From assembly GCA_946699065.1 (NCBI GenBank), contig CAMPDV010001060.1, forward strand, positions 62,001-126,000: 64,000 nt of DNA. Reading direction: 5' to 3'. Of the stretch, positions 1 through 64,000 are shown in pieces. The notes below the pieces were generated by a model, which saw nothing but the letters and a program-made list of their open reading frames with translations, searched no databases and was not told the DNA's origin. Position 1 is the first letter of the stretch. Each line of letters opens with the position of its first letter. This stretch comes from Loxodes magnus (taxonomy: Eukaryota > Ciliophora > Karyorelictea > Loxodida > Loxodidae). A program made the position numbers and the translations under genes.

Positions 1-1925
1 CTTTTTTAAATATCAGTACAATACAAGTTATTAGCTTTAATGGTATTATAAAAGGCCTCCATTGAATTAATTCTCGCACTATAGTCTCCTATAAACTATT
101 AATAGTTTTATATTTTTTAAAGGATTAAATCATAAACCCTTTCTTTAAGGTTTATTTTAGCTTACTCTTCCAATTTTTAATATTAGCATATCTAGAATAA
201 GTAAACATCTTGGTTTTAAACTAATGCTTTAATAACTTCTTAACTGAAGGCTTTATTATGTTCTATAACAATGATTAGAGAATCTTATTTTATTTACTTT
301 ATTTTTCCTATTTAAGCTTATAGAAGAGCTTTATCTGCTTCATTGTTGAGAACATGGATAATGAAAATATCAAAGAGACTATAAAACTTTTCTAATATTT
401 CTACTTATTAAAATCCATGTCCATCTGCTACTGGGATATGCATTGGAGATACAAAATTATAGTCAAACTAGATTTCGATGGTTCCATAGTTGGTTAATCT
501 ATTATTATGCTTTTCGAAATTCCTATTAAAGATTTAGTTAATAAAAGAAGTACAACCAATAGGACCTTAGTTAGGATTTACTTGGAGCTTAAAAGTAAAA
601 ATAGACTTATAATTCTCAAAAATATAAAACAGTTCAGTATGAATTTAATGTTTCATCTAGTTAGTTTATAAATCTACTTCGTATACTAGTAAAGGAATTG
701 GCATAAACTGAGAGCATGCCATACACAACATAATACGTAACCATTTATCTGAATTTTTCATTAGAAATTGGAAAAATTAAAGTCTTGTGAAAGGAGTCTG
801 ACTATTCTTTTTTGAAAAAGCAGTTACTAATTTTGAGAAACTTATCTTTCTTTTGATGTAATCAAAAAGCAAAATTTAAAGCTAATCAAGAGGAAAATCA
901 TTTTCTCTTCCATATTTATCAATTATATCAGCTTCTAATTTATTCATTTCCAGACCAACATGAAAACTCGTAAAATCGCTAATTGTTAGTTTTTTATTTC
1001 CAATTTTCAAAGCTTTACACATTTCTATTAGATTTTCTAAATTTGTCTCTTAGCAATTTTTTGAATGCCCTATTTAAAATCCCAATTTACTACTTGAAAA
1101 CTGCTATAGTATCTACTATTATAGGTTTCCTAAAGACTACTTAAAATTATAATTTTATATTTATTCAATTTACAAACTTTACACTTCCTTCTGAAATAAT
1201 TACTTTCATTATAGAATTTCCTTTAACTTTTATTAACGTAGCTCAACATTATAAGTTTTAATGGTTTGGTTTTGTATAGATTTATATTTCATATTTTAGA
1301 TTTTTCTTATTTTTTAATTAGTTGCTTAGTTAAAATCTTTTAAGTCTTTTAGAAAAGGAATTGCCTCCTCTAAGCACACTTTTTTAGTATGTCTTTAAAT
1401 TTAGTTAGTAAAAGCACTACAATTTTATTTGAACTATTAAGAATCATTGATCAAAGCTTTTTAAGCTGCATCTATTTTCTAAAATATTTAAATTTGTTCT
1501 TTAATTATGTTACTTTCTTCTTGCTTTATCTAGTCATATAGTTCTTTCAAAATTTACTCGATTGGTATTTGTTAGTGGTTCTAGTGAGTAGTTCTGGAAC
1601 ACTCTATGCAGATTTTTGAATTTTCATTTCGGCAATAATATTTACAAATCTATTAATGGATTTTGCAAATTTCCTAGACACTCTATTGTTATACTTGATT
1701 CAAAAGCTAGGGATATTATGAGTAAATAGCGTTTAAATTTTCCATTATTTTCCTCCACTGAAAAGTCTTAATTCCTATATTATTTGCATCAATATCCGTA
1801 ATTTCTTTCAGATCTTGGATTTACGAAACTCCATAATTTCATAAATTTTGAAGTATTTCATTAGCAAGTTATTTATTGCTTGAGAAAGTTTAAAAAATGA
1901 AAGATTGTAAGCTAATTTAGCTCAT
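1..1925 (-). CDS. Copy A: GBP/VLIG-type giant GTPase, N-terminal part (runs off left edge)
   Basis: Minus-strand N-terminal portion of the giant GTPase family, read with TAA/TAG = Gln. The ATG at 1925 opens a SAM-like domain (about residues 15-65) ending GIKTFQWRKI; its Trp is TGG (1755-1757), where gene 3 has TGA. A long helical region follows, then the degenerate first G-like segment GPIGCTS at about residue 454, in the same frame as the ATG. The following stretch matches gene 3 closely (NRLTNYG, EIQFDYNF, PVADGHG). No frame break was seen at the two points checked. The canonical P-loop, Cys/His module and VWA domain would lie beyond base 1. Compared with gene 3 the Gln-rich linker after the SAM is much shorter. 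It is near-identical to pseudogene A-prime at 26.9-30.7 kb. Family and domain assignments are from recognised motifs; function is inferred. Confidence 0.72.
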
Positions 1926-2108
1926 TTTATTATTTAATTGAAGTTAATAAAATAAAAATAAAGTTTACAGTCAAGACTTAAACACTTCTAGAAGAAATTT
2001 TTTAATTATTTTTTAATTATTTTGAATATAATAAAATAAACTGCTTTTTAAAACGTATTAACATTATGAAAATTCATAAATACAAGCTTTTTATTATTTC
2101 TATTTTTA
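1..2108. repeat. Direct repeat R1, copy 1 (pair with 28768-30876)
   Basis: Near-identical over its length to 28768-30876 in the same orientation (constant offset about 28,767, with scattered substitutions and a few small indels). It covers the N-terminal half of copy A plus about 180 bp of 5' flank. Similarity ends abruptly after about 2108. It indicates a recent segmental duplication. Confidence 0.9.
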
Positions 2109-4964
2109 AATACAAAATAAATATTTTTTAAAAGAGAGAAACTAGAATTTCTTTTTTCTTTTTAGTTTTGAGTAATCTAAAATTATTATTTTAGGTAGAT
2201 TTGAAATGATAATACTATAGTTTCATTTTTATACTTATTAATTGAACTTTTAAATTTATTTTAAAAATTTAGTAAAAAAGAAAATGGGTAAGCCGTATTT
2301 AAAAAAGTTAGATTTGCCAACATAATCTTTTACTAAAATATTGTCGAAAAATTTTATAATCTTTAAAATTGATATTATAAAAGTGTTTAATTTTAAACTA
2401 CTAAAAACAAAAAATATAAAAAGAAAGCGATTAAAATCACATCAATTCTAATAGACATAAAAAATAGGATTTTAATTAGCACTTAATTTAAAGTATTTCT
2501 TAATATTTTCACTCTAAACACAAATGTTAAATTTAAAAAAATGTCAATGAAATATTAAAAAAATATTTAAATAATTTAAGAAATAATATTGCAAGTAAAA
2601 CAAATAAAAGGTAAAAAAAAGTCTCAGAACAAGAAAAATGCACTTGTAGATGAAAGAATATTTCATACATAAAATGATAAATAAAAAAATTGAAGAGTGT
2701 GCTTGTTAATTAAAAATTTTCGTATTATGTCTAAAACGAAGTTTGAGGAAATAAAAAAAAAAAACATAAATAGAAAAAAATTATAGTCATCAAAAAAAAA
2801 GTAAGATTTTGATTTCAAAAGATGAAAAAAAAAATCAAAGTCGTTAAAAAAAAATATTATAAAAATTGAAACAAATAAAAGTAAATCAAACTTCAATTTT
2901 TTAAAAATGTAAATTTAAATAAGAACTTTATGTATTATTTTAGAAAAGTTTAGAACTATTTACAGTTTTTATTAATATCTAAACTGATAAATCTATTTTA
3001 ATTGATTATAAAAAAAGATTGTAGTTTAAGTAAAAAAAGTTTATACAAAAATATTTTTAAGATAATTTTTCTTTGATAAATTTTAGAGTTTAATACAAAT
3101 TAAATTTAGAAAAAATAATTTACCATCTATGCTGTTATATAGGTAATCTTTTTATATTAAGTATACTTTTTAAATTTTAAACATTTATTCTTATAGAAAT
3201 CTTTCCATTTTCATAACGAATTTAAGAATGCTAAGATAATTTTTTAAAATCTATACTAAACCACTATAGTTAAATAATTTTTTCAAATTACTTTTTTATT
3301 AAAAATTTAAAGATGAAATTATTTAGTAAAATTTGCTTTATATAATATCCAATAACTTCATAGTGCTTAATTAAATAATCTCTTTAAAGATTTAAATCAT
3401 TTTGACAGTTTAATATATTTACAAAGTAATTCATTAATGCCTTCTTTTCTAAACTTGTAAAATATTTAAAGTGTATGACTTTTATACAATTATTGAGTTT
3501 TCTTAAATACATTTTTTATTTATTCTTGAACAGACGTTTTATATTAAGTTAATTAAATTTTTATATTTAGTTATATCTGGTTAATTTCTCTTTTTTTTAA
3601 ATCTACTAGCTTCATATTTAACTATCTGATTTTTACTGATTATTCAATAAATGTTTCATCTTTATATAAAAAGCAATAACCATAATTGCTTTATTAGAAA
3701 TTAAATTAAACTATTTTTCTTTTTGCTTAGTATCTAATAAAAGTTTTTCCTTAATGTTAATTAACTTTTTTGGTTATTAAATATTAATTATTTTACTATC
3801 TTTACTTTTATAATTATTAAATGATTATTAACATTTATAATATATATTTGTTAAATGTCAGTAGAAAAATATTTTTAATTAACTAAGTTGATACCCTTTT
3901 TATAGCAAGTTGTCTTAAATCATTATACTCAGCTTTTAGTAATCCTTTTTTAATAAAATTATTATAGCAAAAATTTCTTAATTAGTTGAAAAGGAATTTT
4001 TATATAAGATCTTATTATTCCAATTTAGGTAAAATATTTAGAGATATTCTAAAATTAAATATATAAAACATGAAACATAATAAGTTTTCATTTTCTTTTC
4101 AATGTTCAATTTAACTTTTTGCCATATTTTGTTTTTGCTTTTTAATTTTTCTTTAATGGTTTCTTTTTTTTGCTAAATTACAACTTCTTTGAAAGTTTTT
4201 TTAAAAATTTTTATTATATCAGTTTCTTTTTTACATAATATGGCTTTTAAAGGCTCATTTATTCTTAATTAGACTTTATTTAAACTCATTTTAGTATTTT
4301 ACTCTTAGTCTATTTTTCAATATATTTTAAACTATAAAGGATTTTCTATAAATTTACATCTTGCATATTAAACTTTAAAACTACATTTCCATTCTTGATT
4401 TTTCGCTTATAAGTTATAAATTATTTTTTTTAATTTACAAATTTTCTTTCCTGGAATCAAGAAAATACTTTTTTTTCTGAGATTTGCTGGAAAAGGCATT
4501 TAAAGTTTCGAAAGCAAGAAAGCAAAAAAATAACGAAGAATTAATATCAATTTCAAAAAGAACAAATTCCCTAAAATCTAAAATGCATTTTTATAAAATC
4601 ACATTCTTATTTTATTAGATTTAAACTTTTCCTTTATCATGATTACATATTACTACATAAAAAAGATTTATTTATAAAATAATTTTTTTTGTAGATTCAA
4701 AGCATGAGGATTAATATGGTGTTTTCATTATTATCCAAAAAATATATTATTTTGATGAGTATTTTATAATTTGTACTTATTTATTTAATAAGATTGGAAA
4801 AACGATTTTATTTTTAATGAGCAAAATTTGAAATGCAATATTTCAATCGCAAAAGTGAAAATTAACTAAAATTTCTTTTAGCCTTTTTTTCATTTTTTAT
4901 ATCATTTAAAATCGATTAAAACGGAAAATAATCTAAAATTGTTTTAATTATATAAAGTTATAAA
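2109..4964. other. AT-rich stretch without a recognised gene
   Basis: Homopolymer-rich A/T sequence between repeat R1 and a retroelement fragment. I see no conserved protein motif on either strand. The short standard-code ORF around 2663-2896 is a poly-F/I low-complexity reading. The right part (4430-4964) belongs to dispersed repeat R3. In the A-prime locus R1 is separated from the same LINE family by only about 50 bp, so this 2.86-kb block is present here and absent there. Confidence 0.6.
4430..4964. repeat. Dispersed repeat R3, copy 1 (pair with 40580-41160)
   Basis: Diverged similarity in the same orientation to 40580-41160. Shared landmarks include TTTCCTGGAATC, TTTGTAGATTCAAAGCA and a block ending in AAAATCGATTAAAACGGAAA here and AAAATCAATTAAAACTGAAA there. 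I see no coding signal; its nature (non-autonomous element or old flank duplication) is unknown. Confidence 0.6.
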
Positions 4965-6300
4965 AAATTTAAAGTTAAAAAGCTTTTTTAATGCCTTAGT
5001 AGTCAGCCACCTGACCTATTCTATCAGCTTGTCTCCATTAGTATGTCTTAAATTCCTACTAGGCTTAGTTAGGCGGTGTAGCACTTCATTAGTGCACCAT
5101 CCTTTAATATTCTTAATAGTTTTGATCTTGCACGTACCGTTCCTGATTATTTATCCAAGGATTAAGATTTTATTTAAAGAATCTTTTTCTTTAAATTTTC
5201 CCGCTTTATGTTGGATATATCCTAAATAATTTTCTAAAAATATCTTATTTATTCTTTCTTTAAATTTCGCTTAGTTAGTAGCAGTATTTTCATTGGTGTT
5301 ATTTCTTGCACACGTAGCATTTTATTCTTCTTTTAAACTATCATTCCTGTAACACTTACTTAATTTAAATTTACTAGTTATTTTAAATAAATGTTTACTG
5401 TTTATTTTAATTTGAGGCTTCATTTTCTATTTCCATAGGATCTGATTAATTCTGTTAAAACGAAAATGGCGTTACCTGAATTTATTATTAAATTTAAAGA
5501 ATCTTTGTTCCAGTTTGTTTTCTATTTCTTATAATGATTAATATTGTTTCTCAAGTAAAGACGTTATTATTTTTTCTAATTTTTCTACTTTATGAGTGAG
5601 GTATCTATTTTTTAACATAAACTCTTTTAATGGCTTAGATAATATTTCTATTTGAGCTTTTGTCGAAAGTTTTTTTAATTCTGGATTTCCAAGTGGTTAA
5701 TGTTTGTCATATCAATCATATTTCTCACTTCACTCATTGTAATGATTTCGCTTTTTTATTTCTTAGAGAATTTTCCTGTTTAAATATTTTGTTCAAAGTT
5801 CTGTTATTTCTTAAAAGCCATTTTATTATATAAATAAATTGAATTAGCTTGGATTCACCTTTATTGAGTTCACCGCAATTAATATAAGAAAGTAATTTTT
5901 ATTCCTAATAAAAATCTAGTAATTTTTAAGCTTCACTTTTTCTTTTCTTTATATTTTCCTCTTTTATCCGTTTTTTAATAAAATTGATTACCTTCTTTCT
6001 CTAATTTCATTTCAATCAGTCCGAAGGTAGGAGTTAGAAAGGGTTAGAGGATATTCTAATATTTGAGTAATGCCACAATCGAGTTAAATATTCTTATTAA
6101 AAATTATTTAGAAACTCAGTCATGTCTCATTCCGATAGAGAGAACCTCGAATAAGTTAGGTTTATCACACAAAGGGCATGTCCTTACTTGTCCGTGGTAG
6201 CATCTATTACAAGAGTATTTATAATGCAGTCTACACTGTACCTGATTACCTAATTTACTGTCTTAAACCCTACTTCAAATTACAAAAATAGTTATTATAA
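4965..6300 (-). mobile_element. LINE-like ORF2 C-terminal fragment with Cys/His finger
   Basis: Minus-strand retroelement remnant. Around 6160-6240 the translation reads YKYSCNRC then VRTCPLCDKPN, the Cys-rich C-terminal finger typical of non-LTR ORF2 proteins. Downstream (toward 4965) is a Lys/Gln-rich helical stretch also present in the insertion at 30925-31797, and both copies share the same 3' end with a T/A-rich tail. The two copies differ by small indels that change frame, so at least one is non-functional. Reverse-transcriptase motifs were not found upstream, consistent with 5' truncation. The exact 5' limit is uncertain. Confidence 0.6.
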
Positions 6301-6849
6301 TAATTGAAAAAGAATAATATCCTTATTTCTATAAAACTGTATAAGAAAATAATTTCTTAATAATATAAAAAAGGGTAAAGAAGGATTTGAATTATCAGAG
6401 TATATCTTAATTTTTAAGAGACCCTTATTTGGAACCAAGATCTTGAAAGGAGCACATTTGGAAGATTATCTAGTCTGTAAGGTACTTTAAATTTATGCAT
6501 TTGGAATAGGCATTTTATAATCAAGGCGATTTGTTTATAGAAATTGATTAGCAGAATACCTCGCTATTTTCATTTAAGGGCTTAACAAAAAAAAAATGGA
6601 GAAAGGTTACTGTCTTTAAATATTAAAATCAAATCATTATTAATTTCATATACCAATCATGTTTTTTAATTACCTGATTAAAAAGAATTAAGGTAAATTA
6701 GGAATTTTAGCACATTTAAAAAAGTGAGAAAATTCACGTATATTATTGTGTGATTTTAATACCCTTTTCTAGCATTTTAGAGGTAATCCTGAAAGAAATT
6801 ACGTCAATACTTATAAATTAAATAATTAAAAAAAATTATATTGAGGTAA

Positions 6850-8150
6850 ATGAATAAAAATAAACATTAACACATATATAAACAAAGAAACAGATAATAT
6901 CTATTTTAGTGATTTATTATTATAAATAACCATTTAAATATTATCTAATATGCAAATTTTAAGGCTCATATTAATATCTATTTAAAGGACATACCCAACT
7001 ATTATAAACTTACCTTCATTTCTATACTTTTAAGGAAAAAGATAGCCCGAAGAAAATATAGTTAATAATAAGATGTAGTAAATTGAAAAACCCAAATACA
7101 TTTTTCTGAATCATCTTAAGTTCTTCTATATAGATAAAGTTTATCTAAGTGTTTAATATTAAGGCATAAAAGGAAATATGTAAAACTATTAAATTTGAAT
7201 AAAGATCATTTATTACAGACTCCAAATAAGAAAAATAAAAAAATTATCAAACAAGAAATTGATTGAGGTGAAAATATAAAAGGAGATATAAAAAAAGTTT
7301 ATTTTTAAGTCAGAAGCATAAAATGATAAATAGTTAATCTTTGCTAATAGAGAAAAAATTTAGAAAAATTTAGCATCTAAGCAAAATAAAGAGAAATAAG
7401 TAAAAATAACTTCTTCTTTATAAAACACTAAGGAAAAGACTTTAGAAAACTGTAAAATTAAAAATTAGAGAAGAAAAAACTAAATAAATTAAGCAAATAA
7501 ACTAAAATAAATTTATAACACATAAAAAAGATATTCTTTTAAATTTGTTTTGGTGCATAATGATTAGTATAAATTAAAAAACCTTTACTAAATATATAAT
7601 AGAAAAATACAACATTATTTCTATAATGCAACTACTCAAAAGTTTAAGAGATCGAAAGTAGCTAAAATATATACTGAGTAGTTTAGTAATGTTAACTAAT
7701 TCCCACAATCACTTTAACTAAGTTGAACATATAATTTAGATTTGAAAAAATAAGTATATATAAACTTAGAACCCAATCCTACAATTTTCGAAAGATCTTT
7801 AAGATCGTCATTTTCCTATTGATAATCTCTACTATATGTTAGGAGAGGTATGATACATTGAGCACATTTTTAATGTATATATTATTCTAATATAAGAGAT
7901 TGACTATCGTAAAAGATTGGGAATTAAGACTTAATATATTTTATATTATATGATTAAGGATTTATAGACTCCTTTCCGAAATCTTATCTTAAATATTTAA
8001 AATTATATATGAACAAATTCTGACATTTTTTGCTTTTCTATTTAACAAAAAAGAGCGTAATATTATATTTTTTTAAAAATTGGAAAAGTTGTCCTAATAT
8101 TTTAAAATAGCTGGTTAGAAACATTGAGGGCTATAAAATTTTTTATTATA
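6850..8150 (+). mobile_element. LINE-like ORF2 C-terminal fragment, plus strand (degenerate)
   Basis: Around 7800-7920 the plus strand reads DRHFPIDN, then a broken C-x-GE, EHIFNVYIIL and a QEIDYRKRL block. This aligns with the intact finger at 19240-19480 (DRHDTINSSCCICGE, FEHNF, KDWPLEKIRNYDL). The finger cysteines are partly lost and the frame appears to shift at the finger, so this is a decayed copy. The upstream A-rich stretch (about 7200-7520) reads as Lys/Gln-rich protein and may be part of the same element, but this is weak because nothing closes frames in this code. Nothing else was recognised between 6300 and 8338. Confidence 0.45.
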
Positions 8151-8338
8151 GAATAAATTTTGACTAAAAATAGATAAAAATTTAAAAATAACAACATTGA
8201 AAGTCTTTAAAAAAATTTAAATCTATGTTTTTAGCGTTTCAATTTTATCAAAAGAAAAATAATGAAAAATTTATTTTTGGCATTAAAAAATAAAAAGTAA
8301 GTTTTATAAAAATAATTTGTTTATAAGTAAATAAGTTT

Positions 8339-11300
8339 TCAAGGATAGAGATTTGGAATTATTTTCACAAATGCCGAAATCAATTATTCTTCTTTAGAAC
8401 ACTCTATCATGATACCTCCTAATTCTTTTATCATAAGCTAAAGTTAATAAAATTTCTTATCTCCATATCCAATTGCTTTAAAATTCAGCTTTTCCATTAA
8501 TTTTTAATTTTATTTGATAAAATCGATTTCTTCTTTTGGATAAGTTGCTTGACCATCTGACATAATGCAAAGCACATTTTAATCAAAGTTTTAAAGATGC
8601 TTACTAATTATTTCGTTTGCCTTTTAAAATGGATAGTTAAAATTAGTATCTCCACCAAGAAACTTTATCGTTTGCAATAAGTTATTATCTGGATATTCAC
8701 ATTCACAAAAAGTTTATGCTTTATCGCTATACCCAATAATAGTAATTTTAGAATTATGATTAAGACGATCGAATTTTTATAATTTATTTATTAATTTTTA
8801 CACAGCTTTCTTCAATTCTTATCATGGAGTATTCTAGCTGTTTTCGTTTGTTCAAAGTCTCTTTCATTTAGCACCTAACATAGAATTACTTGAGTCAAGC
8901 ATAAGAATATAATGAATTTTTAAAAATTCTTCTAAATGATCTTAACTTGCTTTTAAAAAATTTATTTGAATTTATTTTTTATTTTAATATCACTCACAAA
9001 CTTTTTTTCCAAGGTAATTTCAAATTTTAATATTTTTCTCAAGAATTTGATTTGCTTTTTCTATATCTTTAATTTCAAAATTTCAATTTTTAAATTATTA
9101 TTTAAAATTTATCCATTTCATAACTTTTCCATTGTAACTTATTTCATCTTAATCTTATAATTCGTTACAACAAAGAGTAATGGCATTATTATTTACAAAT
9201 ATTTTGTTTCCTCCAAAAGCTTAAATTTAATGACCGTAATGGCAAGCATGTATCCTGTCAGGTAAAGATTCGTTTTGAGAGTGTTCAATACCACATTATC
9301 TTCTACATAGTAAGCAATATTCAATACAACCAGTTAATTAAGCTTTAAAATCTTAAAGATGTTCACCAATAATTTCTTCAACTTGAATGCTATTATTCAT
9401 TTAATCTAGTATTTTTTATTCAATAATTTTTTCATTAATTTATTATAAAAACCATGCTAAATTTGTAATTCTCGAGCCTTCTTCAAAGGAAAGAATACTT
9501 TTAACAATATTAATGTTAAGATTCTCTGCTTTAATTTCAGAAGATAAAGGTAAATCATTAGCTTCATTTATTTTAAATTAGATATTGTTGATTGTTATAA
9601 ATTCTTTTTATAATCACTTATTTTGAATAAATTTTAAAAAATATTAAAAAACTACTTGTTAGCTAATTATCTCCAATTAAATAAAATCAACTTTTTATGT
9701 TTTAATTAAAGCACTTTCTTATTATACTGTTTTAAAGATTTTACTTGAAAAATTTAATTTTTTTTACTCAATAAGTTGCTAAAAAGTTATAAAATAAGCA
9801 GTCAAAGATTAAATTTGCTTTTAAATTATTTGCATATACATTTACATAGTTTCTTAAATAATTTTAGTTACTTTCGTTCTTCAGTACTTTTCAAACATCT
9901 TGTTAAATAAGACTTTAGGATCTACATAAAATTCTATTGCTTCTTTATCTGTTATTTCAAATTATTCTTCTGTTTCAGATTACTATTAATTAATTTACTT
10001 ATCTTGAATTTGATTTTCTTATCTTGAATTTGATTTTCTTAAGCTTTATTTAATAGGAATTCTTCTATTTTTTAAATAATTACAGATTTTTAAAATTAGT
10101 TTTATTTAATGGGTTTCATTTTTTCATTAAAATCTGATATAATTTACGTCTTAGTTTCTTTTACCAAATCTTCTTTTATCTTTTTAACTATTTGTTTTGC
10201 AAGAGAAGAATCTTATAGAGTATCGTTGCAAGTCAAAAAGGCAATGAACTTTTCTTTTTATATTTCCTTTGAAGAATTTCAAATATGAAAAGGAGAATGT
10301 TCTTTTATAATTTCTAATTATTCCGCTAAGGCAGTTAAATATGTTTGAGCGACTATATGTAAAAAGCGAGTTCCTTTTTCTGAAGTTTCTAAACAGAATG
10401 GTTTTATTTCATCGTTAAGGATTTATATTAAATTTTTTATACTTTTTGCTATGTTTTAAATTAACTTTTGAGTAATCTAAACAAATTAATTTTTGAATTT
10501 ATCTTTTTCATTGCCTTTCAATTATTTAATTAAATCAAACACGTTCTAGTTTTAAATAATTTCTCCGTTTATTTAATAATTTTATAAAACGCTTACTTCT
10601 ATATCATTTATTATCTTATTCCAACTTATTTTTTGATGAAAGTAATTAAGAGTATTCTAAAACTCATACACTTGTTCTTGTAATGGAAATTTTCAAGGAT
10701 CTTCAATAAACTTAAAAAACTTATTCTAATTTGAATCTAATTATTCTATAAACTAAGAATTAAATTCATAATTTGTTCAGCTATCTTTAAAATAGCCTCA
10801 CTCATTTCCAGCTTCCATATTTGTTACTTTGTCTAAATACAATTAAGGGCTATAAAAATATGTCGATTATTTATATTATATTTTATTATGGATATTACTA
10901 AAGTTTATCGTATTCATTTTTTTAAAATCAAAATATTTATATTCAAGCTTCAAATTAAAATAAATGTCAATAAGATTGTTTTAACCTTTAAAATATATCT
11001 ATACGTTTTAATAGATATCATATACAAATGATGATATATAATTTTTCATTTATTCTTTTGAATTCTCTAAAATTGACTTATATTTTACTTAATTTTGATC
11101 TTGATTTTGTTAATAGTTTTATTGAATTTCTTGCAATACATTTTCTATATTATTTAATTTATCAATTAGAATTGAACAATCCAGATAAAACCATTAGCAA
11201 TCCTTTTGAATATCCTTAATTAGTGTTAAAATTAGATCGGTATCAATTTGTTTCTTTTCTTATTAATATCATTAACATGTAAAAGCTTAATATAAAGTTT

Positions 11301-14300
11301 TTTTCAAATTTTGAAAACAAAATCTTTCTTTTACAAATTTTCACCATTAAAATTACATTTAAGTTTTTTGTATATTAACAATTTATTGAGTACATCCTGT
11401 AAAATATTATTTTTATTGATTTTATCAAGAAAATACATTTTAAATTGATGGAGAAATCTTGTTTCCTGTGAAAAAGAAGAAACTTCCACTTCAATTTTAT
11501 TATTGAATTTCATTTAAAAAGAATTATGATCCTTAGCTTTTAAATTCTTCAAGAAATCTCGTTTCTTCCTGAATATTTAAATGTTTGTTATCAATTATTT
11601 AATTTTAATATTGAGTATGAATCAACTTGAATGTATCTTCATTAATAACTTCTGATTTCCTCAACATTTAACTAATTTCACTTGATATTTAACTCCAAGC
11701 TTCTTCAAACTTCTGCTAAGCTTCTTTTTCTTCATAACGACTTTTTTCTTATAAAGCAACCCAAATAAATGTTGATATTCTTATATTACCTAACTCTTTA
11801 GATTTTTCATCAGCAAATATTGCTATTTATTCATTAGTATATGAATACCATTATTGCTTTTAATAATGAAATTAACGCTCAAGAATATTTTTTTTATTTT
11901 ATTTAAGTGCTAATTAAATTTTTTAATTACTACAATACTTATCAAATTCACTCATAATATTTTGCTAAACTTAATTAAAATTATTATCAATAGAATATTT
12001 AATTTAGAGACTAATATTTTCTATTTTAATTAAAGTAGAATCCTAATATAATGCTTTTTTCAATTCTTTCTAAATTATGCTATTCATTTCAATTTTATGA
12101 TCTTCAAATTTTTATTCTAAATTATCTTAAATTAAAGACTAAATTTTTTCGCTGAGTTTTTTACTTTATTTTTTCTCCTCCAAACTAGTAAATTCTGTTA
12201 TTCCTGCAAATCTTTAAGTAAAAACCCAATGGCCAGACGCAAATTTAAATCATTCTCATAAAGTATAATGATTTCTTTATATTTCATCTTATTAAAAAGC
12301 ACTTAATAATATCTTAGTTCTTAATTGTTCTATGAGTTTAGAAAATTCCTAAGATGTTTTATTTATTATAAAAGCTCCATCACCTGATCTCTCAAACGCA
12401 AAAGGAAGTATAATTACATTTTCTTCGGTTATTTAAAGCACTTTTTAAGATTTTACATTTTCTTATTTCGCTGTCTAGTTTTGATTCTCCTCTATTTATA
12501 ATATAGCTTATTATATCCCTTTGACACTTTCTTCCATAGCCGTTTTATTTATTTCCGTTTGCTAATTCATAATAATATAAGTACTTGGTTATCAAATAAT
12601 GTTCTCTTTCAAGGATGCAATAACATCTATAGTAAGTTTGATAATCTCAGACATTTATTTATTAATTTCTCCTCTGTTGCATATTAAAACTACATGAGAT
12701 ACACACATTATATAAAATACTATTCTTCTATCAAACTAATCATCTCTACCTTCAGCTGCTTAAATTCCTTCTGTATCTAATAATAATATTTTCCTATATT
12801 TTGAATGCTCATTTTTTTCAATTTAAATTAAAGAAGCATAAACTCCTTTTGTGCACCTTCCTGCTGATGATAAAAACTATGTCCCAAATAGGTAATTAAG
12901 TAGTAGAGATTTTCCTGAAGATTATGGACCTATAATGCTAATTACTAAAACTTATTCTTTATCGTTTTAGTACAAACTATCATAAACGCCTGAAATAAAC
13001 TATAAATTATTGCCATCAATAATTTCAATTGGCTATCCATATTTAATTTATTGCTATATTAACGTTATATAAGAATTTTTTGATGCAATGCCTTCATTTT
13101 AATAGATTGCTTATTTATTTACTTTTGAATATTATCCTAGATAGTATAATTCTCTGAATAAAAATTCTTAACTAATTTATTTCTATTAAATTTGGTTATT
13201 TTTTTTCTCTATTTTACTTTAAAGTAAACATTTAATCTCATTTGTTTATTGTTTTTTTTGTAATTTGGAGTTATAGCTATTAATTTTTTACATAAAAGGT
13301 TATATTTCCTAGATTATTAATCCTTTCAGTATTTTAAATATTATTTGCTGAATTCCAATAAAGCTTTAAGAATTTATAATTTCTATAAGAATTTTAACTA
13401 TTTCAGTTTATTATTGTTTTGATAATTAACTTTTGAAATTTTCTATATTATTAAGAATTTAATGACTGGTTTACTAATCAATATCGCTTTCTTTATAAAG
13501 TTGAATTTACTATTTACAAATATCTTCCATAATACTATTACATGGTAAAAGTTTATTTTGACTAAAATCCTTAAATTAGTTAAAAAAATTGTTAATAACT
13601 TCTAAATTTTTACTTATACCTTAAACAATTTTTAGATTTTAAGTAATAAGCTAATGAAATTCTTTCAGTGAATTTAATCTTATCTATCAGTCTCCAATTA
13701 ATTACTCTTAACCTTATACTTTTTACATAATTAATTATTGAATTTAATCTCTTAAATTTGTTTTACTAAATGCATCAAGATTTTCATATAAGCAAATCTT
13801 AAATTTATGAATGTTATCATTAAGATCTTGATAGTCTGTAGTATTTTTACTGTAATTGTAGTTATGCTCTATTATTATGATTACACTATCTTCTTTTATT
13901 TATTTTATGACTTTTATTTGTTCTTGAAGTAATGTTTAATCATTTTGATTGTTAAGAATATGAATAATAAAAATATTGAAAAGACGATAAAACCTCTTCA
14001 ACATTTCAACTTATTAAAATCCATGAGCGTCAGCTACTGGAATACCCATTGGCTAAGCAAAATTAAAGTCAAACTATATTTCAATACTTCCAAAATTGGT
14101 TAATCTACTATTATGAGATTCAAAATCTCTATTTAGTATTTAATTAATGAGAGAAGTACATCCTTTAGGCCCTTTATTTTAATTTTTTTGTAACTTAAAA
14201 GTTAAAATGGATAAATAATATTCAAAAATATAAAAAAGCTCAGGTCAAATTATTTCTTTACTTTAGTTATTTCACGAATCTATTTCATAAGAAAGTAGAG

Positions 14301-15885
14301 TAACAGGCATAAATTAAGAACAAGAAATGCACAGAAAAATTCTTAACTGTTCATCTGCATTTTTCATAAGAAATTAAAAAAGCTAAAGTCTTGTTATAGG
14401 AGTTGAGTTTCTTTATTTATAAAGATTAGCTATTAACTTATTAAAACTTTACCTCTTTTTAATATAATCGAAAAGCAAAAGGGAAAGTTATTCACAAAGA
14501 ATTTCATTTTTATTTCCATATATTTAGGATATTTACTATTCTAACTTTTGCATATTCAAAGTAGTATGAACAAGCATAAAATCTGAAATTTTCAATTTTT
14601 TTCCTTATTTTAAGAGTTTCTAAATTTCTTTTAAGCTTTATATTTTTTGTACTTAGCAATTTTGAGGCTTTTCAACTTTTGAATAAACAGGATGCCTTTT
14701 AATAAATATTTCATAAAGTTAGTTATATATTTTTTCGTCTTCTGTTAATATAAAATAGCAAATATCTTTGAATTATTATTTATTTTATTCCAATTATTAT
14801 TATTCTATTTCTCTATCTTAATTTTTAAGAATTTCAAAAATTGCTCTAACTTAAGATTTTATTTCAGAAGGAATTTATATAATAAAAATTTCTTCATATT
14901 TTAGATACTATTCAAATTTTTAATCTATATCAATTAAACGCTTATAAATCTCTGTGCCAGTTTAGTAATTCTATTATTCCTTCAATTTATCTAAAAGAGT
15001 TTAAGATGATTCTTAATATTTTTCTTAGTCAAATAAATCAATTATTTCTTAGAATTAATTTTCCTTCTGACTATAATCATCTTAAAGAAGTTTTACTTTC
15101 ATTTTTTTCTCTAGATGAGGTTAATCTTTGAATATAAGCTAAGAAATTTTATCATAAAAATATTTATTGCTCTTATAAAAATTTAAAAGTAATTCTGGAA
15201 TTTAATCAAAAAATTAAGATTTATATAATTAAATAAGGCCTTCGAAATCTTCTATTAGATCAATCGGACATTAGTTGGAAAAAGTATTCAATAATTTTTC
15301 TAGTGTTATGGGTACTTTTTACTGATAGCATATAGGTGATTAAATTTATGAATAATCCTTTAATAATTCTAAATATAAATAAACACTAAGAATTAAATCC
15401 TTTTAATTTATCTTTTATAATACTTAGTTACAATATTTGAAATTTTTTTTGTTTAATCAAAACATTAAGAGATTTTTATTAGCTATGTAATCATTAGTTT
15501 TTTCAAAATAAGAATATTAAGTACAATATTTTTCAAAAAATTCCAATTCTCTCTTCTGAATCAACTAAGATAATATTTCTTCTTATTTTATTTTCTCTTA
15601 AGAGCTGAAGTAAGAATGAAATTATTCCATATTTTAGATACTAAAGTTTTATTCATTTATTTATAAAGACGCTTAATAAAATTATTCTTCATTATTACTT
15701 GTTTGATTGCTTGCTTGATCTTAATTTTAAATAGTTATCAGTTATTTATTTTCTTCATTTGCTATGTCCTAAACATTTTATTCCAAACCTTTTTAATTGC
15801 TTTATTCTCTTGCTTATTTTGATTCGATTTTTTAAGTATTTTTATTTAAAGTTTAAGAAAAACCATAACTATATGGCTAATTCAT
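8339..15885 (-). CDS. Gene 2: giant GBP/VLIG-type GTPase with Cys/His module and VWA domain; one frame break
   Basis: Full-length family member. The ATG at 15885 (MNQPYSYGF) opens a Gln/Asn-rich N-terminus without the SAM domain of gene 3. Degenerate G-like segment GPKGCTS is near residue 572 and the canonical P-loop GPQSSGKS near residue 986. Next come the W-x3-F/W motif region (12226-12252), a helical region, the Cys/His module (EYCLLCRRQC, then HACHYGHQ) near 9.3 kb, and a VWA domain with MIDAS DSSNS near 8.9 kb and MSDGQ. It ends PNLYP-TGA. Upstream motifs share one frame and downstream motifs another; the difference is exactly accounted for by the 20-bp tandem duplication at 10001-10040. 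Without it the gene would be 2,509 codons in one frame. As written it encodes a shifted C-terminus unless the duplication is an assembly error. A GTPase role is inferred from family motifs. Confidence 0.8.
10001..10040. repeat. Perfect 20-bp tandem duplication inside gene 2
   Basis: Two head-to-tail copies of ATCTTGAATTTGATTTTCTT. The extra 20 nt shifts the frame of gene 2. Removing one copy joins AQENQIQDK to a continuation that matches gene 3 (FYVDPK block) in frame. Confidence 0.95.
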
Positions 15886-17550
15886 TATCTACTATTTTTA
15901 ATTAAAAGACTTTATAATAAATTATCTTATAAAGATTAATTTTAAAATTATTTTAGTTTATTTATATTTATATCCTTAAAATTTTTTTCACTATCCGTTA
16001 TTTTTGCAACTAGAGACTTAATATAAATTAGTATTCAAAGTAGAAATACTTAAATCAATTATAAAGGATTTTTTACCAAAAAATAATATATTATATAAAA
16101 ATAACTTTTGAATCTTAAAAGTAAAAATATATATTTTAATAATGTAGAAATAAACTTATAATAAATCCATTTAGTTAAAGTTTCCTATTATTGAATTATC
16201 AAAAATAGAATATGATAAATATCATTTATTCCTAAAGAGTTATAAAGCCTTTCCAATTATAAATTTTTATTTACAAAATAGTTTTGCTAAGTGAAATTTT
16301 TACTATAAGAACAAAACCATTTTTAATAATTAAAATTTAAAAGCAATTTTACTTTATTCTAAAGTCTAATACTAAAGCATTTTTTATAAACTATGCTAAA
16401 ATGTTACTAATTTTCTTTTAAATAAGTAGAGATCATAAAATTAGTCATAAATTTATTAAACACGGGATATTAAACACACAATATAAGAAACCTCATTAAT
16501 TATGTAATCAAGTACAATAAATTGAAAAAATGCAATATTAAAATTATTCAAAATAAAAAAATCTTAAATAAAGATAAATATTTAGAAATTAATTATGAAT
16601 TTTTAGGATTGAAGTAAATAACAAATTTTTAAATCAAAACTTTTAGCAAATATATTAAATCATGCTTTAATTAAAAATTTAATGAAATTGATCAGAAAAT
16701 TTATAGATGAAGATATATAAAAAAATTATAAACATTTATAAAAATCTAAAATCTAATAATTAAAAATTAAATAGCTTATTTATAAAAACTTAAATTAATT
16801 TAGAAATAATAAAGACATAAGAGTTTCTTAAAAATGTGATAGATTTAAGCAATATTTAGATTATTTTTTATTAAATTTAGTCATTTTATTGAAAATTCCG
16901 ATTTCTGAAATGAATGATGATAGCAAACAATAAATTTATATGTTATATGTTTATAAGTATTTTGTAATTATAATATTTAAGTTGCTACTTTTTAAACTTA
17001 AAACTCTAATTTTCTTTTTTATGAGATTAATTTTTTAGTTTAGTCATAAACTATTCGTTTATTTTATTTTAAACTTTTGAAAAAGAATTAACTAAAGCTT
17101 ATTAAGTTTAATGAAAGTTTAAAATATTAGCATGATTTCTAATGAAAGTATTAAACATTTCGCTATTTAAATTTTTTATTTAAATCATTAGATATAATGA
17201 TTTAATTTACTGACGAAATTAAGCTTGCATTTATATCTTGATTAAATTAATAAAAGTCTAAGGAGCAGGAGATATCTTCAAAGTCTTATTAATGATAAAA
17301 AACATTTAATTTTAAAAGCTTTCTTACTTTATCTAAATTATCTTGATTTTTTAAAACAAGAAAACAACTTTAAATCTAACTAAATCAAGTCAGTTTTTTT
17401 ATTTTTTTTCCAAGATTGAAAATAAAAAATTTGCGAGTTATTTAAACTATTTTTTATTAAGGTATCTATCAATAGTCTCGTAAATTAAGTAAAATAAATT
17501 TAAGATAAATTTATAAGAATAGAACATTAGTTTTAGAAAAAATGTACTTA
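15886..17550. other. AT-rich stretch, nothing recognised
   Basis: Upstream of gene 2. A/T-rich with short homopolymer runs. I found no conserved motif, repeat of other window parts or RNA gene here. The promoter of gene 2 presumably lies at its left end, but no element can be identified. Confidence 0.5.
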
Positions 17551-17585
17551 GATTAAATATTAAATCAAATAAAAATAAAGAGAGA

Positions 17586-19130
17586 ATGCAAGCAATGCTT
17601 GAATTACAAATTTAAGAATCGGATAAAAATTAATATAAAAGGCAAGCTAAAATAAAGCAAGCATTAAGAATGAAATATATTTCAAAATTAAAACATTATT
17701 AAAAATTCTAAAGATTTATAGTTGATATGATTTTATAACCATAATAGTGGAAATAATAAGTTTGGGAATTTTGCTTAAGATTTAAACTTATAATTGATAG
17801 AAATTTTTTATATGATCTAGTTGTAAAAAATGAGGTTAAAGAAGTTCTAAATCAATAGAAATGGAATATTTAAATAGTTTAAGTAAAATAATGAAGGGCT
17901 ATAAATATTTGATAATTAATTGTAACTGTACCTAAAATACAAGGATAAACTAATTAAAGGTACTTCGAGATATATTGACAAGCATAATTTGAAAACTTTA
18001 GTAGAAAGAGCTTGATTTGTATTAATTTAAGTTAATAGACAAGAATAAATTGAAATTATAAGAAATCATAAATTAGTATTTTATATTTTAAATCTGTTAT
18101 TTCTCAGATTTTTTGAAACATAAAATAAATTATAATCTTACATGCGAAAAGAGATTAAGCAATAATAAAATTTAAATCAAAATAGTAATAAAAAAATAAG
18201 ATTGTTAATTGGAAAAGATGCAAATTACAATAAAAAGATGAGATTTAGACTTTAAAAAAACGCTAAGTAATATTTATAATTAACTACAAATTTATTCACT
18301 AATTATATAAAATAGGCAGAAGTAGGTTTAAAAACTATGATAAAATAGCAAACTAACATAATTTTATATAAATTTAGATTATGAAGTTCTAATATGACTA
18401 GGATGAAGAATATAATAGCAGTTTAAACATTTAATATTTGAATGGAAAATGAAAATTTATTTAATTTATCAAGAACTTATAAATAAAAGCTACCTTATTA
18501 TGTAGCATGCATTTATAACTTATTTTAAGCAATAAATGAACATCATTTTGTCAAAATTTCTTAAAACTATATTAAAGTGTACAATTGAAAAAATATTATT
18601 CAAGCTGTTAAGGATTTTTGAAGAATTAAGGCATTTATAATATTAAAAAATTATAGTAAGTTCTTGAAAAATATTTCGAGTCAAAAGAGAAAAATAAATC
18701 CTAAAACTTTTCATTTTAAAAAATAAAAATAGGTGTTGATTCTGCAAAAAAATTTAACATAAAGTAGATTATTGCTAAAAATTCAAGGAGAAATAATATA
18801 AAATACAGAAAGAGAAATTAAAAACTTATTCAGAATTTATTGCTTGCCAAGTGGATAATTTTTCAAGAAAAAATATTCTAATCTAATTAAGAAGCTCTTA
18901 AATTTAGACTTATTGGAAATTTGAGAAATGATAATGAGGCATTGATTTCCAGGATCTGAAAAAAGATAAAACGAGCAAATTATAAGAATTTATACCAAGA
19001 AAAGCCAGAAGAATTCGAGAATTATTGATTAATAAAAATTCTAAAAATTCAAATTCGTGATAAATAAATTAAAGGTGACGCTACGCTAATACGTTTTTAT
19101 TATTAGTATTTCTAATTATCATTTACTTGA
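17586..19130 (+). CDS. Unidentified Lys/Gln-rich protein, frame-interrupted
   Basis: Plus-strand translation with TAA/TAG = Gln and TGA = Trp gives protein-like sequence in three successive pieces: about 17586-17880 (starts MQAMLELQIQ, includes VWEFCLRFKLIIDRN), about 17940-18640 in the next frame (KHNLKTLVERAWFVLIQ, then LPYYVACIYNLFQAIN), and about 18640-19130 back in the first frame (VLEKYFESK, RNDNEALISRIWKKIKR), ending at an in-phase TGA at 19128-19130. The frame changes could be introns or indels. I recognise no family. It lies directly before the 3' end of a minus-strand retroelement cluster, so it could itself be part of an old element. Start and end are approximate. Confidence 0.35.
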
Positions 19131-19239
19131 TTTATTTTTCTGTAAATAAAGGTATTTCTTAAAATTTATTTAATTATTAATTATTACTAAATGTTTTACT
19201 TTTAGCACCACATCTATTTTTCTATTTGAGGAATTTAAA

Positions 19240-19480
19240 TCGTTTTCACTTAAAGTCATTTATAGTATGAAACGCCTTAAGTCATAATTCCTGATCTTTT
19301 CCAATGGTCAATCCTTTATATTAGAATAATATATACTTTTAAAGTTATGTTCAAAAGTCTCAAACTCTCCACATATACAACAGGAACTGTTAATAGTATC
19401 ATGACGATCTTGCAGATCTATACGAAAATTATAAGATTATATTTTGAGTTTATATATACTGATAGTTTCTCGTCTATACT
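19240..19480 (-). mobile_element. LINE-like ORF2 C-terminal Cys/His finger
   Basis: Reads DRHDTINSSCCICGE, then FEHNF and KDWPLEKIRNYDLRRF. This is the CxxC...H-type finger found near the C-terminus of many non-LTR ORF2 proteins, where it is thought to contact RNA. It is separated from the RT domain at 20.7-22.3 kb by an ORF1-like piece (19640-20430), suggesting nested insertion. A related decayed copy is at about 7.8 kb on the plus strand. Confidence 0.6.
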
Positions 19481-19639
19481 ATTTGTTTAACTTCTTGATA
19501 ATTTGTGGCATTTGTTAAAGATTGCCAAGCTGTTCAGTATATGTTATTGCTGCTTCATTCTCATAATTTTTTAGTAGCTGCATTATATAAATATTTATGT
19601 ATTTTGTCTCTATATGATTGTCAAAGTTTTAATAATAAT

Positions 19640-20430
19640 AATAATATACTTAAAGTTAGTAGAGTTTTGCATTCTCTGGAATTGCAACCAGTTCCTGCGG
19701 ACAGCTTTTTTAACGTGGGTGTGATCCACGACCTTTTTATTAAGTGGAAGGTTACCACTGTAACCGTTCAAGTGGTCTTGCAAAAAGCTTTTATTTGTGG
19801 ATCCCTGTTGGAGTTATTCATAGTTTATTGAGTTGTCTCCATGTTCTTTTCTGCTCTTATTCGTTTATTTTCTTTCACTATCAACAGTTTTTTAAAATAT
19901 GTTGATTTGATTTGCAACATCAACAAAGTTTGTATTATTGTCTTTATTTCGTTCTTTTTTATGATAATTTATTTTCTATATTTTCTAATCTTTTAATGAA
20001 ACTTGTATCAATCATTTCTTTTTCTGGATTCAATTCTGTTTTTAATTCTATTGGTATTTTTTCTATTTCCATTTTTGTGTAGTATTTAAAATTTTATTAT
20101 GATTAAGTTCAGAGTTATTCTTCCGTTATTAATTTGCTACAAATAAGTTATCTTCTAAGTATTAGTAATTCGTTGTTCTAATCTTCTATATTACTCATTA
20201 GTTCCCGTATTTTTTCGCCTAAGTTGTAAGTTGTTTCTTCATAATTTGAGATTACTTTTTACATTTGGTCTAATTAAATTTAAAGTTTTTGATTAGTTTC
20301 GTTTTTAGGTTAACTTATCTCTATTTATCCTACCATAACTTTACCTTCTGAAGAAGAGCTTGACTCCTCCTATTGTTATTATTTTTTCTAAATTTCTTTT
20401 GCCGCTTTTCTCTTTAGGTTTCTAAGTTAA
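19640..20430 (-). mobile_element. Retroelement ORF1-like piece with zinc knuckle CWCC-x4-H-x4-C
   Basis: Minus-strand Gln/Lys-rich coiled-coil-like region followed near 19880-19925 by CWCCKSNQHILKNC, a CX2CX4HX4C zinc knuckle whose Trp is written TGA. ORF1/Gag-like proteins of retroelements use such knuckles to bind nucleic acid. The element at 23.3-24.3 kb has CYYCKSKYHLWKNC at the equivalent place, so the second position varies. A C-terminal basic stretch (HVKKAVRRNWLQFQRMQ) lies toward 19640. It is related to the piece at 51400-52170, sharing the A/T block AATATACTTAAAGTT at the 3' side. Confidence 0.6.
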
Positions 20431-20699
20431 TTTTTTGAGAGTCGAAGAGATTAATCCATTTTTTTTGCTTCTAGATAAACTTTATATTGTCAAAGTTTTA
20501 AGATTGGTATTATTCAAGTAATTCTGCAAATCGATATTGTAAAGGTTTGATAATTGCTACATTTTTACCTGGTATTAATAAAAAAAGAGCCTATTGTTGA
20601 TTTTGGAAAGTTAATACTTTCTTATTTCGTTTTATAGTAGAATTTGAAGAATTTTATAGCCATAATGTGTTTTAAGTTAACCAGTTTAAATTTATATGA

Positions 20700-22310
20700 C
20701 ATGACTCGTTAAAAGTTGAAGTTGCTTCTTAAAATACTTTTCTTGAAATCATTCACATGCTTGATTCAATTATATTCAGAACTCGAATTACTCCTTTTTG
20801 AATAAACCGTAGTACTAGTTCCCCTCCATATTACGCTTTAGGTAGTGTAAAAAATCAACATAGAGTTTTAAAATTTCAAGTTGCATTCTAATATCTCATC
20901 AGTTAAAAGCAGCCTTCTCCATTACAACAATATATTTAAATAGAACATATTTACAATGGATATTCAAATTCTTCTTCTGGTATAGAATAACTCTTAATAT
21001 ATTACTTTTTCTTTTTAAGCAATTAATTAATTTTCTAATCATAAATTTAAGATTTATAATTCCTAATGTTTCTTTAGAATTTAGATGCATTCGGATTTGG
21101 TAACGTTGATCTTTAAGTGATTTTATGCAAAAATCTTGCATGCTTCATTTATTACCTCGACATCTATTTAGCAAATTTGGAAAGAAGAATCAGATTATCT
21201 AACCATCCTCTGCAAACGAATTGCTAATACTCGAACGCTGCCATTTGAATTCCAATTAGGTACTTTTACTTTCCAAATATCTGATTAAATGTCATAATAC
21301 AACAATGCTAAAACTAGTCTATGCGATTCTTCTTCATAACTCCATTGTTGAATTATAATGCTCTAGTGGTCATTCCACTTATAAAAAATGCGGAATTTAT
21401 GCTTATATAAATGATTCTAAGGCTTTTATTAGTCCAAATGGTAAGTGACTCTCTTAAACTAATAAAATAAAAATCTTCTTTTTATTGAATCAAACATTTT
21501 TTTGACATCTATCAATATTGCGATCAATCTAGTCTTCCCTTTTCCATATTTTCTATATTTATCAATTATCTTCGGAATTACCCAAATATATTAAGTAATT
21601 TTTCTATTTTTATGAACTCATTTAAGAAGGATGAATTAAATTTTTCTAATAGATCAAATAAGTAATCTTTTTGCTATATTTTTAACTTATAGTTTTACAA
21701 TAGTATTAATAAGAGAAATAAGTATGTAGTTTTTCTAATCATCTTTATTTCCTTTTTTAAATATTATAATTATTACAGAAGTATTTAACTCTTAAGAAAT
21801 TTTTTGAGGATTTAACATATATTCAGAAAAGAGTGAAAATCATGAACAAATATTATCCACTTTATTTTAGTAATTCACCTTTTATTCCGTCTGAACCAAC
21901 TGCTTTGCCATTTTTATTTCTTTATAATCTCTTATGTATCTTGTATGGAAAAAGATCAAATCTTATAAATATGAGAGTGGATAATCTTTAATTATTTTTG
22001 TTTATTTTTTATTTCTTATTTAATATTTTCAGAGATTCAATCGAGTGATCTCTTATTTACGTTTTTAGAGAAGGCGTTGAAAGCTTTGCTAATTCACTTC
22101 TCTGATTTTTCTCTTTATCGCCTATTTGTTAGTTGAAAAAGAAGGCTACTTTGCATTTTTTATTATTTAGGATATTTTTTGTTAATTTTTAAATTTCCTC
22201 CTGCTGATTAATTGTTGGTCTTTAGAAAATGGGTAACTTGAAACTGAGACGTGATAAGAGAAGATGCTTCTGGTTTTCTCTCTGATTCTGAGGAGTTGAT
22301 AAAAAAGTCT
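20700..22310 (-). mobile_element. LINE-like reverse transcriptase domain (degenerate)
   Basis: Minus-strand translation carries in order a Gln-rich lead (about 22.3 kb), the RT motif KAVGSDGIKGELLK (about 21.89 kb), and the catalytic motif A block LIAILIDVKKMFDSIKR (21.49-21.53 kb). The motif C position near 21.19-21.21 kb reads WLDNLILLS rather than A-x-ADD-LLLLS as in the element at 63.36 kb, so the catalytic Asp pair is damaged or frameshifted. Reverse transcription during target-primed integration is the known family role; this copy is probably dead. Limits are approximate. Confidence 0.65.
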
Positions 22311-22567
22311 TTCCTGGGGTCATCCGATTTATATTTTTCTCCTCCTTATTTAAATTAAATTATTTAATAAAAATGAAATTTATTTTCAAATGAACGAAAT
22401 TATTAAAATAAAGATTAAATAAAAATAGCTAATTTGTTAAATTAACGAAAAATATAAATAAAATTAGATATTATAAATTAACCTTATAAAGAGAATAAAA
22501 AAAATTTCAACCTTTATTATTATAATTTAACTTAAGAATGTTTTCAGATAGGTAAATTAAAATTCAG

Positions 22568-22614
22568 TCCGAAGGACAGCAGTTTATGCCTGCTGTTTAA
22601 TATTACTTTTCGGA
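22568..22614. other. Stem-loop with two nested stems
   Basis: TCCGAA (22568-22573) pairs with TTCGGA (22609-22614), and inside it CAGCAG (22577-22582) pairs with CTGCTG (22590-22595) across the 7-nt loop TTTATGC. It lies between minus-strand retroelement pieces, just 3' of the ORF at 22640-23245. It could be an element 3' UTR structure; that role is inferred. Confidence 0.5.
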
Positions 22615-22639
22615 ACATCCTATTTTGGTGAGATTGGGA

Positions 22640-23245
22640 ACACAGTTTTCTCCAGGTTTTACTACCTTTCGTTTGAGGTCTTGTTTAATTCCCATCTTTC
22701 TAGAATTTTAGATTTCTCCACTGTGGAATATATTTTGTTCAATCAGTCTTCTTATCTTTTTATCTTCTTTTTCACTTTAATCCAATAATTTTGTTGTTTC
22801 TATTTAAATTTCCAACACTTCCAATGAAAATGTCGAGTGCTTTCTCAGCAGATGAATTTCTTTCTAATCTTTATTAATTTTTTTAAAGTTTCACATCCAT
22901 AATATTCCTTTTTTGCTAAATTGAATTAGTCTTGGCTTTAATTACTTTAGCTCTTATTCCTTTTCGATCAATCACTCATCCAGCGGATTGAGAAACAATT
23001 TTGCTAATTCTAAATTCTAAAGAATGGATATATTTTGCATTCGAAATTATCGATTCTGGATTAATTCTATTAATTTTTCTCTTCCAGCTTTTCTGTAAGT
23101 TTTTGGTTAAGATATTTAAGCATTTGCTTCTCTTACTGAAGGGTAATGATCTCTAGAACAAGTTGAGCAATATTTATTTACACATGTCAAAGGCAAAGAT
23201 CATTACTTCCTGGTCCATAACTATTTCATACCCTCTGCTGAAGCT
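22640..23245 (-). mobile_element. Retroelement coding region, unassigned (between ORF1 and RT)
   Basis: Continuous minus-strand reading starting EIVMDQEVMIFAFDMCK near 23.24 kb, followed by a basic helical stretch (RKINRINPE). It lies downstream of the ORF1-like gene at 23.3-24.3 kb and upstream of the RT piece, in the same orientation. I could not match it to a defined domain. Confidence 0.4.
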
Positions 23246-23289
23246 TTTTTTTTGTCGGTGTTCCCGATGTGTGCTATTTGTTAAGTTCT

Positions 23290-24310
23290 TATTTAGTCTT
23301 TTTAATTTATCCCTCCTTGTTGCTAGTTATTAAATAAATTGTTTAGCGGATCCAGACAGTCACCGCTAAAATAAGTTTTTAAGTTTGAGCCTAGTTTTTA
23401 ACTAGCTCTATAACTCGCGAGTCTTGTATTTCTTGTCTTCCATCTTTTGTCATTTCGTTCGTTTGTCGTTTTTCCCAATATTTCCAATTCAAGGTCCGTT
23501 TTCAATCTATAAATTTTCCATTCTCTCTACATCAGATTTAGTTTTTCTTTTTTTTTATCTACTGTATAACTTGCTTTTTCCATGAATTTTCCTTTACTTT
23601 TCCGAATTATCCACAGTTCTTCCACAGATGATATTTACTTTTGCAGTAGTAGCATAGTTTCCTTATCTTAGGTCCTTTTTATTGATTCGGCTTGGAATTT
23701 TTTCTATTTCCATCTTATCGGAACTGAAATTCTATTCTGATAGAATCTGCTAGCTTTGGATTCTCTTTTGACTTTGCAAAATGTTTTCAAACTGCTAGCT
23801 CTGGGCTTGGATCTACTGAACTTGGGAATTTGTCTGACTGAACTGTTCTTGTTAGTAGTTCCATAGAGCACCGATCTCTCTTTCCTGATTAGACATTCTG
23901 AGGTCTAATGTGTCTTGCAGTCCGTGCTGGATCTATTGTGATAGTTTGTCATTCTCTTTACGAAGCTTCCTAACCTCTTCCTGGAGGTTCAGCACCACTA
24001 TGATGAGCTGTTCCATGCTCATCTGGCCAGAAGGATTAAACTCCGACACATCCTGGTGGAGAGCAGACTTAATCTGCTTTCTCGGTTTCTCTTCTGAGGT
24101 AGGGTTTTCCACGTGTTAGGCTTTCTTAAAATGTTGCTATTCTTCCTGGTTTTACTAGGTTCCAGGATATTAAGGTTAAGCGAGAGAAAGTTAATTGGCT
24201 TTCGGTTTTCTCTCCTATTTCTAGGTGTAAAAACCAGATCTAAAGCCTTCCACCATTTTTTTTTCTTTCTCCTTGATACTAGTTTGAGGAATATTTGTCT
24301 TGTTTAATTC
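23290..24310 (-). CDS. Retroelement ORF1-like protein: coiled coil plus CCHC zinc knuckle
   Basis: Clear minus-strand protein, less AT-rich than its surroundings. An ATG at 24256 (MVEGFRSGF) or an open upstream extension leads into a Gln-rich segment. A long coiled coil follows (LQEEVRKLRKENDKL; MSNQEREIGALWNY), then a Gln-rich stretch and KMEIEKIPSRINKK. The zinc knuckle CYYCKSKYHLWKNC (CX2CX4HX4C) lies at 23604-23658 but in a different frame from the coiled coil; the switch falls near an A-run at about 23.68 kb. That could be a real indel or a slippage site. A Lys-rich tail follows. This arrangement is typical of non-LTR ORF1 or Gag-like nucleic-acid-binding proteins. Confidence 0.65.
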
Positions 24311-24459
24311 TCTCTAAGAAAGTTTCAAGAATTTTAGAAGAAGGTTATGTCAATTTAAGAATCGTCGTTGTTTGAGAAATGACGTTTCTTGTTTTTTATC
24401 CTATTATTAAGAGGTGTAAAAAAAACTCTTTCTGAAACATTCAGCTATTTTTTAATTCT

Positions 24460-25560
24460 TTTATTAGATTAATATTAAATGATTTATTTTCAAGTAAGAA
24501 ATCTGATAAACACCAATTTAGTTTGTTAATTTTAGCAAACTAATATTTTAAAATAAGAGAAATTTAGAATAAAAATATCAAAAAGAATACAAAACCATTT
24601 TAATAAGTTCAAAAGAAACAAAATCAAATTGATAAAAAAATTAGAAAAGAGTTCAAGTATAAACATAATCACAATTAAAGGCCTCTTAATTATGTCGAAT
24701 TTGTTTGCAAAAATTTGAATTATCTAAGATCTTGACTATTTATGTCTTGAATTTTGAGAAACTTCTAAAGTAATAAAACAAGAGAGCAAGCATTTAAAGA
24801 AGGACAGCAAAAGATTTAAGGAAAAATTTAGCAAATAGGAAGATATTATTTATAACTCGTGTTTTAAGAAAGAGATTTAAATATCTTCTTCAGAAAAAAC
24901 ACTTAAGAATTGACATAATGAGTCGATAATTTTAAACGGCAAATTGCAGATAAAACAAAATGAAGAATCTGAAAAGCAGAAGAGAATAAATAAGAAAATT
25001 ATTAAAAATATAATAAATATAGAACTTTGAGAATAGAAAGAGTTAGATATTTGGGTCATGTTATAAAAGAAAATATAAGTTTTGAAAAACATTTGGAAAA
25101 TAGATTCGAAGCAGCGCAAAAGATGTAAGCTTAGGTAATAGGGAAATTATCGATAAACAGGGAATAACTTTATATAACTTAGGAATGATGATTAAAGCTT
25201 TTATAAGTTCAGATTTAGTTATGAAACAGAAGTGATTCAATTTTGTGAAAAATTGTAGGTTGGTAAATAATGGAATAATTAGAATTCCTATAGAAAATAT
25301 TTTAAGAGCTATTATATACGAACCTTTTTGTGTATAGAATGAAATGAAAGAACATTAATTATAATTTATGAAATTTAAACAATATTTATAATAGAAAATT
25401 TTTAGATTAAGAAATAGACTATAGAAAAATAAAAATGATACTTGATGGTCTAATAGGAGAGTTAGGTAGAGAAGAAAACTTCATACACTAATAGTTAACA
25501 GAAAAAAAACTGAATTAAAAATCAAAGACAAAGATGTTCTTACAGAAGATGGACAAAACA
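24460..25560 (+). mobile_element. LINE-like ORF2 fragment, plus strand (post-RT region)
   Basis: At about 25048-25190 the plus strand reads YLGHVIKENISFEKHLENRF, the conserved block just after the RT palm in non-LTR ORF2 proteins. It is followed by a helical region with WxxLL-like repeats. The same block appears as YLGYVINENENYKTHC in the 63-kb element. The fragment is interrupted at about 25.56 kb by opposite-strand sequence and seems to resume at 26.34 kb. Confidence 0.55.
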
Positions 25561-25589
25561 TAAGATTAATTAATTAATTAATTTACGTG

Positions 25590-26330
25590 ATTTCACCTTT
25601 ATTTGGTTAATCACAAATCAAAAGTTTAAAGTTAAATAAAAGTTTCTTCATATTTGCTTGGATCTTGTTTATCATAAGTTCTGAGAATTTTTACTCTATT
25701 TTTTCTGAGAGTTTCTGATAGATCGATTTCCATTCATTTCTTATTAAATTCGTTAATTGAATGCTATATTTTTGGAGCTTCTTTGTTTAGCTGGAGTATT
25801 TTTTTCTGTATAGTTTACCGTCTTGATTGCAATAGATCCTGAAAATATTTTCCCATTAGTTTTCTACTATTTTATTTTTATTAGAATTGGAAGCAGCTTC
25901 TAACTTTGTGCCCTGGTCGTTTACAGTATTAACATTTCATTATTTTCCAATAGGGAATATAATTTGTTGTAGGATGTTGCTCTACATCCATCGGATCATT
26001 CATCTCCATTTTTTGCAGTAATATGGTTTCAGTTAACTCTGCGAATTGATTAAATTTTATTACTAATTATTTTATCCTGATCATTCCTAGCTATTTATTT
26101 TCAATTTTTTTCTTATGAGTTAATCATCAGATGCTCAATTTTTATTTCGAGTTCTTGTATTGTTCTTGTACAGTTCTTGTACAGTTCTTGTACAGTTCTT
26201 AAAAGCTTAAATTTTCTAATTGCATGAATTAGAGTTCTCAAAATATTTTTTATTAATCGTAGCTTGATTAAGACGATTCCTTTTGAGAAGAGATTTTTTG
26301 CAAGTAATTTTTCATTTTATTTATATAAAA
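25590..26330 (-). mobile_element. Retroelement ORF1-like C-terminal piece with intact zinc knuckle
   Basis: Minus-strand reading contains KCQYCKRPGHKVRSCFQF near 25893-25935, a textbook CX2CX4HX4C knuckle with the Gly before His. A basic region follows (SRKLMGKYFQDLLQSRRQ) and then SETLRKNRVKILRTYDKQD toward 25.63 kb. Homologous to the degenerate piece at 41757-42350, sharing a 3' block around CACxTTTATTTGGTTAATCAC. It sits between two plus-strand ORF2 fragments and is probably nested inside them. Confidence 0.6.
26151..26200. repeat. 11-bp tandem repeat, about 4.5 units
   Basis: Unit GTTCTTGTACA: the first unit (26151-26161) ends ATT instead of ACA, then three perfect units, then a partial GTTCTT. 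It lies within the minus-strand retroelement piece. An 11-bp period is not a multiple of three. Confidence 0.9.
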
Positions 26331-26339
26331 GATAAGAAG

Positions 26340-26700
26340 TAAAGTACCATTCGTGCAATATAAGAATATAGGATATATGAAGAAGATAGACGAAGAGAGG
26401 AATGGATGATAACGACATCGCACTAAAGGAAATTTTTTGACGAGTCCATAATAGGTATCAAATTACCTAAGACACAATAAATTTGGAAAAGAAGAAATAT
26501 GTGATATATTTAGACTAAGGACATATTTAACGGTATTGCCTAAAGGAAAGATATCTAGTAGAAACAAGTAAATGTCCTTTTTGTGATGACATAAAAGAAG
26601 ACATAATAAATATAATTGAATGATGTGAAGAATATATGGAAGGAAGAAAAAATGCCCTAACAACTTAGAAGCAATAATATCAGGTTGATAAAAGTTGTAA
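26340..26700 (+). mobile_element. LINE-like ORF2 C-terminal finger, plus strand
   Basis: At 26573-26640 the plus strand reads CPFCDDIKEDIINIIEWCEEY then EGRKN. This matches the usual CPxC...C ending of non-LTR ORF2, with the second half written using TGA for Trp. It is probably the continuation of the plus-strand fragment that ends at 25.56 kb. Confidence 0.6.
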
Positions 26701-26879
26701 TTATTTGGCATGGTATGAGGAATGGCTATATTTGAAAAATATATTAAAGGATTATGAGAACTTCTTACATAACTACATTGTTGTAATAAAATCTGCAAGT
26801 CATTTATCCATTGATAAGAAAAGAAGAGTTCGGATTTTTATAGAAGGATTCAAAATATTTTATTACTTATTTAAACTTT

Positions 26880-29800
26880 TTAAAAATATTAATATTATGA
26901 GTATCTTTCTTTTTGCAATTTTTTCTCATTCAAAATTTCAATATCTTTTATCACTTGCGACTCTCAATCTCTTGCCAGCAAATTCAGCTACTAATTCATT
27001 GCTAATTTAAATCCATTACTAATTTCAGTAATCTATTTATCTTAGATACAAAGTTTTTTTACTATCTCTTAATGATAAACTTATATTTTCATCATCACAA
27101 TATTTCTAAAAATCTCTTAACATAATTTATTTTATTTAGTCAAATTTATCATTAGTCTACTGCTTCATTTCCTTACTAATTATTTCTATTTTTATATTAG
27201 CAACTCCTTGATATTTTTGTAGTGCCTTTTAAACTAGATTTGTTAAATTTTACTTATGTTATTATTCTTTAGTTTTAAAATTATCTTATATTAACTGGCT
27301 TATTTTTTCACTTAATTTATTGTCTTATTTCTTTTCATCAAGACTAGTAAACTATGTTATACCTTTACATACCTAGGTGAATGATCAATGGCTTGAAGAA
27401 AATAAAAATCATTCATGCAAAGTATAGTGATCCCATTACTTATTTTCATATTAAACTGCTCTTTTTAATATTTCTTTTCTAAGAGGTTCTAATAATTCAG
27501 AAAATTCAAAAGATTGTTAATTAACTAATAGATTTCCTTCTCTTGATCTATCAAATACAAAGGTAAAATAAATACATTTTCTTTTGTTATTGTAAACATT
27601 TGTTTTAGTTTTTAATTCTAATTTTGCTGATTTTCACTCATATTTTCATCTATATCAAAAATAGCCTAAGTTATTCCTTTAACGCTTTCTTCCATAGCAA
27701 ACTCATTTATTAAAGCTTGCATATTCATTATGATATTTACGCTCGGTTATTCTATAATTCTTTCTTTAAGAGCTGAAATTGCATCAATAGCTAGTTTTAT
27801 TACTTCAGCCATTTGCTTATTCATTTCTCCCTTATTGAATATAAGTATAACATGAGATACACACATTAAATAGAATATTATCATTCTATCAAGCTAATCA
27901 TCTCTTCCTTCTGCAGATAAAATTCCTTCAGTATCAAGTAATAATATTTTCTTATAAGGAGAGTTTTAATTATTACTTATTGTTAATAAAGAAGCATAAA
28001 CTCCTCTTGTACGTCTTCCAGTAGTCATAAATTATGTACCAAAGAGGATGTTAAGTAGAAGTGACTTTCTTGATGATTGAGGACCTATAGCACTTACTAC
28101 AAGAACTTAATCTTAATCATTTTAGTGTATTATATTATACACATCTGATATAAACTATAAATTATTGCCATCTATTATTTCAAATTGTTATCCTTAGCTT
28201 ATTTATAGCTTCGCCAGTTCAAAGTAAGAATTTTTGGATTCCTCTCCTATATTAATCTAATTTGTAGAGACTTAAGAATATTATCCAAGATAATAGAGTT
28301 CTCGGATAATAAATTCCAAACTGAAATGTTTTTAATCAATCTTAGCAGTTACTTCTTTCATTTTTTATTGGATTAATTATTTATTTTAGCTGGATATATT
28401 TTTTTACTACAAATCAGCTATATATTAAGTTCTTTCTTCATACAATGGTTAAAGCTCTTTATCTAAAATTCCTTTTAATAGCTTAGATAGTATAGGAGCT
28501 ATTCCAATAAAGCTATCACTATTTATAATCTCCATCAGTATTTTTACTATTTATGTTTGCTTCTACATCTTTAATTAATTTTTTAAAATATTTTTCTTTT
28601 CCCAAATTTAATCTCTAATTTCCTATTGTATTTCACTTTCTTTCCATAACTCTATTTCATATTTACAAATTTCCTCCATTATATAATTACAGGGTAGAAA
28701 GGATTTGTCTTTTAGAATATTAATAGCTTTCGCTATTTCACTCATGAATTTATTGATTAACTCTAAGCTTTTTTAAATATCAGTACAATACAAGTTATTT
28801 TCTTTAATAATATTATAAAATGCTTGCATTGAATTAATTCTCATATTATAGTCTCCTATAAACTATTAATAGTTTTATATTTTTTATAGGATTAAATCAT
28901 AAACTCTATCTTTAAGGTTTATTTTAGCTTACTCTTCCATTATTTAATATTAGCATATCTATATTTAATAAATATTTTGAGTTTAAGAAGTTATTTTTAT
29001 AATTTCTTAACTAAAGATTAGATTATGCTCTATAACTATTATTAGAAAATCTTACTTTATTTACTTTATTTTTCCTATTTAAGCTTATAGAAGAGCTTTA
29101 TCTGCTTCATTGTTGAGAACATGGATAATGAAAATATCAAAGAGACTATAGAACTTTTCTAATATTTCTACTTATTAAAATCCATGTCCATCTGCTACTG
29201 GGATATGCATTGGAGATACAAAATTATAGTCAAACTAGATTTCGATGGTTCCATAGTTGGTTAATCTATTATTATGCTTTTCGAAATCCCTATTAAAGAT
29301 TTAGTTAATAAAAGAAGTACAACCAATAGGACCTTAGTTAGGATTTACTTGGAGTTTAAAAGTAAAAATAGACTTATACTTCTCAAAAATATAAAACAGT
29401 TCAGTATGAATTTAATGTTTCATCTAGTTAGTTTATAAATCTACTTCGTATACTAGTAAAGGAATTGGCATAAACTGAGAACACGCCATACACAACATTA
29501 TACGTAACCATTTATCTGAATTTTTCATTAGAAATTGGAAAAATTAAAGTCTTGTGAAAGGAGTCTGACTATTCTTTTTTGAAAAAGCAGTTACTAATTT
29601 TGAGAAACTTATCTTTCTTTTGATGCAATCAAAAAGCAAAATTTAAAGCTAATCAAAAGGAAAATCATTTTCTCTTCCATATTTATCAATTATATCAGCT
29701 TCTAATTTATTCATTTCCAGACCAACATGAACACTCGTAAAATCGCTAATTGTTAGTTTTTTATTTCCAATTTTCAAAGCTTTACATACTTCTATTAGAT

Positions 29801-30692
29801 TTTCTAAATTTGTCTCTTAGCAATTTTTTGAATGCCCTATTTAAAAACCCAATTTACTACTTGAAAACTGTTATAATATCTACTATTATAGGTTTCCTAA
29901 AGACTACTTAAAATTATAATTTTATATTTATTCAATTTACAAACTTTACACTTCCTTCTGAAATAATTACTTTCATTATAGAATTTCCTTTAACTTTTAT
30001 TAACGTAGCTCAACACTATTAATTTTAATGGTTTGGTTTTGTTTAGATTTATATTTCATATTTTAAATTTTTCTTATTTTTTAATTAGTTGCTTAGTTAA
30101 AATCTTTTAAGTCTTTTAGAAAAGGAATTGCCTCCTCTAGGCACACTTTTTTAGTATGTCTTTAGATTTAGTTAGTAAAAGCACTACAATTTTATTTGAA
30201 CTATTAAGAATCATTGATCAAAGCTTTTTAAGCTGCATCTATTTTCTAAAATATTTAAATTTGTTCTTTAATTATGTTACTTTCTTCTTGCTTTATCTAG
30301 TCATATAGTTCTTTCAAAATTTACTCGATTGGTATTTGTTAGTGGTTCTAGTGAGTAGTTCTGGAACACTCTATGCAGATTTTTGAATTTTCATTTCGGC
30401 AATAATATTTACAAATCTATTAATGGATTTTGCAAATTTCCTAGACACTCTATTGTTATACTTGATTCAAAAGCTAGGGATATTATGAGTAAATAGCGTT
30501 TAAATTTTCCATTATTTTCCTCCACTGAAAAGTCTTAATTCCTATATTATTTGCATCAATATCCGTAATTTCTTTCAGATCTTGGATTTACGAAACTCCA
30601 TAATTTCATAAATTTTGAAGTATTTCATTAGCAAGTTATTTATTGCTTGAGAAAGTTTAAAAAATGAAAGATTTTAAGTTAATTTAGCTCAT
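26880..30692 (-). pseudogene. Copy A-prime: GBP/VLIG-type GTPase pseudogene
   Basis: Near-identical partner of copy A over its N-terminal half (ATG at 30692, SAM-like domain, degenerate G segment GPIGCTS at 29333). It continues into the second G domain at about 28.08 kb. Three defects are visible. First, the P-loop reads GPQSSRKS: the Gly before the catalytic Lys has become Arg (GGA to AGA). Second, near 27.56 kb one T appears missing in the block that reads ILPFAFDRFGE in relatives, and motifs on either side are in different frames. Third, homology stops at about 26.88 kb without the Cys/His module or VWA domain. Further downstream motifs (HEWFLF, SSHWSFT with TGA = Trp; KYQGVANIKIE; FQKYCDDENISLS) keep family identity. 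It is divergently oriented to gene 3. Confidence 0.75.
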
Positions 30693-30876
30693 TTTATTAT
30701 TTAATTGAAGTTAATAAAATAAAAATAAAGTTTACAGTCAAGACTTAAACACTTCTAGAAGAAATTTTTTAATTATTTAACAATTATTTTGAATATAATA
30801 AAATAAACTGCTTTTTAAAACGTATTAACATTATGAAAATTCATAAATACAAACTTTTTATTATTTCTATTTTTAA
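28768..30876. repeat. Direct repeat R1, copy 2 (pair with 1-2108)
   Basis: Second copy of the segmental duplication covering the N-terminal half of A/A-prime and its 5' flank. It ends at TTCTATTTTTAA, after which the two loci are unrelated for different lengths before the same LINE family begins. Confidence 0.9.
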
Positions 30877-32062
30877 TTTTCCTTCAAGTAATTGAAATAA
30901 AAGGGAAATCAGTTATTTGCTTAAAAAAGTTAAAAGTTAAAAAGCTTTGTTAAAGCCTTAGTAGTCAGCCATCTGACCTATTCTATCAGCTTGTCTCCAT
31001 TAGTTTGTCTTGAATTTCTACTAGGCTTAGTTAGGCGGTGTAGCACTTCATTAGCGCACCATTCTTTAATATTCCGAATAGTTTTCATCTTGCAAGTAGC
31101 TTTCCTAATTATTTCTCCAAGGATTAAGATTTGAATTAAAGAATTTTTTTCTATCAATTTTTCCGCTTTATGTTGGATATATCCTAAATAGTTTAAATAT
31201 CTTATTTATTCTTTCTTTAAATTTCGCTTAGTTAGTAGCAGTATTTTCATTGGCGTTATTTATTGCACACGTAGCCTTTTATTCTTCTTTTAAACTATTA
31301 TTCCTGTAGCACTTATTTAATTTAAATTTTCTACTTATTTTAAATAAACGTTTACTGTTTATTTTAATTTGAGGCTTCATTTTCTATTTCCATAGGATCT
31401 AATTAATTCTGTTAAATCGAAAATGGCGTAACCTGAATTTATTATTAAATTTAAAGAATTCTTTGTTCCAGTTTGTCTTCTATTTCTTATGATTATTAAT
31501 ATTGTTTCTCAAGTAAAGACATTATTAGTTTTTCTAATTTTTCTACTTTATCAGTGAGGTATCTATTTTTAAACATAAACTCTTTTAATGACTTAGATAA
31601 TATTTCTATTTGAGTTTGTGTCGGAAGTTTTTTAGTTCTGGATTTCCAAGTGGTTAATGTTCGTCATATCAATCATATTTCTCACTTTTCACTCATTGTA
31701 ATTATTTCGCTTTTTATTTTTTAGAGAATTTTCCTGTTTAAATGTTTTGTTCAAAGTTCTTTTATTTCTTAGAAGCCATTTTATTTTATTTAATAAATTA
31801 AATAATAAAAATTAAATTTATATCTATTATTTTCGTCTTGTAAACGGACATAAATGTAGAAAAAAATAGATTAGACTATGAGTTTAAATATTTTTAATTG
31901 TTTTATTTATCAAACAATTTAAAATGATACAGCAGAAGATTAAATAAAGTAAAAGTTATTATTAAAATTAAACTACTACGTTTAAGAAATTAAGCACACT
32001 TTAAGCTTTTAAAGCTGCCAATAATAATAAAAGTATTCTTCTCTAATTTTATTAAAACCTAA
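30693..32062. promoter_or_regulatory. Divergent upstream region shared by copy A-prime and gene 3
   Basis: The start codons at 30692 (minus) and 32063 (plus) face away from each other. Removing the 873-bp LINE insertion leaves about 0.5 kb between them, a plausible bidirectional promoter. The gene 3 side is nearly identical to the upstream of gene 5 (60663-60972). No specific promoter element can be identified by eye. Confidence 0.4.
30925..31797 (-). mobile_element. 5'-truncated LINE insertion with TTAA flanks
   Basis: Closely similar to 4965-5836 and the same element family. It is flanked by TTAA at 30921-30924 and 31798-31801. The corresponding position upstream of gene 5 (60924-60927) carries a single TTAA with no insertion, so the empty site is preserved. 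The insertion carries only the C-terminal end of the element, consistent with 5' truncation. Small indels relative to the other copy break the frame. Confidence 0.75.
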
Positions 32063-35000
32063 ATGGAAGATTTAAATTTGGAGAAGTTCATTAGAAAAGT
32101 TTTCAATATCCAGTAGTAAGCTTAGGATATATTTAATAAGCTGAATGAATTTGGAGTAGAATACTTATAAGATTTGGGCGAGATGACAGATGAATAAGCA
32201 AAATAAGCTGGAATTAAACCTTTTTAATGAAATAAAATAAAAAAAGCATATAGTCAATATTCAAGTAATAGCCAGCCAAAAGAAATATAAAATTTAGATA
32301 ATGAGCAAAAATAAGTTGCCACTGAGATTATTTAATAAGCTTAAATCAAAGAAGAATAAAAGCAAAAATAAAACTAATAAGACTCAAACTAAAAGCCTGA
32401 ATAATCACTCTAACCTTAAACATTATAAGAACAAACTTCTTCTTAACAAGTTTTGGTAAATTAGAATAAGAACTTGAATGAAATTAGTTAATTTAATTAA
32501 AACCAGAAAGGCTAGTTGAACTTGACTTAGGAAGCCGTTTAATAATAGTTTATTTAAAATTTAAAAAGCAGCAAAGATTATAGTACACTTAATAAAAAAG
32601 AAACATAAACGATTGATTAGCAAACTTTATAAGAAAACGAAACAGCTTCATTAGTATAATCAAAAATAGTATAGTCTGATAAGCAAGAGTAGGAATAAAG
32701 TAAAGTAGTAGAGATAGACGAAAACAATGTTACTTCAGAAAACTTAAGTTAGTTCCTACCTTATTTTAAAAATAAAACTAAAACTTAATAAGAAAATATC
32801 TTAAAAGGTTGGATATAATAAGAAAAGTACGAAATTTTTTAGATCTTCTGCTAGCATAATTCCTACTTTGAGTAAGATGAAGAACATAATAAAAGTAAAA
32901 AATGATTATAAACTTTACTGAAAAAAAGTTAGTTTGATAAATGTAATGAAGAACTTAAAAAGCTAGCTAAAAAAAACTTAGCTAGTAGTATGTATTTATG
33001 ATTGACGATTTGTAAGTAGTTTCAATAAATTAAATCTCCTGTAAGTCAAAATTCGCTTAAGAAGAGTCTATAAGATTTTACAGAAGAGTGTCCTACAAAC
33101 TGTAAAGAGTTATTTGAAGATCTGATTTTATATTACAAAATTGAAGATTTCTAATCAGTTCTATAGTATTTAATTGATATTTAAAACGTTTCCAGTTGCT
33201 TTTATGAACATATATCAGAAGTGATTTATGAAGAATAGCCTTAACTGCTTAATTAATGAAAGCTATTAAATCTAAAGTAGTAATTTTAATATTACTAAAT
33301 AAAAGAACAAGAAGATATCTTTTATTATCAAATCCAATAAAATTACATAGAATCCTCTAAAAGTCTTCTATCTTTAACGAGGAATTAAAAGCATTCTGAA
33401 GTAGCCTTCTAGCTTTATAACTATTTTGCAAATCTAAATCCTAACTTTAAAGAGATTTTAAAGGAGGAATAAATATTTCTAATTAAAACTCCAAAAGAGA
33501 TTCAAGGCTAAGTATAAAGCATATTTTAAATTCTAGGTAACTAAAATAAATTAACTGAGTAGTAGCAAAGAGAGTATCAGCTTTAATTCAAGGAATCTTG
33601 CTCTATCATCTTATTTGAAGACTAGGAGTTATTTGAAGAACTCCACAATCATTTTATTATTAAAAACGATTTTTACTCAAAAATTGAAAAACCTAAAAGC
33701 TAATTAAGCTAAAACTTAGAAAGCTTAAGAGAAATTCAAGCAATTCTAAAGCCTTAAGAATCGAAACTAACAATAACTGACTTTATGACTGTTTATCCTG
33801 ATTTAAAAATTTTAGACTTGGAGATAAAAATTGCTGAAGAGTATGGAGAAAGCAACCAACTTGAAGTAGGATAACTCTAAATTTTACTTTTCGAATATAT
33901 TAAAAAGAATATAAGTTTCTCCAAATTAATTACTGCTCTTTCTAAAAAGAATTATCAAACCCCGTTAACAATAACATAGTTGTTCTAGTTTTTAATGAAT
34001 AGTTCAGACTAATATTTACGAATTCTCTTGTGTATCTCTTGCTCAATGTTCATGCCTATTCCACTATTGTCTTATGAAGTTGAGTCTAACTAAAGGAAAG
34101 CAAAAGTTTATCCTGAGCTTTTCTATGTCTTTGAAAAATATAAATCTGTCTTAACCTTTAAACTTTAGAAGAACCCTAACAAAGGACCAGTTGGATGTAC
34201 ATCTTTAATAAACTCTATCTTAAATAGAGATTTTGAGAAACATAGCAACAGACTAACTAATTATGGAAGCATCGAAATCTAGTTTGATTATAATTTTGCT
34301 GTTCCCATGTATATTCCAGTAGCAGATGCTCATGGATACTAATAAGTGGAAGTATTATAAAAGTGATACAGCTTGTTTGATATATTTATCATCCATATTC
34401 TTGATAATGAAGAAGACAAAACTCTACTTTAAAGCTAAATAGCCAAGATTACATAAGACAATAGAGAAGCCTTGGTAATTGTCATTGTCCACTTTTAAAA
34501 TTTAGAAAATGGTAATTTTTAACTGGAATGAACAAAAGAAAATGTTTACGAAATTAAAATTTAGAAGTATGAAAAAATAAACGAATAAGCAAAAACTAAC
34601 TTGAAAGATTAAATTTATGAAATTATCTAATAAAAAATTAAATAATCTAAGGCTTTTACTAGAAATTAGATTAATTGAATTAATTCAATAGAATCCTATA
34701 TTAGAAACAAAAATAAGATATAACAGTTATAAAGAAATTTAATATTAAGCTAGGACTTTATAAAATAAATAAATGAAAATATTAATAAACTCAAAACTAA
34801 ATAATTTTTACCTTGTAATTATATAATGGATGAAATATGTAACAAAGAACTTATGTTATGTAAAGATAATGAATTGGAGGAAACTAAAAGAAAAGTTATT
34901 AGTCAATGTTCATAGAATTTAAAATAAGAATTAACTTAATAAAATTAAACTAAAATTGTTAAAACTCTGGTTTAAATTATAGATTCTTAAAATTTCATAG

Positions 35001-35650
35001 GAATAGGCTATATTATTGCTAATTAACTAAAGTAACTTCTAGATTAATAACTTGAGCCTCTTTACAATGATAGAACTTAGTTAAGAGATTAGTTTCAAAT
35101 GCAAACTCTAGATATCCAATAAAAATAAGAAATAACTGAAAAGATAAAGGACTTGACATCATAAATTGAATAAAATAGATTTAGTTTCGAATTTGTAATA
35201 AGAGAATTATATTATCTTGCAGAAGACTCTTAATAAAGATCTTTAAATAAAACAAGCTAAATATAAGAAAAAAAAAATTATATTTAATTAGCAAAGCTTC
35301 TAATCAATTAGGGATAACCTTTTGAAATAATAGACGGTAATAACTTATAATTTGTTTCTGATGTTTATGATGTTATACACTAGTTTGATTAAGATTATGT
35401 GCTTATTGTGAGTGTCATAGGACCTCAGTCGTCAGGAAAATCTCTTTTACTTAACTTTTTGTTTGGAACTTAGTTTCTTTCAGCTGCAGGAAGATGCACT
35501 AGAGGAGTCTATGGATCTTTATTAAATGTTAGAAGTGACCATAGTTCTAAGTACAAGAAAATTTTACTTCTAGACACTGAAGGATTCTTATCTGCTGAAG
35601 GGAAAGATGATCAGTTTGATAGAAGGATAGTGTTTTATATAATGTGTGTA
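31798..35650. repeat. Left arm of large inverted repeat (partner about 57050-60925)
   Basis: The upstream flank and first half of gene 3 are near-identical, in reverse orientation, to gene 5. Identity is very high to about 35.62 kb and drops after the GTPase G3 motif. A further 48 bp of matching flank (30877-30924) lies left of the LINE insertion and matches about 60925-60972. Confidence 0.85.
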
Positions 35651-38600
35651 TCTCATGTCGTTCTTATATGTAACAAGGGAGAAATGAACAAATAAATGGC
35701 TGAAGTAATAAAACTTGCAATGGATGCAATCTCTTCACTTAAAGAAAAAATAATCTAAATGCCAAGTATAAATATTATAATGAACATGTAAACTACAATT
35801 AATGAATAAGCAATGGAGGAAAGTATAAAAGGGCTTATACAAGCTATTTAAGAAATCTAGGAAATAAAGGAAAATGAAAAGCAGCTGAAAAGTAATATTT
35901 TCAAATATTTTCAAATTACAAAGGAAAATGTTTTTATGCTTCCCTTTGCTTTTTAAAGAATAGGTGAGAAAGAGCTTTTAGTTAATTAGCCTTCGTATAA
36001 TTTTTCTATATCACTAGAGCCTCTTAAATAAAAAATGTTATAAAGAATAATCGATTTTGATGAAAAATAAGGAAATCATTATACATTATCCTAATGATTT
36101 AAGTTTGCTTCTGAATAATGAACTTTTACTTCAACTTTTAAAGGAATAATTTAATTTATTAGTTTAGATGAGAAAAAGAACAATAGAAAGCTGGATGAAA
36201 AAATAGAAAGTTTAGTTTAAGAACACTTAGAACAAAATTTTAAAGAAAAAAATTAAGAAATAGAATAAATAATTTTAGATAGCTTAAAAAAATATTAAGG
36301 AACTGGATTTGTAATGATGGAGGTTGTAAAATAGGAAATAGAGGAATAAATAAAAATTAAATTTATGGTAATTAATAATAAAATTTAAGATTTATTCTTA
36401 AAATATTGTAATGATGAAAAAATAAGTCAAACATTAAAAGAAAATAAGTAAAATAATCTTACAAGGTAAATTTAATACTGAAAGTAATAATGAATATAAG
36501 AAGGCTACAAAAAAATCGAAGATTTTTCTAGTGAAAAGGTAAAATTAGTGTAAGATGTAAGATTAGAGACTTATATTCGCAAAGCTCTTTAAGAATGGTA
36601 AAATTACACAGATAAATAAGCAGAGAACAAATTTTAAGAAGCATGATTAAATATAATAAAGGAGGTGTAAGAAATGTTAAAACCAAAATAAGCAGTATAA
36701 GATCAAATTTTTAATTTAATTCATGATCAATATCAAATTGAAATTATAGAAAATTAAAATCAAAACATTTAAGAAGAAAGAAGCTTTCTATAGAATTTCA
36801 ATATTTAAGGAAATAACTTTTTCTTTTAGTATATAATCAATTAAAGTTAAAATAGCAACTTTTTCTTTTTTATTGGAAATAAAATTAGGCCATACATAGA
36901 GAAAATTAAGTAAAGCTTAAATGAAAAATTAGTTTATTTGTAAAAATAAAAATTTCCTTAAAATAAGAATAAGGATATGATATCTAAACAAAAGCAAATA
37001 TTAAGATTTGATTGAATAAAATTTGTCAAAGAAAGATTTTGATTTGTTTAATTAATTAAAAGGTTATATAATATTGAAAATATAGCAAATTGAAAGCCAT
37101 CATGAAAAAATAAAGATTCTATAGAATAAATAATCGAAGACTTAAAAGGAGAAACTGAATATTTTTAATTAAATTGTGATTTTTTAATATAAGAGCTAAG
37201 GGATATAGTAAATACTTTATTAAGATATAATAATAAAAATTAAAAAAATGATTATTTTGTAAAGATGGATATTTAAAATTTAATACAATTGTTTATAAAA
37301 GATGTTTATCATAATATTACTAAGTATTTTTAAATTTAGCCAAAAAATAGAAACTACGATTTTGACTGTAGTTAAAATTATTATTTTTATCAAGTTAACT
37401 ACATTAATAAAATTAAAGAAACCTCAACTAAAAAAATTTAATTTTCAAATAAAATATAAAAATATTAAATCTAAGACTACATAATACCTGAAAACTTTCA
37501 AGAAAATATGTAAAATAGTAACGATATCATTGCAGAAAATATTTAATGAAAATTTGAATAATTTTTTTTGTAGTAATTAGACTAAGGTGTATAAAAATAC
37601 TTTAAATTCCTTTAAGAGCCATAAAGAAATCCCTTAAATGAACAAGGATAAGAATGCAGATAGACAATTAATTATTTTCACAATTTAATAAATTGGTAAA
37701 CACTAATAAAAGACATTGAAAAATGTGTTTTATAAAATTATAAAAGAAATAATGAGGTAGAGGAGAATGAATCTATTTAAGAATGAATACAAAATTTGAA
37801 AAGAAGCAGCATATAATAAAATTAGTTTGTTGAAATTACTAAAATACTAACTAAAAATACAGCAAAGAATGTTAAATAAATTATATCAAATCTTAACTAA
37901 GAATTATAACCTTTCTGCTTGGAAACTTCAGAAAAGGGTATTCATTTCATCCATTTAGTCGCTTAAACGTATTTAGCAACTTTAGGTATCGAATTAGAAA
38001 TTATTAAAGAACATGCACCTCTTGATTTTTTAAAAGCGTAAGAGAAAATTTACAAAGAAAAGTTTATTGCAATTTTAACAAGTAATGATCAATAAATAGA
38101 TACTTCACTAGCAAATTAAATCATTCATTAACTAAAAACTGATTTAGTAGAAAGTACTAAAAATTAAATTGAGCAAAGTTTTAATGATAAATTGTAAAGA
38201 ATCAAGGAAGCAAAGTTTGAGAAGAAAAAAATTATTCAGTAAATTGAAGATTTTATATTAATAAAAGGTGATAAATAACAATAAGGCTAAACATATTAGC
38301 AAGAGAAAATTGATATAACAGAAGAAGAAGCAGTGATGTTTTACGTTGACCCTAAAACTTTATTTGAAACAACTTTGTTTAAAAAATATTGAAAGATGTA
38401 TGTTATTTAAATAATTGAGGATACAAAAAATGCTTATAAGGATATAATTGAAAAGAATGTTAATAATCTTAGGACTTATTTTGGGGAACTAAAATTATAA
38501 ATATAGCTTAAATGTTAAGTATCTTCGAGTTAACTTTTTGTGGAGTAAAATGATTAATATAACCAATAATAAAAGTTCACAAGTTAAATAATAGAAGCTT

Positions 38601-39928
38601 CTTAAAAAGCTGCAGCATACTATTTAAGTAAGCTTGTTTCTGAGGAATGGAAGCAAAATTAAGTAATATAAATAGAAAATATTTAAATGGTTGGGAATAA
38701 TAAATATATGCTACCTTTACCTTCTGACATTTAATAAGAATTTAGCCTTGATAAAGATATTTCTAAAATCATCATAAATAAACTAAAAGAACAAAGAATT
38801 TCTAATTTATATGATTTTATTGATTTTTTATGAAATTAACTCAAAAACATTAACTTTTCGGAAGAAATTAAGAGTAAAATTGATTCAGAAGACGTTTATA
38901 AAAACAATCTTCAAGAATGTAAAAATTAGTTAGTAGGTTGTGATGAATACTGTAAACTTTGCAGAAAATAATGCGATATTGAACATAAAATAAATGAAGC
39001 TTTAGATTATGAAATACATCAATGCAAAGGAGGTCATTAAATTTAAGCTTTAGGAGGAGGTAGAGAAAAATTAAATAATAGAGCTCTGATAGTTTCCTGC
39101 AATGAACTTAGAGACAAAGATTAAGTCTATTTTAATAACTAGCCTTTAATTTGATAGTAATTTAAGCGGGAATTCAAAAATTGATAATTTGAGAGCTAAA
39201 TAAATACAAAAGAAGTAAAGTAAAAAAATATTAAAATATGAAATATTCTAGGATAATAAATTTGTATGCATTACTAACAAAAAAAAATTAATATTTAATT
39301 TGAGCCAATAAATAATATTTAATAATGAATGTTAATATCTACTAAGATACATTACATTTTAATGCTTGATAGTAGTGGATCAATGGGAGGCAATAACATT
39401 TTGTAAACTTAAAGAATGAAATCTTAAGCTACAGTTACTAAATGAGTTATTTTGTTGAATTCTGTTAAGTAATTTATATAGAAATTAGAGTAAAATTAAG
39501 CCCATTGTTAAAATTCTAAAGTTTCAATAATAGAATATAATGATTAAGTAAAAGTAATTTGTAAAGAAATATCTCCTAGTTCCAATATAGTTTAATAAAT
39601 TTATTTCATGGGAGGGTGCACAAATTTTGAATAACCACTTTAAGAAGCATATATGATAATTTAATAAAATTTAAATAATTATGATAAGCACGTTTTATGT
39701 ATGATGACAGATGGTTAAGCTGAATATCCTAAAAGCATAATAAAAACTATAATAGAAAATCAAGAAGTGATGAGCAAAATATAGTTTGTTGCAATTACTT
39801 ATGGGAAACATGATTTCTAAATAATTAAAAAAATTGCTTAAAAACTAAATGGAGAAATAAAATCTTGCATAGAACCAGAATAATTATAATCAGCATTTTT
39901 AGAGTTGATACCAAATACATATGATTGA
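32063..39928 (+). CDS. Gene 3: giant SAM-GBP/VLIG GTPase-Cys/His-VWA protein
   Basis: Best-preserved family member: ATG at 32063 to tandem TGA-TGA (39926-39931), 7,866 nt or 2,621 codons plus stop, with every motif checked in one frame. Domains: SAM-like (residues about 3-60, ending GIKPFQ-W-NKIKKAY with W = TGA); Gln-rich linker to about 240; degenerate G segment GPVGCTS at 708 without the usual Lys; canonical GBP/VLIG P-loop GPQSSGKS at 1120, TRGVYGS switch, DTEG at 1171; LSQWFKFASEQW block with two TGA-coded Trp (36095-36097, 36119-36121); long helical region; Cys/His module (CDEYCKLCRKQC, then HQCKGGHQIQALGG) near 38.95-39.05 kb; VWA with MIDAS DSSGS (39.37 kb) and MMTDGQ. GBP/VLIG relatives hydrolyse GTP and self-assemble; VWA domains bind ligands through a metal. 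Substrate and role here are unknown. It forms an inverted duplicate with gene 5. Confidence 0.85.
35294..35846 (+). repeat. 553-bp block shared with 45430-45982 (GTPase core)
   Basis: Near-identical to 45430-45982 in copy 4, with sharp edges, while the flanking sequence of the two paralogues is clearly more diverged. It covers the P-loop through the region after DTEG. The length is the same in both copies, which suggests a gene-conversion tract. Confidence 0.75.
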
Positions 39929-41755
39929 TGAAGGAAATTTTAAAATTAATTTTAAACTTAATTTATTTTTAAGCGATTATATTTAATTATGATATATAAC
40001 AAATTTAATAATTCTTAATTCTAATTTCTTACTTTTAAAACTCTTTTTATTGAAAGTAGAATGTTTAGATCTTTTTATAAAAATGGAAGAGATAATTTAA
40101 TTATTCCTCAATTTAGATATTTTATTTAAAAAAGAAGTAAAAATCAATTTTTCCTTGGAAATATTTAAAAAACAAATTATTTGTACTTTGTAAATAAATA
40201 ACATAAGAATTTTGAAGAATTATCCCTTCTAATGAATCAAAAGAATATATATATTAAAAATGATAAATATAAGCAGCAATAGATCTACCTTCCTACTTAA
40301 ATTAAAAATTACACTCTTCATCACAATAAAACCTTATTTTACCAAATATTCTTGAAAAAAACACGAAATTAAATAAAACTCATAAATACCACTTACGTAA
40401 CCGTTAAAAATATCTCAAATAATTATAATATATGAAATTTTTGAAATAATAAACTAAAAATTAAATATAAAATATCATGTCTATAAAATAAAAGATGATG
40501 AAGTGAGTATAAAGGATTAATGAAAAAGATATGAGATTTTTGAAACTACAAAACTATTGGAACAGTTTAAATTATAAATTATTTTTCCTGGAATCTAGAA
40601 AAAGCTTATTCTTCATATTTTTTTCATTATTTTTCTTGAAATTTATTTAAAAAATTCGAATACAGAAAAGCTAAAAAATAAAGAAATTAAATTAAATTAA
40701 ATTAAAAATAATATAGTTTGCTTAATAGCTTTGAAAAAAATAAAGAAATATTAAAATTACATTATGCAAAAAGAAAAAATCGAATAAAGCACAAATTTTC
40801 AATTTTATAAATTCACAGTCTTAATTTTTTAAGTTAAAAAATTTGCATTTTAGCGATCAAATTATCAACATAAAAATGTTTTATATATTAAAATTTTTTT
40901 TTTGTAGATTCAAAGCAAGAGGATAATTATGCATTTTCAATATCATCAAAAAACTATTATAATTTTGATAGTGATTCTTTTATTTTATACTTAATTATTT
41001 AATAATAATTGAAAAGCTGATTTTAATTTTACTGATCAAAGATTGAAATAAAACATTAAAATCATAAATAAATTAATTAAATCTTTGTTTATCCTTTTTT
41101 TCATTAATTCATATAATTTTAAAATCAATTAAAACTGAAAATAATATAATGTTATATTAATTAAATAATAAAAGGATAATTACCCTCTATTAAAATTTAA
41201 TTGTATCTTAATAAAATAAACAGAAAATAGATATTAAAAAAAGAATAAGACTTTAAATTCAAAAGTGATTCATTAATATAATATTTATATAAATTGATTT
41301 TTTAATATGAAATTTAAATTTGCTATTGAAGTTTTATGAAAAGAAAAAATTTTGTAAATTTAAAATATCAGTATTTTGCTTTCTTATAAATAATCTTGAA
41401 AACAAAATATCGTATATTATTATCATTTTTATATCTATATAATTTAAAAAAAATATACGATATTTAATTTTTTTTTAATCAAAAAACTTAAATTCTAGAT
41501 ATAAAAAATGACTATAAAATTCAAATTTTATAATAATATGAAGATAGCGTGAAATAGTGGCGGTTTTAAGAAATGGATAAGGTATAATATGAAAAAGTAT
41601 GTTATAATTAAGATAAAAAGGGTTAATATCTTTTATTATTTTTATTTTTTAATTATTTTTATAATTTAACTTAAATAATTTTAGAACTTAAATTTCATAA
41701 ATATAATATTAATCTTATTCTAGAATTTTCTAACTATTACATAATAATTTTTTAT
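39929..41755. other. AT-rich stretch 3' of gene 3
   Basis: No gene recognised. It contains dispersed repeat R3 (40580-41160) and low-complexity A/T runs. The 3' UTR and polyadenylation region of gene 3 must lie just after 39931, but no signal is identifiable. Confidence 0.5.
40580..41160. repeat. Dispersed repeat R3, copy 2 (pair with 4430-4964)
   Basis: Same orientation as copy 1, diverged but collinear: TTTCCTGGAATC, then TTTTGTAGATTCAAAGCA at about 40.9 kb, then AAAATCAATTAAAACTGAAA. No ORF signal. Confidence 0.6.
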
Positions 41756-41756
41756 T

Positions 41757-42350
41757 GAGGTGTCACTTTTATTTGGTAATCACGGATTAAATTTAACATT
41801 AAATATAAGTATTCACTTCAAATTTATTAGGGTCTTCTCTGTCATAAATCTTGATAATTTTAAGGGTTCATTTTTTTATTTTTCCTATAGATAAAATTCC
41901 AATAGTTTTTTATTGAATTCATTAGCTGCTAAATAATTTCAAGAAGTTTCTTTATTTATTTTAAATGTTTTTCCTATAAAGCAAACTTTCTTAATTACAA
42001 TAAATTCTTAATAAATTTTACCATTAATTTTCTATTATTATCTTTTTTTTTACAAAATTGTAAGCAACATCGTATTTTTTATCCTGCCATCTGCAGTATC
42101 AGCATATCGTTACTCTTCATTAGGATACATATTTTGCTATAGGTTGTTATTTTATTTCCATTTGGTTGCTGAGTGTTAAGATTGTTCTAGCTTACAATTT
42201 CTAATATTTTAAATTTTCCTCTCGTTTTTTCTGTCTATAAAATTCTCCCTTAAATTTGCTAAAAGATGGATATAAATCTAATTTTATCTTAAAAGTTAGT
42301 TTTCAGATTAAAAAATTTCATATAGTTTAACAAATTATAATTCAGCCAAT
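41757..42350 (-). mobile_element. Retroelement ORF1-like piece, degenerate zinc knuckle
   Basis: Homologous to 25590-26330. Near 42050-42105 the knuckle is split across two frames: CWYCRW in one and GQKIRCCLQF in the next, with the metal-binding His replaced by Gln. The downstream 3' block (TGTCACTTTTATTTGG near 41760) also matches. This is a decayed copy. Confidence 0.5.
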
Positions 42351-42949
42351 AAAGATCAATAGTAACTTATTTTACATTTTTTTCTCTTTTTAAAGGAAGA
42401 AAATATCATTGGAACATTCCTAAGAGTTATAAGGTTTTGAGGGAGAGATTTGAATCTTTGGAGCATTTTTATATAAATAGTTATAAAAATAATGATGATG
42501 ATATTTAAAATTTTCCACTATGAGAGATTTCAATTCCATAAGGAAGATAGCAGCTCATACACTCTGCTGTGTAATAAAAATGCTTTAGATCTCCATTTTT
42601 TAATGAATGGAAATTCGGTTTTCTTCAGGTTTTCCTTCACCGTCCTTCTTACTTTACTTCTATTCCCTATCTGTTAATTAAGTTTTTTTTATTTATTTAA
42701 CTCTAGCTGGACTATGAGGCATCCGGCTCATTTATTTTTTTCCTTTTTTTCTTCGAATTAACTAGCTTTTGTCTTTCTTACTCTTATTTTCAGTAATAAT
42801 AGGTATAAGTTCTTCCTTTTTTTAGCTACTGTCAATCCCTATAAAATTGTAAATAAATTACTCATCATTAACATTTCTTCTTTTTAGATTTAGTTCTTCT
42901 CTATTTGTTGATAATAATTTTTTCTTACTCTATTTCCATGACCTAAGAA

Positions 42950-43450
42950 AGAGACTCCAACATATTTTGAAATTTTTCACAAGATCAGAACAATTAATAA
43001 TAGCACTAACAATAGAAGCAGAAAGAACTGGTCATCAAAATAGAAAATAGAATAAAACCAGTAAAAATTGCAGCGTTATATGAATCTACAGGAATAAGGA
43101 AATGACCCAATGATAATTGAAAGAGAAAATAACCCAAGATTTTATTCAAAAGTGAGTCAAAAAGTTGGCATTATTGGAACTGTTGAATGCATCTATGAAA
43201 AAGATGCTAGAAATTTAAAAAATTTAAATAAGAATACTGAAACTACTAGAATAAGTTGGAGAATAGAAAGAAGATACAATAAAGACTAAAAATAAAGCTA
43301 AAAAGAGAAAAATTATATTGGAAACATTTTGAAAAATATACAAGATCAAAGATACCAATCATTATCTAAGCGAATGGATACCTCAATGACAGTATGCATA
43401 GCAAGGAAAAAAGTTATAGAGATACTTAGACTTTTATATTTAGCATCTAG
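42950..43450 (+). mobile_element. Possible ORF1-like piece, plus strand, degenerate knuckle
   Basis: Plus-strand reading gives WHYWNCWMHLWKRC at 43164-43208, resembling CYYCKSKYHLWKNC of the ORF1 at 23.6 kb but with Trp (TGG) where the first two Cys should be. A basic tail follows (RLKIKLKREKLYWKHFEKY). Probably a decayed copy; the frame is chosen only by this resemblance. Confidence 0.35.
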
Positions 43451-43849
43451 AGCAATCTAGAGGTTGAAATAAATCAAAGAAAGTCAAGCATTTAATTTTG
43501 CATTTGTATTTGTACCTCTTTCTTGAGGGAAGTCGCAAAACAATTTTTTCATACTTATTAACGCTTTCCGTTGTTTTACATCTTCCTTCTAAATCTTAGT
43601 ATTTTTTTGCTAGTTCAATACTATTTAGTTAATTATTCAAAATTATTTTTTAGTTGTAATAGACTCCAATACTTCTTAATGATATATTGATTTTGCCTTT
43701 TTTTATTAGTTCTTCCTAAAAGGTACATGTCAAGCTTTAGTATGTGGTCTTCTAGTTGGTTTTTAAATCCTAGGATTAATACATTCATATAATCCTATTT
43801 TCTTTGTAGTTTATTTAATTTAATTTATTAAACAATCAGAAGTATTAGT

Positions 43850-44253
43850 TAAAGAAATTTTTGGAGCCTGCTTCTACTTTTTGACGAATTAACGGTTTTC
43901 TTTTCAATGAGTCCTTAAAATCAAAATTGCTTGACTCATCTAGCAGTATACTGCGCATGAAGATGTAATCTCCTGGTCCAAGTTAAAATCTTCCTACGCT
44001 AGGGTTACAGTGGAGATAATTTTGTTTTCTTCTTAAATTTTGTGACTTTTGTCTTTAATTCTTGATTCTTGATCGCTTATTCTCCTGATAGAATTAAAAG
44101 TAATTCCTCTACTTCTCTACTAACTTTCTGCATTGTCTATAAAGGTGCCAAGCAACTATCACACAAATTGTACTATTTCTTAAGCTTGGTTAACTAGTAT
44201 TTTGTGTGAGGAAGAAAGATAGGTAAGGAATGCCCATTCTCTTCTAGTTCCAT
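43850..44253 (-). CDS. Small retroelement-associated ORF, unassigned
   Basis: The minus-strand ATG at 44253 starts MELEENGHSLPIFLPH. A short Cys pair (LCDSC), a helical stretch (QKVSREVEELLLILSG) and a very basic segment (KTKVTKFKKKTK) follow. Base composition is less AT-rich than the surroundings, like the ORF1 gene at 23.3-24.3 kb, and it lies in a region of retroelement remnants. I cannot assign a domain, and the C-terminal limit is arbitrary because the code leaves frames open. Confidence 0.35.
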
Positions 44254-44618
44254 CGTTTTAACAGCTATTATATGCTACTACGACTGTTTTTGGGCTGTGT
44301 CAGATTGTTCTTACTACTCCGACTTGCCCGTTTAGAATTCCCTAACATCTGGTATTTATTATATATACAAATAAATAGGAAGTAGCAATCCTCCAACTGA
44401 AATTGACTTAAACTCTGGTACCAGGAAGTATCCCATAGGTGAAGAACCAGCCAAGAGAAGACAAGATTGAAGAGATATCAAGTAGCATTAATTACGAAAG
44501 ATTACAGATACTAAGGTCTCTTAGAGCGGTTCTATAGAAGACAAAACTCACAAGGGAATGCTAGTATTGTGGAAGACTTCAACAAGGAATTTTTTAACTT
44601 TAAAAATCTTCATTAAAG

Positions 44619-44649
44619 AGCTGCGCACCATTGAGGTGTTACGCGCTCT
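44619..44649. other. GC-rich stem-loop
   Basis: GAGC-T-GCG-CACC pairs with GGTG-TTA-CGC-GCTC around the loop ATTGA, giving 11 base pairs with two small bulges in a region otherwise very AT-rich. It lies just outside the 5' side of the minus-strand ORF at 44253 and before copy 4. It may be an element end or UTR structure. Confidence 0.5.
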
Positions 44650-44865
44650 ATAATCTCATTTATTTATTCGTTTTATTCTGTTTATTTAATTTCTTATTTT
44701 ATTTAAGATTGTCTTTAATTTTCTACTGTAGGAGGTTATTAAGATTAAGAAAGTTATTATTTTTCTAAAGAAGATGTGATGGATTAAGAATTAGAAGTTT
44801 CTGGTTTTTACTCCTTTATCTATTATTGTGCCTTGATGCAAAAGAATTAATAAAAAATTGACAAT

Positions 44866-47800
44866 TTACAAGAAAGTTTAAGTTTAGTTAAGCAATTTAT
44901 GCACAAAATAAGCCAAAACTAACTAAAATCAAAAAAATATTTACCTTGCAATTATATAATGGATGAAATACTGTGCAATTAACTTTAGTTATATTAAGAT
45001 ATCGAAATGGATGAATCTAAAAGAAGAATCCTTAGACAATCTCTTGATACTTTGAAAATTTAGTTAAATAATTAAACTTAAACTATAATTATAAAAATTC
45101 TAATTTAAATAATATATTCTTAGAATTTTATTGGAGTTGGTTATATTATTGCTAAGCTACTAAAGGAACTCCTATATTAATAGCTTCTGCCTCCTTACTA
45201 GAACAGAACTTAATTCAGAGATTAATTACAAGTACAAACTTTAAATAGCTAAGAGAAATCAAAGATACAAGAAAAGATAAAAGACTTGACATCTTAAATC
45301 GAATAGAAGCGATTTAGTCTCAAATTTGTAATTAGAGAATTATATTATCTTGCACAAAACTCCTATTCAAACTCTACAAATCTAACTATCATCAGATAAG
45401 AATCCAAGCAATAATAAATTGAATTGGCTAAGCTTCTAATCAATTAGGGATAACCTTTTGAAATAATAGACGGTAATAACTTATAATTTGTTTCTGATGT
45501 TTATGATGTTATACACTAGTTTGATTAAGATTATGTGCTTATTGTGAGTGTCATAGGACCTCAGTCGTCAGGAAAATCTCTTTTACTTAACTTTTTGTTC
45601 GGAACTTAGTTTCTTTCAGCTGCAGGAAGATGCACTAGAGGAGTTTATGGATCTTTATTGAATGTTAGAAGTGACCATAGTTCTAAGTACAAGAAAATTT
45701 TACTTCTAGACACTGAAGGAATCTTATCTGCTGAAGGAAGAGATGATCAGATCGATAGAAGGATAATGTTTTATATAATGTGTGTATCTCATGTCGTTCT
45801 TATATGTAACAAGGGAGAAATGAACAAATAAATGGCTGAAGTAATAAAACTTGCAATGGATGCAATCTCTTCACTTAAAGAAAATATAATCTAAAGGCCA
45901 AGCGTAAATATTATAATGAACATGTAAACTACAATTAATGAATAAGCAATGGAGGAAAGTATAAAAGGGCTTATACAAGCTACTTAAGATATAGAGGAAA
46001 CAAAGATAGGAAATAAGAGAGAGTAGGAAAATAGTAATTTGAGATAACAAAAGAAAATGTTTTTATTCTTCCTTTTGCTTTTGATAGATTCGGTGAAGGA
46101 AATTTACTAGTAAATAGACCTTCATTTGATTTTTCTAGATTATTAGAACCTCTTAAAAGAAAGATATTTAAAGAATGATTGAGTTAGACTAAAAATAAGA
46201 AGGCAGTATCACTTTATCCAAATGGTTTAAGTTTGCTTCTGAATAATGAACTTTTACTTAAACGTTCAAAGAAATTACTTATTTTACTACTTTATAAGTT
46301 AAAAAGTAAAATTAATAGCTAATTGAAAAGTAAAAGCAGTTAACTCTAGAGTATTTAGAGAATAAATTCGAGGCAGATAAAGAAGAGATAACTTTATTAA
46401 TTAAAAAAGAGCTAAGTAAATACTAAGGAACTGCTTTCATAAAACTAGAGACAGTTAATATGGAAATAAAGTAAAAAATAAATGAAAAGTTAAACTAAAG
46501 AAATAAATAAATTTTGGATTAGTTTGATAATTATTACAGAGATGAGTTTATAAGTCTTTTTTAAGAGACAGTAAAAGAATTCAATTAATTGGATAGATTT
46601 AAAGCTGAGATTAGTAATGAAGCTAAGATCTGAATTAAAAACTATTAAAATTTGGGAATTAAAAAATAGAGGTAATTACAAATGTCAAGCTATAAGGAAC
46701 GATTAAATAACTAGGACAGTAAAAATATTCTTATGGAAAAAAGAAGCAGAATAGCAATTTGGAGTATTTTGGAATCAAATAATATAAGAAAAAGTTGAAT
46801 AAAATCTTAAGAAACCCGAAATTATTTTAGAAGAAGTGATTGAGTAAGTAACTAGTCAATATTAAGTAGATTAATCTGAAAATAAGTACAAAAATACAAA
46901 GGAAATGCGATAGTTTCTTTAAAGTTACAAACAGTAAGGAAATAACTTTTTGATCTAGTAATTAAATAACTAAAGTGAGAGTTTTCTTTAATATCTAGGA
47001 AATTAAACTAAACCTAATATTATGAATGTGGTAAACTTTGTAAAATAAAGAAAATAATACCTTTAAGGCTTTCCTTAAAATATCTTATAATAGACATTTT
47101 AGTATACTTAGTTTAATTGAATCAAGTTTATTTAAGATAGATTTTGCTTCGATATACTAACTTAAAGAATTGAGTAATTTGTTCTATATGATGAAGATAA
47201 ATTTTTATATAATCGAAGAAAAGCCAATATAAAATAATAAGAGAAATTAGTTAATTAACTTACTTAAGAAGCTTAGATTCTTGAAATAAACTGTGATATT
47301 TTAGTGAAACCCATATAAAATATAGAATTATGATTAAATATTTTTAAAGTAGACTAATAAAATGTAAGTGATAAAAACTATGAAATAAAATAATAAATAA
47401 ACTAATTAGTATTTGATATTTACAATAATGTTCAAAATTATTTTAAAGGTAAAAGAAAAAACTATAAATTTAATTTAGGTTCTAGCAAATAGTATACATT
47501 TTTCTAATTAAACTATATTAATAAGATTACAACTGACTCTTCTAATTCATTTAAATACTAAAAATACTATAAAGTATATAATAATTAAGATTACATAGCA
47601 ACAAGTCTTAGTTAGAAAAGTAATAAGGATAAAGAAGACTTTATTAGTTACAGTATAAAATATAGCTTTGATTAATAATTTTTATGATAACTAGATTAGA
47701 ATGTCCAACATTATTTCGAGTTCATTGAATCGACTAATAAAGTTTTGATTAACAGTCCAGGTATTGAAATAAGAGAAGCAATAGCATATTTCTAAAATCT

Positions 47801-48280
47801 CTTAAATTGGGAAAACTTAGTTCGCAATATTGAAATTTATGTTTTATAAAGTATTAAAACTGATGGATAGGTGAAAAAAATGAAACTGTTGCTTAATGGC
47901 TGGACATATTAAAGAACAGAGATAATATAAACTATACAAATTACTTTGTTCAGACTATTTAAAAGTTAACTTAAAATATAGCTAAGAGAATAAAATATTT
48001 AGAGTAAGATCTTAATGAAGAGTTAGAACCATTCTGCTTATAAATTTCAGAGTGAGGAATATATTTGATTAACTAGATAGCGTAAACTTATATCATAGTT
48101 TTAACTGAACAAATTAAAAATATAAAAGAAAAGCTTCCTTTAACTAATTTATTGTCTTATGAGTATAGACACAAAGACATGTTTTTAGCTTCCTTAACAA
48201 ATGATGATAAAAAACTAGATTCTACTTTAGCATAGAAAATAGTTAATTAGCTCTATTAAGATATTATTTAAAGGTTTATT
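44866..48280 (+). pseudogene. Copy 4: truncated GBP/VLIG-type GTPase
   Basis: Starts with homology to gene 3 position about 34.73 kb, so the SAM, linker and first G segment are missing; retroelement sequence lies directly upstream. It contains the full P-loop GPQSSGKS, TRGVYGS and DTEG. A 10-bp deletion near 46.04 kb relative to gene 5 shifts the frame before the ILPFAF block. The following LSKWFKFASEQW block has TGG (46223-46225) at the first Trp, where gene 3 has TGA, and TGA (46247-46249) at the second. Family similarity fades out at about 48.27 kb (SLTNDDKK block), so the Cys/His module and VWA domain are absent. Confidence 0.72.
45430..45982 (+). repeat. 553-bp block shared with 35294-35846
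   Basis: Partner of the gene 3 GTPase core block, with only a few substitutions, flanked on both sides by much more diverged paralogous sequence. Confidence 0.75.
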
Positions 48281-51200
48281 TAGATATATTAGTTATCTAT
48301 TAACTAGTTATATTTTTTTAATCATATTTTACACTAACTGCTAGTACTACCATGATTTTAATAATTATTTTTTATAAATACTTTTTATTAATGAATCAAC
48401 ATTTTTTTGTATTAGTGAATAAAATTTTACTTCCAAACAATATTTTTTATTTCTATATTCACTTAAAAAATATTATCTTTTTTTCTTTTCTATTTATAAT
48501 TTTTTATTCAAACTTATTATAACTAAAAATATTTTAAAATTTAATTAAAAGAATAATATCTTCCAATAAAAGTTATTAATCTTTCTATCATAATTAAAAT
48601 AAATTCTTATCTGAAATTATTTGGTCGTAAAGTTTGATTAAAAATAGATTACATATTAAAGTATTTTTCTTTCATATTTTTAGTACAAATTTTTATAATT
48701 TTAAAGAAATTCTATCGCGTTTTTTTTAACTTAAATATAAAGTATAGATTTTAAAAAACTTATTTTAAAAATATTCTTTCTAAATTTTTAGCTTTTTTTA
48801 ACTTTAAAATAAACTATAGTTATATTTTTAAGCCATGTCCTTTAATTTTTATTTGTTTCTTGAACTATATTTATTAAAATAGAGATGCTATCATAAAAAT
48901 GCCCTATTTTAATTAGGTATTTTTTATTTTTCTTGACTGAAAATAAATTTATAACTACATGGCTGATTTAAATTGGCTCTTTGTATATAATATTAAAACG
49001 GAAAAAAATTTCGAAAAATTTATTGGTGAATTTACTTAATTTAGCATAACCAAAGTCATTAGATATTTTAATATCATCTCAGTTTTATTTAGATTATTGT
49101 AATTTAGTAGTTTTCAATTTCTTTATTTTAAGCTTTATTAGCCTATTTTATTTTTAATCTAATAATTCAAATATTTTTTGTTTACCTATGGATAAAACCT
49201 ATTTTATGAAAAGTATTTCTATATATTAAAATAGTTTATATATAAATCTATTTTAATATCTTTGAGTTTAACTAAAAAATTAAACTTATCACTATAATAA
49301 TTATAGAATACCTAAAAAATCTAATTTTAGATAGTCTTTACATTAATGAAGGTAATTAGATTGTTATTTAATTTTAATTCTATAGATTGAACTATATATT
49401 GATGTTTTATTTATTAGCCTACAATTTTAAGATTTTATAACTAAATAAATTTAATATTTTTATAAATATATGTCATCTTAGTACCAAGAATACTTAAAAT
49501 TTATTCTCATTAGATTTAATTCGCCTTTTTAAAATGCGTTGAATATTTTGATATAGCAAAAATTATCTTTCATGAAATTTAAATTTCCAATTCTACTAAT
49601 TCCAACATATAATTTATCATTTAGGAAATATTCATTTTATTTCTAACCCTTAATTTTATATATCAAGTATATCAAGTTGATTCAATAGATTTAATCCCAT
49701 ATATCTTCTTCCTTATACCCCTAAATTTTTAATATAAAAATGAAAAATAGTATTATTATACTTTAAACTTTAAAATCTTTTCAATAATAAATATATTATA
49801 GAATAAATTCTTCTTCTTTACTAAAATATCAAAAATTTCTAAGTTAGATATTACTTTTAGAACAATATGTTACAAACTAACATTTATCTCTAGATGCAGA
49901 TTGAATATTACTTTCATCTTTTAAAGTTGGTTAACTATTTCGAAGAGCTTTTGATTAATTTATTAATTAGTAAATAAAATTTATTTATTTTAAATTAATT
50001 TTTTGTTAAGATAAATTGCTTTGCTTTTATTTTTCTTTATATAAGATAAAATGCAAAATTTTGTGAGCTTTTTATACTGATATAATTAAAAAATGTGAAG
50101 AAGGTGATATAATTTAACTGCCTTAAGTTTATAATATAAAGAAAGTAAACCAATTTTTTAGGGATGCCGTTCTTTTTCTGGATATCGCTTTCCAGAAAGA
50201 CATATCTACTTGTGCCGATATTACCCTTTTTAAGTTGGAATCTTGGTTCAGTCAATTTCACTATCTAGCATTAACTTTTTTTAGTTTGTAGTGATTATGT
50301 TATATCTCTTCAAATTTCACTCCCTCTATACATTTTCTTTATTTAAAATATCTCATTTTTAGGGTAATTTAAACTACTGAACAGTTGTCATAATTACAAG
50401 TTTTTTCATTATTATTTTCATTTAAAATATCAGCATAATCTTACCGTAAAGCTATCTTTCCTGCAATATCTCACTACTTTATTCTCCTATAAAAAGTAAC
50501 CCTTTCACGTTAATATTTAGTTTCTACATTAATAAGGCCGTTCATCAACATATTTTAAAGAATTAAGCTTTCCATCTACTCTGCTAATTAATTGAAATTT
50601 GTTTCTAATTGCTCGATTATCATATTTTTTGAGTATCTATTATCAATTTATTTTAGGTATTAAAATAAGATTTTCAATTTTTCCTTATTTATATTAATAA
50701 TATCCAAGCAATAAATTTTAATTTTTGATTTATAAACAAAAATGTTCCACAAAACGCTACTTAAACTAGAAGATACCTATTTAAGTTGGAAAAAGATTAA
50801 TAAAAAGATGCTGGAAAGAATGACTAAGGAGAAGAGATGACTGTGATGAATATTACAAAATTAACGTCTTTACTTTAAATAAATTCTTCTAACAACTATA
50901 GATGCTAATAATCATTTTTAGTTTAAATTTAATTAAAAAATATTTATTATTTTTCTAGCAAAAATTTATTATAATAATTTCTTGAAATGTGTTTAGTATA
51001 TTAATACAGAAACTTTTTTCGTTTTATTTTTAATATTTTAAATTATCTGCTGATCTCTCTTTTTGGAATTATTTATAGGAATGGCTTGATAAATTTATAC
51101 TTATATCTCTAGTTTTGCTTAATTTGCGACTTGTTTCATATTGATTATTAAACTTTAATTAATTCCAATAACTGATTAAGTTTACCTTTTTACTGAAGAT

Positions 51201-51350
51201 AATTTCCTTCTTAAATATAAAATACAAGCTTTTCTTATGTTTGCCCTAAAAAATTAGAAAATCAATATGTACAAATTTCAACAATTATTCCAGAGAAATA
51301 TATTTCTTCACTTAAGGAAATATTTAAAGTCTTTTGTCATTATTTAAGAC
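48281..51350. other. AT-rich stretch, nothing firmly recognised
   Basis: Mostly low-complexity A/T. A locally less AT-rich patch at about 50.15-50.26 kb reads on the minus strand as MKLTEPRFQLKKGNIG and onward and includes a 7-bp inverted repeat TTTCTGG...CCAGAAA, but I cannot assign it. No repeat partner was noticed elsewhere in the window. Confidence 0.45.
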
Positions 51351-51399
51351 TTTATTTTTTAATATAATATAATATACTTAAAGTTCAAAGTGCTTTTCT

Positions 51400-52170
51400 T
51401 TGACAGGATTTGCAACCTGCTTCCGATGACCACTATTTTTTTATGTGGTTGAGTTTCACAAGCTTTTTGTGTTGGAAGCTTAATCTAAGGTTCATGCACA
51501 GAATCTTTTGACTGAAAAAAATTTCTTTTATAAACTCCATTTTTAGTTGTAAATAGTCTTGTGATCTCTTTTCATGTTTTTTATTCATTATTTCTTTTGA
51601 GCATTTAAAAGTTTCAACATTTTCTTAATAAGTGATTTTGAGATTAACAAAATAAGCATTTTTTTCTTTAGGTTTTCATTTAAGTTTTTAAATTCAAAAA
51701 TTTTTCAATTTAATCAATTCTTGTTTTCATTTAAATTGTTTCAATTCTATTTACTTCTTCAACTTGTTGCACTGCAGATTGAGAGATTATTTAGTTTTCT
51801 TATACAATTTCGACCTGCATTGCTACATTTGATGATGGAGGTTATTAAGATTAAAATCAAATTTATTATATAGTAATTTGCTTGTTATTTACCAATATAG
51901 TCTTGAGTTAATCTATTTCATTGTTTAGTTGATCATAGTTGGTTAAAATTTCTCTAAGTTAAATCAAAAGGTTATAAATTGTTTCCTCTTGTTTCTTGAT
52001 AACTGATTTAAGTTACCCTATTTGTTCTGCGTCAATTCCGTAAGTTTCAGGACCAACCATGCGCTTACCTTAATAAGGAGATGAGGAGCTTGAGTTCTCA
52101 GTAGCCTGCTGTTTTTATTTTTAAATAAGAAGAGCTTTTTTTCGCCTTCTTTTTCTCGCCTTTACTAAGA
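51400..52170 (-). mobile_element. Retroelement ORF1-like piece with zinc knuckle
   Basis: Minus-strand reading begins near 52.08 kb with KRMVGPETYGIDAEQIG, continues as a helical, Gln-rich coiled-coil-like stretch (NYDQLNNEIDQLKTIL) and reaches CLFCQSQNHLLRKC near 51617-51660, a CX2CX4HX4C knuckle. The knuckle is offset in frame from the upstream part, as in the 23.6-kb element. The 3' end shares AATATACTTAAAGTT with the piece at 19640-20430. It lies in the 3' region of gene 5, outside it. Confidence 0.55.
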
Positions 52171-52613
52171 TGTTGCCCGATATGAAATTCCACTTTTTCT
52201 TTAAAAAATGTAAAACTTTATTTTTTAGTTTTGATATTGAATAACGTAGTTCATAGCACTTATAATCTATTATTTTAAAATTTCGCTTCTTGTACTTGTA
52301 TCTTCTTATATCAAAAAAATTTCTTAAAAGATTAAAGTTTTAATTATTTCTAAAAGATTTTAAACTTAAGCAATACCTCAAAAATCTGATACTATTATCT
52401 AAAGTTCTTGCAAATACACTTGCATGATCTTAGAATAAATTGCTTATGGATGCTTCTTCAATGGATTTAACAAAATTAATGAATCATAATGCATTTAAAT
52501 AATAAATTAGAAGGAAATTAATTCTTCTTTATTTTAAGTTAAAATAGTATGGTAAAACTTTTGAGTTTCAAAAATAATTTAATCTAAAATCAAAATTTAT
52601 AAGCATTTTATGT

Positions 52614-55600
52614 TCAGTAAACTTAAATAATAATGAATTTAAATGAAAGTTAAAAGCTTTATATTTATTGAAAGATATAAAAAATGATTATATTGTAAAT
52701 AAAATTAAAGAAAAAATACAAATATATAATTTAAAATTTACTTAAAGGTTAATAATAAGTAAAACTATTGCTAAATTAAATACTTTCTTCTTCATAAATA
52801 TTTGGAATTATTCTTAAAAATGCTGATATTAACTATTCTTCTTCTTAGCAATTTTACATTTTTCCTCCTAAATTGTTTGCTACTTACTCTAATATTTCAA
52901 ATTGATTTCTTTTTCCAAAGCCTATTCCAATAAAATCTATTTTTTATTTTAATTTTAAGTTATCATTAATACTACTTATCGCTTATTTTGGATAATCAGC
53001 TTAACCATCTGACATCAAACATAAAACATGTTTATCGAATTCATTTAAATGTTACTCTATTATTTATATAGCTTTTAAAAGTGGTTTATCATAATTTGTA
53101 TCTCCACTTGTAAATTTTAGTTAATCTATTTTATTGATATCTGGAGTTTCGCAAATGCATACTACTTAAATCTCATTATCATATCCTATTATTGAAACTT
53201 TAGAATTATAACGCCGAAAAGAACTTTCTTATAATTTTCGTACTAAATTTTTTACTGCTTATTATAAATAATATCAAGGAGTATTTTCACTATATTAATT
53301 TTTAAAAAACAATCTTTCATATCAAGCACCTAACATAGAATTGCTTGTATCTAATAACAAAACATAATGTATGCATTTTAATCCTGCTATAGGACCATCT
53401 TCTGTTGCTTCAGCAAATTTGAAACTTTACCCTTTTTCATTTTACCAAAATTCACAAACTTGTTTACCTATTCTTCTCCATATTTCAATATTATCTTTTC
53501 TAAATGTTTCTACTTATTATTTATCATAGTTATCAAATTATCAATTATTAAATTTTTCTTTAAATTCAATTCATTTAATAAAAGAACCTTTATAAAATAT
53601 TTAGTCAATATCTATAAACTCATCACAACTTAAATTAATTGAAAAATCATTATCTAAGTGTTTATTTCCTCTCATAGCTAAAAATTAATGTCTCAAGCAA
53701 GCATGTTTTCTTTAAGTAAGTATTTCGTTTTATTTATGTTCTATATCACATTATTTTCTGCATAGTGGGCAATATTCATCACAACCTATGAAGTAAGATT
53801 TGAAATCTTGAAGATATTCTTCTTCTAATTCTTCATAGCTTAAACTCTCTTGGATTTATTTAATATTATTTTAGTTTTAATTATTTTAGCAAATTTTAGT
53901 TAAAAAGTAGTGAAGATTTTTTATTTATTTATCTTTAATTTCAGAAAAAATAATCTTAATAGTATTTTCATCGAGATTTAAACCTTCAGAAAACTCAATT
54001 GACTAATTTATGTTAAATTATTTGTTTAAAGATACATTGAAACCATCAATAATAATAGATTAACCTTTCTTTCAATTTCCTTAAACGAAATCCTTAAAAA
54101 ATTTGGTAGGAGAAATTTATCAAGGTATTTATTATTAGCTTGTCTCATTTGTTCAGTTACTTATCATTTATTTTTATTTTTAATTCATGCTTTATTTGAA
54201 ACTTCCTTAACTATTTAAAGTAACAATTTATAAAAACTATTAAAAATATAAGTCAATATCATATATCTTTTTTTATATTTCCTACTCGTAGCTCTTTTTA
54301 GTATCTTAAATGATTGGGACTACATTTTCTTATCAAATTTTTTAAAATTATTATTCATAACATTTCTTAGGGTTAACATAAAACATTTCAACATCTAAAT
54401 TTTTTTGAAGCTTTTGTTCCTATCAAACCTATTTTTAATTTTCTGAACTATTGTTGGATTAAAATAAATATTCATTAATCTAAGCTATAAATTTCTTATT
54501 ATTAAATTATTCTTATTTTATATAACTCATCCTATTACTTCAATTTTATTTAGCAGTTTGATATGCTTTTTCCTAAATATCTTATCATAATTTATTAACT
54601 ATTTATTATGCCAGAGAAGAATCTATTTTTTCTTCATTTTTAGTTAAAATAGCAATAAACATATTTTAATATGTTTATTCTTTATCTTATAAATTAAATA
54701 AAGGAATTTTTACTTTAATAATTTCTATTTTTTCAGATAAAGATATTATATAAATTTATGCAATCGAGTTAATCAAATATATTCCTCATTCAGAAATTTA
54801 AAAGCAAAATGGTTCTAACTCTTCATTGAGATTTTATACTAAAAATTTAATATTTATAGCTATATTTTAAGTAACTTATTGAGTAATTTTAACGAAACTG
54901 TTAATATAAGTCTTATTATCACTATTTTTTAATTTCTTTACCCAATCTTCAATATTCTCGTCCTCTTAAACCTGTCCATTACTTTTAATACACTATAAAA
55001 CACAGTTTTCAATATTATTTAATAAATTTTACCAATTTAAGCAATTTTAGAACCATGTAATTGTTCCTCGTATTTCTTCACCAAAGCTGTTAATTGATAT
55101 TTTATTAGGAGATTCAATAAACTTAAAATAATTCTGGACATTCTAATCTAGTTAGCTTAAAAATTATTAATCAAAGCTATATTTTATACTGTAACTAATA
55201 AAATCTTCTTTATCCTTATAACTTTGCTAACTAAGACTAGTTGTTATGTAATCTTAACTATTATATACTTTATAGTCTTTTTAGTATTTAAATGAATTAG
55301 AAGAGTCAGTTGTAATCTTATTAATATAGTTTAATTAGAAAAATGTATACTATTTGCTAGAACATAAATTAAATTTATAGTTTTTACTTTTACCTTTAAG
55401 ATACTTTTGAACATTATTGTAAATATTAAATACTAATTAGTTTATTTATTATTTTATTTCATAGTATTTATCATTTTACATACTTACATTTTATTAGTCT
55501 ACTTTAAATTAATTCAAACATAATTCTATTTTATATATGACATTCACTAAAATATCGCAGTTTATTTCAAAAATCTAGAATTCTTTCGTAAGTACTTCTA

Positions 55601-58600
55601 CTAAATCTTTTTATAATTATGTATAGGTTTTTCTAGTATTTTACTCTTCAAATAAAAGGAAATCTTCAATTTTCTAAGTTAGTGTATCGAAGCAGAATCT
55701 TTCTTAAATAAACTAAATTCAATTAAATTAAGGATACTATATTGTTTCTTATATAATATTTTGAGAAAATTCTTTAATTTCAAGGTATTATTTATTTTAC
55801 TTTATGGAATTTCATATATTTATAATGTTAGGTTTAGTTTAATTTCCTACATATTATAGAAAACTCTCACTTTATTAATTTAATTACTATATTAAAAAGC
55901 TATTTCCTTATTCCTAGTATTTTTAAAAGAGCTATTTCATTTCCTTTTCATTTTTGTACTTATTTTCAGATTAATCTACTTAATATTGACTAATTACTTA
56001 CTCAATCACTTCTTCTAAAATAGTATCAGATTACTTAAGAATTCGCTCAATTGTTTTCAATATTTTGTTTCAAGCTATTGTAAATTGCTATTTTGCTTCT
56101 TAATCTTAAAAATCACTTTATTTCTCTATTTACTTAATCGATTTTTCTAACTTCGCATTTACTATAACTTCTACTTTTTCATTGGTAAATTTTAACATAT
56201 ATTCATTAAAAAGCTAATGTCATTGCTAATTTCAACAATGAATCTAATTAATGAGCTAGATTCTATTATTTTCTCTTAAATATTGACTTATATGCTCATT
56301 TCTGCAGTAATTATCATATTCTTTTAATAATATTTGCTAAATTTTATATACCTTTTAATCCATTTTTTGCTTAATTTCCATATTTACTATATCTAATTAT
56401 ATTAAAGCAGTTCCTTAGTATTTACTTAGCTCTTCTTAAATTAATTAGGTTATTTTTTTTTTCGTTCTCTCAATCTTGGACTCAAGATATTCTTGAATCA
56501 AATATTGTTACTTTTCAATCAGTTTTAGCTTTTATGTTTTCTCTTTCAAACTAGCAAATTAAGTAATTTCTTTAAACGCTTAAGTAAAAGTTCATTACTC
56601 AGAAGCAAATTTAAATCATTCAGATAATGTTTTACTTTTTTCAAACTCTAACTGATTTATTTTCTAAAATATTTTGAATTTGAGAGGTTCTAATAATCTA
56701 AAAAAGGCAAATGAAGGTCTATTTACTAGTAAATTATCTTCACCAAATCTATCAAAAGCAAAAGGAAGAATAAAGACATTTTCTTTTGTTATTTCAAATT
56801 ATCTCAAATTACTATTTTCCTACTCTCTCTTATTTCCTATCTTAGTTTCCTCTATATCTTAAATAGCTTGTATAATTCCTTTTATACTTTCCTCCATTGC
56901 TTATTCATTAATTGTAGTTTACATGTTCATTATAATATTTACGCTTGGCCTTTAGATTATACTTTCTTTAAGTGAAGAAATTGCATCCATTGCAAGTTTT
57001 ATTACTTCAGCCATTTATTTGTTCATTTCACCCTTGTTACATATTAAAACTACATGAGATACACACATTATATAAAACACTATTCTTCTATCAAACTGAT
57101 CATCTTTCCCTTCAGCAGATAAGAATCCTTCAGTGTCTAGAAGTAAAATTTTCTTATACTTAGAACTATGGTCACTTTTAACATTTAATAAAGATCCATA
57201 GACTCCTCTAGTGCATCTTCCTGCAGCTGAAAGAAACTAAGTTCCGAACAAAAAGTTAAGTAAAAGAGATTTTCCAGATGAATAAGGTCCTATGACACTT
57301 ACAATAAGCACATAATCTTAATCAAACTAGTGTATAACATCATAAACATCAGAAACAAATTATAAGTTATTACCGTCTATTATTTCAAAAGGTTATCCCT
57401 AATTGATTAGAAGCTTAGCTAATTAAATATAATTTTTTTTTTCTTATATTTAACTTGTTTTATTTAAAGATCTTTATTGAGAGTTTTGTGCAAGATAATA
57501 TAATTCTCTTATTACAAATTCGAAACTAAATCTATTTTATTCAATTTATGATGTCAAGTCTTTTATCTTTTCAGTTATTTCTTATTTTTATTGGATATCT
57601 AGAGTTTGCATTTGAAACTAATCTCTTAACTAAGTTCTATCATTGTAAAGAGGCTTAAGTTATTAATCTAGAAGTTACTTTAGTTAATTAGCAATAATAT
57701 AGCCTATTCCTATGAAATTTTAAGAATCTATAATTTAAACCAGAGTTTTAACAATTTTAGTTTAATTTTATTAAGTTAATTCTTATTTTAAATTCTATGA
57801 ACATTGACTAATAAATTTTCTTTTAGTTTCATCCAATTCATTATCTTTACATAACATAAGTTCTTTGTTACATATTTCATCCATTATATAATTACAAGGT
57901 AAAAATTATTTAGTTTTGAGTTTATTAATATTTTCATTTATTTATTTTATAAAGTCCTAGCTTAATATTAAATTTCTTTATAACTGTTATATCTTATTTT
58001 TGTTTCTAATATAGGATTTTATTGAATTAATTCAATTAATCTAATTTCTAGTAAAAGCCTTAGATTCTTTAATATTTTATTAGATAATTTCATAAATTTA
58101 ATCTTTCAAGTTAGTTTTTGTTTATTCCTTTATTTTTTCATACTTTTAAATTTTAATTTCGTAAACATTTTCTTTTGTTTATTCCAGTTAAAAATTACCA
58201 TTTTCTAAATTTTAAAAGTGAACAATGACAATTACCAAGGCTTCTCTATTGTCTTATGTAATCTTGGCTATTTAGCTTTAAAGTAGAGTTTTGTCTTCTT
58301 CATTATCAAGAATATGGATGATAAATATATCAAACAAGCTGTATCACTTTTATAATACTTCCACTTATTAGTATCCATGAACATCTGCTACTGGAATATA
58401 CATGGGAACAGCAAAATTATAATCAAACTAGATTTCTATGCTTCCATAATTAGTTAGTCTGTTGCTATGTTTCTCAAAATCTTTATTAAAGATAGAGTTT
58501 ATTAAAGATGTACATCCTGTAGGTCCTTTGTTAGGATTATTCTGAAGCTTAAAGGTTAAGACAGATTTATATTTTTCAAAGACATAGAAAAGCTCAGGAT

Positions 58601-60662
58601 AAACTTATTCTTTCCTCTAGTTAGATTCAACCTCATAAGATAATAAAGGAATAGGCATGAACATTGAGCAAGAGATACACAAGAGAATTCGTAAATATTA
58701 GTCTGAACTATCCATTAAAAACTGGAACAACTATGTTATTGTTAACGGGATTTGAGAATTCTTTTTAGAAAGAGCAGTAATTAATTTGGAGAAACTTATA
58801 TTCTTTTTAATATATTCGAAAAGTAAAATTTAGAGTTATTCTACTTCAAGTTGGTTGCTTTCTCCATACTCTTCAGCAATTTTTATCTCTAAGTCTTCTA
58901 TTTTTAAATCAGGATAAACAGTCATAAAGTCAGTTATTCTTAGTTTTTATTCTTAAGGCTTTAGAATTGCTTGAATTTCTCTTAAGCTTTCTAAGTTTTA
59001 GCTTAATTAGCTTTTAGGTTTTTCGATTTTTGAGTAAAAATCGTTTTTAATAATAAAATGATTGTGGAGTTCTTCAAATAACTCCTAGTCTTCAAATAAG
59101 ATGATAGAGCAAGATTCCTTGAATTAAAGCTGATACTCTCTATGCTACTACTCAGTTAATTTATTTTAGTTACCTAGAATTTAAAATATGCTTTATACTT
59201 AGCCTTGAATCTCTTTTGGAGTTTTAATTAGAAATATTTATTCCTCCTTTAAATTCTCTTTAAAGCTAGGATTTAGATTTACAAATTAGTTATAAAGCTA
59301 GAAGGCTACTTCAGAATGCTCTTAATTCCTCATTAAAGATAGAAGACTTTTAGAGGATTCTATGTAATTTTATTGGATTTGATAATAAAAGATTTCTTCT
59401 AGTTCTTTTATTTAGTAATATTAAAATTACTACTTTAGAATTAATAGATTTCATTAATTAAGCAGTTAAGGCTATTCTTCATAAATCAATCCTGATATAT
59501 GTTCATAAAATCAACTGGAAACGTTTCAAATATCAATTAAATACTATAGAACTTATTAGAATTCTTTATTTTCGTAATATAAAATCAGATCTTCAAATAA
59601 TTCTTTACATTTTCAAGGACACTCTTCTGTAAAATCTTATAGACTCTTCTTAAGCGAATTTTGACTTACAGGAGATTTAATTTATTGAAACTACTTACAA
59701 ATCGTCAATCATAAATGCATACTGCTAATAAAATTTTTGTTCGCAATCTTTTTAAGTTCTTCATTACATTTATCAAACTAACTTTTTTTCAGTAAAGTTT
59801 ATAATCATTTTTTACTTTTATTATGTTCTTCATCTTACTCAAAGTAGGAATTATGCTAGCAGAAGATCTAAAAAATTTCGTACTTTTCTTATTATATCCA
59901 ACCTTTTAAGATATTTTCTTATTAAGTTTTAGTTTTATTTTTAAAATAAGGTAGGAACTAACTTAAGTTATCTGAAGTAACATTGTTTTCGTCTATCTCT
60001 ACTACTTTACTTTATTCCTACTCTTGCTTATCAGACTATACTATTTTTGATTATACTAATGAAGCTGTTTCGTTTTCTTATAAAATTTGCTAATCAATCG
60101 TTTATGTTTCTTTTTTTTTAAGTGTGCTATAATCTTTGCTTTCAAATTCTTTGCTGCTTTTTAAATTTTAAATAAACTATTATTAAACGGCTTCCTAAGT
60201 CAAGTTCAAATAACCTTTCTGGTTTTAATTAAATTAACTAATTTCATTCAAGTTCTTATGCTAATTTACCAAAACTTGTTAAGAAGAAGTTTGTTCTTAT
60301 AATGTTTAAGGTTGGAGTGATTATTCAGGCTTTTAGTTTGAGTCTTATTAGTTTTATTTTTGCTTTTATTCTTCTTTGATTTAAGCTTATTAAATAATCC
60401 CAGTGACAACTTATTTTTGTTAATTATCTAAATTTTATATTTCTTTTAGCTGGCTATTACTTGAATATTGACTATATGCTTTTTTTATTTTATTTCATTA
60501 AAAAGGTTTAATTCCAGCTTATTTTGCTTATTCATCTGTCATCTCGTCCAAATCTTATAAGTATTCTACTCCAAATTCATTCAGCTTATTAAATATATCC
60601 TAAGCTTACTACTGGATATTGAAAACTTTTCTAATGAACTTCTCCAAATTTAAATCTTCCAT
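52614..60662 (-). CDS. Gene 5: giant SAM-GBP/VLIG GTPase-Cys/His-VWA protein (inverted duplicate of gene 3)
   Basis: The ATG at 60662 and all motifs checked down to 52791 are in one frame (2,624 codons). The first half is near-identical to gene 3: SAM-like domain with TGA-coded Trp and the degenerate G segment near 58.5 kb. The P-loop is GPYSSGKS (codon start 57290; Gln to Tyr at a variable position), with DTEG near 57.14 kb. Past 57.05 kb it diverges from gene 3 and its tail resembles copy 4. The Cys/His module (CDEYCPLCRKQC, then HACLRHQFLAMRGN) lies near 53.7 kb, and the VWA domain with MIDAS DTSNS at 53.35 kb and MSDGQ near 53.0 kb. The conserved end PNIY is followed not by TGA but by EEESIQ; the first in-frame TGA is 52616-52614 after a low-complexity tail, so the true terminus is uncertain. 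Confidence 0.82.
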
Positions 60663-60972
60663 TTAGGTTTTAATAAAATTAGAGAAGAATACTTTTATTA
60701 TTATTGACAGCTTTAAAAGCTTAAAGTGTGCTTAATTTCTTAAACGTAGTAGTTTAATTTTAATAATAACTTTTATTTTATTTAATCTTCTGCTGTATCA
60801 TTTTAAATTGTTTGATAAATAAAACAATTAAAAATATTTAAACTCATAGTCTAATCTATTTTTTTCTACATTTATGTCCGTTTACAAGACGAAAATAATA
60901 TATATAAATTTAATTTTTATTATTTAAGCAAATAACTGATTTTCCTTTTATTTCAATTACTTGAAGGAAAAA
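57050..60972. repeat. Right arm of large inverted repeat (partner 30877-30924 plus 31798-35650)
   Basis: Near-identical in reverse orientation to the first half of gene 3 and its upstream flank. It includes the empty TTAA site (60924-60927) corresponding to the LINE insertion upstream of gene 3. The arms are separated by about 21 kb. Confidence 0.85.
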
Positions 60973-60999
60973 TAAAAAAGCTTTTTTTCAAAATAATTG

Positions 61000-62020
61000 C
61001 ATTCAATATATTTAATTTTTTTGATTATCTTGTCATTATCAGATTTATTTACTTTTTCTAAAATATTTACATTGCTTTATACTTAGGATTTTTCGAGTTA
61101 CCTGATTAGATACTTTCTGATTTGATTATTTAAGTTTCATTATATCCCATAATTTTTACAGAATTTATTTTCAAGAATCAGAAGCTTATCAATTATTTTG
61201 AAGATTTTTTCTATGAAACTAATATCCTTTCTTTAGTTTTTTAACAGCACTCTTAATTTCATCTATATATCTACTATTTACCTTTAATCTTTTATTCAGT
61301 TTCTTTCGCATTTATTTCTAATTCTTCATTATTATCTGTTAATTATTTTAAATTTTGCTTCTGCGAATAAGTGATAGATTTCTATTTTATTTAATTGCCT
61401 AGTTCAAGAGACATTTAGATTTCGATATTGAGGTTATGATATTTTTTACTTATGGTGCTATTATGCATTATTTATTATCTTACTTCTTATTCTTTAGCAT
61501 CTTCTTATATTTTGCTTTACTTTGATATGATGCTCGAAATTTATTTTTTCAATCTTAACTTTTTTTAAATTATGAATAATTTACTTGGAATGTTTGAGGA
61601 CAGTTTACTCTCCTTAGCTATTTATTCTGAACAGCCTATAAATGGAAATAGCTGTGATATTCTGTTAAAAAGTTTTTCAAGCAGAAATCATTATGAGTAA
61701 GCATCATAATCTTATACTAAACATTAGTCGAAAAGTAGATTACTATCAGGATGAGCTCTCTTAAAGATCTTAATCCAATAAATTTTCTCTTTAAGATTTA
61801 GAAATATATTTAATCTACTGCTCCTGCCATTTTTTGATTATATCCCATACACTTATGATCTATTTATGTTCTTAAATATAATGAATTTAAAAGAATTAAT
61901 TAAATTTTTTATAAACTCTATTAGATTTTACTCTTAAACTGATTATTAAAATGAATTTAGGGCTGAAAGAAATTTCTATTAATTAATTAATTAAAATTTA
62001 ATATGTTTTTACCATATTTC
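61000..62020 (-). mobile_element. Minus-strand coding remnant, unassigned (probably retroelement)
   Basis: Between about 61.85 and 61.55 kb the minus strand reads FKRAHPDSNLLFDQ, then DAYSQWFLLEKLFNR and LFPFIGCSEQIAKESK; a Lys/Gln-rich, coiled-coil-like stretch follows to about 61.1 kb. It looks coding by composition and by frame-specific texture. It is downstream of the ORF2 element at 62-64 kb on the same strand. I do not recognise a domain. Confidence 0.35.
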
Positions 62021-64000
62021 ATATAGGTAATAAAAAATGTTTTACAACTTCCATTTCAACAATCTTGATTCTTTTTTCTATATTAATTCCTTTTTTCGCT
62101 TGCTCACTAACCAAATTGTTTCAATATCTCTTACATTTGTTCATCATTTTGATCTAAAATTTAGTTTCTTCTGCGAAGCAACTTTGAATGAAAATATTTA
62201 ATTCTTTAGTCAATTTATTAAAGTAATCTTCGAGCAGGGAAGTTAATATTAATGTAATTTTGGTTGTAAGTTATAAGTTTAAGTAAATCGTAATTCTTGA
62301 AATCTTTAAATTCATCTATTAAATCTGGCAGATCTTCACATTAAGATATGTTAATAGGTATCTTATTCTCCACAAATGCAAATTTCAGGGTGTTTTATTT
62401 AATAGTGTCTTTATTACAAATCATAATAAAAGTTGTAACTAAAAGTCCTTAATTTGTAAATTGATACTATTTCTCTAATCATTGTCTTGTTTAATATTGT
62501 GTAAGTTGGAAATTTCTGTTAGTCAATGTTATTATCTTATTCTTCAAAATAAATGCTTGTGGTAGACATCGCACTCATCCTTCCTATTGCATCTTAATAA
62601 AACTTTTATTCTAATTTATTTCAAATTTTGTTTAAATATTATTTGCTGTTACTAGCATCTTAAAGGTCTATTTGAAAATGTTAAGTCATTTATTTTAAAT
62701 TCTTTAAATATATAAGGTTATTACTCTTTGTTTTGTTAAAAAGAAATGCTACATCAGAGTTGGATCCGTTTAAGATTCAGTGTAAAGTTTTATATAGAAA
62801 TTGAAGAACCTCATTGCAATGTAATATTAAAAGGTAACCAATTCAAGTCAATAAAGCAAGATTCATTAAAAGTTTAATTAGGACTTTGTAAAGTATATCT
62901 TGCTACTTTTCTTTAGCTAGTGGTTATATCATGTTTTATTTTTTTTATACCCCGAAGAATAGCCCAAGGAATTACTTCTGACCCATACTCTACCTTTGGT
63001 AGTCTAAATGTTCAAAAAATCTATTTAAAGTTCAAAGGAGTAATAATTTGATATTTAGATAATTTTTAAATAGACTCACTCACACATTTTTTGTACTTCA
63101 TCGAAACTTCTTAACAATGAGTTTTATAATTTTCATTTTCATTAATAACATATCCTAGATAAGTGACATTTTTTTATATTTAAATTTGCTAATTATTTAA
63201 TTTTATATTGAAGTCTAACTTTTCGTGCTTTTAGTTCTTACTTTTAAAGCAGATATATTCACATTTTTCAGCATTTATTGTCAATTTAACTCAACCAAAT
63301 ACTTCGCATGTGGCCTAAATTAATTAATTCATATTATCTTCATTAGATAGCAATAACAAATCATCTGCCCAAGCTTTAGAAACAAATAAACGTCCACAAA
63401 TTTTAAAGCCAAGTTGTTTTTTAAATGTTTCTAAATATCTAATTACAATGTCATAGAAGATAATAGAGAGAACTGGACCATGTGAACTTCCTTGTAAAAC
63501 TCCGTTGGTATAATTCAAATTTCTTGATAATGTTCCATCCAAAAGAAATCTAACGTCTAGATGTGAGTAAAATGATTCAAGACAATTTATTAAAGCAAGA
63601 GGAAACTTAATTCTACGTAAATGTCCAAATAGAAAGTCCCTGCTAATGGTATCAAATATTTTTTCTACATCTATAAGAGCAGCAAGAAGATGTTTTCCTC
63701 TTCCTCATCTCCTGTGTAAAAAAGATGTCTATTTAAACTTTTAATTTTTAATTGAAGTTGCAATTGATTTATTGTTGTTCTTTTCGTATCTACTGGCTTT
63801 CCTTTAATAATAATAATAACTAATACGTTTTCATTATATTTTCATTTAGGTAATAAGTAAGTTTAGTATATCTCCTGATAATTACCTTGCTCCGTGTCTG
63901 CTTTATCTTCCTCTTCATCATCATTGTAGCTTCCGAAGCTTTCTTAGTTCAATATTTCTTATAAAGATTCGTCATTTTGCTAAACAATTAAATTTCTTCT
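62020..64000 (-). mobile_element. LINE-like ORF2: reverse transcriptase and C-terminal region (runs off right edge)
   Basis: Best-preserved reverse transcriptase in the window. RT motif A: GRGKHLLAALIDVEKIFDTI at 63.65-63.70 kb, preceded by a TGA-coded Trp. Motif B region: NGVLQGSSHGPVLS at 63.5 kb. Motif C: AWADDLLLLS at 63.34-63.38 kb. The same frame continues through FGWVKLTINAEKCEY (W = TGA), YLGYVINENEN, VEYGSEVIPWAIL and SPNQTFNESC to about 62.4 kb, far beyond the standard-code stop near 63.32 kb. The C-terminal finger (ICICGEQDTYQHIL, then CEDLPDLIDEF) needs a one-base frame correction near 62.34 kb, so this copy is probably slightly damaged. A possible second frame change lies near 63.72 kb. 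Function: target-primed reverse transcription by family. Confidence 0.75.

Follow-up and report, generated by a model that had tools for sequence, protein, structure and literature searches.

The genes in the 64,000-nucleotide stretch of DNA analysed here (the window) are very probably read, as had been proposed in an original prediction, with NCBI genetic code 27, most likely that of Loxodes magnus. In this code, UAA and UAG encode glutamine, and UGA encodes tryptophan inside coding sequences and is a stop at their true end. The window cleanly illustrates how one codon can serve both as a common sense codon and as a stop.

A cluster of giant GTPase genes filled with in-frame TGA codons

Six giant GTPase genes (A, 2, B, 3, 4, and 5) are clustered at positions 1-61000 of the window. 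In a Pfam scan, genes 2, 3, and 5 and copy B matched the URGCP-like GTPase domain (PF25683); genes 2, 3, and 5 also had a C-terminal VWA domain (PF13519), and copy B had a B-box zinc finger (PF00643). By name, these genes are relatives of the animal interferon-inducible GTPases. The SAM domain mentioned in the original prediction was not reported by Pfam in the copies scanned, and the name comes from that prediction. With the bacterial code, no stop-to-stop frame listed for the window exceeds 126 amino acids. All-against-all BLAST in six frames produced too much noise in this AT-rich window, and the frames were instead chosen by base composition per codon position. ARAGORN found no tRNA in the window, and Rfam found nothing at its gathering score.

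Gene 3 (32063..39925, forward strand), which starts with the ATG at 32063 and ends in the VWA domain, consists of a single frame of 2621 codons containing 4 TGG and 25 TGA codons, including those at 32228, 32903, 36095, 36119, and 39443. Its likely stop is the TGATGA at 39926..39931 of the same strand. Based on base composition at each codon position, 33 TGA codons would be expected by chance, indicating that TGA has not been purged from this frame as a stop would be. Gene 2 (8339..15990, complement) contains 25 TGA codons, counting its likely stop (TGA 8341-8339) and the TGA at 15990, which precedes the likely ATG. Genes 2 and 3 share the place of their terminal TGA, and in both, although these are two genes only, the last sense TGA lies 161 codons ahead of the stop. 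Gene 5 (52750..60680, complement; 28 in-frame TGA, 6 TGG) has no TGA at this site, and the next in-frame TGA (52616-52614) follows about 60 codons further on. Taken together, genes 2, 3, and 5 contain 78 TGA codons (the stop and the pre-start TGA of gene 2 included) versus 19 TGG codons, and their open frames are filled with TAA and TAG.

If UGA were solely a stop, as in ciliate code 6, the copies would have to be decayed pseudogenes or silenced repeats, a reading that we regard as extremely unlikely. What speaks for it is the presence of a retroelement in the region, and the loss or change of frame in three of the six copies. Gene 2 is divided into two frame segments (15990-10040 and 10022-8330), copy B (27530..30720, complement) loses its frame near 27530, and copy 4 (44842..46230, forward strand) changes frame near 46010, so that not all copies need be intact; copy A (1..1923, complement) is cut by the window edge. 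Decay is, however, difficult to reconcile with a gene 3 that stays in one frame despite its 25 TGA codons, with an otherwise intact actin gene that carries TGA at invariant tryptophans (see below), and with the dN/dS ratios, which were below 1 in all six comparisons and ranged from 0.15 for copy A and gene 3 to 0.63 for the whole pair of genes 3 and 5. The latter pair gave 0.39 over codons 160-1260, its near-identical part, and 0.55 over its second part; the values were 0.35 for genes 3 and 2, and 0.36 for copies A and B.

Of note, the frame change in gene 2 coincides with a 20-bp unit that is doubled in tandem (10001-10040, complement), and an intron was considered as a possible cause. Genes 3 and 5 are linked by a 3300-nt inverted repeat (32570-35869 and 56841-60140) that is 97% complementary, which we read as a recent duplication or gene conversion. 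An RVT_1 reverse transcriptase domain is located at 61800-63989 (complement; E=4.9e-17) when translated with table 27.

Codon pairing identifies the residue at TGA as tryptophan

The prediction that TGA is read as tryptophan was based in part on six codons, all of which were found at their positions: TGA at 32228, 36095, and 36119, and TGG at complement 1755-1757, 46223-46225, and complement 12226-12228. The TGA at 32228 aligns with a TGG in copy B (30524), and copy A has the same TGG at this site, within the same FQWRK stretch. The TGA at 36119 aligns with the TGG of gene 2. The third pair, 46223 against 36095, falls outside the alignment because copy 4 changes frame nearby, and was matched by eye in the frame translations (LSKWFKFASEQ versus LSQ-TGA-FKFASEQ). 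The tryptophan position of the VWA domain is indeed TGA in genes 2, 3, and 5 (8824, 39443, and 53276), and these three codons are mutually aligned. Also, the CWCC (19925) and FGWVKLTIN (63299) motifs are present when TGA is read as W. The second of these motifs is weak evidence, since its tryptophan is presumably not at an invariant position of RVT_1.

For a broader view, the six copies were aligned pairwise with TAA, TAG, and TGA masked. An aligned partner was available for 81 of the 83 TGA codons (again counting the stop and the pre-start TGA of gene 2), and tryptophan, with 15 cases, leads the partners other than TGA, TAA, and TAG, followed by tyrosine (12), phenylalanine (12), and lysine (10), with the copies in one column counted apart. 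Over the 2390 aligned columns of genes 2 and 3, TGA stands opposite TGG six times, a 52-fold excess over background (Fisher P=1.5e-8), and opposite itself in 5 columns versus 0.22 expected. In the same columns, TGA showed no excess opposite TGT, TGC, TAA, TAT, TTT, or AGA.

Assignment of UGA to another residue, either cysteine, as in the Euplotes code, or a different aromatic residue, has hardly any probability in our view. Its support comes from a masked BLOSUM62 test on the window paralogs, in which tyrosine (6.8) and phenylalanine (3.6) outscored tryptophan (-3.1) for TGA. However, this test discards every TGA-TGA identity, and it also ranked tyrosine above tryptophan for TGG, the unambiguous tryptophan codon, which we take to mean that TGA sites drift among aromatic residues. 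The test was rejected as a pointer to the residue, whereas codon pairing did single out tryptophan: the excess opposite TGG has no counterpart opposite the cysteine codons TGT and TGC, or opposite TAT and TTT, and two invariant tryptophans of actin carry TGA. The assignment of tryptophan to TGA is thus supported by both codon pairing and actin.

For the glutamine codons, these paralog tests gave weaker results. In the masked BLOSUM62 test, lysine (61.4) scored slightly over glutamine (55.6) for TAA, and glutamine came first for TAG. In the pairing of genes 2 and 3, TAA-CAA gave P=0.036 and TAG-CAA gave P=0.76.

Actin as an independent test

The genome assembly that we searched comprises 705,730,643 bases in 7843 contigs, and an actin search yielded 96 matches. 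The full-length actin on contig C15 (L077) contains four sense TGA codons. Two of these fall on Trp 79 and Trp 340 of the solved actins shown, where the actin on contig C437 has TGG, and the other two are at sites occupied by Thr and Gly in 1dej. In both of these actins (L077 and L078), a terminal TGA follows directly after the C-terminal KCF, so the C15 actin uses TGA as sense codon and as stop within one gene. At the sequence level, this actin is the clearest proof that UGA encodes tryptophan. Three of its nine TAR codons (118, 134, and 350) fall on glutamines of 1dej. TGA inside genes and at their ends, together with the TAR codons in open frames, agrees with the predicted table 27, the code published for Loxodes magnus, and with the suggestion that the organism is a karyorelict or uses an equivalent code.

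TGA is absent from all 43 actin matches of at least 450 bits (e.g., those on C266, C437, and C711) and is present in divergent actins. Avoidance of this codon thus seems to be a trait of the actins that are repeated and perhaps highly expressed.

Tandem arrays of tRNA-Trp genes with a four-base-pair anticodon stem

Across the genome, a pattern shaped like tRNA-Trp matched at 126 places, and its reversed control matched nowhere. A tRNA that might read UGA, the search for which had been suggested, was found in two tandem arrays. Together these contain at least 115 full-length genes for a tRNA-Trp(CCA) whose anticodon stem has 4 bp; 8 of the 126 matches were left unread. The array on contig C67 (C67:482293-491142) comprises 48 full-length genes, spaced about 187 bp, of which 47 are identical and one has a deletion, plus a truncated end copy. 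The array on C148 (C148:155434-173067) comprises 67 identical genes, of which 66 lie on one strand about 241 bp apart. Two single genes on C110 have a U paired with A at 27/43, and therefore a normal 5-bp stem. All genes read on these three contigs have the anticodon CCA. C110 has another place, where base 43 is A, that is a pattern match only, and one match on C51 is no tRNA according to ARAGORN.

In the array genes, positions 28-42 to 31-39 are paired and 27-43 is open: bases 27 and 43 are A and C on C67 (48/49, the other being the truncated end copy), and U and C on C148 (67/67), which results in the 4-bp stem. This mismatch was read from the base positions; the lowest-energy ViennaRNA folds of these tRNAs are not cloverleaves. 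The tRNAs of the two arrays differ only at base 27. In the listed flanks, a run of at least five T follows the tRNA-Trp genes. The 47 spacers on C67 occur in 29 forms with a mean identity of 84.8% (lowest 68.9%), and the 65 spacers on C148 have a mean identity of 99.5%; one spacer of each array was compared, and these have only short matches in common. A limited literature search did not find tandem tRNA-Trp arrays in print, and they may well be known already.

UGA could also be read as tryptophan by a tRNA-Trp with a UCA anticodon, or by a CCA tRNA edited to UCA, rather than by the 4-bp-stem tRNA as such. We consider this unlikely. When UCA was required in the tRNA-Trp pattern, there was no mismatch-free match and the best 100 of the 126 matches all had CCA, and a UCA anticodon within the same 4-bp stem gave no match genome-wide. 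Moreover, a 4-bp stem is known from other lineages in which UGA encodes tryptophan (excerpts of PMC13092985 and PMC12153298). On the other side, the pattern would miss a UCA tRNA with a different body, the 8 unread matches to the CCA pattern and 9 unread of the 126 to the UCA pattern leave some room for one, and editing does not show in DNA.

Our preferred reader remains the 4-bp-stem tRNA-Trp(CCA). Amplification is not limited to tRNA-Trp, since the genes for Lys(UUU), Ala(UGC), and Gln(UUA) are also multiplied. Of 42,786 first-look candidates, 63 tRNAs were scored, and in the 30 loci cut out from these ARAGORN identified 32 genes for Lys(UUU) and 14 for Ala(UGC), arrays among them. The pattern for Gln(UUA) matched 190 times, and the best 100 of these matches include an array at C214:232598-237570; a Met pattern gave 6 matches, five of which had CAT, and no arrays. 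Evenly spaced tRNA matches forming tandem arrays were also observed at C103:669738-672972 and C158:171420-182004. Since many tRNA genes are multiplied in this genome, the arrays are by themselves no proof of a special role. Set against codon share in genes 2, 3, and 5, there are 126 matches for Trp (1.24%), 190 for Gln(UUA) (8.54% TAA), and 6 for Met (1.43%). This makes Trp look high relative to codon use, which is only suggestive, since the patterns differ in sensitivity.

Release factor eRF1 and a possible division of labour

The genome contains two eRF1 copies, both on contig C196; we read a further match, on C2, as resembling Pelota. Compared to human eRF1 (1dt9), we counted by hand on the printed alignment the changes E55A, T58R, S60Q, S70A, and Y125F. 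S70A and the other changes fall in the codon-reading domain. In Blastocrithidia, a Ser70Gly eRF1 together with a 4-bp tRNA-Trp stem has been linked to strong UGA readthrough, according to the consulted part of PMC12153298.

The 4-bp-stem tRNA is the probable UGA reader in Loxodes. This tRNA-Trp(CCA) would read UGA as a near-cognate codon and outcompete a weakened eRF1 at UGA codons inside genes, and nearness to the mRNA 3' end may favour termination at the last UGA. Tentatively, and with somewhat more doubt than confidence, we propose that tRNA-Trp(CCA) comes in two classes: one with a 5-bp stem and only a few, single genes, and a UGA-reading one with a 4-bp stem, the amplified dosage of which would help the tRNA to win UGA from eRF1 inside genes. 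This division of labour is our inference, as is the role of dosage. The wider question is how UGA can be read as tryptophan without losing termination, and the dosage of 4-bp tRNA-Trp genes and Ser70 of eRF1 are its testable parts.

Comparison with known systems

Both the code and the way it depends on context have already been published, and a 4-bp stem is likewise cited as reported for Loxodes, together with other UGA=Trp lineages, in the consulted part of PMC13092985. For L. magnus itself, a macronuclear assembly of 706 Mbp has been published and table 27 is stated (PMC11441545, in excerpt). As described there for karyorelicts (Loxodes and Parduczia), UAR encodes glutamine, UGA encodes tryptophan and is also a stop, and the GC content of coding sequences exceeds that of 3' ends. 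The present genes showed no difference from this system in the tests that we ran.

In Condylostoma magnum, UGA is likewise tryptophan or stop depending on context, no UCA tRNA-Trp was found, and a 3'-end model of UGA termination has been put forward (sections of PMC4967479). A 4-bp-stem tRNA-Trp is shared as well (same excerpt of PMC13092985), but UAA and UAG can also be stops in that organism. Blastocrithidia, a trypanosomatid and not a ciliate, differs in using UAR for glutamate and UAA as a stop, yet it shares the tRNA-Trp(CCA) with a 4-bp stem and a changed eRF1 Ser70 (PMC12153298, in part), position 70 being glycine in Blastocrithidia and alanine in the Loxodes genome.
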